Origin: Primulina eburnea
Taxonomy: Eukaryota; Streptophyta; Magnoliopsida; Lamiales; Gesneriaceae
Reading direction: 5' to 3'
NCBI RefSeq assembly: GCF_022965805.1
Contig: NC_133101.1
Location: 51,168,342 to 51,232,341 of the forward strand
DNA: 64,000 nt
Shown here: piece by piece, positions 1 to 64,000 of the stretch
Numbering within the stretch: the stretch's first letter is position 1
Layout: each line of letters begins with the position of its first letter
The notes under the pieces: model-generated
What the model saw: the letters and a program-made list of their open reading frames with translations, nothing else
Databases searched by the model: none
Told to the model about the DNA's origin: nothing
Made by a program: the position numbers and the translations under genes

Positions 1-419
1 TGAATATTCCTGGAAAGCTTTGACCTTCTTTCACTTGTCACGTAACTTAAATTCTCCCAGCTTCCCACTCCAAATCAAAGAATGTACGGTTTTTCCCTTC
101 ACTTTCGTTTAAAATAATACTCTCTCCATCTTTGTTTTCTACAATTTTTCTTCCCAGCATGTCAAATCATCTCAAAAGTTCCCGACTTAACGTTCCCCCA
201 ATTTGCCTTTCACTTTATCGTCATCCCAAAACTCAAATCTATATTTCCAGCAATTTTCAATATTCGGAATTTGTTTCAAAATTATCAAAGAAGGGTGACA
301 CAAAAAACACAGTGAAACAAATGCACCACCTTAACTGGCACAAAACTATTGACCGACTGATTTGCATCTCAATAAAATCCAAGAAATACAAATAAGACAA
401 GCGGAAACAGAACAAGACT
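1..419. other. 3' flank and probable 3' UTR of the RRP45-like gene
   Basis: This stretch lies downstream, in minus-strand sense, of the stop codon at 420-422. I see no coding similarity in either strand; open frames here are short and of low complexity. It probably holds the 3' UTR and the start of the intergenic DNA. No convincing poly(A) signal could be fixed. Confidence 0.4.
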
Positions 420-3400
420 CTACGAACTGGATGGACCACCAATGAAACTTTTAAATTTCGCATCACCCAACCTGGTTCCATTTTTCTTCGATGAGTGGGT
501 TTCAATTTCCATGTCATCACTTCGATTGACCTTTCGATCCTCAATTTTCAATCTTGTCTTTTCCATTTCTATTGACAAACTACGAACTCCCGTTCTGGCA
601 CCTTTGCTAACATCTACAACTGGGTCAGGGTGTCGTTTGATTTTTCTCAATGCTCTTTCTGTATTATACGACTCAACCTGCACAAAAGAAATGATAACTT
701 TCAAATAACAGAAAAGATCTTTGAAGATCTGTGTACACATGAATTATGCAGACCACTAACAGCTTTCTTTATTTTGTTAGTTATATCAGCAGCCTTTACA
801 GATGCAATGCGCAAGCATTGCAAAATAACACTTTGTATGACTCCATCTCCTCCAGCTTTTTGAATAGCACATACATCACCGTTTGTATTAAGAGTAGCAG
901 TCAATTTTCCTCCCATAACAGCTTCTTCAAAGTCTGATGGATCAATTACCTACAAACACGAGTCAGAGCATAAACAATGCATAGAGGATGCAATTGATTT
1001 CAGAAGAGACAAGAAAAAGGAAAGTCAAGGAAAAATATACTACCAGTTAATGTATTCTTACCACTGTACTCTCACTACCGATAAATGCAAAGGTTATTGC
1101 TACAGGGAGGTGGTGCACAATTAATGGAAGTGGTTCCCTCACCTGTCAGAGTCAACAGTCATATTCAAGCTCAAATTTTAAATTTCAAAGGCAAGTGCAA
1201 GAAAAATATTCCTGCTAAGCAAATTAAAATCCACCAGAACCCCCTTTAAAATCAGTAGACACCGTAATAAAAACCCCTTTAAAATCAGTAGACACCGTAA
1301 TAAAGCAGTGAAACATAGAACTAAAAATAAGAAACAGGCAAAAAAAGCAAAACACACTTGCTCTTCCAATCTACAATGGTCTATTAAGCCAATAAAACAG
1401 AAAGATGTGCAACTTTGAAACTCTAACCGTCAGATTGTTACTTAAATATTCTCTCCTGTTCTTCAATTCCATAGAAAAGAAAGAGACCAGGAACCCGAAC
1501 AAAGCTGGGGGACAATAAATTATCCCAGAAACATTACCTCCAAAATCCCATGTACATGTCTCTACCCTAACATAATTCTCTTTTATGTAATATAATATAC
1601 TGAAAGAAAGCAATTTTATAAATTATGGAAAAACACATGTAAAATATATATTAAAAGACCTAGAATATATATCACATGTACCAAATTTACAGCAGCAAGC
1701 AGATATCAAGTCAACAAACAACTAACTCATTTTTTTCAATCAATGATCCTAAAAATGGTTCGTGGGAGCCCATCAATGATATGTGACTCGATTACATAGT
1801 TGTCAACGACTCAATGCACACCTAGGCCATGGAGCCTGAGGCGCAAGGCAGGTCAGGCGCTTTACCGAAGCAAGGCGCACATTTTTTAGTTTAAAAAAAT
1901 ATATATTTAACTTAGAATAAATATATTAAATTATGAAAAAATTGAGTCACAATGTCACACAAAACAAAAAATAATTAATAAGTTCATAATAATCAGTAGC
2001 ATGATTAAAATTCATAAATCATCCAAATCAAGTTCATCTTCTTCCATCGAATCATCAGAGACTCCACTTGTGTTCTTCTTGGACTTCATCATTTTTTTAT
2101 CAACATTAACTTTTTCTTCTTCATCAAAAAAATGTGAACTCGGTTTTTTTCTGTTTGTTTTGGATGTAGATGCGCTCACAGAGCTCTCTTCTTCTGATTC
2201 AGGTATTGGGGCGTTGGGTGCTAGGGTTTGGGTTTAAACTTAGGCCATTTGTTTTAAACAAGTAATTAAAAAAATTCACTCGGACGTGCTTAACTTAAAA
2301 AATTCACTCGGACGTGCTTAACTTAAAAAATTCACTCGGACGTGCTTAACTTCAAAGGCTAGTCCAGGCAGTGAATCACTGCGCCTGGGACTCGCATGGG
2401 GGCGTCTCTCGCCCTTTGACAACGATGCTCGATTACAATGCAACAATATCTTTAAAAATAATTTATAAAGAATTAGCTGACCTCAGGAGAATGTATGATA
2501 ACTTCTTGATCGTTATCTCCTCCCAATGTGCACTCCGGCCTTCGAAATGTCAAAAGAGCTACTAAAGCAGCAATATTGGCAGCATCAACAAGATTTCTAT
2601 GGTAAAGGCGAAGGAAAACACAAATTAGACAAGGTTTTAGAGTTGCAGAAAAACAAATAATCATGCAATGGGAATTCAAAGGTACCATGTCCAACTCACC
2701 CCCCATTGTCTAGAATGTGGAGATCAATACGAATAGCCCAAACCCATTTTCCGGCAACAACACAAAGTGATTCTGTATCCACAGCTCTGCTTTCCCTATA
2801 ACACGCTTTTCATGTTTCATATGTAACAATAACATTTTTTTAATGTAAACCATGATTGCATTAATAATTCAACAAATCAAGTTTTACAACATTTTGCAAG
2901 AAAAGAGGAATGAAATCCATGAAAACAAAGTTGCTATTACTGTAGGAGCTTCTATGAGCTAAGAAATGAGCAACTTGATTTGCTGTCCTCTTCCAATGCT
3001 GGATACAAGTCAATGGAAATAGAGCGCAGACTTTTCAAACAAAATCAACAGGTCAAGTTTTACAACATTTTTAAGCTACATTTCATCCACAAAATTTTAA
3101 ACGGATGGCCTGAAACTCTTTATGCGCTATCACAATTTACTCCAGATTTTCAAACAACTAGATAAAAGTTCAAACTTCAAACCCAGTGTTTGATAAGCAG
3201 TCCGCATAACATTATGCACCAACACATAGCACTGATCTGTAAGTTTAAAAAAAGAGGTGGAAATTACCTCAATCCACGATCAACTATACGACCTAACTCC
3301 ACCGCAAATACCCCAGGACGACCTATTTCAAATGAAGGATCTGCCATTGGAGAGAACTCGGTGTATATTGAAAGTGTTCCTTCATTAGGGCGATCCCTGT

Positions 3401-4404
3401 AAGGTTGAACAAGTTGGGAGGTCACAAACCCCATCACACGTGTTTGACCCAACTGCACCTCCGATGAACCATCTTCCCTGTGCACATACAAATCCTTCAA
3501 GCCCATTTACACACCCATATAGCTAAGCCATAAGTTGGAAAAAATATCATACTGAAAGGTAATATAATTTTTAGTTGTTCATTTGAATTAAAAAGATGCA
3601 ACCGTTGTCAGTAACAGGTTGAAGCATAGCAGATATTGACAAAAATAATATTACATTCAATTTTTAGACCATGTGATGAGAAATTGTGCTTCGTTCTGTA
3701 TACTCATATGGTAAAGTGTTCATCAGTTTCATTTAAAAAATAGACAAAACTACCATCATGATCTTCCAACTTCCACCTGCATAAGCACTTAAATTTTATA
3801 CAAATTGAAAGCGGCCATATGATCGACAGCAAATCAGCAATCATCATACGGAAGCCATAAGGATACGTGCAAAAGAACTCATTTTCAAGACACTCTTTCA
3901 TTCCATAGAAATAAAAATTCGAGACTCGAGCACCAATGAAAATCAAAACGGCAACAGAAAGGACTTTATTGGGAAAATGTTTAGGCCTAGCATGTACCTT
4001 AGAGTTTTAAGAGCTAAGCACATCAAACCAAAGGTTCAGGAAACTTCACAAGGGACAGACTTTCAAGAAGTCAATTGCATCGCAGAATACATTTTGATGC
4101 GGACAATCAGTCCATAAAGTATAATCATTTTGATTCAATAAAGAAGCTGTATTTTCTTTAATAATTTATAACCGAACCCATATCACCATTAATTTAATGT
4201 CCCAGAAATCATTAAAAACATAATGATGGAAGTATAGAGTATTACGAGCACAAGTAACTAAATGAATGTTTGAGAAAATGGTGTAGTAGATCCTCACCTG
4301 CCAAACTTGATCGTCACATTCCGGTAATCAAATGGTCCACGCCCATCAATTCTAAGATCAGAAAGCAGCGCTGTTTCAATAAACTTCTTCTCATTAAGCG
4401 TCAT
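420..4404 (-). CDS. RRP45: Exosome complex core subunit RRP45 (RNase PH-like), seven coding exons
   Basis: This host gene encodes a subunit of the RNase PH ring of the RNA exosome, which processes and degrades RNA in nucleus and cytoplasm. In plants the ring subunits are structural or RNA-guiding; the Arabidopsis RRP45B homologue is CER7. I read coding exons at 4404-4299, 3477-3268, 2795-2700, 2596-2482, 1142-1062, 949-761 and 677-420, all with GT-AG borders and a continuous frame (about 351 residues). Family hallmarks are DLRIDGRGPFDYR at the N terminus, VQLGQTRVMGFVTSQLVQPY, PNEGTLSIYTEFSPMADPSFE, HILDNGGNLVDAANIAAL and LTATLNTNGDVCAIQK. The start ATG (4404-4402) opens the family-typical MTLNEKKFIETALLS. 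The acidic or basic C-terminal tail is shorter than in Arabidopsis RRP45B (438 residues), ending at GGPSSS. The fifth coding intron (1143-2481) carries a hAT-like element. The border at 4299 is certain to within one base. Confidence 0.88.
1797..2427. mobile_element. Non-autonomous hAT-like element in an RRP45 intron
   Basis: The element is bounded by a 10-bp direct repeat ctcgattaca (1787-1796 and 2428-2437), which contains a possible 8-bp hAT target duplication. Ends carry the inverted motif gttgtcaa/ttgacaac (1799-1806 and 2416-2423). Inside, the minus strand retains a serine- and acid-rich open stretch ending EDELDLDDL then stop (about 2240-2012), which resembles the acidic tail of plant hAT transposases. 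GC-rich tracts with ggcgcaaggc motifs lie next to both ends. The transposase core is missing, so it could only move with help. Class assignment (hAT rather than Mutator) is moderately sure. Confidence 0.6.
2269..2352. repeat. Three tandem copies of a 28-bp unit
   Basis: The unit contains ttcactcggacgtgcttaac and recurs with an exact 28-bp period (core starts at 2275, 2303 and 2331). It lies inside the hAT-like element. The copies are essentially identical, so the expansion is recent. Subterminal tandem repeats are usual in such elements. Confidence 0.9.
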
Positions 4405-5400
4405 CTGCTATGTATTGAGAAAAAAACACCAACAAGTCAGTGATAACCACAAACATAATACAAATTTATTAATTATTACACACTCGAAGAACTATAGAAT
4501 TAGGAGAGAACAGACGCCAAACATGGTTAGGGTTATGCTGGGCCGAGTGTAAAAAAAAAACTTGTTCACTACTTATCAGGAAGTTGAAGTGGGAACACAA
4601 AAGTAAAGTTAGCGGAAAGATGCATGCTCGTGGGACATATTCGAGATGCTTTATAAAATTGGAGGATTTAATCAACACAAGAGAAATTAGAGAGAAAAAA
4701 TCTGGAAAACGACAAATTATGATAGATATAATTATTTTATCCCAATTAGTTGAATTTTGCCTCTCGTATTATTGTAAATCTAATTAATAAACATATATAA
4801 ATATAAAAAATACAATTAATCATGCGTGATTAAACGCTTTTTTAGCCATTGTAGATAATTGCCAACATAATGGTATTGTCGTTTGGCCGTCCATGTCCTT
4901 GTGCTTCCTATATATCTTGTTAAAAAAATTGAAATTAAAATACAAACAATTAAATTTTGTGATTTTTAATAAGCTTTAGATTTGCAAAATAAAAATATTG
5001 GGGGCTAAAACACAAAAAATGTAAACATTTTCGAGTCTTTATTTGTGCAGAAAATTAAGCATACAAGGAACATGAAAATTAAGCATACAAGGAACATGTC
5101 TTCTCAATACATATTCATGTCAATTAGAGTCTTGCGTCCTAGGCCGATTGTTTATAGCCCATCTGTATTAAATTTTTGACGAATTCTCGGGTTCAAGTGT
5201 AATTTGTCAAACCACCACTAAAAAAAATATAGGGTTTTAGAGTAAAACAAACAAGAACCGCAAACGAACTAAATAGAAACGATCAGAGTTAGCGTACCTC
5301 ATCTTCAGGAGTCAAAAGCTTCAAAATTCAAAGAACAACTGCAAGAAGTACGAACTTTTGGTTAAAATCACTGAAAAAACGCTAGGGTTTAAGAGATGAA
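4405..5400 (-). other. 5' UTR exon and leader intron of RRP45-like gene
   Basis: A minus-strand donor (gatgag|gtacgc) at about 5299-5298 and an acceptor just upstream of the ATG (acatag|cag) define a leader intron of roughly 0.9 kb. The sequence 5299-5400 would then be the 5' UTR exon. The exact transcription start is not visible. Leader introns are common in plant housekeeping genes. This is inferred from splice signals and gene position only. Confidence 0.5.
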
Positions 5401-5601
5401 GCGAGAGTGCGAGAATTTTTAAATCGTAGACATGGCTCGTTAATTAAACCAAAGAAATGCCGCAATCCACGTTGCTCACCACCAGCTAGATGTTAGGTTA
5501 GTCGACCAAACGGTTTAAATTCTAAACTGTAAGTGGACTTGGTAACTGGGCTTTGATTTGAGTTATTCCAAAAACTATGAGCCCGAACAAGTAAAATCTT
5601 A
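5401..5601. other. Promoter-side spacer of RRP45, gene-free
   Basis: The sequence lies between the RRP45 5' exon and the Harbinger left end. It should hold the minus-strand promoter of RRP45, but no clear TATA box or other motif can be named. The last three bases (5599-5601, TTA) are the target duplication of the Harbinger element. Confidence 0.4.
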
Positions 5602-6976
5602 GAGGGGTGTATTCAATCTAGGCAATTTAATTACTTTTGATGACTTTCATGGATTTTAGAAATCTAGAGGTATTCAACATGGATTTTTGTAGACTCTATA
5701 AAAGTTTTGGGGTATCCAAATTAGGATTTGTAGAGTTGTTAAAAGTAAAGTGGTATTCAAATTTGATTTTTGAAGACTCTATGAAAATCTACAAGTATCC
5801 AAAATTTCCATAGATTTGCCATGATTCTTATAGATTTCTTTATGTACAAAATTTAAAACACTAGGTACAACAATTAGAAATAAAAAATTCTCTTCTACTC
5901 ACCCTAGAGATTTTGATAGACTTTTATCGACAAATTTTTGCACCCCATATCGGCGGCCGCTCTTCTTCCTCCTGCACAATTCAATCCTTCAAAGGTATTA
6001 TTCCCTTCTTCAGTCATGATTTTTTTGTTGTTGTTGTACAAATTCAAGTTGACTTCTCAATTATTATGGTGTTTCATTTTTTCTTTTTTCCTTGCCCTCT
6101 ATCAATGTCTGTTCATGACATACAGAGAAATTATTGAAGTGGTTAATGTTAAAAAATTGTTGCTCAACACTGGCCAATTCCCTTCGACCACTAGTGATTC
6201 AGGCTGGACCTGAAATGTATTGTCTTGCGCAAAAAAATTGTGAACCCTATCTCCAAATTCATTGCCAGGCATAGATGGTTGTTGCACAAAATTGTTCAGA
6301 TATTGTGTGTTGGTATGCGTATGTTATAATATTGATAGATTAGAATTGGATACTGGCCACCATTTTATAGCTGTGAATAAACTGGACATAATCTTTTCTT
6401 CTAAAGTCCCATACATGTCAATCCTTGCCAACTTCTACGCCTTCATAAAACCTCATTACAAAATAACAAAATAGCACTTTAGAAACTAGATGCAGTGTAT
6501 AAGAAAAAAAATATGCAGTAGTGAATGATGAATGTTGAAATTTTAACTGAGGGGTGACAACCATTTAATACAGGACATAATGATAGTTGGCAAAATATCA
6601 GCTCAGTGCATCATCAAGGAAAGAATAATAATCGAATTAAAAGTGGGCATCCATTAGGTGATTTGGACCTCGGTGGTCTTGAGAACAAGTAATTGAAGAG
6701 GAGAAAAGCTGCCACTAACAAGGCATAAATTCATAATGTTCTCAAATGGAAACAAAAGAACATGGCAAAATATGCACTTCCAGAAACAAAGAAAATGACA
6801 ATCGTCAACAAAAAACTCACAGAATGTTAAATGACTAATAGGCAATCATTTCATTACAGTGAGGACTAAGCTCCAGAAACAACAGTGTTAAATAGTTATT
6901 CTAACATTTATCATACCATGGATCACTGAAACTCTTCAACAAATTTAAAGAGCCCCTCACTAGTACAGAAACGTTT

Positions 6977-7130
6977 GTAAGTATTTTATTATTATTTAAA
7001 TATCATGTTTTTAGTATATGTATATTGCATAGTTTTAGGTTTGAATGAATATAATTAATATTCTGTAAGTTTTTTTTATTATTTAAATATCATGTTTTCA
7101 ATATGCGTATATTGCATAGTTTTAGGTTTG
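6977..7130. repeat. Direct duplication of about 65 bp upstream of the Harbinger ORF1
   Basis: The blocks 6977-7043 and 7065-7130 share ttatttaaatatcatgtttt and tatattgcatagttttaggt with a few differences. The duplication sits just 5' of the first gene, probably in its promoter or 5' UTR. Confidence 0.85.
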
Positions 7131-7212
7131 TTATGGATTATAGAATGTTAATAAAAAATTTTGTGAGTTGTTCTTGATATTTTATCTTATGCATATTCAA
7201 GTAATACTATCA

Positions 7213-8236
7213 ATGGGAGATTCACGAGAAAAATATAATGTGTGGACGATTGAAGAGAGCAATGAATTGCTAAAAATTATGGTTGATGCTGCCATGAGAG
7301 GATGGCGTGATAAGAATGGAGTATTTAGCAAAAAAACTGTAGAAAAGAAAATACTTCCCGCTCTGAACGACAAGATTGGGTGTGCAAAAACTATTACACA
7401 ATATCAAAGTCGTCTAAAGTGGTTCAAAGGAAGATACAGCAGTTATTGTAAGCTTATGCGTCATAACTCTGGTTTTGGATGGGATCCTGAGACAAAGAAA
7501 TTCACGGCTAATGACGAAGTATGGGAAGATTATTTTAAGGTGAGAGTCTTCGAGTTTAAAAAAATAAAATTTATATTTACAATTAGATTTATAACTAGCT
7601 TAACACTTGATGTTATTTTTTGCTCTTTACCAGTCTCACCCTAAACATGAACACTATCGGACAGACACTTTTGAGGATTATGAAGACCTGAGAATTGTGG
7701 TTGGGACTGGAACTGCTACAGGAAAACACTCAATTGGAGTAGGAGATGACACTGATGCAAGAAAATTTGAGATAGAAGAAAATAGGGGAACTAGTTTAAT
7801 AGACGATTATGTGTTTGATCACAACATTGGTGAATATTTCGTGCAAAGCGACGGACAAGAATCTTCGTATCAACCTCCATTTTTCGAGGACTCTATTTCA
7901 TCATTACCCTCTCAGCCCATAAGTTCAGAGGTTCCAGCAACAACTAGGAAACGGGATAGGACCGAGTTTGAAGCAAAATCAAACACATTCAAAAGTATTG
8001 ACCCAAATGCTATGCATGAGTTCTCCCATAGTCTTGAGAAGGTGGTTTCTAAGATAGAATCAATAGGGAATGCAGGTGACACTTGTTGGGATGCTATCAA
8101 GGAGGTCCCAAATTTGGATAATCGTACTCGATATAAGGTGCTTGATTTACTCAATACCAGATCAAAAAAGATGGATTTCTTGAAAATGACCATTGAAGAG
8201 CGTTCGGGATGGATAGATTATAAATTGAATGGCTGA
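7213..8236 (+). CDS. Harbinger ORF1: Myb/SANT-like DNA-binding accessory protein (two exons)
   Basis: This is the accessory protein of PIF/Harbinger elements, which binds element ends and helps bring the transposase to the nucleus. Exons are 7213-7539 and 7634-8236. The intron (7540-7633) has a clean gtgaga donor and ttaccag acceptor and keeps the frame (about 309 residues). The N-terminal ~105 residues form a trihelix-type Myb domain (Myb_DNA-bind_3): YNVWTIEESNELLKIMVDA, then SRLKWFKGRYSSYCKL, then GFGWDPETKKFTANDEVWEDY. The middle is acidic and serine-rich. The C-terminal part (VPNLDNRTRYKVLDLLNTRS) resembles the tail of L10-interacting MYB-type proteins. I chose the ATG at 7213 (MGDSREKYN) because the domain begins right after it; an upstream in-frame ATG at 7168 adds only a hydrophobic stretch. 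Confidence 0.82.
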
Positions 8237-8473
8237 GTATGTTTTGAAATACAATTCTTAAATAGTTACCTTATGTTAAAAATTCTATTCGCATTGTTTC
8301 GAATTGTTTTTCTAATTATTGATCTAGTAGAAAACTCTTGCATTTTGGATGATTTATATAAGTTTTTTGTTTTTTCTTGAACATATCTTGTTTGATACAT
8401 GGAATGGTTTTTAATAAATTTATAGAGTTTCTTTTATTTTAATTATCTGTTTGATATCAGGTAGTTTATTTAA

Positions 8474-9921
8474 ATGTCAAATATCAACGTCGATGAAGTA
8501 GAAGAACAAATGGAAGAAGATGAATTTGAAGAAGAATTACACGAAACTATAAGGTTTTTGTTAGTTGAAGTTCGTGGGAGCCTCTATACTTTAACTAAGA
8601 ATATAGCTAACATGAATTGTGAACATTTCCATCGTCCTTTAAATAGACGACCAATAACTTCAAGGGGATACGATTATATTCATAAAATATTGAAAGAAGA
8701 TCCAACAAACTTTCGAGAGATTTATAGAATGTACCCCGATGTATTTTTAAAATTGTGCAACATCCTTAGAGAGAAAACACATTTACAAGATACAAGACAC
8801 ATTTGTATTGAAGAAATGCTTGCCGTATTTTTACTCGTTGTTGGTCATAATACCCGATATTGCTTAATTCGTAAAACCTTTGAACGATCACACTACAATA
8901 CAAGCCAAAACTTCAACAAGGTGTTGAAAGCATTAAATAGCATTGCAGCAGATATGATGGTCAAACCTGGATCTGCAGTGCCCGAAAAAATAAGAGAGAG
9001 TACAAGATTTTATCCTTATTTCAAAGTAAGTAATGAAATTCTTTTTGTTGTCTTTGTTATTGATGTTGTTGTAATTATTATTATTATTATTATATTGTTG
9101 TTATAGGATTGCATTGGAGCTATTGATGGCACTCATATTCCTGCCACGGTGTTTGGGCGTGATACTAATAGTTATCGTAATCGTCATGGGACGATTTCTC
9201 AAAATGTTTTAGCAGCATGTAACTTTGATTTAGAATTCATATATGTGCTCAGTGGATGGGAGGGATCTGCACATGATTCAAACGTATTGACAGATGCTTT
9301 ATCAAGAAATAACGGGCTTAAAGTGACACAAGGTTATTTTTTAATGCTACTAGCTTATTTAATTTTTTATTTTTATTTTTTAGGATTATATATTCTATAC
9401 ATTAGTTACTTGATCCTACAAAATATGGTTTGATAGGTAAATTCTTTTTAGTGGACGGTGGATATCCAAATCGACGTCAATTCTTGGCTCCTTTTCGTGG
9501 TGTGCGTTATCATCTCCAAGATTTCACTGGCCAAGGTCGCCACCCTGAAGATGCAAAAGAGTTGTTCAATCTCCGTCACGCTTCTTTGAGGAACGTAATT
9601 GAAAGGTTATTTGGTATATTTAAATCGCGGTTCAAATTATTCAAAACTGCTCCTCCGTTTAAATATACGACACAGACAGAGATTGTATTGGCTTGTGCTG
9701 GATTACACAATTTTCTTCGCAAGGAGTGTCGTTCTGATGAATTTCCAGTTGAAACCGAGATTGAAGTTCCACCATCTTCATCAGAACAAGTTTACGAAGT
9801 TGACAACTTTGGTGAATTATTCGATACACAAGAACAACAACGGACAAATGCTAATGCATGGAGAGATGCCATAGCAAATCAAATGTGGAGCGATGTAGAT
9901 CATATTGTCAATATAAGTTAG
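8474..9921 (+). CDS. Harbinger transposase (DDE_Tnp_4 type), three exons
   Basis: The gene encodes the catalytic transposase of the element. Exons are 8474-9025, 9107-9332 and 9437-9921, with gtaag/ttatag and gttatt/tgatag intron borders, giving about 420 residues without a stop. The N-terminal region (PITSRGYDYIHKILKEDPTNF, EEMLAVFLLVVGHNTR) is the usual helix-turn-helix part. The catalytic triad is visible: Asp191 in DCIGAIDGTHI, Asp266 in FFLVDGGYPNRRQFLAPF and Glu315 in SLRNVIERLFGIFKSRF. The first intron contains a (tta)n run. Length and motif order match intact plant Harbinger transposases. It lies 240 bp downstream of ORF1 in the same orientation. Nothing in it looks broken. Confidence 0.9.
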
Positions 9922-10316
9922 ATTTTATTTCATAAACTACTGTTTAAATTTTATCAAATTGTCATACTATTTTGATTTTTTAATCTAATATTCACAAAAA
10001 GAAATTGTTATTTTTTTGATTAATTAATAATTTATGTTGAATTGGTTAGGATCGAGAAGTTCAATTTTGAGTTCTAAATTGACTAGTGATTCATTATTTG
10101 TTAATTGAAAAAGTTAACAGAAGTCTACAAAAGTCTTGCAAAAAGTCTACAGGAATCTATGGAATTCTGTTTAGAAATCTGTGAGATTCTACAAATGTCT
10201 GTCAAATCCACAAAAATCTCTTATTAAAAAAAGTCATTAAAAGTCGTTAAATCTCTAGGTTGAATACACCCATGTTAATTGGGCCGACTACATATATTAT
10301 TTTGTCATTTATTATT

Positions 10317-10452
10317 GGGGAAATTGCTCATAAATCCCTAAACCCAAACTTAACTTGTCCCTAGTTCCCTAGCCATCAAAAACTCTCTTTTAACTCCCTA
10401 AACCTATAAAATTGACAAAACTACCCTTATTCTCTATTTTCTTTTAATTGAT
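10317..10452 (+). repeat. Left terminal inverted arm of the MULE-like element
   Basis: It begins ggggaaattgctcataaatc and pairs with the complement of 18315-18454. Identity is moderate and spread over the full arm, with the best matches around the repeated ctccctaa motif, the acccttat motif and the aattgat inner end. The 9-bp target duplication abuts it at 10308-10316. Confidence 0.75.
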
Positions 10453-10469
10453 CCTCCGCGCTTCAAAAT

Positions 10470-10481
10470 TGGTATCAGAGC
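10470..10481 (+). promoter_or_regulatory. Primer binding site for initiator tRNA-Met (virus)
   Basis: The 12-mer tggtatcagagc is complementary to the 3' end of plant initiator tRNA-Met and is the minus-strand primer site of caulimovirids. It lies at the very left edge of the viral sequence, about 60 bp before the first small ORF. Confidence 0.9.
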
Positions 10482-10530
10482 ATGATTAATTTATTTCAAA
10501 CACGAAAATTTTATTATTACTAGTAACTAA

Positions 10531-10695
10531 ATGTATGAGAAGGAGAATTTCGAAAAAATTATGAATCCGAACTTTAGTTCGAGGAGAATAATTTACAAGA
10601 AATATTCCAATATTTTGGAATACACACAAGTTTATCTAACTATCGTTAGATATCAGAAACAGGCCGAAAAGACCAGATCTTCAATGATCTGTTAA
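10531..10695 (+). CDS. Viral small ORF 1 (54 residues), unknown
   Basis: This is the first ATG-initiated frame of note after the primer site. It begins MYEKENFEKIMNPNF, is rich in Tyr, Lys and Ile, and ends two bases before the next ATG at 10698. I recognise no family. The tight stop-to-start spacing matches the chained ORFs of caulimovirids, which are translated by reinitiation. It could equally be a leader sORF that controls downstream initiation. Confidence 0.45.
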   Translation: MYEKENFEKIMNPNFSSRRIIYKKYSNILEYTQVYLTIVRYQKQAEKTRSSMIC

Positions 10696-10697
10696 AT

Positions 10698-10895
10698 ATG
10701 CCAGGGACTACCATCCAATTCGAAATTGAACTTATTTCCCTGGAAATAAATCAATTAGAACAAGAATTACAGCGAAGTATATGCTTCACTGAACTCAGAA
10801 CAAAAGGTATGCGTTTACAAGGTTTAAAGAACCGTAAAAACATACTTCAAAATCTACTCAGAAGAAATTCTTCAGAGAACAATGGATCTGTATAG
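10698..10895 (+). CDS. Viral small ORF 2 (65 residues), predicted coiled coil
   Basis: The product has a heptad-like pattern (IELISLEINQLEQELQ) followed by a basic part (KGLKNRKNILQNLLRR-like). No family is recognised. It starts 2 nt after the preceding small ORF. Caulimovirids often carry small coiled-coil proteins upstream of the capsid gene. It may be a structural or transmission-related protein, but this is inference from position. Confidence 0.5.
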   Translation: MPGTTIQFEIELISLEINQLEQELQRSICFTELRTKGMRLQGLKNRKNILQNLLRRNSSENNGSV

Positions 10896-10942
10896 ACAGA
10901 AGATCTACGAAGGGAAGCAACAGCACCCTCAGGTAAAAATTT

Positions 10943-11314
10943 ATGATTCAGAATAATAAATTTCTGGAGATAGTACCAGACTCCTCTAAGCTCTCTCTGG
11001 ATCTTAGAGAAATACAGAAAACGGTACAAAATTATGGCAATATGCTATATTATGTACCTCAAAGGATTGAAAAGGTCCTAGAAAAACAAGAAGAAATTCT
11101 TGAAATCTTAAAGGATATTCAAACAAGAATACAGAAACTAGAACAACAACCAAGTTCTAGTAGAAGAACTTCAGGAGGCTGGTTACCACCATCCTTTGGT
11201 ACCGAACCTTTGTTACATCAACAAGGGAAGGCCAGAGTGGTGTCAAAACCTTTAACTGAAGAAGAAAAGATGATCAATTTAATCAAGTCTGTCTCAGAAA
11301 AGAAATTGATCTGA
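10943..11314 (+). CDS. Viral virion-associated-like protein (123 residues)
   Basis: The central part is a strong coiled coil (RIEKVLEKQEEILEILKDIQ, then TRIQKLEQQ), followed by a Ser/Arg- and Pro-rich linker and a short C-terminal helix (EEEKMINLIKSVSEKKL). Caulimovirus virion-associated proteins have the same plan: an N-terminal coiled coil that oligomerises and a C-terminal part that binds capsid or DNA. The stop codon overlaps the capsid start (TGATG at 11312-11316), typical of reinitiation on a polycistronic RNA. The functional name rests on architecture and gene position, not on residue identity. Confidence 0.55.
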   Translation: MIQNNKFLEIVPDSSKLSLDLREIQKTVQNYGNMLYYVPQRIEKVLEKQEEILEILKDIQTRIQKLEQQPSSSRRTSGGWLPPSFGTEPLLHQQGKARVVSKPLTEEEKMINLIKSVSEKKLI

Positions 11315-12756
11315 TGACAACTTTAGAAAGGATTGGTTTGGAGGATCTACAAGAGCTTGCGGAATCTTTCGCAAATCTCAAAGTAGTAGATCTAAAGATG
11401 AATACAGCAGTAGGTGAAACACCACCTGCAATAACCTGGTCATCTTCTCAGGAACCACCAAGGGAAAGTATGGGATCTCATAATGTAAATATGAGAGAAT
11501 CTCAGACTGATTTTCATACCGGTGGAGGATCACACCCAGCGGGAACAAGGGCAAGGAAAACTCAAATTCCTTTGCACCAAACACCCTACGGGAAAACTGT
11601 TTTAGATCCTATACATCCTTACGGGGTTATGCTTAACCTTGATGTATTGGACTTCAAAAACAGAGAAGATCTCATAGACGAAAGGACATCTGCTATGAGA
11701 ATTGCAGCAGGAACACTTGATCTCAACAAAGAAGGATTCATTAAACTTTTGGAAATGAGTCTTATGGGATCAGTAAAAATTGCTTGGGACATGACTTCAG
11801 CAGACATGAAAGAGTCAGTCCTAGTTGGGGAATCTCTTAGTGAGATCGCTGGAAAGATGGCTACCCTATTCAAAGCACACTTTATAGGGGTAGACTATTT
11901 CAACAGTCAAGATACAGAAAAGAAGAAAAAATATACTCAAGCTCTGTATAGTCTTGAATTACATGATATATGTTTGGTAGATGAATACATTATGTTATTC
12001 ACCAAATATAGATGGAATTCAGGAGTCGAAGAAGATATAGCTATGCAGCTTTTCTTCGCAAAAATGCCAAGCCCTTGGAGAGAAATGCTCATAAGGGAAT
12101 ACGTACCTGGTAATCCAGATACATTGGCAAGAAGAGCCTCTTTCCTTAAAGGGAAATTAGCAGAATGGTGTCACATGGCAGCATTACAAAAGAATTACAA
12201 ACGACTAAGGGGTATCAACAAAAGAACTCCTTTGTGTTGTAAGGAAAATGATCTTCCAACAATTATTGGAAGTAAACCACAGAAGCATAAAAGGAAAAGT
12301 TTTAGGACTCATCCTTATGCACAAAGTGGAAGAAGTTCTTGGAAACCAAGAACCGTATGGTCTAGACAGAAAGCCAGATCTTATAAATCTGGACAAAGAA
12401 GCGGACCATCAAGAAGTAGGATATCATCCCAAGCATCGAGCTCATCTCGAAGCACGGGAAGAACACCTACAAAGAAAACTTTCAGAAGAGCTCATACTAG
12501 AGCCAATGAAAGTTTCAAGGATTGTAATTGCTGGACATGTGGAGCAAGAGGTCATATCTCGACCAATTGTCCAGAGAATGAGAAAAGAGGTATTAAACGT
12601 TTTAATCCTACTCCGGATATTGAAGAAGCAGTTTATTACCAAGATCTTATTCAAGTATACCGATTTGAGGATATCGCCTCAGATGAAAGTATATATGAAG
12701 AAGAAGTCGTCTTAAGTCAAGAAGAATCTGATGGAACAGAATCGGAATCTGACTGA
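11314..12756 (+). CDS. Viral capsid protein with CCHC zinc knuckle
   Basis: The 480-residue ORF is complete. The N-terminal ~100 residues are polar. The core (about 110-290) shows the caulimovirid capsid pattern with LLEMSLMGSVKIAWDM and YTQALYSLELHDICLVDEY. A strongly basic Arg/Lys/Ser region (about 320-395) precedes the zinc knuckle CWTCGARGHISTNC (about residue 405-418, C-x2-C-x4-H-x4-C). The C terminus is acidic (SQEESDGTESESD). Capsid proteins of this family package the genome and use the knuckle to bind RNA and the acidic ends for processing and regulation. The last 26 nt overlap the movement protein ORF in another frame. Confidence 0.85.
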   Translation: MTTLERIGLEDLQELAESFANLKVVDLKMNTAVGETPPAITWSSSQEPPRESMGSHNVNMRESQTDFHTGGGSHPAGTRARKTQIPLHQTPYGKTVLDPIHPYGVMLNLDVLDFKNREDLIDERTSAMRIAAGTLDLNKEGFIKLLEMSLMGSVKIAWDMTSADMKESVLVGESLSEIAGKMATLFKAHFIGVDYFNSQDTEKKKKYTQALYSLELHDICLVDEYIMLFTKYRWNSGVEEDIAMQLFFAKMPSPWREMLIREYVPGNPDTLARRASFLKGKLAEWCHMAALQKNYKRLRGINKRTPLCCKENDLPTIIGSKPQKHKRKSFRTHPYAQSGRSSWKPRTVWSRQKARSYKSGQRSGPSRSRISSQASSSSRSTGRTPTKKTFRRAHTRANESFKDCNCWTCGARGHISTNCPENEKRGIKRFNPTPDIEEAVYYQDLIQVYRFEDIASDESIYEEEVVLSQEESDGTESESD

Positions 12757-13966
12757 AGACGAGGTGTTTCGACACGAAACACATGAAGATTTGTCTGGGT
12801 TTTTTAGCCAGACAACAATATCTCATAACATGGTTCAAAGAATCATGAGAGAAAATCCGAGTTTACAGAGATACCAAGGTTTCTCTGCAGGACAGGTAGA
12901 AAAGTTCTTAGGAAGTCTTGGCCTAAGAAACAGAAAGCATCATCTAATCTATAAAGTTTCTAGAAGGGAAATGGCAATCCCAATGGAACTTACAGGAAAT
13001 AGAATGGAGATGCAGTTAATTCCTTCCGAAGAAATAAAGGAGGAATTACAAAAACTCAAGATAGAAGTAGCAAGGACTATGTCCTGGATTCACATAGGAG
13101 CAATCCAGATTATGATAAAGGCTACTTTCAAAGAAGGGATAGATTCACCAATTGATATCGCCATATGCGATAAAAGAATGGGGAATCTACAAGATTCAGT
13201 ACTGGGAACAATCTCAGGAAACCTCTGTGCAGGAAAAATTGTAGGAGTAATCTATCCAAGGATAGCCTACAACCTGGCAGATCGAGATTTCAGCCGAGCC
13301 TTGACATTACATCAGAATTTTAAGGAAAAAAGGTTGATGAAAGAAGGCAATAGACCATATTCTATTACCTATCAGATTTCATATGCTCTATCTAATACAC
13401 ATCATTCTGAGTTGTTTATTAGAAACGAATTTATTGAAATCCCTGAGATATTTGGAAAAGTTGCGCAGGCAATTTATCCAGAAAGAATTGAGTTTCCTTT
13501 AATACAGGGAACAGATATCCAGATCCAAGACAAACCGATTCTACAAAGGAATCAAAGTCTTAGATTAGAACCAAGAAGACTATCTTTTCAAGGAGATAGA
13601 ATTACAAGTTACAGATGGGATAAAAAGCCTGTCATAGAAACCCAACAGGAGCTGAAAAGTTTTTCTACAATAGGAAAGCTCAGATGCCCAGAAGGTTGGA
13701 AGGAAGTAGAAATAGTATTTGATATTACAAAACAAAGGAATCAATTTCCTTGTAATTCAATATACCATTTGGAACAACCAATGATAGGAACTTACCAAGG
13801 ACTGATTAATATCGGAGAATTGGAGGTTCATATTCAAGGAATCCCAGGAAAAGAATCAGAACGATTGATTCTTGGGCTAGAGTTTCTCGAGGAACATAAA
13901 CCTTGGAAACGTCTAGAGTATGGAATGGAGTTTATGGCAGAAGATAAAATGTGGAAAATCCAATGA
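12731..13966 (+). CDS. Viral movement protein (30K superfamily)
   Basis: The 411-residue ORF is complete. It is recognised by the 30K core, around residues 115-215: SWIHIGAIQIMIKATFKEGI, then SPIDIAICDKRM, with the conserved Asp, and further on GKIVGVIYPRIAYNLADRDF. Members of this superfamily modify plasmodesmata so that virus moves from cell to cell. A C-terminal extension of about 120 residues is unassigned. The start lies inside the capsid ORF and the end overlaps the polymerase ORF by 16 nt. In cavemo- and solendoviruses capsid and movement domains share one ORF, so the separate overlapping frame is a distinguishing feature unless it arose by an old frameshift. Confidence 0.85.
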   Translation: MEQNRNLTEDEVFRHETHEDLSGFFSQTTISHNMVQRIMRENPSLQRYQGFSAGQVEKFLGSLGLRNRKHHLIYKVSRREMAIPMELTGNRMEMQLIPSEEIKEELQKLKIEVARTMSWIHIGAIQIMIKATFKEGIDSPIDIAICDKRMGNLQDSVLGTISGNLCAGKIVGVIYPRIAYNLADRDFSRALTLHQNFKEKRLMKEGNRPYSITYQISYALSNTHHSELFIRNEFIEIPEIFGKVAQAIYPERIEFPLIQGTDIQIQDKPILQRNQSLRLEPRRLSFQGDRITSYRWDKKPVIETQQELKSFSTIGKLRCPEGWKEVEIVFDITKQRNQFPCNSIYHLEQPMIGTYQGLINIGELEVHIQGIPGKESERLILGLEFLEEHKPWKRLEYGMEFMAEDKMWKIQ

Positions 13967-15987
13967 CCACAAGTCCATTCTCCATATACATTCCAGTAGG
14001 AATGTTGTATGAACAATATAAGGCAGAATACTTTGCTGCATATATTGATTCAGGTGCTGGAATATGTACAGCAAAACGAGGAGTTTTTCCAAATAATTTG
14101 GAAGAAGAGTTACCCAAGATTGCTGGACGAGATTTTTCCAGAAGAATCTTAATCTTATGTAAAGGGATTAAGATGACTGAAATCATGATTGGCGGTGCTG
14201 GACAAACACCTTGGTACAAGGTAAAGACACCACCAATTTATTTTCATGATACAGGAGCTGACATATTGTTAGGAAATAATTTCCTACAAATGTTCAAATC
14301 CTATACACAGGAAAATGAGACTAGAAGATTAGTATTCACAACACCATGTGCTCACAAAATCATAGTCCAGAGACTTCGGGAGGCATTTTACAGAAAATTG
14401 CCAATCCAGTTTCGTAGCAAGCGTGGTGATTCAGGAAAACTTCTGAACCCAAAAATGAAGGATTCAAGACGGTTTGGAGAAACAATGCTCCAGTTAAGAG
14501 CAGATAAGGAACTCCAACCAGAAGATATAGAATGCCTTAAGATAACTCTACACACAAAAGAAGTAGAGTTTGAATCTAAGGTATCACTGGAAGATGTTAA
14601 GAAGAGGATCAAAGAAAATTATAACGAAGATCCCTTGGCATGGTGGGACAGAAATCAACTCAGGGCTTGCCTTAAGATCAAGGAAGGCAAAGAGTATGAA
14701 TTTGTCCGTTGTAAACCCATCCCAATGAACATCATTGATCAGAGGGATATGCAGATTATAATCAAGGAACATTTGGACCTTGGTTTAATCAAAGCAGGTA
14801 TGTCACCATATAACAGTCCAGGTTTTTTGGTAAGAAACCATGGTGAAATTAAACGAGGAAAACCCAGATTGGTTATTAATTATCAAGAAATTAATAAGAT
14901 TCTGGAGTTTGATGGGTATTTTATACCTAGTAGAGAACACTTGATTAGTTGCATTCGCAATGCCAAGATATTCTCTAAATTTGATTGCAAGTCTGGATTC
15001 TATCAGATTCGGATGCAAGAAGAAAGCAAGAAATTCACAGCTTTCTCCACACCTCAAGGACATTATATTTGGGAAGTATTACCAATGGGATCGGCTAACT
15101 CACCCCAAATATTTCAAAGAAAGATGGATAATCTTTTCAAAGATTATTTCAAGTTTATGTTTGTTTACATCGACGATGTTTTAATAGCATCCAAAGATAT
15201 GAATGAACATGTTAAACATTTGGAGATTTTCTCTAATGTTTGCAAGAAAGAAGGACTGGTTTTATCTGAAAAGAAAGCAGTCATTGCTACAAGAAAGATT
15301 GAATTCCTCGGAATTGAAATCGATGAGTCAGGAATAATTCTGCAAGAGCACATAGTAGAAAAAGTGCAGAATTTTCCAGAAAATCTCAAAGACAAGAAGC
15401 AACTTCAAAGTTTTTTAGGGGTTGTTAATTTTGCTGAGATGTTTATTAAAAACCTGGCAAAACACAGGAAGGTGTTCAGTCCATTATTGAAAAAGGATGC
15501 TAGATTTATATGGACAGACGAACACACAAAAGGACTTATCCATTTAAAGAAGGTTTGCAAAAATCTTCCAAAGATGGCTATTCCTCAAGACGAGGATGAT
15601 CTGGTATTATATACCGATGCCAGTGATCATTGGTGGGCTGCAGTATTAACAAAGCTCACACCAGATGGAGAACAACCATGCAGATATTGTAGTGGGTTAT
15701 TCTCAGATGCAGAAGCCATAAGATGGCATATCAACGAAAAGGAATTTTATGCAGTAAAGAGGGCTTTTGAAAAATGGCCATTATTTTTACTTGCAAAGAA
15801 ATTCACTTTGAAAGTTGATAACACTCAAGTTAAAGCCTTTTTGAGGAATAGAATTGAGTCTAAACCGGAGAAAGCTAGATTATTACGATGGCAAGCTTTA
15901 TGTCAAAATTATATTTTTGATATTATAATAATAAAATCTCATGAAAATATTCTTGCAGATTTTTTAACAAGAGATGGACAGCATTGA
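13951..15987 (+). CDS. Viral polymerase: aspartic protease, reverse transcriptase, RNase H
   Basis: The 678-residue ORF is open from end to end. The retropepsin site is near residue 31 (AAYIDSGAGICTA), with the matching hydrophobic-Gly segment ADILLGNNFL. RT motifs run from about residue 250: KPRLVINYQEINK, FSKFDCKSGFYQIRM, LPMGSANSPQIFQRKM and the catalytic YIDD (about 405). RNase H starts with LYTDASDHWWAAVL (about 553) and continues through NEKEFYAVKRAFEKW and LKVDNTQVKAFL. There is no integrase, as expected for a pararetrovirus. All visible catalytic residues are present. The product would copy the pregenomic RNA into DNA in virion-like particles. The next gene begins 14 nt before its end. 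Confidence 0.92.
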   Translation: MENPMTTSPFSIYIPVGMLYEQYKAEYFAAYIDSGAGICTAKRGVFPNNLEEELPKIAGRDFSRRILILCKGIKMTEIMIGGAGQTPWYKVKTPPIYFHDTGADILLGNNFLQMFKSYTQENETRRLVFTTPCAHKIIVQRLREAFYRKLPIQFRSKRGDSGKLLNPKMKDSRRFGETMLQLRADKELQPEDIECLKITLHTKEVEFESKVSLEDVKKRIKENYNEDPLAWWDRNQLRACLKIKEGKEYEFVRCKPIPMNIIDQRDMQIIIKEHLDLGLIKAGMSPYNSPGFLVRNHGEIKRGKPRLVINYQEINKILEFDGYFIPSREHLISCIRNAKIFSKFDCKSGFYQIRMQEESKKFTAFSTPQGHYIWEVLPMGSANSPQIFQRKMDNLFKDYFKFMFVYIDDVLIASKDMNEHVKHLEIFSNVCKKEGLVLSEKKAVIATRKIEFLGIEIDESGIILQEHIVEKVQNFPENLKDKKQLQSFLGVVNFAEMFIKNLAKHRKVFSPLLKKDARFIWTDEHTKGLIHLKKVCKNLPKMAIPQDEDDLVLYTDASDHWWAAVLTKLTPDGEQPCRYCSGLFSDAEAIRWHINEKEFYAVKRAFEKWPLFLLAKKFTLKVDNTQVKAFLRNRIESKPEKARLLRWQALCQNYIFDIIIIKSHENILADFLTRDGQH

Positions 15988-17319
15988 CATTGATGCTATT
16001 ATCAAGATGCAGAGGCATTTGAGGGAACACCTTGAAATGCTTCAAACCGAGTTCAACAAGTTAGCTGTTAACGCAGAATTTGCGGGAAGGCTACAACAAG
16101 CTGATAAGAGAATTGTCTCTGATCGAATTACATGATGTTTACAGGCATATACTCAGTTATGGTCTGTAACGCAAAGGCCTATCCTCCAGGGCATTGAGAG
16201 ACCACTGGTTTCTCAAATGGAGAGTTTTCGAGTACAGGACTCTATACCTGTAGCGGGGGATTCAAATACCCCTTGCACAAGTGTTAAGTCGGGATCATCA
16301 TCAGATGAGTCGGCCAAAACAAAAATTGAGACTCCTGATCCTTATCTTGAGTCTTCAAGTCAACCCTTCACCTCGGGGATTGAAGAGGGAGAGATTAACC
16401 TTAGGCCTCGTATTGACAAAGGCAAAACTAAGGTTGATACTAATGAAAGTATAATTTCTCCATTTCAGGTTTATCAGCAGAATTGGGAGAAATTAAAAAC
16501 ACGAATTGGCATTAACCCAGCTACAAGCAGGGTTGACGTTTCAGGAAAATATCCAAGGGTATGGATGAAACAAAATTCATATCCAAAGGAAGTTAAAGCA
16601 TGGTATGAATTTGGGGCTCTTGCCTCAGTTTATACTACATCACCCAGCTTTCCAGAAATTTCAGGTCTACCAAAATGGATCCAGGAAGCTGTTCACGAGA
16701 CTTGGGCAAACAATGATTATTTGTCCAGGGGAGATGTTCTGGAGCTATACTTCTTTAGTACAGCACCAGAACCACAGGAAAAGGTTCTCACGAAGCCTTC
16801 CATTTCATCAAGCTAAGGAGGCCAGATTTGAATGTCCAGAAATTTATCAAGGACCCTCCGACAGAAGAAACACCCCTGGTGTCTTCAATAACTAAAGATG
16901 ACATTTCTACCAGAAGAGCTTGGGGTATTTGGGTCTGTCTCACTGAGATGGACAAAGTCAAGTTTCCGTTCAAATTCTACAATCATTCAGTGAACGGATC
17001 ATTCCTGTTAAATACCATGACAGGAAAAAAAACAAGTTTTGCAGAAGATCTATTTGAAAAGAAAAGAAATCTTTTGTGGAATAGCAAGCTGCCGGCAAGT
17101 AAAGAAACTCGTCGGAAATTCTGTAATATGGCACATGTAGGAAGATGGTCTGAAAACATCTGTCCAAAATGCCAAAACCAGAAGGAACCGGAATTTGGTA
17201 AAGGATTCAAGCCGAGATCTGATCGGAAACACTTTACCGATACCAGTACAAGTGGGGATGGACCACATTCACGATTTCCTCGAGGAAGCCGAAAGCCGAA
17301 GATTCCTCGACAAAATTAA
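15974..17319 (+). pseudogene. Viral translation transactivator / inclusion-body protein, broken
   Basis: The gene follows the polymerase with a 14-nt overlap, the usual place for the transactivator (TAV) that permits reinitiation on the polycistronic RNA and forms the viroplasm. The reading frame from 15974 is closed by a TGA at 16133-16135, then stays open in the same frame to 16816. The remaining part (16828-17319 and a little upstream) continues in another frame, so there is one in-frame stop and one frameshift near 16780-16810. The second part has the aromatic-rich TAV-like core (AWGIWVCLTEMDKVKFPFKF) and a Cys pair CPKC near the basic C-terminal tail. It is the only large viral gene that is clearly damaged. 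Confidence 0.65.
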
Positions 17320-17352
17320 AAGGGACATGTGATCCTCCATTACAAAAGCAGG

Positions 17353-17434
17353 ACCACTACCATGTGAGTGGTAGAAACAAGACAACCACTAATTAGTGGT
17401 AAAGGACAAATAGACCACCAATAACAAATGGTGG
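17353..17434. repeat. Three adjacent short inverted repeats upstream of the viral promoter
   Basis: Three stems stand in a row: accact/agtggt (17353-17358 with 17367-17372), the perfect 16-bp palindrome ACCACTAATTAGTGGT (17385-17400), and ccacca/tggtgg (17415-17420 with 17429-17434). Directly after them is tgactca, an AP-1/bZIP-like core. They lie about 430-510 bp upstream of the TATA box, where pararetroviral enhancers sit, and could bind host factors. Function is inferred from position. Confidence 0.75.
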
Positions 17435-17566
17435 ATGACTCAGTAAGCATTGAATACCAATTTAAAAGGAATCCAATGAATAAAAGTAAATTAACTGGTC
17501 CCGAAAATTCATCCATAAATAAGGACAGAAAGGAAACCAGTTAACACACCAGAATCAAAACTTAAA

Positions 17567-17767
17567 ATGTATCGTGTATATTTGAAAGTTTTGAAAAGAA
17601 GAATAACATACAAGAGGAAAGAGGCAGAAGCACTGAAATGGTTAGTAAATCATTTCAAAGAGTATAAAAAAGATGAAATTACTGCCGATATCCTGGAAAC
17701 TCATCGTCAATGGTATCTAAGAGAGATAAAGGAAGATGAGAAGTTGATGTCAAGATTAATAATCTAG
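17567..17767 (+). CDS. Viral small ORF downstream of TAV (66 residues), unknown
   Basis: The frame begins MYRVYLKVLKRRITYKRK and is basic, with several Trp and Tyr (LKWLVNHFKEY, HRQWYLREI). It has no recognisable family. It lies between the transactivator and the promoter, a place that is non-coding in most genera. The amphipathic composition looks protein-like, but at this length chance cannot be excluded. Confidence 0.4.
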   Translation: MYRVYLKVLKRRITYKRKEAEALKWLVNHFKEYKKDEITADILETHRQWYLREIKEDEKLMSRLII

Positions 17768-17860
17768 ACAGGGACCCCTCAACCACCAAATGGTCCCCAA
17801 TGCAAGCTGTAAAGGCTTATGAAGATTTGAAATCCGAAGTTCAAATCCGAAGGAGCCTTC

Positions 17861-17868
17861 TATAAATA
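17861..17868 (+). promoter_or_regulatory. TATA box of the viral pregenomic RNA promoter
   Basis: The motif tataaata follows a GA-rich stretch and is followed by GAAG-rich sequence, as in other caulimovirid pregenomic promoters. A start site near 17890-17900 would give a transcript that runs around the circle, through the leader and primer site, and ends at the poly(A) signal at 18045, so that both ends share about 150 nt. Confidence 0.7.
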
Positions 17869-18044
17869 AGGAAGGAAGAAGGAAGTGAAGATCATCAAAT
17901 ATTTTCTCCATTTCTTTCATACAAGGTTGTAATATTTTCTTTCAAGTTTTATGTGTGTTAAGAGTTCAGCTACGATAAGTAGCTAAAACAAGTTTCTCCT
18001 CCTCTACAGGAGGTTACTATGTAATAAATAAATGTTTGTGTTTG

Positions 18045-18050
18045 AATAAA
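18045..18050 (+). terminator. Viral poly(A) signal
   Basis: An AATAAA lies about 180 bp after the TATA box, the spacing used in this family. A second AATAAA is at 18023-18028. Passing the signal on the first round and using it on the second creates the terminally redundant RNA. Confidence 0.7.
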
Positions 18051-18314
18051 AGAGATCTTTGCTCTTAGCCCCTATCATGTATTATTTTCAAAAAATTTGA
18101 TCTTTTGCTGTACGCTCTAAGGTAGGAAACGAATTAGAGCTGTGCTAAGTATTGCTGAAGGAATCTGCTTAGTAACCATCGGTTGCGATCGTGTGGTTGG
18201 ACTGTGAGGAGCAGTTCGTAAAAAACGGTGGATACAACCCGGTGGTACTCTAGTCAAAAAGGTAAAAGATTCAATTTATTTTACGGAAGCATGATGGGCC
18301 TTTTACTACAAAAA

Positions 18315-18454
18315 AGAAATCAATAATTTAAAATAAAGATATAAGGGCAAACTTGGAAATTTGAAGGATATGGGGAGTTGAAACAAAGTTTTAATGGGGT
18401 AGGGAGTAAAGAGGAAGTTGAGAATGGAAATAGGGAGTTTTTGACAAAATCCCC
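18315..18454 (-). repeat. Right terminal inverted arm of the MULE-like element
   Basis: Read on the minus strand it begins ggggattttgtcaaaaactc and runs parallel to the left arm. It is followed at 18455-18463 by the second copy of the 9-bp duplication. The arm ends inward near caataattta, where viral sequence takes over. Confidence 0.75.
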
Positions 18455-18463
18455 TTTATTATT

Positions 18464-20196
18464 TTCAATTATTATCTACCCACGCTGTGAACATGATGTT
18501 ATTTTATATAATTGATGATTAAAATTATAAATATGAGCATTTAAATAATTAATTAAAAAATAAATAAAATAAATTTTATATAGATCGAACGATTAGAAAA
18601 CAATAAAATCAATTTACAAAGTTTGAAAAACTTTCTTAAATACAACGTTTGTTATTGAATTTTTTAGGTTGTTATCATTATCACATATCAAAATTTTTAG
18701 ACTCCTGAGATTTGTTATTCTAGATACATTGACATATATCAGATCATGAATAAAACCGAGGTTCTTCAAAAAAACCTAAACGAGACAATCATTGATTATG
18801 ATTTTTGCTGATTGTAATTTCGTATTATTCAATTAAATGATGCAACAGGATCATTTCAATATTTCATCAAAATTTCATCAAAAATACCAATTTTCGCATA
18901 ACCGTCATTTGGTTATCTAATTTTTCTCATCTCCTACATTAAAGATCCAATCCGAAAATTGATTCACTATAACACATTCTTCGTCTGCAGTCGTATATTT
19001 TCGTGAATCTCAAAATTGTACAACGTCTCCGTGAAAGTTTACATGTTGAATTCGAAATTATGAGAAAATTTTGTTTTATGGGTATTAGTTAGATTTACAG
19101 GCTCGTGATTTTTGAGTTTGGACATGCATTTATTTTTTTAAGTTATGGAAATGTTACCTTAGTCATTGTATGTAAATAAATTTATATTAAATATCAATTA
19201 CTATTGTTTTGGCGAGTTGGAAAGTATTTGAAACACATACTTCACACCTAAATTTTCTTGCACGACATGTTTGAAGAAAGCAACAACCCAGGGCTTCATA
19301 AATCTTATCCAATTGTGTCAGGATGTCATTGATGAAATCTCCCCACAAAATATATGATTTTTTATCATGACATTTAGAAAAAATTTAAAAAAACTCATAA
19401 TGATGGGTGGGAAACTTAATTTTATAATCATAAAAATTTTATTCATTGTTAAATTAATATCAAGGATCTAAGCCCACCAAACACTCCAAAATCTATAAAT
19501 AAATAAAGGATCATCCTCCATATCCAAGATACACAAGATGTTTGGATCAATGTTATCGCTAGAAACTATTAGTCCGAATACTTTGAAATTTTGACTTCCA
19601 TTGCTCCGATCACACAAGAAACTATTAGTTTCAAGAACTCCAATTATTATAATTGTTGTTTTAATTTCTTAGCCGTGTAAGATAATTTCTTTGATTGTCT
19701 CAGTTAAGTCAGATGCACATGTGGGCTCAAAGCTCAGAATATGCACATGCTACCGCTACAGAGAAAGATGCAAGAACAACATAAACCACCCCAGAGCCAA
19801 TTCCAAACCCCTTAAGGATTTTAGGATTTTATGCAAGAGATTGTAATTGAAGCAACATTAAATCATAAAAGTGTCGAATCAATTGCTATACCTCAATCAA
19901 ACAAGCTGTACTTGAGAACTAGTAGATGTAATCGAGCTTAAAAATGTCAAAACTTGAAGCTGCAGTTTATCTGGAACGGAACAGTAGCTATACTCGCCAG
20001 AAAATGTTCTACTTGAAGCCGGGAAGTGACTAAGAACGAGCTGGAAGAACACAGCTGAATCAGTGTATATTCTTGGTTCGAAAAACAAGCTTCAACAAAT
20101 AGAAATACTTAGAAATTAGAAGAAATCGCGAGTACAAAACATGCAGAACCGAGTCGCGACGAGGTTTTGATAGCCATTTTGAGCTCGAATCTTTGG
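18464..20196. other. Gene-free spacer
   Basis: The sequence is AT-rich and intergenic, with no coding similarity that I can recognise on either strand. Short open frames have no domain signatures. Confidence 0.5.
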
Positions 20197-20392
20197 GCTT
20201 CCAGAGCTTAGACCCAATCTCTAGGTTGAATGCTATCAAGTACGGTGGTCGTCGGGTTGTTTCTGGTGGTGTGTGAATTGTGATGGCATCAGCGCGAAAT
20301 CGAAGAAGAATCGATTTGAGACCTAGGCTAAGACGGGGATTGGAATTTGGGAATTGAGCTTCCAGAGCTTAGACCAAATCTCTAGGTTGAAT
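20197..20392. repeat. 35-bp direct repeat pair
   Basis: The blocks 20197-20231 and 20358-20392 both read gcttccagagcttagacc then aatctctaggttgaat, with one mismatch. They are 161 bp apart. Together with neighbouring ttgggaattgg repeats they suggest local slippage or a decayed repeat family. Confidence 0.85.
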
Positions 20393-20439
20393 TTGGAAGT
20401 TGGGAATTTGGGAATTGGGCTTGTGTAATCGGAGAAGAC

Positions 20440-21047
20440 ATCGTTGACCCTCTTTAAAAAACATTTCTTTCAAAATCATTGCCTTTGATTAAAAAAAAAA
20501 ATCGTTCAAACACAATGATTTCTGTAAAATCGTATTATGAGTGTTATTTTTAAACTTTTTCTTGAATGAAAAGACAATGGTTTAAACAATTGTTGTCTTA
20601 TACTCTTAAAAAAACACACAATAACGATTTATAATGATTGACAAAAAAATTGTTGTAGCTATCAAAAAACACGCTCATAAATAAGGCAAAAACTTGTGTG
20701 AGATGATCTCACGGATCGAATTTGTGAGACAGATCTCTTATTTGAATCATCCATGAAAAAGTATATTTTTTTATGCTAAGGGTATTACTTTTTATTGTGA
20801 ATATGAGTAGGATTGACCCGTCTCACAGATTAGTATCCGTGAGACGGTCTCACATGAGACCCACTCCATAAATAATGGTTTTTGAAAAATTGTTGTCTTT
20901 TACCAAAAAAAAAAAAAAAACATTTGTCTTTGATAAAAAAAAAACACTAAAAAAACAATGTTTTTCATTAAAATCATTGTTAAAAGGGGGAAAAAAGAAC
21001 CATAATCTCTTGAGTATGGTTGAATCCACATTTTCTAGTAGTGTCAT
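20440..21047. mobile_element. CACTA-like remnant with an inner foldback insertion
   Basis: The right edge reads tctagtagtg, the complement of a CACTACTAGA terminus. The interior has many short motifs such as aatcattg, aacaattgttgtc and acaatggttt, which are the degenerate counterpart of the acaacggttt motifs in the CACTA element at 59782. The left terminus could not be found, so it is probably truncated. Confidence 0.45.
20684..20866. mobile_element. 183-bp foldback MITE-like repeat (gtgagacggtctcac family)
   Basis: An 8-bp direct repeat cataaata flanks it (20676-20683 and 20867-20874). Both sides carry inverted gtgaga..tctcac modules (gtgagatgatctcacggatc on the left, ccgtgagacggtctcac on the right). 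It is inserted within the CACTA-like remnant. The repeated palindromic ends suggest a high-copy element; its superfamily is uncertain. Confidence 0.65.
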
Positions 21048-22054
21048 CATTAATATTAGCTTCTATCAGAATTATAAGACTTATAAATTTTTAAAATAGT
21101 CACAGAACGTACTGTTGATCCATGATTCTTTAATTCATCTTCAAATTAAAGCACTAGGTTTGATAAAAACTCAAAACTAATTAAGTATGATTCCTTAGGC
21201 TTATCTCCTTCACCCGTCTCATTCTTCTTTCACTCTCCTTTCTCTCTCGCCTTCGAAAATTCTCCCTTCCTCACACTCTTTGTCAGTCCATAATTTCACG
21301 ATATGTTATAGAAAATTCACACCGAGTTCATATTTGAAAAGCATTCAAGAAGAGTTATGTTTTGATACAAAAAATTCGCAAAGAACTCACAACTTGGTCG
21401 ATCTGTATTTTGCGTCGGATATGCTCCGATTCTCACGCCAGCTGTGACCACCGCACAACCGTGAAGTGTCGTGCTTAGAAAGTCGTGAATCACAGTACAA
21501 CCGTGAACCGATTCTAATTGGATCGATTCCTAATATTTTATGCACAGATTCAACCAACTCCAACAAATTAGTAGATCGTAATGCTCGTATCGGTCTAATA
21601 CATGGAATACTATATTCGACCGATTCATTATCGATAACTACATCACCACTAAAATATAAGTGTACATCGATATTAGACATTCCCGAAGAAATTTGGGAGA
21701 AAATTTAAGCAGAATGCTCGAAAAAATTAGCTTTCAGGAAAAAAATTTAGAACTCATTGAAAAATCATCAGCGTTCACAATATTTTATAGATTTTAATAT
21801 GCGTCTATTAAATTAATAATATATTGTGTAATGTTCAAAATGAAAAATTATTCAATTATATTCTACGCGTGATTTATCCGACATAATTCAGAAAGCACAT
21901 GAAAATTTTGACAAACGAATCAAATATTCAAGGAAAAGAACAAAATGAATTAATTATAACGAACTTCCATATCCAATTTGTGTAATTATTGAACAAAAAC
22001 GAACAAATTTTTGGAATTATTGAACGGAAACAAACAAAATAAGTAATTGACGTG
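21048..22054. other. Gene-free spacer
   Basis: The only sizeable open frames are overlapping ones on both strands around 21387-21708. They show no recognised domain and could not be tied to any family. The rest is AT-rich. Confidence 0.45.
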
Positions 22055-22132
22055 ACGGATCATCCGTGCTTACGAAGCACGAATTTGGTGGTGAGTTGGC
22101 AGAGCATGCGTGCTTACCGCTTGGTAAGCACG
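22055..22132. repeat. Cluster of three perfect short palindromes
   Basis: Within 78 bp are acggat-c-atccgt (22055-22067), cgtgctt-acg-aagcacg (22065-22081) and cgtgcttacc-gctt-ggtaagcacg (22109-22132). In addition atccgtgcttac (22063-22074) is the complement of gtaagcacggat near 22125-22136, so alternative long-range pairing is possible. The cluster is GC-rich in an AT-rich setting. It lies 160 bp from the left edge of element F. Confidence 0.9.
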
Positions 22133-22293
22133 GATGGGAGGCGCGTATGGGTGCCACGACACTGTCACGTACTGAGCGTCCGTTGTTTTCGATCACGTTT
22201 TAACGCATTTTCGAAAATTAATTTATTTTGAAGTATTTTTGAAATATTTTTTTATTTTTAAATTAGTGATTAAAAAAATCTGAGTTTTGGATA

Positions 22294-24949
22294 TGAAACT
22301 TCCACTATTTTTTTACTTTAAAATCCTACTAATTTTTTTTACACACTTTCAAAATTCCCCTTTAAAAATAAATTAGCATTTTCATAAATCAAAATAATTT
22401 AACATTTAAATCTCACATGCATAAAAAAAAACCCTAACTAGTCCATTAACAAAATTCAACTTCCACCTTTTAGCATGATCAAAACTAACTTCAAAATAAA
22501 GCATAAAAATCTCTAATTAAATCATTAACAAAATCTTTTAAAATTTTAACTATCAAGCTAAAGAACCTGCCTCGATCCACTCAAGCGTCATAGCCTCCCT
22601 CAATAACATCATCACATGTATCATACAAATCTAGTGAATCTAATGACTCGGCACGTCATAAACATGATTAACAAATAATACATATACAAGCACATGCATT
22701 AAAATTATATTTTTATTCAAAATAATCTTGTAATCATAAATAAATTATAAATTGTAAAATCCTGAAGCTGTCAATAATTTATCATTTTGGGTGAAGTTTG
22801 ATCTTTGAAAGTGACTAGATTTTATCCTCTGGTCGACTGATCAGTCTTAGATCACATTGCGCATGGGGATGGGCACTAGGCACTGGCGTAAATAGAAATA
22901 CGGCCGTTGGGCTCCCTCTGGGACCAGTTCCCGTAAACGGGCTCCCTTTGATGTCTTTTCCCTCACTATATTCCCAAAAATCATATATCATATCATTTAT
23001 GTCACAGTCAATTCACATCCTTCAAAATATTTTTCCTTTTCTTTTTAATCATAAAATATCGTATTCATTCTACGATCAAAAAATAACATTTTAACAGTAA
23101 AAATTACACAACTTTACCATAAATCATAAAATCTCATATTTTTATCATTCACATTTTAAAATATGATTTAGCATGCATTATGATTCCTCGGGACACTGCC
23201 AACCTTTTTCGTACTATCCGGGTGTAAAATGACCGTTTTACCTCTGGACTTAAAATTTCTCGATTTTGACTTTTTCTTACTTTTATTGACTCGAGATTAT
23301 TTGACTTAAAATATTTTTATTTAACGTAACCTCGAGGATTTCGAATTAATTCATTAATTACTAATTCATTAAGCGTTTTAATTCTGAATTAATCCCAACT
23401 TTAATATTTTCTTCCCAAACTTTAAACATAAACTTTTTACTCCTAAAATACCCTCATGAACCATTAATCCCCCCTCCCCTCGTGGACCATGGTTCGATAC
23501 TTATTCCTTAGCCCATTCAAACCCTAGCATAAATACCAAGCCATGGCTCCCCATAAATCCGAGCCACCCTCGAGCCACAGTGGACCATACCTTGCCATGA
23601 CCCTCCTAGACTTCCCGTTGGACAACACACGAGCCCCCAGCCCACGCGAGAGGTCCCTGCGCACGACCCCGAGCCCTATTCACTTATTCTTTCGAATCGC
23701 CGCCCTCTACCTATGAGATACCATGAGCCATGCTGCAACAGCCTCTGTCGCAACCCTTAACCATCCTTCCTAGACCATCCAACCAAGCCATGAGCCGCCC
23801 CCTCCGCGATCGCACTTAGCGTGCGTGGGAAGAGTCCATGCGATTGTGGAATCTTTCCTACGGCAGCCCTTCCGTCTTAGCCATGCTAGGACTCTTCCTA
23901 GCCCTTAGTCACGTCCAACACGACCCCTTGTCCAAGTCCAGGTCGAGCCACACGCCCCCTATCCTTTAGCCGAACCCTTACATGCAATTTTTCCATGAAA
24001 ATCCTAGCCCCTAACCATCAGCCATGCACGACTCCCTTCTAGCTCTTTTCCAGCCCTCGTCTCTTGCCTAAAAAACACTTGTTCCATCCCTTAAACGTCA
24101 TATGTTTGCAGCGTACTCGTTGGAAATCATAACACTTTCATATACGCATAAGAATCTTCAAAACTTTGAAAATAATCGTCAAACGATAAGCAATTTGAAC
24201 TACAATATTTTTCATGAAAAAATAAACAAAACATGCATAATATGGATTGAATGATGCGTCAACTGAATTTAGAAATGTGCCTTTGCGTTTTAAAACGCTC
24301 AAATCTACGATCATTGGCGTGCGGCGTGAAGAAGATCGAACGGGCGACGAAGTCTACTTGTTTCCTCCCTTAGGAATTTTGAAATTGTGTGTTATGTGTG
24401 TGTGTGTGTGTGTTTTCGGCTTTGCATACTCAAAAAAATAATAGGAATATTTTTTGTAGATTTTAATTTGCATGTTAATGGGCTGAGGTTTTGGGCCTTT
24501 TAATTTTGGAGCAATTGGTCCTACTAATACTAGATAAATTAGGCTCAATAATATCTATTTAATTGAAAAGTAAAATTTTATAAAAACTAGTTTTCGAAAA
24601 TAATAATTTCGATCTATTAAAGTTCATTCGTTTGCCGAAAACTGGCTTCCCGGATAAAATCGAGCTCGTCTCGTAAAAATAATTTGAACTATATCATTTT
24701 TAGGAAACTTTTATCATATTAATAAGCTCTGAAAAATTATTTGAAAAATATTTATTTTATCTCTGTCGTCCCCGATGCCTATTATCGAATATTCGGGTAA
24801 AATATACAGTTTTCATAAAATCATTCAATTAGACCTTTAATCATATTGTATGCATAATGCAAGCATTTAAAATCAATTGAATAAAAAATTATGCAATTTA
24901 ATTCATTTGCATGCATGTGCTTTACACATGTTGGCTTTTGGAGATTACA
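22294..24949 (-). repeat. LTR of Ty3/Gypsy chromovirus F
   Basis: Read on the plus strand the LTR begins TGAAACTTCCACTA and ends GGAGATTACA. Both ends align with LTRs of elements B, C and E here (TGAAACGTCC / GTAAGGTCC types). Internal landmarks are shared too, for example the gggctccctctgggacc block and the cactgcc..tttt block seen inverted in C and E. The preceding bases ggata are the likely target duplication; its partner lies beyond the right edge of the window. Orientation of the element is minus, so this is its 3' LTR. Confidence 0.75.
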
Positions 24950-24995
24950 AATACTCACCCCTTGCTTTTGGAGATTACAAATACTCACCCCTTAA
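24932..24995. repeat. Tandem duplication of the LTR/PPT junction in F
   Basis: The junction segment ttttggagattacaaatact plus caccccttgc occurs twice in tandem with a 30-bp period, so the LTR end (TTACA) and the adjoining polypurine tract (aaggggtgag on the minus strand) are both doubled. Confidence 0.85.
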
Positions 24996-25592
24996 ATAAA
25001 ATTTCGACCTCAAAATTAAGATGTACCAAATAATTTGGGATAAAGACTCCTTATCTCTTACTCAGTCTCCCAAATGGCTTCTTCCTCCGAGTGATTCAGC
25101 CACTTGACTTTGACCATTTTCATCACATTGTTCCGCAATTTTCTCTCTTGTCACTCCAAGATTTGAGTAGGCTTCTCCTCATATGATAAATTTGGTGTGA
25201 GTTGTAGTGGTTCAAAGTTCAGTACATATGAAGAATTTGACATTTACGTGCGGGCATCGATATGCGGAAGACATTATGGACTCCTGTGAGCTTAGGTGGC
25301 AACGCCACTCGATATGCTAATGCTCCCACTCTTTCGAATATCTCGAATGGTCCAATTAATCTTGGACTAAGTTTGTCTTTCTTGCCAAATCGCATAACAC
25401 TTTTCATATGTGCTATATTTATAAACATGTGATCACCCACTGCAAATTCGAGATCTCATCTTCTTTTGTCCGCGTAGCTCTTCTGTCGACTCTGAGCAGT
25501 TTTCATTCTTTCTCGAATCTTCGCGACCATTTCTGCGGTGTGCTGAACTATCTCGGGTCCTAATGAAGTTCTTTCTCCTACCTCGTCCCAAT
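24950..25592 (-). pseudogene. Element F, 3' end of pol: integrase C terminus and chromodomain region
   Basis: The minus-strand frame at 25440-25219 shows KKDKLSPRLIGPFEIFERVG and AYRVALPPKLTGVHNVFRIS, the integrase C-terminal module that leads into the chromodomain in Tekay/Del-type chromoviruses. Further pieces lie in other frames up to 25587. It is cut at 25592 by element A; the matching upstream integrase resumes at 47192. The fragment is decayed by stops and frameshifts. Confidence 0.8.
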
Positions 25593-26999
25593 TATTAGAA
25601 CATTTCATGTTCGCAATCTTGATTTTTATGTTTAAAAAAACTTTTTATTTTGTTTCTAATAACTTTACCTAAGTGCGTAGAAAGCTATCGAGCCAAAACT
25701 GAAGCTATCGAGATGCAAACTGAAAGCGCCAACTGATTGCCTAAAACTTAACCAGTTCAACTGATTGACTAAAACTGATAGGTTGTTCAGAAGAAGACCT
25801 TCAGAAGCCCAGCCAGCTGATGAAGAGCTTAGCTGACCAGTTCAACGTAAGCAGTGAAATCAGTTCAACTGACGAGTCAACTGATTTTACCAAACTAGTT
25901 CTAGAACAGTTCAAATGACCAATTCAAAGCATCAGTTAGGAACCGACCAGTTTTCCAGAACACGACAAGCTTATCTAAGTGGAATTTAGTTGTGCGCATT
26001 TAAGAAAGGCAATTGTCCAGTCAAAGAACAATAATGGACGTTGCAGCAGAGTTTAAAGTCAAGACGTTCCAGAATGACTGTCAGAAAGGACAAGACACAA
26101 ATATCGAGGAACTGATTCAAACTGCAACAGACACATTTGATGAGTCTTGATGAACGGCCTCGAAGCATCTATAAATACAAGACCAAGACCATCAACAAAG
26201 AAGAGTGAAGAAATATAGAGAAGTGTGTGAAGAAGAAGGGCACACTCAACTCTTATCATCTTTCAATAAGCAATCAGCCCAAATTTGAGGGAACACTTCA
26301 AAGCGTTATCAGCTTAGATTAGAAGCACTTTTCCCTCAGTGTATGAGAACACTTTCATATCAGTTCTCACACATGCACACACACCATCACTCATATACAT
26401 AAAGAAACTAGAGCGTATTGAAAAGCTGAGTGACTCATGTACAAAAATGTTAAACTTGTATATATAGTATTTAACACATAGACGTTAAACAAGTGTTGGC
26501 TGGAAGGTGTTGCCTTCAGTATAGACTAGGAGTTAAGTTAGCAGTAAGTTAAATCTTAAGCTGAGTGGGTCTGTACAAGGCATTGTATAAATCAAAGTAT
26601 TTTAGTTGATCATACTCGAGGTGGTAGAAGGGGTGACGTAGGAGTAATTGAAGTCTCCGAACATCCATAAACATATCTTGTGCACTTTACTGTTTAACTA
26701 TTGTTTTTAAATTGATTTGATTAGTTTGAGCCGTTATCAGTTCAGTTCTCTCCATAAAACTGAACTAATATATGCAAGAAATGATTCCCTTTGTTTCAAT
26801 TATTCAGTTTACACAAGTTAAAAGGCTTTTTAATTAGTCAGCTTTCTTAACGAAAGATTATTTCGAGTGTATTCCGCTTGGTTTAAGACTAACCTCGATT
26901 TAATTCATCGGTGTTTACATTCTTAGAACACGAGCTATTGAAGCTCATTGAGAATATTGTGTTTGAAGCACCCTCACAGGTGTCAGAACCGATCCATAA
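25593..26999 (+). repeat. 5' LTR of element A
   Basis: It begins TATTAGAACATTTC, where the 3' copy has the expected TG, and ends gatccataa. It carries many CAGTT/AACTG motifs (about a dozen in roughly 215 bp near 25735-25950). A TATA-like ctataaatac lies near 26169. Confidence 0.85.
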
Positions 27000-27557
27000 A
27001 TTGGTATCAGAGCTAGTTGTTCTAAGAAGAACATTTGAAAACTGATATTTTAAATTTGTTTCAAAATGTTATTTTAAATGGTTTCCAAAACCTTCTTAAA
27101 ATTTTTATATGAATTTACCGTTGGAAAAGAGAAGATTTTTGGATCTGGAACTAACATTGTAGCCACTTCTCTCGACTCCGTATTTTGTTGTTTTAGCAAC
27201 TTGCAGGGTTTTGAGTTCAACAGACATTATTTCAGTTGCAAGCCTACCAGTTTAGCTGGTCAACAGACGGAACCCAACTATGCTGAAATGCTGAATGATT
27301 AGGAGCTTAATCATCAGTGGAATATTGTCGCTTCATTGTCATATTAGATCAAAGTAGATGATCAATGCAGTTCAGTATAAGTTGAGTCCAATTTGAGTAA
27401 GCTCGACCAGTTAAATATCACAGAAATCAAGTCCAAGGCAAATTAGCTGCTTTTATGGCAAAGAAAACTCAAGATCGATGCAGCATCTCAAAGTATTCAA
27501 GGCAACCAATTATCGGTATATTCAGTTCTACAATGTATGAAATAATTGATACTTGAT
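27000..27557 (+). pseudogene. Element A internal 5' remnant with primer site
   Basis: The primer site tggtatcagagc is at 27002-27013. The following 500 bp keep one short open frame (27078-27302) without recognised gag motifs. The remnant is cut at 27557 by element B. Confidence 0.6.
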
Positions 27558-30500
27558 TGAAACGTCCACTACTCATTTTTCTTTAAAATATACTAGAAAT
27601 TTTTTTTCTTCCTATACTATCCTCGGCCAAATGTATATATATAAATATTATACATCATTTTAAAAGTAAAGCAACCAACTATATTTGAAAATCCAAAAGA
27701 AATTAATTCAAAACATAAAATCATCAATAGTTTACCAAACCCAACCTAGAAATATTTCAAAATAAACCTAACTCTAGCATCCTCTCAAAAACCTCTCAAA
27801 AGCATCATAAAATTCATAATATCCTTAACGTAAACTCAAATCATAAACTAAATTTGAATGCGGAAAACTAGCGCTAGTCATGAGGTTGTGTGCACCTTCA
27901 GTCTAGCAAGATCACCTATCAAGTCTCTCAACAATATCAATATCATGCTCACCTGCATCGATCACACATAGTGATTTTATTGACTCATCAAACTTTAACC
28001 ACGATAAAAAATAATACATATACATCCACATGTAACCATGAAAATACTTGAGTTAAAATAACTTTTCATGAACATGCATAACCTTAAACATTTTTCTTTA
28101 ATCATATCATATCATATTTAATTCCATTTTATACGTATACATTTTCTTTTTATTGAATTTGGATCGTTAATTTTGACTTTCATATCAGCTGAAGGTCGAT
28201 GGATCTATCTACGTGTAACCACAGTACTGGACGGTAGGGACATCAACGATACTCTCACCCGTTGACTGAGCCTTGGCCTTACATATCATCATAATCATCG
28301 TATTAGTCACAATTCACCTCCTTCAACTTTTCATATTTTCATCACTTATAAAAATTCATGCATATATATCATTTTTCTATTAAACTAAGCAAGCAACACA
28401 TCTTTTAGCAATAACGTTTCATCATAAATTTTTTTAAAAATTTAAAATAAACATATTACCATATTTTACAGCATTCAGGGAACTGCCAGGACGTCTAACA
28501 CTTTTCAGGCGTAAAATGATAGTTTTCCCCTAGAAGCATAACTTTTCTTATTTATCTTTAGACTTCGAAACGACATCCCAAATCAATCCAAAATTAACAT
28601 ATAACCTTAAAATATTCCCATATATATTCCTTAGGATTTAAAACATAGCTTTTCGATAGATTCCTCGATTTGTTTTTAAACTTAGACGTACATCCTGATT
28701 TTGACTCGTATGGACTCGAAACTTAACCAAACTAACGAAACTTGAACCCAAGCTTCATAACACCTAACTAAACCATATTCAACCCAATTCAAGTCCACTA
28801 AGTCCTTGAGCACTTCCCTACCAGCTTTTTAAGTTTCTGCATAGGTGTCCTAGTTCTAGTAGGATTCGAACTCCTCCTATTTCGTCTCCAACCCCTAACC
28901 ACTTGGTCCAGACCCTGGTCGACCCTCATATGACCTTAACCAAACCCTCTAGGACCCTCTTAGCCCAGTCTCCTTAGCCCATGCACGAAAACATGCAGGA
29001 TTTATTCCCACGCGCACAGCCGCAGCTAGGAAGCGTCCAAGCTGCGCACAACTATCCTCCAGCCCCTTCCAGCTTCACGTGGTCCGTCTTGCCTCAAGGC
29101 TAGGACTGCAACAAGCCCAGCCATTCACCAAGAAAGAGCCCCATGCCTCCTTTCCTGAATCACCCAAGGTCGAGCCCTAGCCCACCTTAAGTTCTCGACC
29201 ATGCGCTGCGTGCAACTCTCCTGATCTAGCCCTTGTTCCAGCCTTTGTGCAACCTGTCTAAGACCCTGGCACGACCCTCCTAAGCCCACTAGACGTGCCC
29301 TTGACAGCAGTAATGTAACGCCCCGAAAATTTAAAAGTTCACGCAAACCACGTGCATGCAATTATTAAATTCCTTTGTATTTTAATTAATTGTTTGAATT
29401 GTATTAATTAATTATGTGACATGTATGCTTATATGATAAATGAGATTTTTATTGTCATCATGCATGAAATGATATTTTTAAGGTTGTTCGAGAGACGATC
29501 GAGGAACGGGGACCGAGAGCTGAAAATGTAAAATATTTTTATAAAATAATTATTTTTAATTATTTAAATTATGGACGATGCTTTTTAGTATTTTCAAAAA
29601 TAAGGGTTTTGAGGTGATTTTATACGCCGGGACGTAAATTTTATCGGTGTTGGTTTTTCAACTAAAAATCGAGCTTTTTAGCAACTCGGCTAATAAATTC
29701 AAATTTTTATTAAAAGAAAACTTTGATAATATTTTTATTAAATCCTAAATTAAACTAATGGGCTTAAATTTATGGCTTGATAGGCCTAAAAGCCTATTTA
29801 GTGATAATTAGTATTTAATTTGTTAAATTGATCACAAACCTACCCTACCTTGCAATCAAAAGTGACGGCCACACTCTTTTATTCTGAAAATATTCTCTCC
29901 CAATACTGAAAACCTCACGGCACTCACACACGCACAGCAATTTGAAAGGATAGATTGGGAAAGCTTCAAGGAATTTCAAACAAGATCAAACTATTCCCCA
30001 CTCCCATAAACTCTTGGCCCCCTTCTCCAACAAATACCAACCCCTTTGTTCCCCAAGTACACGGCCACACACTTTTTTAATTCAGAAATACTCCCCCACA
30101 CTCTCACAAACATACACGAATCAGCACAAAAATCAGAGAAGGTTTCAAAAGGAATTTTAGAAGGATTCTAGCAAGTTCAAGCCAAGTCGCCCCTCCGTTC
30201 TTCGTCGTCAGCGGTTATTCGAGCGTATTTTACACGCAAAGGCACACCTTAATCTCCCTTTTCTCATCCATCATATCATATTATGTTTTAAACTTGTGAA
30301 TGCATGAAGATCATGGATTTATATTCAGAATTTTCGGATATATCATATGTATGTTTGGAACTCTTGATTTTTGTTGCCTAAAATCCATGTTTTGAACGAA
30401 AAAGGGGCTGCCATGATGTCTAGGGTCGTTCAAGTAAAGCTTTGGTATAAATTAAAGTCCCACATATCACACCTGAATCGACAAAAAACCAAGAAAAGAA

Positions 30501-31936
30501 AGAAAGGAAACCAGAAAACGCAGGAACCGATAGCTGCTGTCAAGGAGATGGGGTTCGGTTCTTGTGGTGCAGGGGTTGGGGCTCGGGTTGGCCGGTTCCA
30601 GGGGCTAGCCACGGGTAAGTGCAAGGTGGGAGGAGAGTCCTAGCCATGCTAGGACTCGGACCGAAGGGCAGGGAGGAGTCCTTGCAATCAAGGACTCCCA
30701 CCCGAGAGAAGTGTACCGATCGGCGCATGGCTTTGTGCCTCTTCTGGAGTTCAGGGGCTCGTTGCGTGGGGCACGGGCTGGGTTAGGGTGACTCATTAGG
30801 ATCCTAAGCAAGTGTTCTTGACATTTGTTCGGGTGGTAGGGCGTTGGTTGGAGCCACACGATCACACACACAGATTTCATGAATGTCACAAACTCTCGGC
30901 CAGAACATGCTCTTCTAGGATAGCTTTGTTTTTGTGGTTTTGGGGGTTGTCTTGACAAACTTAGTGTCCAGTAGGCTAAATTAACATGTTGGGCACCTTA
31001 TGGCTCGATATGGTTCGGGGGTAACTCGATAAAATTAAGAGATGGCTCGGGGTCGAAGTTTAGGTGCCAAAATGAGTTTTAAAACAAAGAAAATTTGGAA
31101 AACGACTCACGGGGGTCGAGTCGTGATCCTCAAGGGCTAAAATAATATAAAAAGACGAAATTTAGAATTTAGGAATTTTATATTAAAGTTTGGTATTTTT
31201 TTCGGGATTAAAACATCGTTAAAATAATTAAGAAAAGATAATTGGAAAAGTCTAAGTTTTAAGCCAAATAAAATTACAGAAAAATTCATATAAGCTTAAA
31301 TAATTATTTCGGACATTTTAGGGTCATGAAATCAAAGAAAAAGTCGAAATCGTAATTTGTCGAGCCCAGGGGTAAAACGGTCTTTTTACGCCGGGAAATT
31401 AGGAAAGGTCATGGCAGTGCCCGAAATGCTATTTTTATGAAGATATGATTATTTTTAAACATTTATGAATTTTTCATGATTAATTGATGATTTTTAAATG
31501 TCTAAGGGATTTTCATGATTTAAGAAGACATTTAAAATACATGTTGCATGCTTGGTTTCAAAAATGAAAAATGTTATGTTATGCATGATTTTTATAAAGT
31601 GATGTGAATGAAAAATGTTGAAGGAAGTGAAGTGATTGTGACTAATTCGTTAATAATGGCGACGTCGTGAGGGTTATGATCCCAGTGGGAGCCCGACGAT
31701 CGTGTTTCCATTATTGCAAATATGAGGTTTGAGGTAAGAATGGGGATTTCGTGAGGGGAGAAGGCCCCAGAGGGAGCCCATTTATGGGAAAAGGCCCCAG
31801 AGGGAGCCCCGACGATCGTATTCCTATTCGATCATGTTAGGCTAGGGCCCAGTTGACCGGTGAGAGTGTTGTTGGTGTTCCCCGCCGCCCAGTACTGTGG
31901 TTTTATTTAGATGGATCCATCGTCATGTCATGTCAG

Positions 31937-32165
31937 TTAAAGCAACTCCTGAAGCCCAAGAAACAAATTGATAAGAGCCCATTATCTTAAGTCCATTGTC
32001 TTAAGTCCATAGGATGTATGGCAAGCCCATTGGTTTAGAATAATCTAGAGGAATCATTCTGTTACAACTAATTGTATTTATTCCTGCCAAATTGTAAATG
32101 CGAAGAGCAACATAAATGAAATTCATGTTGGGCATCTCTTTCTTCCTTCTTTTGTTTTTCTAATT
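31937..32165 (+). repeat. 5' LTR of Copia D
   Basis: It starts ttaaagcaactcctg and ends tttttctaatt. It lacks the usual TG...CA termini. The primer site begins at the next base. Confidence 0.85.
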
Positions 32166-32186
32166 TGGTATCAGAGCTATCTATCC

Positions 32187-35100
32187 ATGGCTGACGCCAT
32201 CTCCGGCAGTGGATTTACAACCCACACTCATGTAAATCCATCAGCCAACACAAGCTTCTTACTCGTGAATCCAGCTAACCAAATTAATTCGGTTAAGCTC
32301 ACTGACGAGAATTTTCTTTTATGGAATCTCCAAGTTATCGCTGGAATTCGTGGGTTGGGGTTAGAAAATTTCATACTCGAGCACCCTCATGTTCCTCCTA
32401 AAGTAGTTCATGGTGAGAATACTGTCGACGACGTCAACCCCCAATTCGTTACCTGGAGTAGACAGGATCAACTTCTGTTTTCGTTTCTATTGTCTTCCAT
32501 GTCTGAATCTGTCCAAAGCCAAATGATCGGATGTGATACGTCCTCCCAACTTTGGCTTCGGGTATCAACGTTATTTGCCTCAAGATCGAAAGCCAAGGTG
32601 ATGCAATACAAGCTACAGCTGCAAACCATGAAGAAAGGAAATCAAAATATGAAAGATTACCTTAGCAAAATGAAAAATATTATGGATACTTTAGCTGCTT
32701 GTGGTCACTTAATCAGTGAGGATGATCAAATCTTATATGTTCTCGGTGGCATTGGATTGGAATACGACTCTGTTGTAGTTCACATTACTTCAAGAATTGA
32801 TACTCTAGCACTATCAGAGGTGAATGCTCTTCTGTTAACTCATGAAGGACGCCTGGAATCTCATAACATCAACAATGAAACATTGCCTCATTCAGTCAAT
32901 GCAACTACCTTTGCTCCTACTAAGAGGACTGATGATTCTGCTTCATCACGAAGCTCCTTTTCTGAGTCCTTTTCAAGACGAAGCTCATTTGTCCGAGGCC
33001 GTGGTCGTGGTCGGAATACTCGGGGAGGCAAGCGTTTTTGGAATAACAACAATGGCAGACCAGTTTGTCAAATTTGTGGAATCACAGGTCATGTGGCTGG
33101 AATATGCTATTACAGATTTGATGCCGAGTATACTGCCAAACCTCCGAATTCTGTTCGATTCCCTTCATCGGGTTCTTTTCGAGCACCACAACAAGGTCAA
33201 TATCGACCTCCTCAGCCTCCTTATCCGTCAGCAGCCATTGCAACTACCACCTCTGAATCTGCAGGAGATGAGTGGTGGTTTCCAGATTCTGGAGCTTCTC
33301 ACCATGTTACGAATGATCTTGGCAATCTCACACTTGGTTCAGAGTACACTGGCGGTGGTAAGGTTCATATGGGCAATGGTGCAGGTCTGTCTATCTCACA
33401 TATTGGTGAATCAACATTTGGTTCATCTTCCCTTTCTCGTCCTTTCCATTTGAATAACCTACTTCATGTTCCTCAAATAACAAAAAATCTTTTAAGTGTT
33501 CGTCAGTTTACCCGTGATAATAATGTCATGTTTGAATTTTATCCTTCTTATTGCCTTGTGAAGGATCTAGCCACGCGAGTTGTTCTTCTCCAAGGAATTT
33601 TACATAACGGCCTGTACAAGTTCAACCTTGGGCCACCTCATCCTACTGTTGAATCCCAACCTACATGTCTTCATTCTACACTTTCTGACGAGTACTCCGG
33701 TCCTCATTCCTCTCATCAGCAATCAACTAAGGCCTCCTCAAGTGTTCTAGACCAGTGGCACTATAGATTAGGCCATCCTCCTCTTTCTACTGTTAAGCAA
33801 ATTCTATTAAACTGTAATTTTCGTTTTCCAAGAAATGAACGTATGCATTTATGCGAAGCTTGTGAACTTGGCAAAAGTCATAAACTCCCGTTTCCATCTT
33901 CTCAAACACAATTTTCCGAACCACTTGAACTTATTTTTGCCGATGTTTGGGGTCCTGCCCACACCCCTTCTCGAAATGGTTTCAAGTATTATATTAGTTT
34001 TGTTGATGCTTTTAGCCGTTTTACGTGGATCTACTTTCTTAAATTAAAATCAGAAGTTGTTCATGTGTTTGCACACTTCAAAACTCACACTGAACTTCAA
34101 CTCAACAAAAAAATCAAAGTCCTTCAGTCTGATTGGGGTGGGGAGTTTCAAGCTATGAGCTCTTTCCTTAAAACAAATGGAATACATCATCGTGTTTCCT
34201 GCCCTCATACTTCAAAACAAAACGGGGTTGTTGAACGAAAACATCGGTACATTGTTGACACCGGTCTTTCTCTTTTAGCTCATGCATCTATGCCTCTTTC
34301 CTTTTGGGATGATGCTTTCTCCACAGCAGTCTATCTTATAAACAGGTTACCCAATGTAGCCCTTCAAGAAAAAATTCTCATCCAATATTTAATCAACAAA
34401 CCACCAGATTATTCCCATCTTAAAACATTCGGATGCCTTTGTTTTCCATGTCTTCGTGATTATAATACTCACAAACTTGACTTCCGCTCAACCCCATGTA
34501 CATTCATTGGTTATAGTGATAAACACAAAGGTTACAAATGCATTAATGCTACTGGTCGTGTCTTTATCTCTAGACATGTTAAGTTTCATGAGGAAAGCTT
34601 TCCCTTCTCCAAGTCCAGTGTTGTGTCTACTTCCACAGTCACACCTCAATCTTCTCTTTACTTACCCAAAGTCCCTACTTCTACATCTGTTTTCCCTTCA
34701 CATTTCATGACTCCACCAGTCAACACCTCATCTACCCCTTCTCCTTCCCAATCGGCCGATATACCCACTGTATCTTCTTCCCCTTCCTCTCATTCCCAGT
34801 CAGTCTCTACATCAAGTGATACACTTTCCCCTTTTCCTTCACCTACTTTCCCAGCTCCTGTGTCTCCCATATTGAATCTTCATCCAATGGTTACTCGCTC
34901 CAAGGACGGGATCTTCAAACCCAAGGTTCATCTGTCCTTGCACTCTAATATTTGGGAACCCTCTTCTTTTCAGGAAGCAAGCACACAACCTGAATGGTGC
35001 AAAGCTATGGAAGCTGAATATCAAGCCTTGATGCAGAACCATACCTGGAATCTTGTTGAAGCACCCTCTAACATACCCATCATTGGCTGTAAATGGGTAT

Positions 35101-36542
35101 TCAAACTAAAAACAAATCCTGATGGTTCCATTGCTAGACACAAAGCCCGTCTTGTCGCTAAGGGCTATTCTCAGACACCGGGGCTGGACTATACAGAGAC
35201 ATTCAGCCCAGTTGTGAAGCCCACAACCATTCGGCTTGTTCTCTCCGTGGCAGTTGCTAAGGGTTGGAGAATTCAAAAAATTGACGTCAATAATGCCTTT
35301 CTCAATGGCACACTTACTGAACTTGTGTATATGCGTCAACCCCCAGGTTTTGAAGCTCCAAACAACAATTCTCTTGTGTGCAAACTGAATAAAGCCATAT
35401 ATGGTCTCAAGCAAGCCCCGAGAGCTTGGTTTGCTCGGCTTTGTCATACTCTCAAACTTATGGGTTTTGTTGCCTCCAAAGCTGATGCCTCCTTATTTGT
35501 TCAATGTCATTCTGACTTTGTCATTTATATTTTAGTATATGTTGATGACATTTTAATCACAGGAAGTGATAATGCTCGGGTTCGATCAATCATTTCAGCC
35601 TTAAACAGTCAGTTTTCCCTTAAAGATTTGGGTGACGTGAATTATTTTTTAGGCATTGAGGTTTGTCGATCATTGGATAAATCCATGGTTCTCACTCAAA
35701 CCAAGTATGTGCAGGATCTGCTTCTTCGCACCAAGATGAACAATGCCAAAGCCTTGCCAACTCCGATGACTTCAGGACTTCGATTATCATGTAAAGATGG
35801 GGATCCATTTCCTGACAGTACGCTTTATCGGAGTACAGTAGGAGCTCTTCAATATCTAACCATTACCAGACCTGACATTGCATTTAGTGTCAACAAAGTC
35901 TGTCAGTTTATGCATGCTCCCTCATATTCTCATTGGAAGGCTGTCAAGCGCATTTTACGCTACTTGAGTGGCACTCTTGGATTGGGTATTCGTCTACATC
36001 CTAGTTCTGCATTTACTCTTCATGGTTTCTGTGATGCCGATTGGGGTAGTGACCTTGATGATCATCGATCCACATCTGGTTTTTGCTGGTTCTTTGGGTC
36101 TTCTCCTATTTCTTGGAGCTCCAAGAAACAACCTATTGTATCCAGGTCCAGCACTGAAGCAGAGTACAGAAGTGTTGCTAATGCCACATCCGAGCTGTTG
36201 TGGATTCAGTCCCTTCTTTTTGAGCTACACATTGCTGTCTCAAAACCACCTATTCTATGGTGTGACAATATCAGCACCATTGCACTCACTGCTAATCCAG
36301 TTTTACATGCTCGAACTAAGCACCAGGAGCTTGATCTTCACTTCGTTCGGGAAAAAGTTTTGGCCAACCAACTGTCAGTACGTCATGTTCCTTCGAGTGA
36401 TCAACTTGCAGACGTTCTTACAAGACCATTGTCTACAATGATGTTTCATCGACTTCGGTTCAAGCTTAGCGTGGTTCCTCATCCCCTGCTAAGCTTGAGG
36501 GGGCAAGTTAAAGCAACTCCTGAAGCCCAAGAAACAAATTGA
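32187..36542 (+). CDS. Copia D Gag-Pol polyprotein, intact
   Basis: The 1451-residue ORF contains every part a Copia element needs. Gag (1-230, with TDENFLLWNLQVIAGIRGLG) is followed by a zinc knuckle CQICGITGHVAGIC (about 294-307). Protease has FPDSGASHHV (about 366). Integrase has WHYRLGH and CEACELGK (HHCC) and the triad Asp in DVWGP, Asp in SDWGGEF and Glu in VVERKHR (about 584, 646, 680). RT has VFKLKTNPDGSIARHKARLV and YVDDILITGS (about 1116). RNase H has CDADWGSDLDDHRSTSGFCW, SSTEAEYRS and LWCDNIS (1278-1411). No stop or frameshift is seen. The start ATG lies 9 nt after the primer site. The last 11 residues are read from the 3' LTR. Confidence 0.95.
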   Translation: MADAISGSGFTTHTHVNPSANTSFLLVNPANQINSVKLTDENFLLWNLQVIAGIRGLGLENFILEHPHVPPKVVHGENTVDDVNPQFVTWSRQDQLLFSFLLSSMSESVQSQMIGCDTSSQLWLRVSTLFASRSKAKVMQYKLQLQTMKKGNQNMKDYLSKMKNIMDTLAACGHLISEDDQILYVLGGIGLEYDSVVVHITSRIDTLALSEVNALLLTHEGRLESHNINNETLPHSVNATTFAPTKRTDDSASSRSSFSESFSRRSSFVRGRGRGRNTRGGKRFWNNNNGRPVCQICGITGHVAGICYYRFDAEYTAKPPNSVRFPSSGSFRAPQQGQYRPPQPPYPSAAIATTTSESAGDEWWFPDSGASHHVTNDLGNLTLGSEYTGGGKVHMGNGAGLSISHIGESTFGSSSLSRPFHLNNLLHVPQITKNLLSVRQFTRDNNVMFEFYPSYCLVKDLATRVVLLQGILHNGLYKFNLGPPHPTVESQPTCLHSTLSDEYSGPHSSHQQSTKASSSVLDQWHYRLGHPPLSTVKQILLNCNFRFPRNERMHLCEACELGKSHKLPFPSSQTQFSEPLELIFADVWGPAHTPSRNGFKYYISFVDAFSRFTWIYFLKLKSEVVHVFAHFKTHTELQLNKKIKVLQSDWGGEFQAMSSFLKTNGIHHRVSCPHTSKQNGVVERKHRYIVDTGLSLLAHASMPLSFWDDAFSTAVYLINRLPNVALQEKILIQYLINKPPDYSHLKTFGCLCFPCLRDYNTHKLDFRSTPCTFIGYSDKHKGYKCINATGRVFISRHVKFHEESFPFSKSSVVSTSTVTPQSSLYLPKVPTSTSVFPSHFMTPPVNTSSTPSPSQSADIPTVSSSPSSHSQSVSTSSDTLSPFPSPTFPAPVSPILNLHPMVTRSKDGIFKPKVHLSLHSNIWEPSSFQEASTQPEWCKAMEAEYQALMQNHTWNLVEAPSNIPIIGCKWVFKLKTNPDGSIARHKARLVAKGYSQTPGLDYTETFSPVVKPTTIRLVLSVAVAKGWRIQKIDVNNAFLNGTLTELVYMRQPPGFEAPNNNSLVCKLNKAIYGLKQAPRAWFARLCHTLKLMGFVASKADASLFVQCHSDFVIYILVYVDDILITGSDNARVRSIISALNSQFSLKDLGDVNYFLGIEVCRSLDKSMVLTQTKYVQDLLLRTKMNNAKALPTPMTSGLRLSCKDGDPFPDSTLYRSTVGALQYLTITRPDIAFSVNKVCQFMHAPSYSHWKAVKRILRYLSGTLGLGIRLHPSSAFTLHGFCDADWGSDLDDHRSTSGFCWFFGSSPISWSSKKQPIVSRSSTEAEYRSVANATSELLWIQSLLFELHIAVSKPPILWCDNISTIALTANPVLHARTKHQELDLHFVREKVLANQLSVRHVPSSDQLADVLTRPLSTMMFHRLRFKLSVVPHPLLSLRGQVKATPEAQETN

Positions 36543-36736
36543 TAAGAGCCCATTATCTTAAGTCCATTGTCTTAAGTCCATAGGATGTATGGCAAGCCCA
36601 TTGGTTTAGAATAATCTAGAGGAATCATTCTGTTACAACTAATTGTATTTATTCCTGCCAAATTGTAAATGCGAAGAGCAACAGAAATGAAATTCATGTT
36701 GGGCATCTCTTTCTTCCTTCTTTTGTTTTTCTAATT
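36508..36736 (+). repeat. 3' LTR of Copia D
   Basis: It is identical to the 5' copy except for one base. The first 35 bp also encode the end of the polyprotein (stop at 36540-36542). Confidence 0.88.
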
Positions 36737-38479
36737 ATGTCATGTCAGGAAAGTCACAATTAACGATCTGAATTCAACAAAGAAAAAGGAAAAGGAAAAC
36801 GTTTACGATCATGTTAAATGTCATGTTGAGGAGAAAGAAAAAGTTAAGGTTTATGTTTGCATGTCATGAAAATGTTTATGTTTAAAGTTTTATGCATCAT
36901 GAAAATGTTTACGAAAATGTTTATGTTTAAAGTTTTATGCATCATGAAAATGTTTACGTTTATGCATCTTCATGAAAACGATATTTTAAGTACAAGTATT
37001 TTTCACTGTTATATGTTAACTGTATTACGTATTACTCGTTATCAAGATTATGGTGTGTTGAGTCTTTAGACTCACTAGGTGTGATGGATGCAGGTTATCA
37101 TGATAATGCTAATGGAGGTCTTGATGGTTGATCCGACTGGACTGAAGGTGCACATGACCCGAGGACCGACGCTAGTTTCCGCATATATGTTATGATTTAT
37201 GTTAAAATATTTTATGACTTTTATCATGAGTTGGAGTGGTTTTAGAGAGGTTATAGTATGGGCTATACTTTTCCAATGTTATTTTTAGATTTAGAAAAAT
37301 GTCAGTTGGTTGCTTATTTTGAAATGATGTCAAAAATATTTTATGAAATTTTATGGTTCGGCCGAATGCTATGTGAGGTTTTTTTTTTGAAAAAAAATTC
37401 TAGTACTTTTAAAACAATAAAAAGGACAGGACGTTTCAAGTAATCCTCCACATGCCCTAGGAATCCCTAGCCAAAGAGTCCTCGTTCACAAGGAGCCTAT
37501 TTTCGTCCCTCCTGTCACTCGGTGATGTCCAGCCCTTATGTCGGCTTTTATAGGCCATAAAACCATCCTAAACTCATCTCTTCCCATAACCATTTGATGG
37601 CAGCCCCTTTATGCATCATTAGGAAGAGTTTTACATCAACAAAGCATGAGATATATGCATGTATATTCAATAAACGAAAATACAACTTGTGCAACATATT
37701 TTTCATGCAAAGTTAAACAAATATACATAATATGGTGTGAAAGATGTTTGAAAGAAATTTAAGGCGTTCCTTTGCGTAATTTACGCACGAAAACGTTTTT
37801 GCGATGCGAAGAACGGCGACGTAGAGACCCTAGGCTGAATTACCTTCAAAACTGTGGCTATCTTCCTCTTCAAATCTCGTGTGTGTGCATGTGTTTGCTG
37901 GTGAACGAGATTCATAATTGTTGTGAGGGATGGGGCGTGCGATTTGGTTATGGGGGTAGCGTTTAAGCTTTTATTTTGTTAAATAAATCATGTGTGCAAG
38001 CTTAGACCCATTAACATAGTATAATAAACCCATTAATCCCATTAACTGATATTTAAAATATTTTTTTAGGAAGGTTTGAGAAATTATTAGCCGGGTTATC
38101 AAAAAGTTAATATTTTTGTCGAAAATCGAATACCGTTTAAAATTACGTCTTGGGATATAAAATCACATCAAAACACCTCGTTTTTAGAATTACCATATAA
38201 CATGCACCATATTTTTAATAATTAAAAATAATTATTTAATAAAAATATTTTTCCTTTTTCACCATCGGTCGCTGTTCTTCGATCGCGTCCCGAATAACCT
38301 TTAAAAATACAGTTTTATGCATTCTAGCAGTAACATTAATTTTAAACATGTAATCATGCATATCATATTTAGTTCAAGACATTAAAAGCATTTAATTAGT
38401 CATTTTCTATTTTCCCTAAATTTGCAAGCAGTTGGATTACGTTATCTTATTTTTGGACCTTACAATCCCTCCCTCCCTT

Positions 38480-40200
38480 AAATGAAATTTCGTCCTCGAA
38501 ATTAAAACTTACCGAATAACTCCGGGTAGCGACTCCTCATGTCTCTCTCGGTTTCCCAAGTAGCTTCTTCCTCTCAGTGATTTAGTCATTTGACTTTAAC
38601 CATTGGAATAACCTTGTTTCGTAGTCTTCTTTTTTTTCTACCTAAGGTTTGTGTGGGTCTTTCTTCATATGACATATTGGGGGTCAACTGCAGAGTCCCA
38701 TAATTCAGTACATGTGAATGGTTCGACATGTACTTCCGCAGCATCGAGATATGGAACACATTATGTACTCCGGCTAGCATAGGTGGCAATGCTATATAGG
38801 CTAGTGTTCCAACCCTCTCCAAGATTTCAAATGGTCCTATGAATCTCGGACTGAGCTTGCCTTTCTTGCTAAATCTCGTAACACCTTTCAGGGGTGCTAC
38901 TTTCACAAATACGTGGTCACCCACTGCAAAATCCAAATCTCTCCGACGCTTGTCGGCACAGCTCTTTTGTCGGCTTTGTGCAGTCTGCATCCTATCCCGT
39001 ATCTTGACTACTAAATCGGCGTTGTGCTTGATCAAGTCCGGTCCAAACTCTCCTCTCTCACCAACCTCGTCAAATGTATGGGTGATCTACACTTCTTCCT
39101 GTACAATGCCTCGTAAAGAGCCATCTCTATTGATAATTGATAGCTATTATTGAAGGTAATCTCCACTAGAGGTAACTTAGGCTCCCAACTTCCTTGAAAA
39201 TCGATCACACAAGCTCGAAGTAGATCTTCCAAGATTTGAATCACCCTTTCCGACTGACCATCTGTTTGAGGATGTAATGCTATACTGAATAAAAACTTTA
39301 TCCCCATTGCTGGATGTAGGCTCTTCCAAAAAGATGATGTGAACCTCATCTCTCTGTCAAAAACAATGGATACTGGAATCCCATGCAGTCGAACTATCTC
39401 TCGAATATACAGCTCGACATACTATGTCATGGTGAAATTCATCTTAAAAGGTAGAAAATGTGTCGACTTCGTAAGACGATCAACTATTATCTATATAGCA
39501 TTAAACCCCTTGATATTTATTGGTAATCCCACAACAAAATCCGTAGTGATATTCTTACAATTCCACTCGGGAATAGGGAGTGGCTTAAGTTTTACCGCTG
39601 GCCTTTGATGCTCTGCTTTAACTTGTTGACATGTCAAACATTCAGATACAAATCGTAGGATATTTCGCTTCATACCTGGCCACAAATATAATAACTACAA
39701 ATCATTGTATATCTTCGTACTTCCAGGATGAATGGAGTACAAAGTATCATGAGCTTCCTTCATAATGACCTCCTTCAAAGAATCGCCACTAGGAACCCAA
39801 AGTCGATCCCGATATCGAAATATACCATCCACTTCAGAATACAGCTTCCGGCCTTTAGCTTCATCTCTCAATCTCCACTTTTGCAATTGCTCATCAGTAG
39901 ACTGTCCCTCACGGATTCTATCCCTCAAAATCAACTGTACTGTCATGGTGGCAAGATTAGGGGCCTCTCCCCTGGCATATACTGCTAGCTCAAATCGATT
40001 TATCTCGGACTGCAATGGTCTCTGAAGTGATATTTGAGTAATGACTGCTGTCTTCCTACTCAATTCATCTGCTACTACATTAGCTTTTCCCGAATGGTAG
40101 CTAATATCACAGTCGTAGTCCTTTACATACTCTATCCATCTTCGTTGCCTCATATTCAACTCTTTTTGGGTGAAGAAGTACTTCAAACTTTTATGGTTGG
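38480..40200 (-). pseudogene. Element B integrase and chromodomain region
   Basis: Integrase pieces lie in several frames: the HHCC region ([13 protein letters not shown] at about 39640), the catalytic core (SIALHPQTDGQSERVIQILE at about 39260) and the C-terminal module (KGKLSPRFIGPFEILERVGT at about 38840). It ends in a chromodomain-like tail (EERPTQTLGRKKRRLRNKVI, about 38620). This layout defines chromoviruses, whose chromodomain guides insertion into heterochromatin. Several frameshifts and stops mean no full protein can be made. Confidence 0.8.
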
Positions 40201-40201
40201 T

Positions 40202-41299
40202 GAAAATCTTGCATTTTTCCCCATATAAGTAAAGTCTTCAAATCTTTAGTGCAAAAACTGCTGCTACGAGCTCGAGATCATGTGTGGGGTAATTTTTCTT
40301 GAGTACTTTCAACTGTCTAGATGCATAAGCTATAACTCGATAATTTTGCATCAAAACTGCGCCCAAACCAATCGAAGCGTCTGTATAAAAAACATACTCC
40401 CCTTGTCCCAATGGCAACGATAATACTGGCGTTGAAATCATAGTTTGCTTCAACTTGTAAAAACTTTCTAGGCACTCAGATCACTATATAAACTTTGCAT
40501 TCTTCTTTGTCAAGCCGGTCAAGGGTACCAAAATATATCAGAATCCATGTATGAATTTTTGGAAATAGCCAGCTAGTCTCAAGAAACTACGTATCTCGGC
40601 TACGCTCTTAGGTATGGTCAATTCTTTCACTGCCTCGACTTTACTCGGATCAACCTCAACTCCATCTTTGGAAATGAGATGGCCTAAGAACGCCACTCAC
40701 TCAAGACAAAACTCGCATTTTCTGAACTTAGCATATAACTTCCTATCTTGCAGTATTGGCACTGCCGTCCTCAAATGCTGACCATGCTTCTCTTTGCTCT
40801 TTCAGTAGACCAAAATATCATCGATGAAGACTATCACAAATTGATCAAGATACAGCTGAAATACACGATTCATGAGATCCATGAAGATCATTGGCACATT
40901 GGTCAAACCAAAAGACATGACCATAAACTCATAATGCCCATATCGAGTCCTAAACGTCGTCTTATGAACATCCGACTCTTTTACCTTTAATTGATGGTAT
41001 CCAGAACGAAAATCTATTTTCGAGAATATCGATGCTCCTTGTAATTGATCAAATAAGTCTTCAATTCTTGGTAGAAGATATTTATTCTTAATGGTGACCC
41101 TATTCAACTCTCTATAGTTGATGAAAAGTCGCATGCTACCATCCTTTTTCTTCACAAACAATACTGACGCGCCCCACGGAGAACAAATAGGGTGAATGAA
41201 ACCCTTGTCCAATAATTCTTGAATTTGATTCTTTAACTCTTTCATTTCAGCGGACGTTGGACGGTAGGGTTCCTTGGAAATCTGAGTGCTCAGCATCAA
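40202..41299 (-). pseudogene. Element B reverse transcriptase and RNase H
   Basis: RT motifs [35 protein letters not shown] and the catalytic FIDDILVY are present in the frame 41299-40802. RNase H begins [17 protein letters not shown] (about 40400) and continues toward [20 protein letters not shown] near 40090. Stops separate the two. Confidence 0.82.
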
Positions 41300-41311
41300 C
41301 TCAATAGAAAA

Positions 41312-41834
41312 TTATACCTCACGGTCCAGTGGAATGCTAGAAACGTCCTCAGGAAAGATGCTAGGAAAGTCTCTGACGACTTCAACATCCTTTAGCTTCT
41401 GACTGTCAGGAACACGTTCGGAAGTAACACATGCTAGAAAAGCTTGGCATCCTCGTCTCATAAGTTTCCTCACACACATACAAGATAATTTGCGGCATTT
41501 GCTTGTTTCTCGCTGCCTCAAAGATAAAAGACTTCCCACTAAGCGGTCGAATAGACACTGTCCTCTGCCGAAAATATATCGAAGCTCCATTCAATGATAA
41601 CCAATACATGCCAAGTATGATGTCAAATTCATATATTGGGGGTACAATAAGATCTGCCCAAACCACATCTTTTTGCAAACGAAGCTCCAGATTCTTCACA
41701 ATGCTCGACGTGATCATTTGATCACCGGAAGTAATAGAAACTTTGAAGCTCAATCCCATATCCTCGTATATAATATTTATTCTCTTAACGAATGTCTCAT
41801 ATATGAATGAGTGTGTAGCTCCCAAATCTAGCAA
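41312..41834 (-). pseudogene. Element B aspartic protease region
   Basis: The protease motif reads MLDLGATHSFI, where active enzymes have D-S/T-G, so the catalytic loop is altered (Leu for Ser or Thr). The segment DIILGMYWLSLNGASIYF is the usual downstream part of gypsy proteases. A frameshift near 41410 separates it from the start of the RT. Confidence 0.7.
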
Positions 41835-42640
41835 TGCTTAGGTAGCTACACCTAGTATGAATTATCTTTCCTGCGACGAATATGCCGTTAAATTTATTCG
41901 TGTTGAGGCTTAAGGAATTTCTATCATTATTTTTCCCAAATTTTTTGAAGATTTTAATGCTTGGATCCCAATATTCTATAAAAATTGCATTTTTTTCGAA
42001 AATAGCTTTTTCATCCTTAAAAATTTCGAATTTCGCCAATTAGTCCCCAAAATTTTTGAAAATTCGCATCTTAGCCCTTATACTTTTGAATTCCAATAAT
42101 TTGAGCCCTAGATTTTCGAAAATCATGATTCTAACCCTTAGGAATCCAGAAATTTTGAAACAACCCTTAATTTTTTAAAATTTACAAAACGACCCCTGAA
42201 TTTTCGTAAATTATAATTTTGTCCCTGAAATTTTCGTAAATTCTCTATGTTACCTAAGATTTTTGGTTTTATTAATTTCAGTCCTAGGACTCTTCGAAAT
42301 TTTCGGATTAGCCTTTTAGAATTTTCGGATTTGCAATTATGCCCCTTGAATTTCGAATTTGGCAATTTAGTCTTCATAGTTTTCGAAAAATTCATTCAAG
42401 CCAAAATTTTTTATGCTTCTCAACTTTAAGCCTTAACACTCTTATTTGGATTTAATTACCTCCTTTCCCTAATTAAGACTCACAATTCATGCTCAATTTC
42501 CATAATTTCTAAGGTCATTCCTTAAGTCCATCTATTGTAGTGCATGCAACCTAATTTTTCTTCTAAGTTCTTATTCACAAATCAATTCTCATAACCCATT
42601 TAAAATTTCATGCAATATAAGCAATATCAAATCGTTAAAT
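41835..42640. repeat. Degenerate AT-rich tandem repeat between gag and pol of element B
   Basis: About 800 bp is built of loosely repeated units of 30-40 bp containing aattttcga and a short pyrimidine-rich stretch such as gaccccttgaa or tagcccttat. It carries no domain coding and separates the gag zinc-knuckle from the protease, where chromoviruses normally read continuously. It may be an expansion or an insertion. Confidence 0.65.
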
Positions 42641-43749
42641 AACCAGGTTACCAGTGATTAGGGTCGAGTCTGGCTCCTCCCCGGCTTCCTCAGCATTCAT
42701 AACATAAGCTCTCCCCACGATGGGTCCTCTCTTCTTCGGGAAATCGGTAGCCTTATGTCCTTCTTCTTTCCATATGAAGCACTTATATGTCCCCCACATG
42801 CACTTGCCAAAATGTAAGCGATTCACTCCTTGCACAATGGCCTCTCAATAGGTTTTGGTGTTCCAGGTTGTGGTGGATTTTGCGGTCCTAGCTTCTTCAC
42901 TTTCCCTTGGGGCTTTTGCTGCCCTTGAGGTCTAAGAGGTCCCATATATGGCTTATTATTTGGCTGGGAACTCTGCTGGTGTTGCTTCCTTTTGCGCTGT
43001 ATCTCAAAATCAATATCTTTCAAAGCTTGCTCGGCTTGAATGGCATAGGTAGTGGCAGCGGCGTAGTCCGCCGCTCGCATCATCATCACATCACGATGGA
43101 TAGTAGGTCGAAGACCATCCATGAAGTTTCTATATTTCTCCGTAGCATATCTAGCGATGAGGGGCACAAAGTGACAGCCCCTATCAAACTTCCTCACAAA
43201 CTCAACCACTGTCGTGTCCCCCTGGTGGAGACTCATGAAATCCCTCGTCAAGATCGACAATAAAATATTTCTTATAGAATATTTCTTTGAATCATGCCCA
43301 AGTAAGTGTAGCCAAGTCAATCCCATGCTCCGCCCCTTCCCACCAAAGGGAAGCATCATCTCTAAACATATAAGTAGCACACCTAACTCGGTCAATGTAT
43401 CCCATATTCTGAGAGCATAAGTGAACCACCAGAGATCAAATCCAACCCTCAGCAGCAAATGGGTCGGTAGTACCAGAAAACTCCTTCGGACCGATCCTCC
43501 GAAACTGATCATAAATATCAAGATGTGTTCTTAGAGCCTGCTGAAACAGCTGCTCAAAGGAACGTGACATGCCCTCCAGTGCATGAATAGCAACATCCCC
43601 ATTAGGAGGTGGGGTGCATTCCCTTGACGATCCTCAGTATTCTCAGCTTGCCTATCAATACTAGGTGCGCCTATATGAGGCATTATATCTGAACGTTTTT
43701 CAAATTGTAAACGTAACCAACATGCATTTAAATCTAAGGTTCTAATCAT
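42641..43749 (-). pseudogene. Element B gag
   Basis: The Retrotrans_gag core is seen at 43521-42823 (HDSKKYSIRNILLSILTRDF, then TTVVEFVRKFDRGCHFVPLI). The zinc knuckle reads CFIWKEEGHKATDF, with Trp and Phe where two of the metal-binding Cys should be, so it cannot hold zinc normally. Frameshifts break it at both ends. Confidence 0.78.
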
Positions 43750-43966
43750 GCAGCATATAAATTTCCTTTATCCTTAAGATTTAAACATGAATATAATTAA
43801 ATTTTAATTAACATGCATCTTAAACATATAATTCATTCTATCATGCAGGTGCTAACAATAAGAACATATAAAGCATTTAAACTTATAAATTTGAGACTTG
43901 ACGACTGAGTTTTTCGGAACTGGCGGTGACACAACCCTTTGCAAGAACCTTCGCTCTAATACCAAC

Positions 43967-45391
43967 TGAAACGTCCACTACTCGTTTTTCTTTAAAATAT
44001 ACTAGAATTTTTTTTCTTCCTACAGTCCCCTTGGCCCATGCATGACAACGTGCAGGACTTAACCCAACGTGCACAGCCGCAACTAGGAAGTGTCCAAGCT
44101 GTGCTCAAATCTCCTCCAGCCCCTTCCACCTTCGCGTGGTCCGTCTTGCCTCGAGGCTAGGACCGTCATGATACCAGCCCTTCACCCATAAAGAGCCCCG
44201 CACAGCCTCTTTTCCTGAATCACTCAAGGCCGAGCCTTAGCCCACATTAAGTTCTGGACCATGCGATGCGTGCAACTCTCCTGATCTAGCCCTTATTCCA
44301 GCCTTTGTGAAACCTATCTAAGACCCTGGCATGACCCTCCTAAGCCCCCTGGACGTGCCCTTGATAGCAACAAGCCGCCGCATGCCCTAGGAAGCCCTAG
44401 CCGAAGAGTCCTTGTTCACAAGGAGTCTATTTTTGTTCCTCCTGTCACTCGGTGATGTCCAGCCCTTATGTCAGCTTATCTATGCCCTCAAACCCTGCTA
44501 AACTCATCCCTTCCCATAGTCCTATGATGGCAGTCCCTTATGCATCATTAGAAAGAGTTTTACATCAACAAAGCATGAGATATATGCATGTATATTCAAT
44601 AAAATGAAAAGACAACTTGTGCAGCATATTTTTCATGCAAAGTTAAACAAATATACATAATATGGTGTTAAAGATGTTTGAAAGAAATTTAAGACTTTCC
44701 TTTGCGTATTTTACGCACGAAAACATTTTGGCGATGCGATGAACGGCGACGTAGAAACCCTAGGCTGAATTCCCTTGAAAAACCGTGGCTATTTTCATCT
44801 TCAAATCTTGTGTGTGTGCATATGTTTGCTGGTGAAGGAAAGTCCTAATTGTTTTGAGGGGTGGGGAATGTGTTTTGGGGTTTATGGGGGTAGGGTTTAT
44901 GCTTTTATTTTGTTAAATAAATCATATGTGCAAGCTTAGGCCAATTAGCATGGTATAATAGATCCATTAAGCCTATTAAGTGATATTTAAAATATTTTGT
45001 TTAGGAAGGTTTGTGAAATTATTAGCTGGGTTCTCAAAAAGTTCATATTTTCGTCGAAAATCGAATATCATTTAAAATTAAGTCTTGGCGTATAAAATCA
45101 CATAAAAACACCTCGTTTTATGAATTACCATATAGCATGCACCATATTTTTAATAACTAAAAACAATTATTCAATAAAAATATTTTTTTTTCAGCTATCG
45201 GTCTCTGTTCGTCGATCGCGTCTAGAATAACCTTAAAAAATATAGTTTTAAGCATTCTAGCAGTAACATCTATTTTTAAACATGTAATCATGCATATCAT
45301 AATTAGTTCGTGATATTAAAACCATTTAATTAGTCATTTTCCCTAAATTTTCATGAAGTTGGATTACATTATCTTAGTTTTGGAACTTACA
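43967..45391 (-). repeat. 5' LTR of element B with a large internal deletion
   Basis: It begins TGAAACGTCCACTACTC and ends TTGGAACTTACA. Compared with the other LTR it lacks about 1.35 kb between ttttcttcctac and agtccccttggccc. The rest aligns well. Confidence 0.85.
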
Positions 45392-45789
45392 TTGGTGTTG
45401 TTTAAAATTCGCTGTTGTAGTAGCAATTCCCTTACACATGGTGTGCTTAATGTATGATAAAAGGGACGCCTATTTGATTAAATAAACATCATGTTTATCC
45501 AGTTGATTTCTATGTAACAGAACTGTTATCTCAAGATTTGTTGCCTAAATTGCTTGAATATTAAAATATGCTAAAACGTCATTAAAAATGCGTAAATGAT
45601 TATATTTTTAAGGGGGGGCTTTTAATTCGGATCTTGAGGGGAAGCTTTCTTATTCTTCGAACAAAAAATATTTTAAACTAGTTTTTAATTCAGTTCCTGA
45701 GGGGGATTTTCATTTAATTATCACTCGAACTGAAATTTTTACTTTGTCTTTAATTGCTCCAGTTTTGTGATCATCAAAAAAGAGTAGAC
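45392..45789 (+). other. Element A internal 3' remnant with repeated polypurine tracts
   Basis: Non-coding. Three G-rich tracts (aagggggggc at 45610, ttgaggggaag at 45633, ctgagggggat at 45696) lie in two partly repeated blocks, each preceded by tttttaattc-like sequence and followed by tcgaac. This matches the multiple polypurine tracts of Sireviruses. Confidence 0.65.
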
Positions 45790-47191
45790 TGTTGGAACAT
45801 TTCATGTTCGCAATATTGATTTTGATGTTAACAAAATTTGTTATTTTGTTTCCAATAACTTTACCTGAGTCCGCAGAAAGCTATCAAGCCAAAACTGAAA
45901 CTATCGAGACGCAAACTAAAAGTGCCAACTGATTGCCCAAAATTGAACCAGTTCAACTGATTGACCAGCTGATAGGTAGTTCAGCAGATGACCTTCAGAA
46001 GCCCGGCCAGCTGATGAAGAGCTCAGCTGACCAGTTCAACTGAAGCAGTGAAATCAGTTCAGCTGACGAGTCAACCGATTTCACCAAACCAGTTCTAGAC
46101 CAATTCAACGGACCAATTCAAAGCATCAGTTAGGAACCGACCAGTTTGCAAGAACACGACAAACTTATCTAAGTGGAATCCAGCTGTGCGCATTTAAGAA
46201 AGGCAATTGTCTAATCAAAGGACAATAATGGACGTTGCAGCAGATTTTAAAGTCAAGAAGTTCCAGAATGATTGTCAGAAAGGAAAAGACACAAATATCG
46301 AGGAACAGATTCAAACTGCAACAGACACATTTGATGAGTCTTGATGAATGTCCTCGAAGCATCTATAAATACTAGACCAAGACCATTAACAAAGCAGAGT
46401 GAAGAAATGTAGAGAAGTGTGTGAAGAAGAAGGGCACGTTCAACTTTTATCAGCTTTCAAGAAGCAATCAACCCAAATTTGAGGGAACAATTCACAATAA
46501 TATCAGCTTAGATTAGAAGCATTTTTCCCTCAGTGTGTGAGAACACTTTCATATCAGCTCTCATACACGCACACACATCATCGCTCACATACATACAGAA
46601 ATTAAAGTGTATTGAAAAGCCGAGCGAGTCTTGCACAAAGACGTTAAACTTGTGTATGTAATCTTTAACACATAGACGTTAAACAAGTGTTGGCTGGAAG
46701 TTGTTGCCTTCAGTCTAGACTAGAAGTTCAGTTAGGCAGTAGGGTAAGTCCTAAGCTTAGTAGGTCTGTACAAGGTATTGTATAAATCAAAGTCTTTTAG
46801 TGGATCATACCCGAGGTGGTAGAAAGTGTGACGTAGGAGTAATTGAAGTCTCTGAAAATTCATAAACATATCTTGTGTACTTTACTGTTTAACTATTGTT
46901 TTTAATTAGATTTGATTAGTTCGAGCCATTATCAGTTCAGTTTTCACCATATTTGAACTAAATATATGCAAGAACTGATTCCCCTTATTTCAGTTATTCA
47001 GTTTACACAAGTTAAAAGGCTTTTAAATTAGTTTGCTTTCTTAACGTAGAATTATTTCGAGTGCCTTCCGCTTGGTTTAAAACCAAACTCGATTTAATTC
47101 ATCGGTGTTTATATTCTTAGAACCCGAGCTATTGAAGTCAATTGAGAATAATGTTTGAATCACTCTCACCGTTGTCAAAACCGATCCATCA
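45790..47191 (+). repeat. 3' LTR of element A
   Basis: It begins TGTTGGAACATTTC and ends gatccatca, followed by the CCAAT target duplication. It aligns with the 5' copy over its full length with many scattered differences, so the insertion is not very young. Confidence 0.85.
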
Positions 47192-48435
47192 CCAATGAAT
47201 AGGTGATCTATATTTCCTTCCGTAGAGTGCCTCGTATGGAGCCATTCCTATAGATGACTGATAACTCCGCTAGAGGTAGTTTCGATTCCCAACTCACTTG
47301 GAAATCAATCACAAATGCTCGGAGTAGATCCTCTAAAATTTGTATGACTCTCTCAGACTGACCGTCTGTCTGAGGATGAAATACAGTACTGAATAGTAGT
47401 TGTGTTCCCAAGGCTGCATGTAGAATCTTCCAAAACGATGAAGTGAAACGTGTGTCTGTGTTCGGCACTCAGACACTTGAATCCCATGCAGTCTAACCAT
47501 CTATCGAATATATAGCTACATATATCGTGTCATGGAAAATGTCGTCTTGACATGTAGGAAATGTGCTGATTTAGTAAGACGGTCCACTATTACCCAAATG
47601 ACATTGAGTAATTTCACTGTCTTTGGCAATCCTACAACGAAATCTATAGTAATGTTCTCACATTTCCACTCGAGAATGTGGAGTGGTCGAAGCATTCCCG
47701 CGGGTCTTTGATGGTTTGCCTTCACTTGTTGACATGTCAAGAATTCGGATACAAAGCGCATAATATCTCGTTTAATTCCCGGCCACCAATATAAAAGTTG
47801 AAAGTCCTTGTACATCTTGGTACTTCCGGGATGAACAAAATAAGGGATACTGTGAGTTTCCGTCATAATGTCAACTCTAAGTGAACCAGCACTAGGAACC
47901 CATAGTCGACCTCTATACTTAACAATGCCATCCTCGACTGAATATAACATGATATCCTTTGACTCATCTCTATGTATCCATTTCTGCAATTGCTCATCAT
48001 TAAACTGTCCGGCTTGAATTATATCTCGTAAAGTGGAACGTACTGTCAATGTAGCAAGATTAGGGACCTCTCCTCTAGCATAAACTTCAAGAACGAAGCG
48101 ATGAATTTCCGCTTGTAGAGGTTTTTGTACTGATAAATGTGCCAAGACTATCCCCTTTCTACTCAAAGGATCCGCAATTACATTAGCTTTGCCGGGATGA
48201 GAGCTAATATCACAATCGTAGTCCTTAACAAGCTCTAGCCATCGTATTTGTCTCATATTCAAGTCCACTTGGGTGAAGAAATATTTAAGACTTTTATGAT
48301 CCGTAAAGATCTTGCATTTCTCACCATACAAGTAGTGCCTTCAAATTTTCAACGCAAATACGACTGTGGCAAGCTCAAGATCATGCGTCAAGTAATTATT
48401 TTCATGTACTTTCAGTTGTCTAGACGCATATGCTA
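47192..48435 (-). pseudogene. Element F pol, middle: integrase and end of RNase H
   Basis: The frame 48331-47516 covers the end of RNase H ([40 protein letters not shown]) and the integrase HHCC and core start ([33 protein letters not shown]). The frame 47468-47208 has TDTRFTSSFWKILH and HPQTDGQSERVIQILEDLL; the second catalytic Asp region is altered. The segment continues 25592 after removal of A and is cut at 48436 by solo LTR E. Confidence 0.82.
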
Positions 48436-51400
48436 TGTAAGGTCCAAAATTAAGACGAAGTAATCCAACTGCATGCAAATCAAGGAAATAATGGAAAATG
48501 AGTAATTAACTGATTTTAATTGCTATTTGATTATGTGACATACATGCTTATATGTTAAATATGATTTTATTATCATCATACATAAAATTCTATTTTTAAG
48601 GAATACTCAAGATGCGATCGAGGACCGGAGCGATGGCTGAAAAATAGAAAATGTTTTTATTAAATAATTTTTTTAATTATTTAAAATATGGGTGATGCTT
48701 TTTATTAATTTTGAAAATAAGGGGTTTTTAGGTGATTTTATACGCCGGGACGTAATTTTTATCGGTGTTGTTTTTTTTAACAAAAATACGAACTTATGGG
48801 CAACCCAGCTAATAAATTCACAAATTTATTTAAACAAAACAATTTTTTTATTTTAATTAAATATCAATGGGCATAATTAAACCCCTAATAGGCCTAAGCC
48901 TTGTTAGTAAAATAATTAAGTATATAAAATGCAATTTTCCCCTAACTTTCCCCACAAACTCTCGCCCACTTCTCCAACACAAATCAAACAAGATCACACT
49001 CTTCCCCACCCTCATAAACTCACGGCCCCTTCCCCAACAATTACCCACCCCTTTGTTCCCCAAGTACACGGCCACACTTTTTAATTTCTGAAAACTCTCC
49101 CCAAGGACACACGACACAACACACACAACACTTTGAAAGGTCTTTTTGAAAGGTTCAAGCAAGAATAAGCCAAGGTTTCGATCCGTTCTTTGACGTCAAC
49201 GGTTATTTCGTACGTATAAAATGTAAAGGCACGCCATACATCTCCTTTTATCATCCATCATGTCATAATATAGTTTTAAAAGTTGTTTGTATGTAAACAT
49301 GAAGTCCAGAATTTGATGTTTTCGTTTTTCTCATGTGCATGATTTTTATGCCATCTGTTTGATGCCATGATTCACGTTTTTTTATACTAAAGGGGCTGCC
49401 ATGATGTTAGGACTTGATAGAGTGATCATCTTACACATTGAAAGGGTTCTAGACACTCACCTAAACCACACAACAAGGAATAAAAAGTCGGGTTCGTTTT
49501 TACTATCGTGGGGTGATCGGGTTCCTTGTGGTATGGGGCTGGAGGGTCACGGCTTGGGCTAGGGCTCTGTCAGGGGATGTTTCAGTCGAGGGAAGAGTCC
49601 TAGCCACGCTAAGACTCGAGTCAGGAGGGCTGGGGAGCATTCCTAGCAAGCTAGGACTCCCACCCAAGAAGCACAAGGAATAGCGCAGGTTGTTGCTGTG
49701 GTGCAGGGAAGAGTGGGGCTCGGCCAGGGGGTCTGGGCTGGGCTAGATTAGGTCCTTAGGGTCCTAGGAGGGTGCTTGATGGACTAGTTCAAATTGTGGC
49801 TCGATGGTAGAGGCCTAGCATCAGAAAACGTGAGGAAGGTGCAATGGCAGCAAGGTGTTGCGGGAGGTTGCTGTCAAAGCTTCAGGAGTTCGCAGCTCGG
49901 GTTTAGGGGCTTGGGTTGGTCTGGGCTTGGTCTGGGCGTGGTTCAGGGAAGGTTAGGGTCATGGGTGGTCGGTGGTTAGATGGCTGGTAGAGTCCTAGGC
50001 AACTCGGGAACCCAATACATAAAGAACACCCTACACGCACACACACACATTAAAATGGGCCTTCTATTCAGGAGGATTTTGAGGGGGCCAGGGATGGTAT
50101 TTCGGGCTGGGCTTGGTCAGTAGGGTCCCTAGGTGGGTTGGCTAGGTTTTGGCTCAAGGTGGCTCGGGCGTGGCTCGAGTAAATTGGGAGATGGCTCGGG
50201 TGGTTCGATAAGGTGTCTATTTCGAAAATTAAAAGGCTAAAAATGAATCCATGGGTCCACAGGTGTGGCACATGACTTGGAATGGTAGAATAAATCATAA
50301 AAATGCTATGTTTAAAATTTGGGATCAAAATAATGAGTTTTGGATTTATTCGGAATTTAATCGCCGTAAGAAACGTCAATTAACGAGTTAATTTAAACGC
50401 CTAGTTTTATTCTTTATAAAATTATGAAAAATTATATTTAAGCTTAAATAATTATTATAATTCTAACTTTTTAATTTGAGAATTTTATATTAAGGTTTGG
50501 TTTAATTCGGGATTAAAACGTGTTAATACGTCTTATTTAAAGTTTAAATTAAAAGCCCTCGCTTTAAGCTAAATAAAAATATGAAAAAATTCATGTAGGC
50601 TTAAATGATTATTTGAGACATGTTAGAGTCAATGGAATAAAGAAAAAGTAAAAAAAAAACGAAAAATGTCACGTCCATGTGTAAAACGGTCTTTTTTTAC
50701 ACCGAAAAATTAGTAAACGTCATGGCAGTGCTCTAAATGTTGTTTTTATGATATTATGATTATTTTTAAATGTTTATGAAATGTTCATGATTAAATTATG
50801 ATTTTTTTAAATGTCCATGGGATTTTTATGATATAAGAAAGACATTTAAAAGACATGTTGCATGCTTGGTTTCAAAAAAATAAAAATATATGTTATGCAC
50901 GATTTTATAAAGTGATGAGAATGTAAACGTTGAAGGAAGTGAATTAATTGTGACTAATTCGATAATGTTGGAGATACCGTGAGGGTGACGGTCCCAGTGG
51001 AAGCCCGACGATCGTATTTTTCATCATTTCGAATATGTGGTAACGATATGAGATAACGGTAAGAATGTGAATATCGTGAGGGGAAAAGGCCCCAGAGGAA
51101 ACTCATTTATGGGAAAAGGCCCCAGAGAGAACCCCGACGATCGTATTTCTGTTCGAAATAGGATAGGCCAGGGCTCAATTGACCGGTGAGAGTGTCGCTG
51201 ATGTCCCTGCCGCCCAGTACTGTGGTTTTACATAGATGGATCCATCGATTTTTGAGGTTTATGTCATGTTGAGAAAAGTCACAATTAACGATATGAATTC
51301 AACAAAGAAAAAGGAAAAATGTTTATGATCATGTTAAAGGTTTTATGTCATGTTGAGGAAGAAATAAGAAGTTAAAGTTTATGTTTGCATGTCATGAAAA

Positions 51401-51920
51401 AAATTATTTTTACGTAAAAGTATTTTCACTGTTGCATGTGGTTTTATACGTATTATTTGTTATAAAGATAATGGTGTGTTGCGTCTTTAGACTCACTAGG
51501 TGTGATGGATGCAGGTGAGGTTGAGGGAGGTCTTGACGGATGATTTGACTGGGCTGAAGGCACACATAACCCGATGACCAACGCTTCTACGTTTTCCGCA
51601 TTTACGACTTATGATGCATGATTTATGTTAAAGATTTTAAGACTATTTATTTATGCTTTTTGAGTGATTTTTGAGAGGTTTAGTATGGGCTATACCTGTC
51701 AAACTTATTGCTTGTTAGGTTGGGTAAAACAATTGACGATTTCATTTTTATGACTATTTCACTTGATTTTTAAAATACTAGTTGGATGATGTTTTATTTT
51801 AAAGGGTAAAATATTTTATAAAAATATTTTCACGAGGTTTATGTTTATGGCCGAAAATTGAGTGTTTTTTTTAAAAAAATTTCTAGTACTTTTTAAGCTA
51901 TAAAAAGAGCAGACGTTTCA
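48436..51920 (+). mobile_element. Element E: solo LTR of a Tekay-type element inserted in F
   Basis: It starts TGTAAGGTCCAAAATTAAG and ends GAGCAGACGTTTCA (3485 bp). The flanks TGCTA (48431-48435) and TGTTA (51921-51925) are a 5-bp duplication with one change. It interrupts the F RNase H in the codons for AYASRQ. Internal blocks (ggccccagag repeats near 51090, the tttacgccg block near 48740) match LTR C in the same orientation. No second LTR or coding part is present. Confidence 0.85.
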
Positions 51921-52938
51921 TGTTATAACTCGATCATTTTGCATGAGAAAATGATGTCCAATCGAAGTTTTGAAGCATTATTAAATACCACATATTCCCC
52001 TTGCTCGGTCGGCATAGCTAAAACTGGCGGTGTAGTGAGTGCTTGCTTCAACTGATTGAAGCTATTTTGACACTCTGGTCCCCATACAAATTTTGCATTT
52101 TTCTTCGTCAATGACATCAAGGGTACTGCAACGGATGAAAAACTCTTGATGAACTTATGATAGTAGCCAGCTAAACCCAAGAAACTGCTATTTCCGTCAC
52201 ACTTTTAGGCACAGGCCACTGCTTAACTGATTCGACCTTAGAAAGGTCGACCTCCACTCCCTCTTTTGACACAATGTGGCCTAAGAATGCCACCCTCTCT
52301 AGCCAAAACTCTCACTTGCTGAACTTTGAATTTAATTTAATTTCCGATCTCTTAAAACTTGCAAGGTCGTCCTCAAATGATGATCATGCTCCTCACGGGT
52401 CCTGGAATAGATCAAGATGTCATCGATTAAAACAATAACAAACTGATTGAGATGTGGCTGAAATACGTGATTCATGAGATCCATGAAGATCGTTGGGGCG
52501 TTAGTCAGCCCAAACAACATCACTAAGAACTCATAATGTCCATAATGTGTCCTGAACGCCGTCTTATGTACATCCGACTCCTTAACCCTCAAATGGAGAT
52601 ATCCTGACCTAAGATCTATCTTTGAAAATACCTAAGCTCCTTGCAATTGATTAAATAAATCCTCGGTTCGGAGCAATGGATACTTATTTTTCATTGCCAC
52701 ACTATTTAGCTCCATATAGTCGATGCACAACCTCATAGTCTCATCATTGTTTTTCACAAATAACATTAGCGCGCCCCATGGAGAGAAACTAGGGCGAGTA
52801 AATCTTTTGTCTAACAGCTCTTGAATTTGGTCCTTTAATTCCTTCATTTCGGCGGGTGCTAATCGATATGGTGCCTTATAGATTGGCACTTGATCGAGCA
52901 AAACTTGCACTATGGAATCCTCAATAAAAATATGATTT
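51921..52938 (-). pseudogene. Element F pol, upstream part: reverse transcriptase
   Basis: Pieces include [20 protein letters not shown] and [20 protein letters not shown] (about 52870-52690), the catalytic LIDDILIYS (about 52410) and LAGYYHKFIKSFSSVAVPL (about 52160). The RNase H start reads YVVFNNASK where YTDAS is expected. Frameshifts and stops are scattered. The segment is cut at about 52938 by Athila element G; the rest of F lies beyond the window. Confidence 0.8.
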
Positions 52939-54387
52939 TGTATGCTCAAAATTAATCGCAAGTGCACGATGTCAAGTAATAGTATAATGTATGTGAGTAC
53001 GAGTATCGTTCCACTGAGGACTATATTTAACAATTATTCTTTTCAGTTATGAGATCTTTAGCAACGAAAATTTGATTGAGTGATCAATACTACTGTGCTC
53101 AAAGAAAGATGCAAATAAAATAATTTAATAAGTAATGAATGAAAATTAATATCTAAAATGTTGAGTGAAATTAAATAAGAAATGAATTTGTTGGGAATTT
53201 CGGTCCACCTACCCCTCGTTAATGAATTAATTCGTTCGATAGTGATTATATGCTTCCGATACGATTTCCTATTCAATTGAACACACTCTCTCGAGCTATG
53301 CCAAACTAATTCGACTCAATGAAGTAATTAAATGTCTTTAATTATTTATCAAGAGTGAATCGCATTTGGATTTATGAAATCTCCTAGTTTTTGACCCTAA
53401 GGACTATGACTATCGGCGCGTATCCAATTTCATATATCTATATAAATTGTAGATCCACAGATTATACTGTTCGTTCCTATCACAAGTTATTCTCTCGAAC
53501 TCCTTCGCAATGTAAAAACATTGTTAAAGTTAGCTACGCTCTAACAACACAATAAAACAATAGTATAATCAAGAATAACGCAACAATCGAATATAAATTA
53601 ATTCACATCAAAGTTTGGGGTAGGATCCCCTTAAATCCCAACAAATATTAAGGTTTAGCAACTAAAATTCATAGTGACATTAAGCAAAACTAAGTTCAAA
53701 TGATAAAAACTGAATAAAAAATACTAGTGTTGACGAAAAACACGAAGAACGACGCCCAGAAAACTTCAAATCTTCAATCCAAGCGCAAAATGCTCTCTTC
53801 AACTTGTGGTGGCTCTAGAATAATGTCTGAATCCCCCCTATTTTGTGCCATAGTCCTTCCCATATCCGCCTCCCCTCCAAAATAAGGTAAAGATTCGGCT
53901 GAAAAATCTTGCCAAAATTAGGTGGTGCTCGGGCGGTAAAGAATTACCGCTCGAGTACCACACTCTCTGTAGAATACCTGGAGCATGCGGCTTCTGGCGC
54001 TCGGGCGGTATGGAATTACTGCTCGAGCGCCAATTCTTCTGTAACTTTTCTTTTCTCGGCTCCTGGGTCGCGCTCGAGCGGTAGAAAACAACCACTCGAG
54101 CGCCGACATCTCTGGAATTCTCCTTGGCCTTTAACCTCTCGCGCTCGAGCGGTACAATTTCACCGCCCGAGCGCCAACTCTTCTGCACCTTATTTCCTTG
54201 ACTTGGCACTTGGCTCCGATTTTTGTTTTTACGGTCATTTTTCCTGCAATTTCGTCACATCCAAGTGAGACACGATCACATGCAAATGTTTACTCTAAAA
54301 TGAACATAATGTAGACGAAATGTACGCATGCACAATGCAAACACACAAAAATTAATGCAATAAAACACGTAAAAATCACACATATCA
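52939..54387 (-). repeat. 3' LTR of Athila element G
   Basis: The plus-strand ends are TGTATGCTCAAAATTAATC and CACATATCA (1449 bp). The right end is fixed by the polypurine tract that follows. It includes an array of four hairpins (53925-54175). The 5' LTR is outside the window, so similarity of the pair cannot be judged. Confidence 0.78.
53925..54175. repeat. Four-unit hairpin array (gcgctcgagcggta / taccgctcgagcgc) in the Athila LTR
   Basis: Each hairpin is about 35 bp with a 12-14 bp stem around ctcgagcggta and an A/T-rich loop. Starts are at about 53926, 53997, 54070 and 54141, a period of 71-73 bp. Spacers share ctctggaattctc-like sequence. Some stems have paired or compensating changes (ctcgggcgg, ccgcccgag). 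Confidence 0.88.
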
Positions 54388-55646
54388 ACCCCCTCATACT
54401 AACCTTTTGCTTGCCCTAAAGCAAAATAGGTTATAGACCACAATCAAAACACGAAACAAACACAAAAGGGAGGGTAATTCAACAGCTAAAATGATGGTGA
54501 AGTATCGAACCGGTATCTCTTGCCTCAGCGGGTGTTTGAACCACATCCAATTAGTCACATCCCAACATTCATAAATACCCCTTTTTGAGCACCTTATAGC
54601 ATTTTGATTTGACCAGAAAGTGTGGTCGTGTGCGTGTGCTGTGGGTTTCACTAGCTTGTGCTTCAGACAGTTTTGTTTGCGAATCATGCGAGTCACCAAA
54701 TCGACAGTTCAATGCAAGTTACTCTATCCTGAGTTCTGTTTCTATTTGTGACCAACACGTAAACACAAAACGGCAAAGTTATCTGGGTATGCAGCAGGAA
54801 TTTGGGAGTCAATATCCATGCGTTTTTAAACGGTTCAAAAAGATGGGGAGTACACTGTTCATTTTCATTATGCACTTGTCAGAATTTTTTCTGACATTCC
54901 TCAACGCCTTACATCTCCATCTTTTTAGCTTGGGGATAGGATTTCATCCCTTTTTGGCTCCCACACACCTTACATCCCATTTTTATTTATTTATTTATTA
55001 TTATTTTTTTAGTGCATAATTTTCTCATGTGTACTCCCTAGGTTTTGAATATAAGGTGTTTGCTTTCAGATGGCATAGGGGTGGATTTCGAGGTCCTATG
55101 CACGATAGGGAACAAGATGATTTGAGGTACTCTTTGATTATTTACTCGAGTTAATGCTACCGGTTGGTCACTCCTATCAACCGAAATTCATTCAAGTGTA
55201 ACTCGCATATCATGTTGCTATCAGTTTCTCCCACAGATATTTTAAACTCGACTGTCATTCACACCACCACCATAACCCACTTTTATGTGCATATGAAAAC
55301 TTACAAAACCGGGGTATTCCTAACGAGTGATAAGATTAATTAACATGCAGTTCATTTATCCCACAATCATCATTGGCTACCAATGACTATTTTCACCATC
55401 AACTGACATCCATGCAAGACAAATATGAACGAAAACAACTAAGACTACGGACAACGACCCCCTCATACTAAAAGTGTGCAATGTCCCCATTGCACAAAAG
55501 ACTCAAGACACAGAAATGCAAACACAATTGCAGACTCCTAAACATGAAAGCTAAAAACATGGTAGACTGAAACAAAGATAAGAAAGAAAACAGAAGGCGG
55601 TAAAGAAAGAAAATTGCGAGGAAGGGGAAACAGTGAACTCCCCTGC
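54388..55646. other. Athila 3' non-coding region with two stem-loop/polypurine-tract modules
   Basis: The same 14-mer accccctcatacta occurs at 54388-54401, next to the LTR, and at 55457-55470. On the minus strand each is a polypurine tract (tagtatgagggggt). Each is preceded, in minus sense, by an 8-bp perfect stem with a 6-nt loop (54405-54426: ttttgctt/aagcaaaa; 55475-55496: tgtgcaat/attgcaca). The rest of the stretch shows no convincing gene. Confidence 0.75.
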
Positions 55647-56877
55647 TCAAGGCTCCTCGTCGTTGTGCTCCGGTGGTGGCACTCCTGTCGCATCCCCCTG
55701 ATGAAGGTAGTCGTACTGAAATTGGTAGGGAGGAATGAACGGCGGTTGTGGTGGTATTGCTCCCGGGTCCATGCCCCCGTGGATGAGCATGGTTCGCATC
55801 ATGGAGTTTAAATGAGTGAATTGTGCCTGAAAATTGATGTTGAACTGCTGTTGATGAGCCATGTAGGCAAGACTCTCGTCCATTTTGTCGGTCTGAGTGC
55901 GTCTGCGGGGCTGTGGGCGACGAGAGACAGTAGCGCTAGATCCACCGGCTTCCTCCGCCTGAGTGGGGAAGTCCACCCGTCGTTTCGCCCTTTTTCGCTG
56001 TTCGTCCTCCTGACAAATTGGCTTCATCGGTTGAAGCCACTCCTCGTCATCCCAGAAATGTACCCCAGCCCGTGCACACAGTTTGGATATGATCGTCGGA
56101 AAGAAAAGCCCGATGTGGCTGTTGTGAGCACTCAACATCATCTGAGAAGTTATAAGTCTGCCCACATTTATGTCGTATCCTTGGGTCAAAGCAAAAAGTA
56201 GCACAGCCCGTTCTTTTTGCACATCGCTCTTATCCGAGACCGGCATCATCCTTCGGGCCACAAACAAATACCACATGGCAGCTTCAGTTTTCAAGTATTT
56301 CTCCTCAAAACAGCTTGGCGGTCCGCATCGCACCCAGATATCATAGGGTCTCGATAATCAAAGTGTAGTTGGGATCAGCCACCAACGCCTGGAAGTTAGA
56401 GTCGTCAACCTCCGCTGTTTCTAAGAGGGCGTTAATCGTAGCTGAATCAAACGGCACAAGCTTGCCTCTAACAAACGCCCTACCATCAGTTCGCTCACAA
56501 GCATTCGCATAGAATTCCCTGACTACCGACACCACTGCCGCTTGAGGTTGCTCACTAAATTTTCCCCATCCCCTTCGATCCAAGTCCACAATGGGCTCTA
56601 AATACCTATCCTCAAATTGGTGACGAAATCCCCTTTCGGGAATGGGGTTTCGGTGAATTTTAGCATGGTCGTATCTAGCACGAGCCTCCGCACTCACGAA
56701 GCGTGTTCTATCAAATGAGGAGGAAGTGGAAGAAGATGAACCGGGATTACCTCTTTGTTTCTTGGGGGCCATGGTGGTTGAAGATGGAGATGGTGATCGG
56801 ATTGATGAAGATTCTTGTTTCCCTACGGCGATTGTTCCACCTTGCCGAGGATTGGAGGAGGAATTGACAACCTGCAC
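55647..56877 (-). pseudogene. Athila env-like third gene (putative plant transposon protein), frameshifted
   Basis: The first part (56877-56341) begins with a Ser-rich leader and MAPKKQRG, then PIPERGFRHQFEDRYLEPIV, VVSVVREFYANACERTDGRA and FVRGKLVPFDSATINALLET. These match the protein encoded after pol in Athila elements (a plant transposon protein family). A one-base shift near 56340 moves the rest (56333-55647) to another frame: KTEAAMWYLFVARRMMPVSD, then a basic linker and a Gln/Pro-rich tail. The function of this protein in Athila is not settled; envelope-like is a historical name. Confidence 0.75.
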
Positions 56878-56984
56878 AAGAAAATTAAAGAAGAGAGTGA
56901 GGGAGAGTTAGGGATTTGAGGGGGGGGGGGGGGGTTCGAGCAGAATGAAAGGGGGAAAGAGGGGATTGGGTTTTTAAAGCAGTC

Positions 56985-57160
56985 GCGCTCGAGCGGTACA
57001 AAACTACCGCTCGAGCGCCAACCTTTCGGTAAAATTTTTTCGGAATTTTATTTTCGCGCTCGAGCGGTAAAAATTACCGCCCGAGCGTGGAGCTCTATGG
57101 AAGTTAGCGTTTGCAACAAGTTGTCGCGCTCGAGCGGTACAAAACTGCCGCCCGAGCGCC
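56985..57160. repeat. Three-unit hairpin array between Athila integrase and env-like gene
   Basis: Three hairpins of the same type as in the LTR (gcgctcgagcggta, A/T loop, taccgc(t/c)cgagcgc) start at 56985, 57056 and 57126, a period of 70-71 bp. They lie upstream of the env-like gene in minus sense, where a splice acceptor or promoter for that gene would be expected. A run of about 13 G lies next to them at about 56921-56934. Confidence 0.88.
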
Positions 57161-57369
57161 GAGCTCTCTGGAAATTCTCGTTTTTTTTTGAAATAAAAAA
57201 AAAAACACAGTAAAAGAAAATAAAAAAAATATTGACAAGAAAGAAAAATCAAATTAAATGCAAGAGAGGGGAAAGAAAGTTATTTCTCAATTTACAGTCG
57301 AGAGCTAGACTATCGGTCGGTCTCAGTTTGAATTGTCTTGGAACCAGGTGATTCCAAGTTGTGGCTCAA

Positions 57370-58769
57370 TTATGCACCCATGTAATGCTTTAGTCGCTGA
57401 GCATTGACCGTGAATGTCCCATCCTTTCCATTTTTAAATTCTATAGCTCCCGATGGGTATACTTTCGAAATCATGAATGGGCCGGACCATCGTGACATCA
57501 GTTTTCCTGGAAACAGTCTCAACCGGGAGTTATGGAGCAGGACATTTTCACCTTCTTGGAATTCCCTTTCGATGATTCGCCTGTCATGAGCCCTCTTTGT
57601 ATTTTCTTTGTAGGACAGTGCGAGATCATATGCCAGATTTCAGAATTCCTCCAACTGATCTAGTTGAAGCAAACGTCGTTCACCTGCATCAGTAAAATTA
57701 AAGTTTAGTGCTTTTGTTGCCCAATATTCCCGATGCTCTAACTCTACAGGTAAGTGACATGCTTTACCAACAATAACCTGTACGGTGTTGTGCCTATAGG
57801 TGTTTTGAAAGCAGTCCTATATGCCCAAAGAGCATCATCTAACCTCACCGACCAATCTTTCCTACTGACACCTACATCCTTCTCCAAAATTCGCTTTATC
57901 TCTCGGTTCGACACTTACACTTGACCACTCGTTTGGGGGTGGTATGGGGTAGAGGTCTTGTGTGTGACATCATATTTTCTCAAGAGTCTTTCAAATAATT
58001 TATTGCAAAAATGGGTACCACCATCAATAATGATTGATCGCGGTGTTCCAAATCTGTTAAAAATATTTTTCTTCAAAAATTTTAAGACCACCTGAGCATC
58101 ATTAGTGGCATATGCTTCTGCCTCTACCCACTTAGACACATAATCAACCGCCACCAAAATATATTTTTTCGTGAATGAACTGGGAAACGGTCTCATGAAG
58201 TCTATCCTCCACACATCAAAAACCTCACACTCGATGATATTATTCAAGGGCATTTCGTGACGGTTAGAGATGTTACCTGTCCGTTGGCATTTATCACATG
58301 CTAGCACATAAGAGTGAGCATCTTTAAAAAGGGTTGGCCAATAAAAGCCACGTTCAAGTACCTTCGATGCCGTCCTCGTTGGTCCAAAATGACCACCTAC
58401 CTCACGGTCATGACAGTTATTGAGAATTTGATCGAACTCCTCCTCTGCAACACACCTTCTTATCGTAGAATCTGCACAAATCTTAAACAAAAACGGTTCC
58501 TCCCAAAAATAATATTTCACGTCAGAGAAGAATTTCTTTTGTTGGTGAAATGATAGATTTGGTGGTGGTGTGCCTGTGACAAGGAATTTAGCGAAATTTG
58601 CATACCAAGGACAAAGTTTCATCTCAAACAGTTGCTCGTCAGGAAACCAATCATTAATAGCCTGGTCTACACAGTCATTACTAATAAGCTCTAGTCTAGA
58701 CAAATGATCCGCCACCACATTCTCAACATCTTTCTTATCTTTTATTTCCAAATCGAATTCTTGCAACAA
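57370..58769 (-). pseudogene. Athila integrase
   Basis: The frame 58769-57915 holds the tail of RNase H ([20 protein letters not shown]), the HHCC zinc-binding part ([29 protein letters not shown]) and the catalytic core ([42 protein letters not shown]). The next codon, which encodes the catalytic Glu in this family, is a TAA stop at 57912-57914. The C-terminal part continues with further breaks to a stop at 57370-57372. Confidence 0.82.
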
Positions 58770-59781
58770 TAAAATCCACCGAAGTAAGCGTGGCTTGGCA
58801 TCTTTTTTAGCAAGTAAATATTTCAGTGCCGAGTGATCGGTGTAAACAATGACTTTCGATAAAACAAGATATGAGTGAAATTTATCGAGAGCAAATACTA
58901 CTGCAAGTAGTTTCTTTTCAGTCGTCGCATAATTTAGTTGAGCCTCATCTAAGGTCTTACTTGCGTAATAAATTATATGAAATACCTTGTTTTTCCGCTA
59001 TCCAAGTACAGCTCCCACCGCAGTATCACTGGCATCGCACATTACCTCGAAGGATAGATCTCAATCTGGTGCCACCAAGACAGGAGCCATCACCAAGCGC
59101 TCCTTCAAGTTCTCGTATGCCTGTAAACAGTAAGAATTAAAATCAAAGGGCACATCTTTCATAAGTAAGGAAGATAGAGGTTTGGTAATTTTAGAAAAAT
59201 CTTTGATAAAATGCCGATAAAAACCGGTGTGGCCTAGAAAACTTCTAACTACCTTTATGGATGCCGTAGGTGGTAAGTTCTTGATAACTTCAACTTTCGC
59301 CTTATCCACCTCCATTCCATTCTCTGATATCTTATGCCCCAATACTATTCCTTCTTGTACCATGAAATGACATTTTTCCCAATTCAGCACCAAATTCGTC
59401 TCCTCACATCTCATCAAAACCACCTTCAAATTTTTCAAACAGTCATCAAAAGAAGAACCAAAAATCGAGAAGTCATCCATAAAAATCTCAAGAAAGGTTT
59501 CTATCATGTCAAGAAATATAGCGGTCATGCATCGTTGAAACATGGCAGGGGCATTACACAAACCAAAGGGCATCTGTCTATAAGCAAAGGTGCCATAAGG
59601 ACAAGTGAAAGTGGTTTTCTCTTGGTCCTCAGGCGCAATCATAATTTGGTTATACCCTGAATACCCATCCAAAAAACAATAAAACTCATGAGCCGCTAAC
59701 CTCTCAAGCATTTGATCAATGAAGGGCAGTGGAAAGTGATCTTTACGGGTAGCATCATTTAATTTCCTATAATCAATGCAC
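58770..59781 (-). pseudogene. Athila reverse transcriptase (second part) and RNase H
   Basis: The frame 59711-59061 has HEFYCFLDGYSGYNQIMIAP, FAYRQMPFGLCNAPAMFQRC and the catalytic FMDD. RNase H follows (CDASDTAVGAVLG), with an in-frame stop near 59000 directly after GAVLG. The RT is cut at 59781 by element H inside the VCIDYRKLN motif. Confidence 0.85.
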
Positions 59782-59799
59782 GACTACAAAAAAAAGACT

Positions 59800-60160
59800 A
59801 AAGACAACGGTGAAAAACCGTTGTTGTATGTCTTGAAAAACCGTTGCAAAAGCCCCTGTGGTTAAAGGGTACGCTCAAAGACAACGGTGAAAAACCGTTG
59901 TCGTAGACATCAAATACAACGGTGAAAAACTGTTGTGGTATGTCTTGAAAAACCGTTGTTAAAGCCCCTGTGGTTAAAGGATACGCTCAAACACAACGGT
60001 GAAAAACCGTTGTCGTAGACGTCAAATACAACGGTGAAAAACCGTTGTCGTATGTCTTAAAAAACCGTTGTTAAAGCCCCTGTGGTTAAAAGATGCGCTC
60101 AAAGACATCGGTGGAAAACCGTTGTAGTAGACGTCAACGACAACGGTGGAAAATGGTTGT
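59800..60160. repeat. Subterminal tandem repeats, left side of CACTA H
   Basis: Units of about 110-118 bp contain agacaacggtgaaaaaccgt twice and gcccctgtggttaaa once (the latter at about 59847, 59965 and 60077). Each unit folds into short hairpins. Such arrays are where CACTA accessory proteins bind. Confidence 0.8.
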
Positions 60161-60397
60161 AAAATGATATTTGCGACGGACTCCATACAAAAATCCGTTG
60201 CCATTAGCGACAGTCTTCTTTTCGTCGCTAAACCTAGCGACGGTTACAAAAACTGTCGCTACTGGTAGCGACAGCATTCATGTAAAATACCGTCGCTACG
60301 TAGCGACGGTTTATACATGAATTCCGTCGCTAATATTTTCGGGAAAATAAAAAAAAATTAATAATTTAATAAATCGGTTTTGTTAATTGATACAATT

Positions 60398-60590
60398 GTG
60401 TAAGAGATAAAAAAATTGAAGTGTCGTGAAGTGATAATATCGTGTAAGAGATAAAAATTTTAATTGTTTTGAAGTGATAAAATCGTGTAAGAGATAAAAA
60501 TTTTAAGTGTTGTGAAGTGGTAAAATCGTGTAAGAGATAAAATTTTAAGTCTTGTGCAGTTGTAAAATCGTGTAAGTGATGAAAATGGAG
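60398..60590. repeat. Five tandem copies of a 43-bp unit inside CACTA H
   Basis: The motif gtgtaagagataaaa recurs at 60398, 60442, 60485, 60528 and 60570 (last copy gtgtaagtgat), with ttttaagtgttgtgaagtg between. It is distinct from the hairpin motifs on either side. Confidence 0.85.
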
Positions 60591-60914
60591 CGAATTTGAA
60601 TGTATTTATAGATAGTGGTGGAAGAAAAGGGAGGGAAAGCTAGGCGGGATGGAATTTTTTGAAATTGGCGACGGTGTTTGTAAAATTGTCGCTAATATTC
60701 GCGACGGTAATTGTAAAACTGTGGCTAATATTTGCGACGTGTATAGATAATGCGTCGCTAATTTTAAATTAGCGACGGGTGTACTTGATTCTGTTGCTTA
60801 CTTTAGCGACGGTTTCAAATAAACCGTCGCAAAAAATGAATGTAGCGACGTTTATATAGCGACGGGTTTACATAAACCGTCGCTAATACCATTGTGTTCT
60901 ATTTTTAACCCACG

Positions 60915-61500
60915 CCAATCGACAACGGTTTTTCTAAAACCGTTGTCGATTGTCCAAAAAACACGTTAATAGACAACGGTTTATGAAACCGTTGTCATAA
61001 ACGTTCAAAGACAACGGTTCTGTAACCGTTGTCATTGACCCTAAAAATGTTGTCTTTGACACACAAAAGACAACGGTTTTTCTAAAACCGTTGTCGATTG
61101 TCCAAAAAACACGCTAATAGACAACGGTTTATGAAACCGTTGTCATAAACGTTCAAAGACAACGGTTCTGTAACCGTTGTCATTGACCCTAAAAACCGTT
61201 GTGTTTGACCCCCAAAAGACAACGGTTTTTATAAAAACGTTGTCGATTGTCCAAAAAAACACGCTAATAGACAACGGTTCATGAAACCATTGTCATAAAC
61301 ATTCAAAGACAACGGTTTTACAGAACCGTTGTCATTGAGCCTAAAAACCGTTGTCTTTGATTCCAAAAAGACAACGGTTGTATAAAAACCGTTGTCGTTT
61401 GCTGAAAAAATTATCTACGACAACGGTTTTAGCTAAAACCGTTGTTAAAAAGTTTTTTAACAACAGTTTTGGCTAAAACCGTTGTCGTATGTGTGTTGTT
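60915..61500. repeat. Subterminal tandem repeats, right side of CACTA H
   Basis: About three to four units of 130-150 bp contain gacaacggtttttctaaaac, then cgattgtccaaaaaacacg, gacaacggtttatgaaaccg and ttgtcattgaccctaaaa. Each acaacggt motif faces its complement to form a hairpin. Confidence 0.82.
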
Positions 61501-61522
61501 GATTCTGAAAATTCTTGTAGTG

Positions 61523-62112
61523 CACACACGCCATCCTCTAATTGTCCTAGTGGGTATTAACTCATTTTGTTCATTTGTGATCACAGTAATCCCACTTTTT
61601 TTCGGCACACACTGAACAGGACTTACCCATGCACTATCAGATATAGGATAGATAATACCTGCATCAAGGAGTTTGATAGTCTATGCTTTTACTACCTCTT
61701 GCATCTTTGGATTTAATCTTCTTTGAGGTTGCACAAGAGGTGAGTACTTATCTTCCATCAAGATCTTGTGCATGCAGACTGATGGATTGATTCCTTCGAT
61801 ATCCGCCACCTTCCACGCAAATGCACGTTTGTGCGCCTTCAAGACTTTCAAAAGTTTTTCCTCCATCACATCTATCAAAGCAGCAGAAATAATGACAGGT
61901 AAAGTGTTGTGCTCACCTAGGTATACATACTTTAGGTGTGGAGGCAGTGGTTTGAGCTCGAGTGTTGGTGGCTCCTCCAAGCTTGACTTCTGTGGGCTCA
62001 AGTCTTTTCGATCTCCCAAATCCTCTAACCTCATCCTCATTGGCTTTCTCCATGGATGGTTGGCATTAAAGTATGCTACTATTTCAGCTTTTTCTTTGTC
62101 CAATTGCTCTTC
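61523..62112 (-). pseudogene. Athila reverse transcriptase, N-terminal part
   Basis: The frame 62103-61681 has KHPWRKP-like and LPPHLKYVYLGEHNTLPVII, ending LVQPQRRLNPKMQEVVKA and then a stop. Beyond the stop the RT continues (LLDAGIIYPISDSAWVSPVQ) to the insertion site of H at 61522. The segment LKYVYLG is a common landmark before RT in Athila and Tat elements. Confidence 0.8.
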
Positions 62113-62792
62113 TCACAATTCAGTAGTGATAGCGGCTTCCAAAGGATCCCAAAGAGCATCCTGCACATAGTTAGACACAAGAGAATCAAAAGAATCAATT
62201 CTAAAACAATTATCAGAATGCAAAGTGTGCTTAAGTGCATTAAAGACATCAAAAGTAGTATCTTTTTCCCCCACTCTCAATCTAAACTTCCCCTCTTGAA
62301 CATCAATCAGGGCCTTGCCAGTAGCAAGGAACGGTCTCCCCAAAATCAAAGGCATCTCCATATCCTCCTCCATGTCTAGCACCACGAAATCAGCAGGAAA
62401 ATAAACTTATCTACTTTCACTAGCACATCCTCAATAACTCCCTGCGGATACTTGACAGATCTGTCTGCCAGCTGTAAAGACATCCTCGTTGGCTTAGGTT
62501 CTCCCAACCCAAGTTTCCTAAACACAGACAAAGGCATAAGATTAATACTTGCACCAAGATCACACAAAGCTTTGTGAAAAACTACATCACCAATCATGCA
62601 AGGAATAGAGAAACTCCCTGGGTCTTTTAGTTTCGGTGCGATTTCTTTTTGCACCAAAGCGGAGCAATTTTCAGTTAAGTTCACTGTCATGTGATCCTCC
62701 AACTTCCTCTTATTGGCCAATATGTCCTTCAAAAATTTAGCATAACTAGGCATTTGCATTAAATCATCGGCAAAGGGAATATTGATATGCAA
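62113..62792 (-). pseudogene. Athila aspartic protease region
   Basis: The frame 62792-62376 contains CMIGDVVFHKALCDLGASIN and LMPLSVFRKLGLGEPKPTRM. The active-site loop is DLGAS, the form usual in Athila and Tat proteases. The second half (62385-62113) continues in another frame with [21 protein letters not shown] short frameshift near 62385 joins or separates them. Confidence 0.8.
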
Positions 62793-62814
62793 TTTTTTAA
62801 ATACCTCAAGAAAC

Positions 62815-64000
62815 TTACCGAATTGCTAGTTTTGCTTTTTTCAATGCTGCAGGGAAAGGTGGAGGAATAACAATTTTAGGTTGTGCAGTGGGTGCTAGTA
62901 TAGAGTTAGAAAACTTACCTTTAGATGTCGCAGTCTGCTCATCCAATGTTTGAGTTTTCTCTTTCTCTCTTGACTCCAAAACTTTCCCACTCTTCAACTC
63001 AATGGCCTTCACTTGCTCTTTTGGATTAGTCTCGGTGTTACTTGGCAAGGTGTCTGGCTCTCTACTTGCTATCATCTTCGCTAACTGACCAATCTGATTT
63101 TCAAGCCCCTTTATCGATGCATCCTGATTTTGAAGTCTAGTTTCAGTGGATGAGATAAACTTAGACATCATCTGCTCCAAATTGGACTTCTCTTCTCTAG
63201 GAGGATCAGATCTGTACATCGGTTGTTTCCCATATGATTGTCCTCCTTGTGGTCTGTTCTGGCTGTTTTGACCACCCCATGAGAAGTTTGGGTGTTGCCT
63301 CCACCCCGGATTGTATGTGTTCGAATAAGGGTCATTTCGTGGGCGGTTTTGGACCCCTACTTGATTTATTGGTGCCCCTTCTTGCACATAAAATGGATTG
63401 TCATCTTGACAGTCCTTCACATAGTGTTCCCCTCCACACTTTTCACAAAATATCTCTTGAAGACGCATAGCCGTGCCACCCACATTTAAGCTATCTAGTT
63501 TCCTGTTCAAAACATCAAGTTTTGCAGTAATAGCAGAAATGTCAGTTACCTGGTGAACTCCTGCACTTTCCGCGGGTTGTTCCTTTCAGATTGAGGATGA
63601 TAATTGCTCGAAGCCATTTCTTCCAACAACTCATATCCTTCTTCCGCAGTTTTTCTCAATAAGTTCCCACACGCAGCAGCATCTATCATAGTGCGGTTAG
63701 GAGTAAGCAAACCATAATAAAATGTTTGAACGACTAACCCAAGTGGTAATTCGTGATGTGGGCATCTTCGTAGTAGATCCTTGAAGCGTTCCCATGCCTC
63801 ATATAAAGACTCCTGATCGAATTGAGCAAATGTAGTAATGTCTGCCCGCAGCTTCATGGTCTTTGATGGATGAAAGTATTTAATGAGAAATGCTTTCGCC
63901 ATGTCTTCCCATGTAGTGATCGAACCTACAGGCAAACAATTTAACCATGCTTTAGCTTTATCACGTAGAGAAGAAAGAAACAACCGCAATCTAACAGCAT
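62815..64000 (-). pseudogene. Athila gag, partial at the right edge
   Basis: The frame 63989-63546 has the Retrotrans_gag core (LFLSSLRDKAKAWLNCLPVG, FLIKYFHPSKTMKLRADITT, YEAWERFKDLLRRCPHHELP). The frame 63510-62815 has the zinc motif CEKCGGEHYVKDC, a Gln/Asn-rich part and a coiled coil with ETRLQNQDASIKGLENQIGQ. One frame break lies near 63540. The N terminus is outside the window. Confidence 0.83.

What the first reader, a model, noticed from the sequence alone, without database searches (positions are those of the whole stretch)
10308..18463. A whole pararetrovirus genome enclosed by Mutator-type inverted arms and a perfect 9-bp target duplication
The sequence shows a perfect 9-bp direct repeat (tttattatt) on both sides of a block starting GGGG and ending CCCC, with about 140-bp inverted arms; between the arms is one near full-length caulimovirid. 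A 9-bp duplication plus long inverted arms is the Mutator signature, and pararetroviruses have no integrase and do not make such duplications. Either a virus integrated in the centre of a MULE-type foldback element, or the arms captured the virus and carried it as cargo. The second case would be a new way for an endogenous virus to multiply in a genome.
Basis: partly seen in the sequence, partly recalled or inferred. Interest (0 to 1): 0.9.

Follow-up and report, generated by a model that had tools for sequence, protein, structure and literature searches.

The report
Plant virus moving on transposon ends
In an unnamed plant genome, a nearly complete reverse-transcribing plant virus sits between the ends of a DNA transposon, and dozens of such units lie at other sites, most with their own 9-base target duplication, so the virus has been entering chromosomes in the manner of a transposon although it carries no integrase.

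Summary
A 9-bp duplication (10308-10316, 18455-18463) flanks a GGGG...CCCC element (10317-18454) with 136-bp inverted arms around a caulimovirid opened within about 36 nt of its tRNA-Met primer site. In the window's own 812-Mb genome, arms and virus recur as one unit. I read both ends at 59 places (window included); 51 show a strict 9-bp duplication. In the main sample 29 of 36 do, all 29 different, against 1 of 1260 cross-paired flanks. So the unit moves with Mutator-type geometry. It is not inert cargo: across 21 copies, coat, movement and RT pieces show pooled dN/dS of 0.12, 0.10 and 0.13, rising to 0.33-0.53 in the closest pairs. Copies are mosaics with partly circular linkage: left-end virus tracks the right arm (r=0.72), RT does not (-0.11). 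Two copies carry a different outer arm pair, also with 9-bp duplications. Best reading: a replicating pararetrovirus lineage carries transposon ends in its genome and is inserted by a host MULE transposase. Not shown: the transposase (search did not complete), the episomal form, any arm-arm junction or empty element (none found by exact patterns). Six literature searches listed no such case.

The parts
10308..10316 (+). left 9-bp target duplication TTTATTATT
   Evidence: sequence
10317..10452 (+). left terminal inverted arm, GGGGAAATTGCTC...
   Evidence: arm alignment; same start in other copies
10453..10469 (+). 17-nt spacer between arm and primer site; present, with at most one base change, in the 7 other loci printed
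10470..10482 (+). tRNA-Met primer binding site TGGTATCAGAGCA (conventional nucleotide 1 of a caulimovirid genome)
   Evidence: sequence; convention in passages of PMC4241990 and PMC13308828
10483..10548 (+). 3' half of the outer leader stem (partner 17993-18058)
   Evidence: duplex energy -52.4 against mean -17.5, best -36.7 of 300 shuffles; also found by blastn
10943..11314 (+). 123-aa ORF in the place of the virion-associated protein (function by place, recalled); the region before it holds only short frames and is 275-281 bp shorter than in 15 of 20 other copies
11314..12756 (+). coat protein (PF22909, just above its cut-off) with a zinc knuckle (PF00098, below its cut-off)
   Evidence: dN/dS 0.124 across copies
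12731..13966 (+). 30K movement protein (PF01107)
   Evidence: dN/dS 0.102
13951..15987 (+). aspartic protease, reverse transcriptase (YIDD present), RNase H
   Evidence: best PDB match 8r0s, listed as Enzymatic polyprotein (CaMV recalled), E 5e-106; dN/dS 0.134
16136..17316 (+). ORF in the transactivator place, split over two overlapping frames (16136-16813, 16759-17316); no Pfam match
   Evidence: function by place only
17861..17868 (+). TATA box of the presumed pregenomic promoter
   Evidence: sequence, read by eye
18045..18050 (+). AATAAA polyadenylation signal in the leader
   Evidence: sequence, read by eye
17993..18058 (+). 5' half of the outer leader stem
18067..18300 (+). leader stem-loop; basal stem 18068-18080 with 18289-18299, so virus reaches at least 18299
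18319..18454 (+). right terminal inverted arm ending AAATCCCC
   Evidence: same end in other copies
18455..18463 (+). right 9-bp target duplication TTTATTATT

Best explanation
This is one member of a family of mobile units. Each unit is a pararetrovirus genome, opened at its tRNA-Met primer site, between Mutator-type terminal inverted arms. Shown: the unit lies as a unit at dozens of places, most with a 9-bp target duplication; the viral genes show purifying selection across copies; copies are mosaics. Inferred: a MULE transposase acts in trans on the arms, because no transposase gene was seen inside; the lineage replicated as a virus, by reverse transcription of a circle in which the two arms lie back to back between leader and primer site; and the fusion began when viral DNA entered the centre of a short near-palindromic MULE. 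An inserted copy has its promoter at the right end and its genes to the left of it, so alone it should not give a full terminally redundant pregenomic RNA. That is why a circular stage is inferred.
For: Left junction query: 40 of 40 scored places (370 first-look candidates) hold arm plus virus start at 95-100% identity. Right junction query: 40 of 40 scored (344 candidates) run from leader to the element end, within 1 nt. Both ends read at 36 of 40, 9 of 10 and 14 of 16 places; strict 9/9 duplication at 29 of 36, 9 of 9 and 13 of 14. Cross-paired flanks 1 of 1260. Pooled dN/dS: CP 0.124, MP 0.102, RT 0.134 over 210 pairs each; 0.53, 0.36, 0.33 for pairs with dS below 0.02. Mosaics and linkage of the far ends: PBS-ORF1 with right arm 0.72 and with leader 0.68, RT with leader -0.02 and with right arm -0.11 (21 copies). 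Two copies with another outer arm pair, both with 9/9 duplications. The two halves of the outer leader stem lie at opposite ends of the insert, 0 of 300 shuffles as good.
Against: No back-to-back arm junction was found in the assembly (exact pattern: one hit, its CCCC is host flank). The transposase search did not complete. In the linkage test the left arm is tied to the right arm (0.44) no more than to RT (0.41) or coat (0.57), so the link between the arms themselves is not special; left-arm variation is low because the copies were picked by left-end similarity. Internal conversion patches between chromosomal copies could also give mosaics whose two ends stay linked. Pairwise dN/dS pairs are not independent. 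The arms are only 68% alike, and the right arm is far more variable between copies (mean 0.082) than the leader (0.014). In the second arm type the two arms resemble each other only weakly (69 identities, 25 mismatches, 32 gap columns; no control run).
Confidence: 0.72

Rival explanations
1. Pure DNA cargo: a virus once entered a MULE, and the composite has since spread only by MULE transposition; the viral genes are passengers.
For: Terminal geometry and duplications need nothing else. A single insertion should give no full-length pregenomic RNA (anatomy). No arm-arm junction in the genome by exact pattern.
Against: Passengers should drift at dN/dS near 1; pooled values are 0.10-0.13 in three genes including movement protein, higher only in the closest pairs. 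Mosaic copies and linked far ends.
Confidence: 0.15
2. An armless virus circulated and was under selection; its DNA repeatedly replaced the interior of existing composite copies by homologous recombination, and the composites moved as transposons.
For: Explains selection, mosaics and linked ends without arms in the episome.
Against: No armless leader-to-primer junction in the genome (exact pattern, 0 hits). Of 16 places picked by RT alone none was shown to lack arms: 14 have both, 2 have the right arm and no left arm in the piece read. Right arm and left-end virus track each other at r=0.72.
Confidence: 0.1
3. Single accidental insertion of a virus into a foldback element; the 9-bp repeat belongs only to the older element and nothing moved as a unit.
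For: The window alone cannot exclude it; viral DNA as filler at hairpin-forming breaks is one of the two widely held routes (PMC10377300 section 3.1).
Against: The same arm-virus junction at dozens of places with different duplications.
Confidence: 0.02
4. Assembly artefact or segmental duplication.
For: The genome has 1224 contigs, some small; one pair of copies (C458, C3:14.49) shares a 12-bp left flank.
Against: 29 of 29 strict duplications in the main sample are different.
Confidence: 0.01

Closest known systems
Teratorn (piggyBac transposon fused with an alloherpesvirus, medaka), PMC5601938, abstract and section list seen
   Same: virus genome fused with a DNA transposon, transposition activity retained, intact herpesvirus genes (abstract, section heading)
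   Different: piggyBac not Mutator; 180-kb herpesvirus-derived element, not an 8-kb reverse-transcribing virus; carries its own transposase (recalled), here none was seen inside
Mutator-like elements (MULEs) of plants, incl. Pack-MULEs; abstract starts seen
   Same: long terminal inverted repeats and 9-bp target duplications (maize Mu, PMC2774946 abstract start); capture of host genes (PMC9168764 abstract start)
   Different: known captures are gene fragments (recalled); here the interior is one virus genome, opened at its replication start, with selection on its genes
Endogenous caulimovirids, review PMC10377300, section 3.1 and passages seen
   Same: gene content, primer site, structured leader, chromosomal copies; the review notes a suggestion that integration could hijack a transposon-derived integrase
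   Different: routes described are break repair near TA repeats and the machinery of LTR retrotransposons; [quoted passage not shown]
Endogenous banana streak GF virus flanked by a Ty3/Gypsy element (passage in PMC10377300)
   Same: proposed use of a transposable element to enter the chromosome
   Different: an LTR retrotransposon and its own integration mechanism, two allelic copies; here DNA-transposon ends on dozens of copies

Membership tests
Caulimoviridae | RT with protease and RNase H of the caulimovirid type | tested here: met
   Peptidase_A3, RVT_1, RNase H; best PDB match 8r0s
Caulimoviridae | 30K movement protein and caulimovirus coat domain | tested here: met
   PF01107 E 2e-31; PF22909 E 3e-6, 27.8 bits against a cut-off of 27
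Caulimoviridae | tRNA-Met primer site and structured leader with short uORF and AATAAA | tested here: met
   uORF and signals read by eye
Caulimoviridae | genus placement | not tested
   protein database switched off; IMG/VR scans with RT, MP and RT core found no relative; coat-before-movement order as in cavemo/solendoviruses is recalled
Mutator-like element | 9-bp target duplication | tested here: met
   51 of 59 places with both ends read are strict 9/9
Mutator-like element | long terminal inverted repeats | tested here: met
   136-bp arms, 68% alike; weaker in the second arm type
Mutator-like element | MULE transposase inside, or related elements with one | tested here: inconclusive
   none seen among the ORFs inside; search of the genome for PF10551 did not complete (11 tries)
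Pack-MULE | captured host gene fragments | tested here: not met
   interior is viral from primer site to leader
LTR-retrotransposon-borne virus | LTRs or integrase at the ends | tested here: not met
   no direct repeats of 20 bp or more at the ends; no integrase domain in the six ORFs scanned

The most novel reading that the evidence does not exclude
A pararetrovirus that has made DNA-transposon ends a standing part of its circular genome: it replicates by reverse transcription with two arms back to back in its leader, and reaches chromosomes through a host Mutator transposase, so that one element uses both class I and class II replication and can exchange its arm pair as a module.
Probability: 0.55. 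Interest if true: 0.97.

Novelty: categorically new. Interest (0 to 1): 0.94.

Why it matters
[quoted passage not shown] Here is a family whose chromosomal copies have clean transposon ends and target duplications, so entry can be studied copy by copy. If the arms are part of the viral genome, a reverse-transcribing virus has acquired a DNA-transposon route into chromosomes, which crosses the main divide in the classification of mobile elements. It would also give plants a counterpart to Teratorn in fish.

Tried and rejected
Rejected: accidental 9-bp repeat; plain single insertion as the whole story; LTR or integrase route. Looked for and not found, by exact patterns only: armless leader-to-primer junctions (0 hits); back-to-back arms (1 hit, host flank); empty elements of 272-302 bp that start GGGGAAATTG and end AATCCCC (2 hits, 3 in the backward controls; neither resembles the arms). 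The empty element is expected at 289-307 bp, so part of the range and other end types were not covered. Led nowhere: three IMG/VR scans; NCBIfam (only a weak group II intron RT match to the RT); the tRNA scan. Not obtained: MULE transposases in this genome (PF10551), a count of arm starts against junctions (unanswered, not repeated), a check of the split ORF in other copies. The dN/dS and linkage results rest on 20 of the 39 other places plus the window; the other 19 were read only at their ends. Lesion clock: 20 stops or frameshifts in 20 copies over 3195 nt (counted by me), with the stop fraction and an assumed 0.1 indels per substitution, gives about 0.2% since insertion, or 0.1-0.4 million years at assumed rates of 5e-9 to 1.5e-8; the sample favours copies like the window.
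Full report
WHAT IS IN THE WINDOW. The repeat TTTATTATT at 10308-10316 and 18455-18463 flanks an element that begins GGGG at 10317 and ends CCCC at 18454. It is the only such pair 2-12 kb apart in the window; 3 of 200 block shuffles had one. The arms are 136 bp each and about 68% alike. Inside are, left to right: a 17-nt spacer, the tRNA-Met primer site at 10470, a region of short frames, a 123-aa ORF (10943-11314), coat protein, movement protein, protease-RT-RNase H, a split ORF in the transactivator place, a TATA box, AATAAA and a leader stem-loop. The best solved relative of the RT is 8r0s, listed as enzymatic polyprotein; that this is CaMV is recalled.

WHERE THE VIRUS IS OPENED. The leader stem-loop closes at 18299, and the right arm begins at 18319. 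On the left the primer site begins 17 nt inside the arm. The leader stretch 17993-18058 pairs with 10483-10548 at the other end of the insert far better than shuffles (-52.4 kcal/mol; mean -17.5, best -36.7 of 300; the halves were paired as separate strands). I conclude that the insert is a viral circle opened within about 36 nt of its primer site, where the minus-strand discontinuity of such viruses lies (passage of PMC5902531). Without the virus the element would be a 289-307-bp near-palindrome, so the virus sits in its centre.

THE SAME UNIT ELSEWHERE. The own genome (812,487,562 bases, 1224 contigs) was searched with 10300-10500, which spans host flank, left arm, spacer, primer site and virus start. 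All 40 scored places (of 370 first-look candidates) matched from near the element start (query 2-22; the element starts at 18) into the virus at 95-100%. The right junction gave 40 scored of 344 candidates, all reaching the element end within 1 nt. An RT piece gave 40 scored of 733 candidates. Candidate counts are not copy counts.

TARGET DUPLICATIONS. Sample A, the 40 places, window included: right arm in the predicted piece at 36; strict 9/9 duplication at 29 of 36, and all 29 are different; of the other seven, four are 8/9, one fits with a 1-nt shift, one is a 10-bp repeat and one has none. Cross-pairing left and right flanks of different copies gave 1 match in 1260. For two of the four misses a right arm stands 9.8 and 11.9 kb away, as nested insertions would give. 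Sample B, 10 of the 17 right-junction places that are not in the left list: 9 with left arm and primer site, 9 of 9 strict. Two of these nine share the 9-mer TTAATATAA but not the flanks beyond it. Sample C, all 16 RT places that are in neither list: 12 with main-type arms at both ends, 11 strict and one 8/9; 2 with a second arm type, both strict; 2 with the right arm only in the pieces read. In all, both ends at 59 places, strict duplication at 51. One possible duplicate locus: C458 and C3:14.49 share a 12-bp left flank though their ends differ.

A SECOND ARM PAIR. Two copies have arms that begin GGGTTAATTAGG and end AAGTTACCC. The inner 70 nt before the primer site still align with the main arm (52 of 82 columns identical); the outer 50 nt are not above shuffles (30 identities against mean 26, maximum 33 of 300). 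The two arms of this type resemble each other only weakly (69 identities, 25 mismatches, 32 gap columns). Both copies have 9/9 duplications. Two other copies have GGGTAAAT starts with 80 and 86% left-arm identity. Both outer arms differ from the main type in the same copies; I read this as easier if the two lie side by side in a circle (inference).

SELECTION. In 20 of the 39 other places, plus the window, I compared pieces of three genes pairwise, without a consensus. Pooled dN/dS over 210 pairs: RT 440 codons 0.134, coat 365 codons 0.124, movement 260 codons 0.102. For pairs with dS below 0.02 it is 0.33, 0.53 and 0.36. Pieces without stop or frameshift: 14, 13 and 18 of 20. This is the pattern of a lineage under purifying selection whose inserted copies then decay. 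Constraint on the movement protein points to a virus that moved between cells (inference).

MOSAICS AND LINKAGE. One copy is 0.3-0.5% from three others in RT but 2.8-3.2% in coat and 13-15% in right arm. Over 21 copies, distances in the PBS-ORF1 segment track those in the right arm (r=0.72) and leader (0.68), which lie about 7.5 kb away in the inserted form but next door in a circle; RT, about 2 kb from the leader, does not track it (-0.02) nor the right arm (-0.11). Against a simple reading: the left arm is tied to the right arm (0.44, Mantel p 0.001) no more than to coat (0.57), PBS-ORF1 (0.43) or RT (0.41). Left-arm variation is limited because picked by left-end similarity. A few internal conversion patches would also leave the two ends linked, so this supports the circle but does not prove it.

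AGAINST. The pattern for right-arm end next to left-arm start had one hit, whose CCCC is host flank. The armless leader-to-primer pattern had none. The empty-element pattern had two hits, below its backward controls (three) and unrelated to the arms. All three patterns were exact, so diverged forms would be missed. So neither the circle, nor an armless virus, nor the ancestral MULE is seen directly in this assembly. The helper transposase search did not complete.

AGE. By the lesion count (20 in 20 copies over 3195 nt; rates assumed) mean time since insertion is of the order of 0.1-0.4 million years for this sample, which favours copies like the window. Older separation of lineages shows in maximum pairwise dS of 0.09 (RT), 0.15 (coat) and 0.22 (movement).

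LITERATURE. Six searches listed no caulimovirid between Mutator or other DNA-transposon ends; I saw titles, counts and abstract starts of 20 of 166, 19 of 20, 20 of 57, 3 of 3, 20 of 388 and 11 of 11 papers. In PMC10377300 I read section 3.1 and passages; it mentions a suggestion that a transposon-derived integrase could be hijacked. In PMC4241990, PMC13308828, PMC5902531 and PMC1899175 I saw passages; of PMC5601938 the abstract and section list. Only open-licence papers are held.

VERDICT. Unit movement with Mutator geometry: about 0.95. Source lineage replicating under selection as a virus: about 0.8. Arms carried inside the replicating circle: about 0.55. I rate it categorically new because no reverse-transcribing virus or retroelement that I know of has DNA-transposon ends as its regular chromosomal boundaries; Teratorn is the nearest in principle.

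Noticed in passing
window 7144-9918: Remnant of a PIF/Harbinger-type element (Myb/SANT-like domain, then DDE_Tnp_4; type recalled) directly left of the unit.
   Followed up: no
window 31935-36736: A 1497-codon open Copia-type polyprotein (32049-36539) within identical 231-bp direct repeats (31935-32165, 36506-36736), probably a young LTR element.
   Followed up: no
window 59800-61410: Tandem arrays with ACAACGGTTTTT/AAAACCGTTGT units, like CACTA-type subterminal repeats (likeness recalled).
   Followed up: no
window 53917-57183: Scattered near-palindromic GCGCTCGAGCGGTA repeats.
   Followed up: no
G000 C15:20060667 and C1:2944291 (L169, L183): Copies of the unit with a second outer arm pair and 9-bp duplications; a sign that the arm pair can be exchanged.
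   Followed up: partly
G000 C13:27.48 and C11:37.70: Copies whose right arm stands 11.9 and 9.8 kb from the left arm, probably with nested insertions.
   Followed up: no
G000, RT search: 733 first-look candidates for the RT piece against 344-370 for the junctions: there may be more divergent or truncated relatives not read here.
   Followed up: partly
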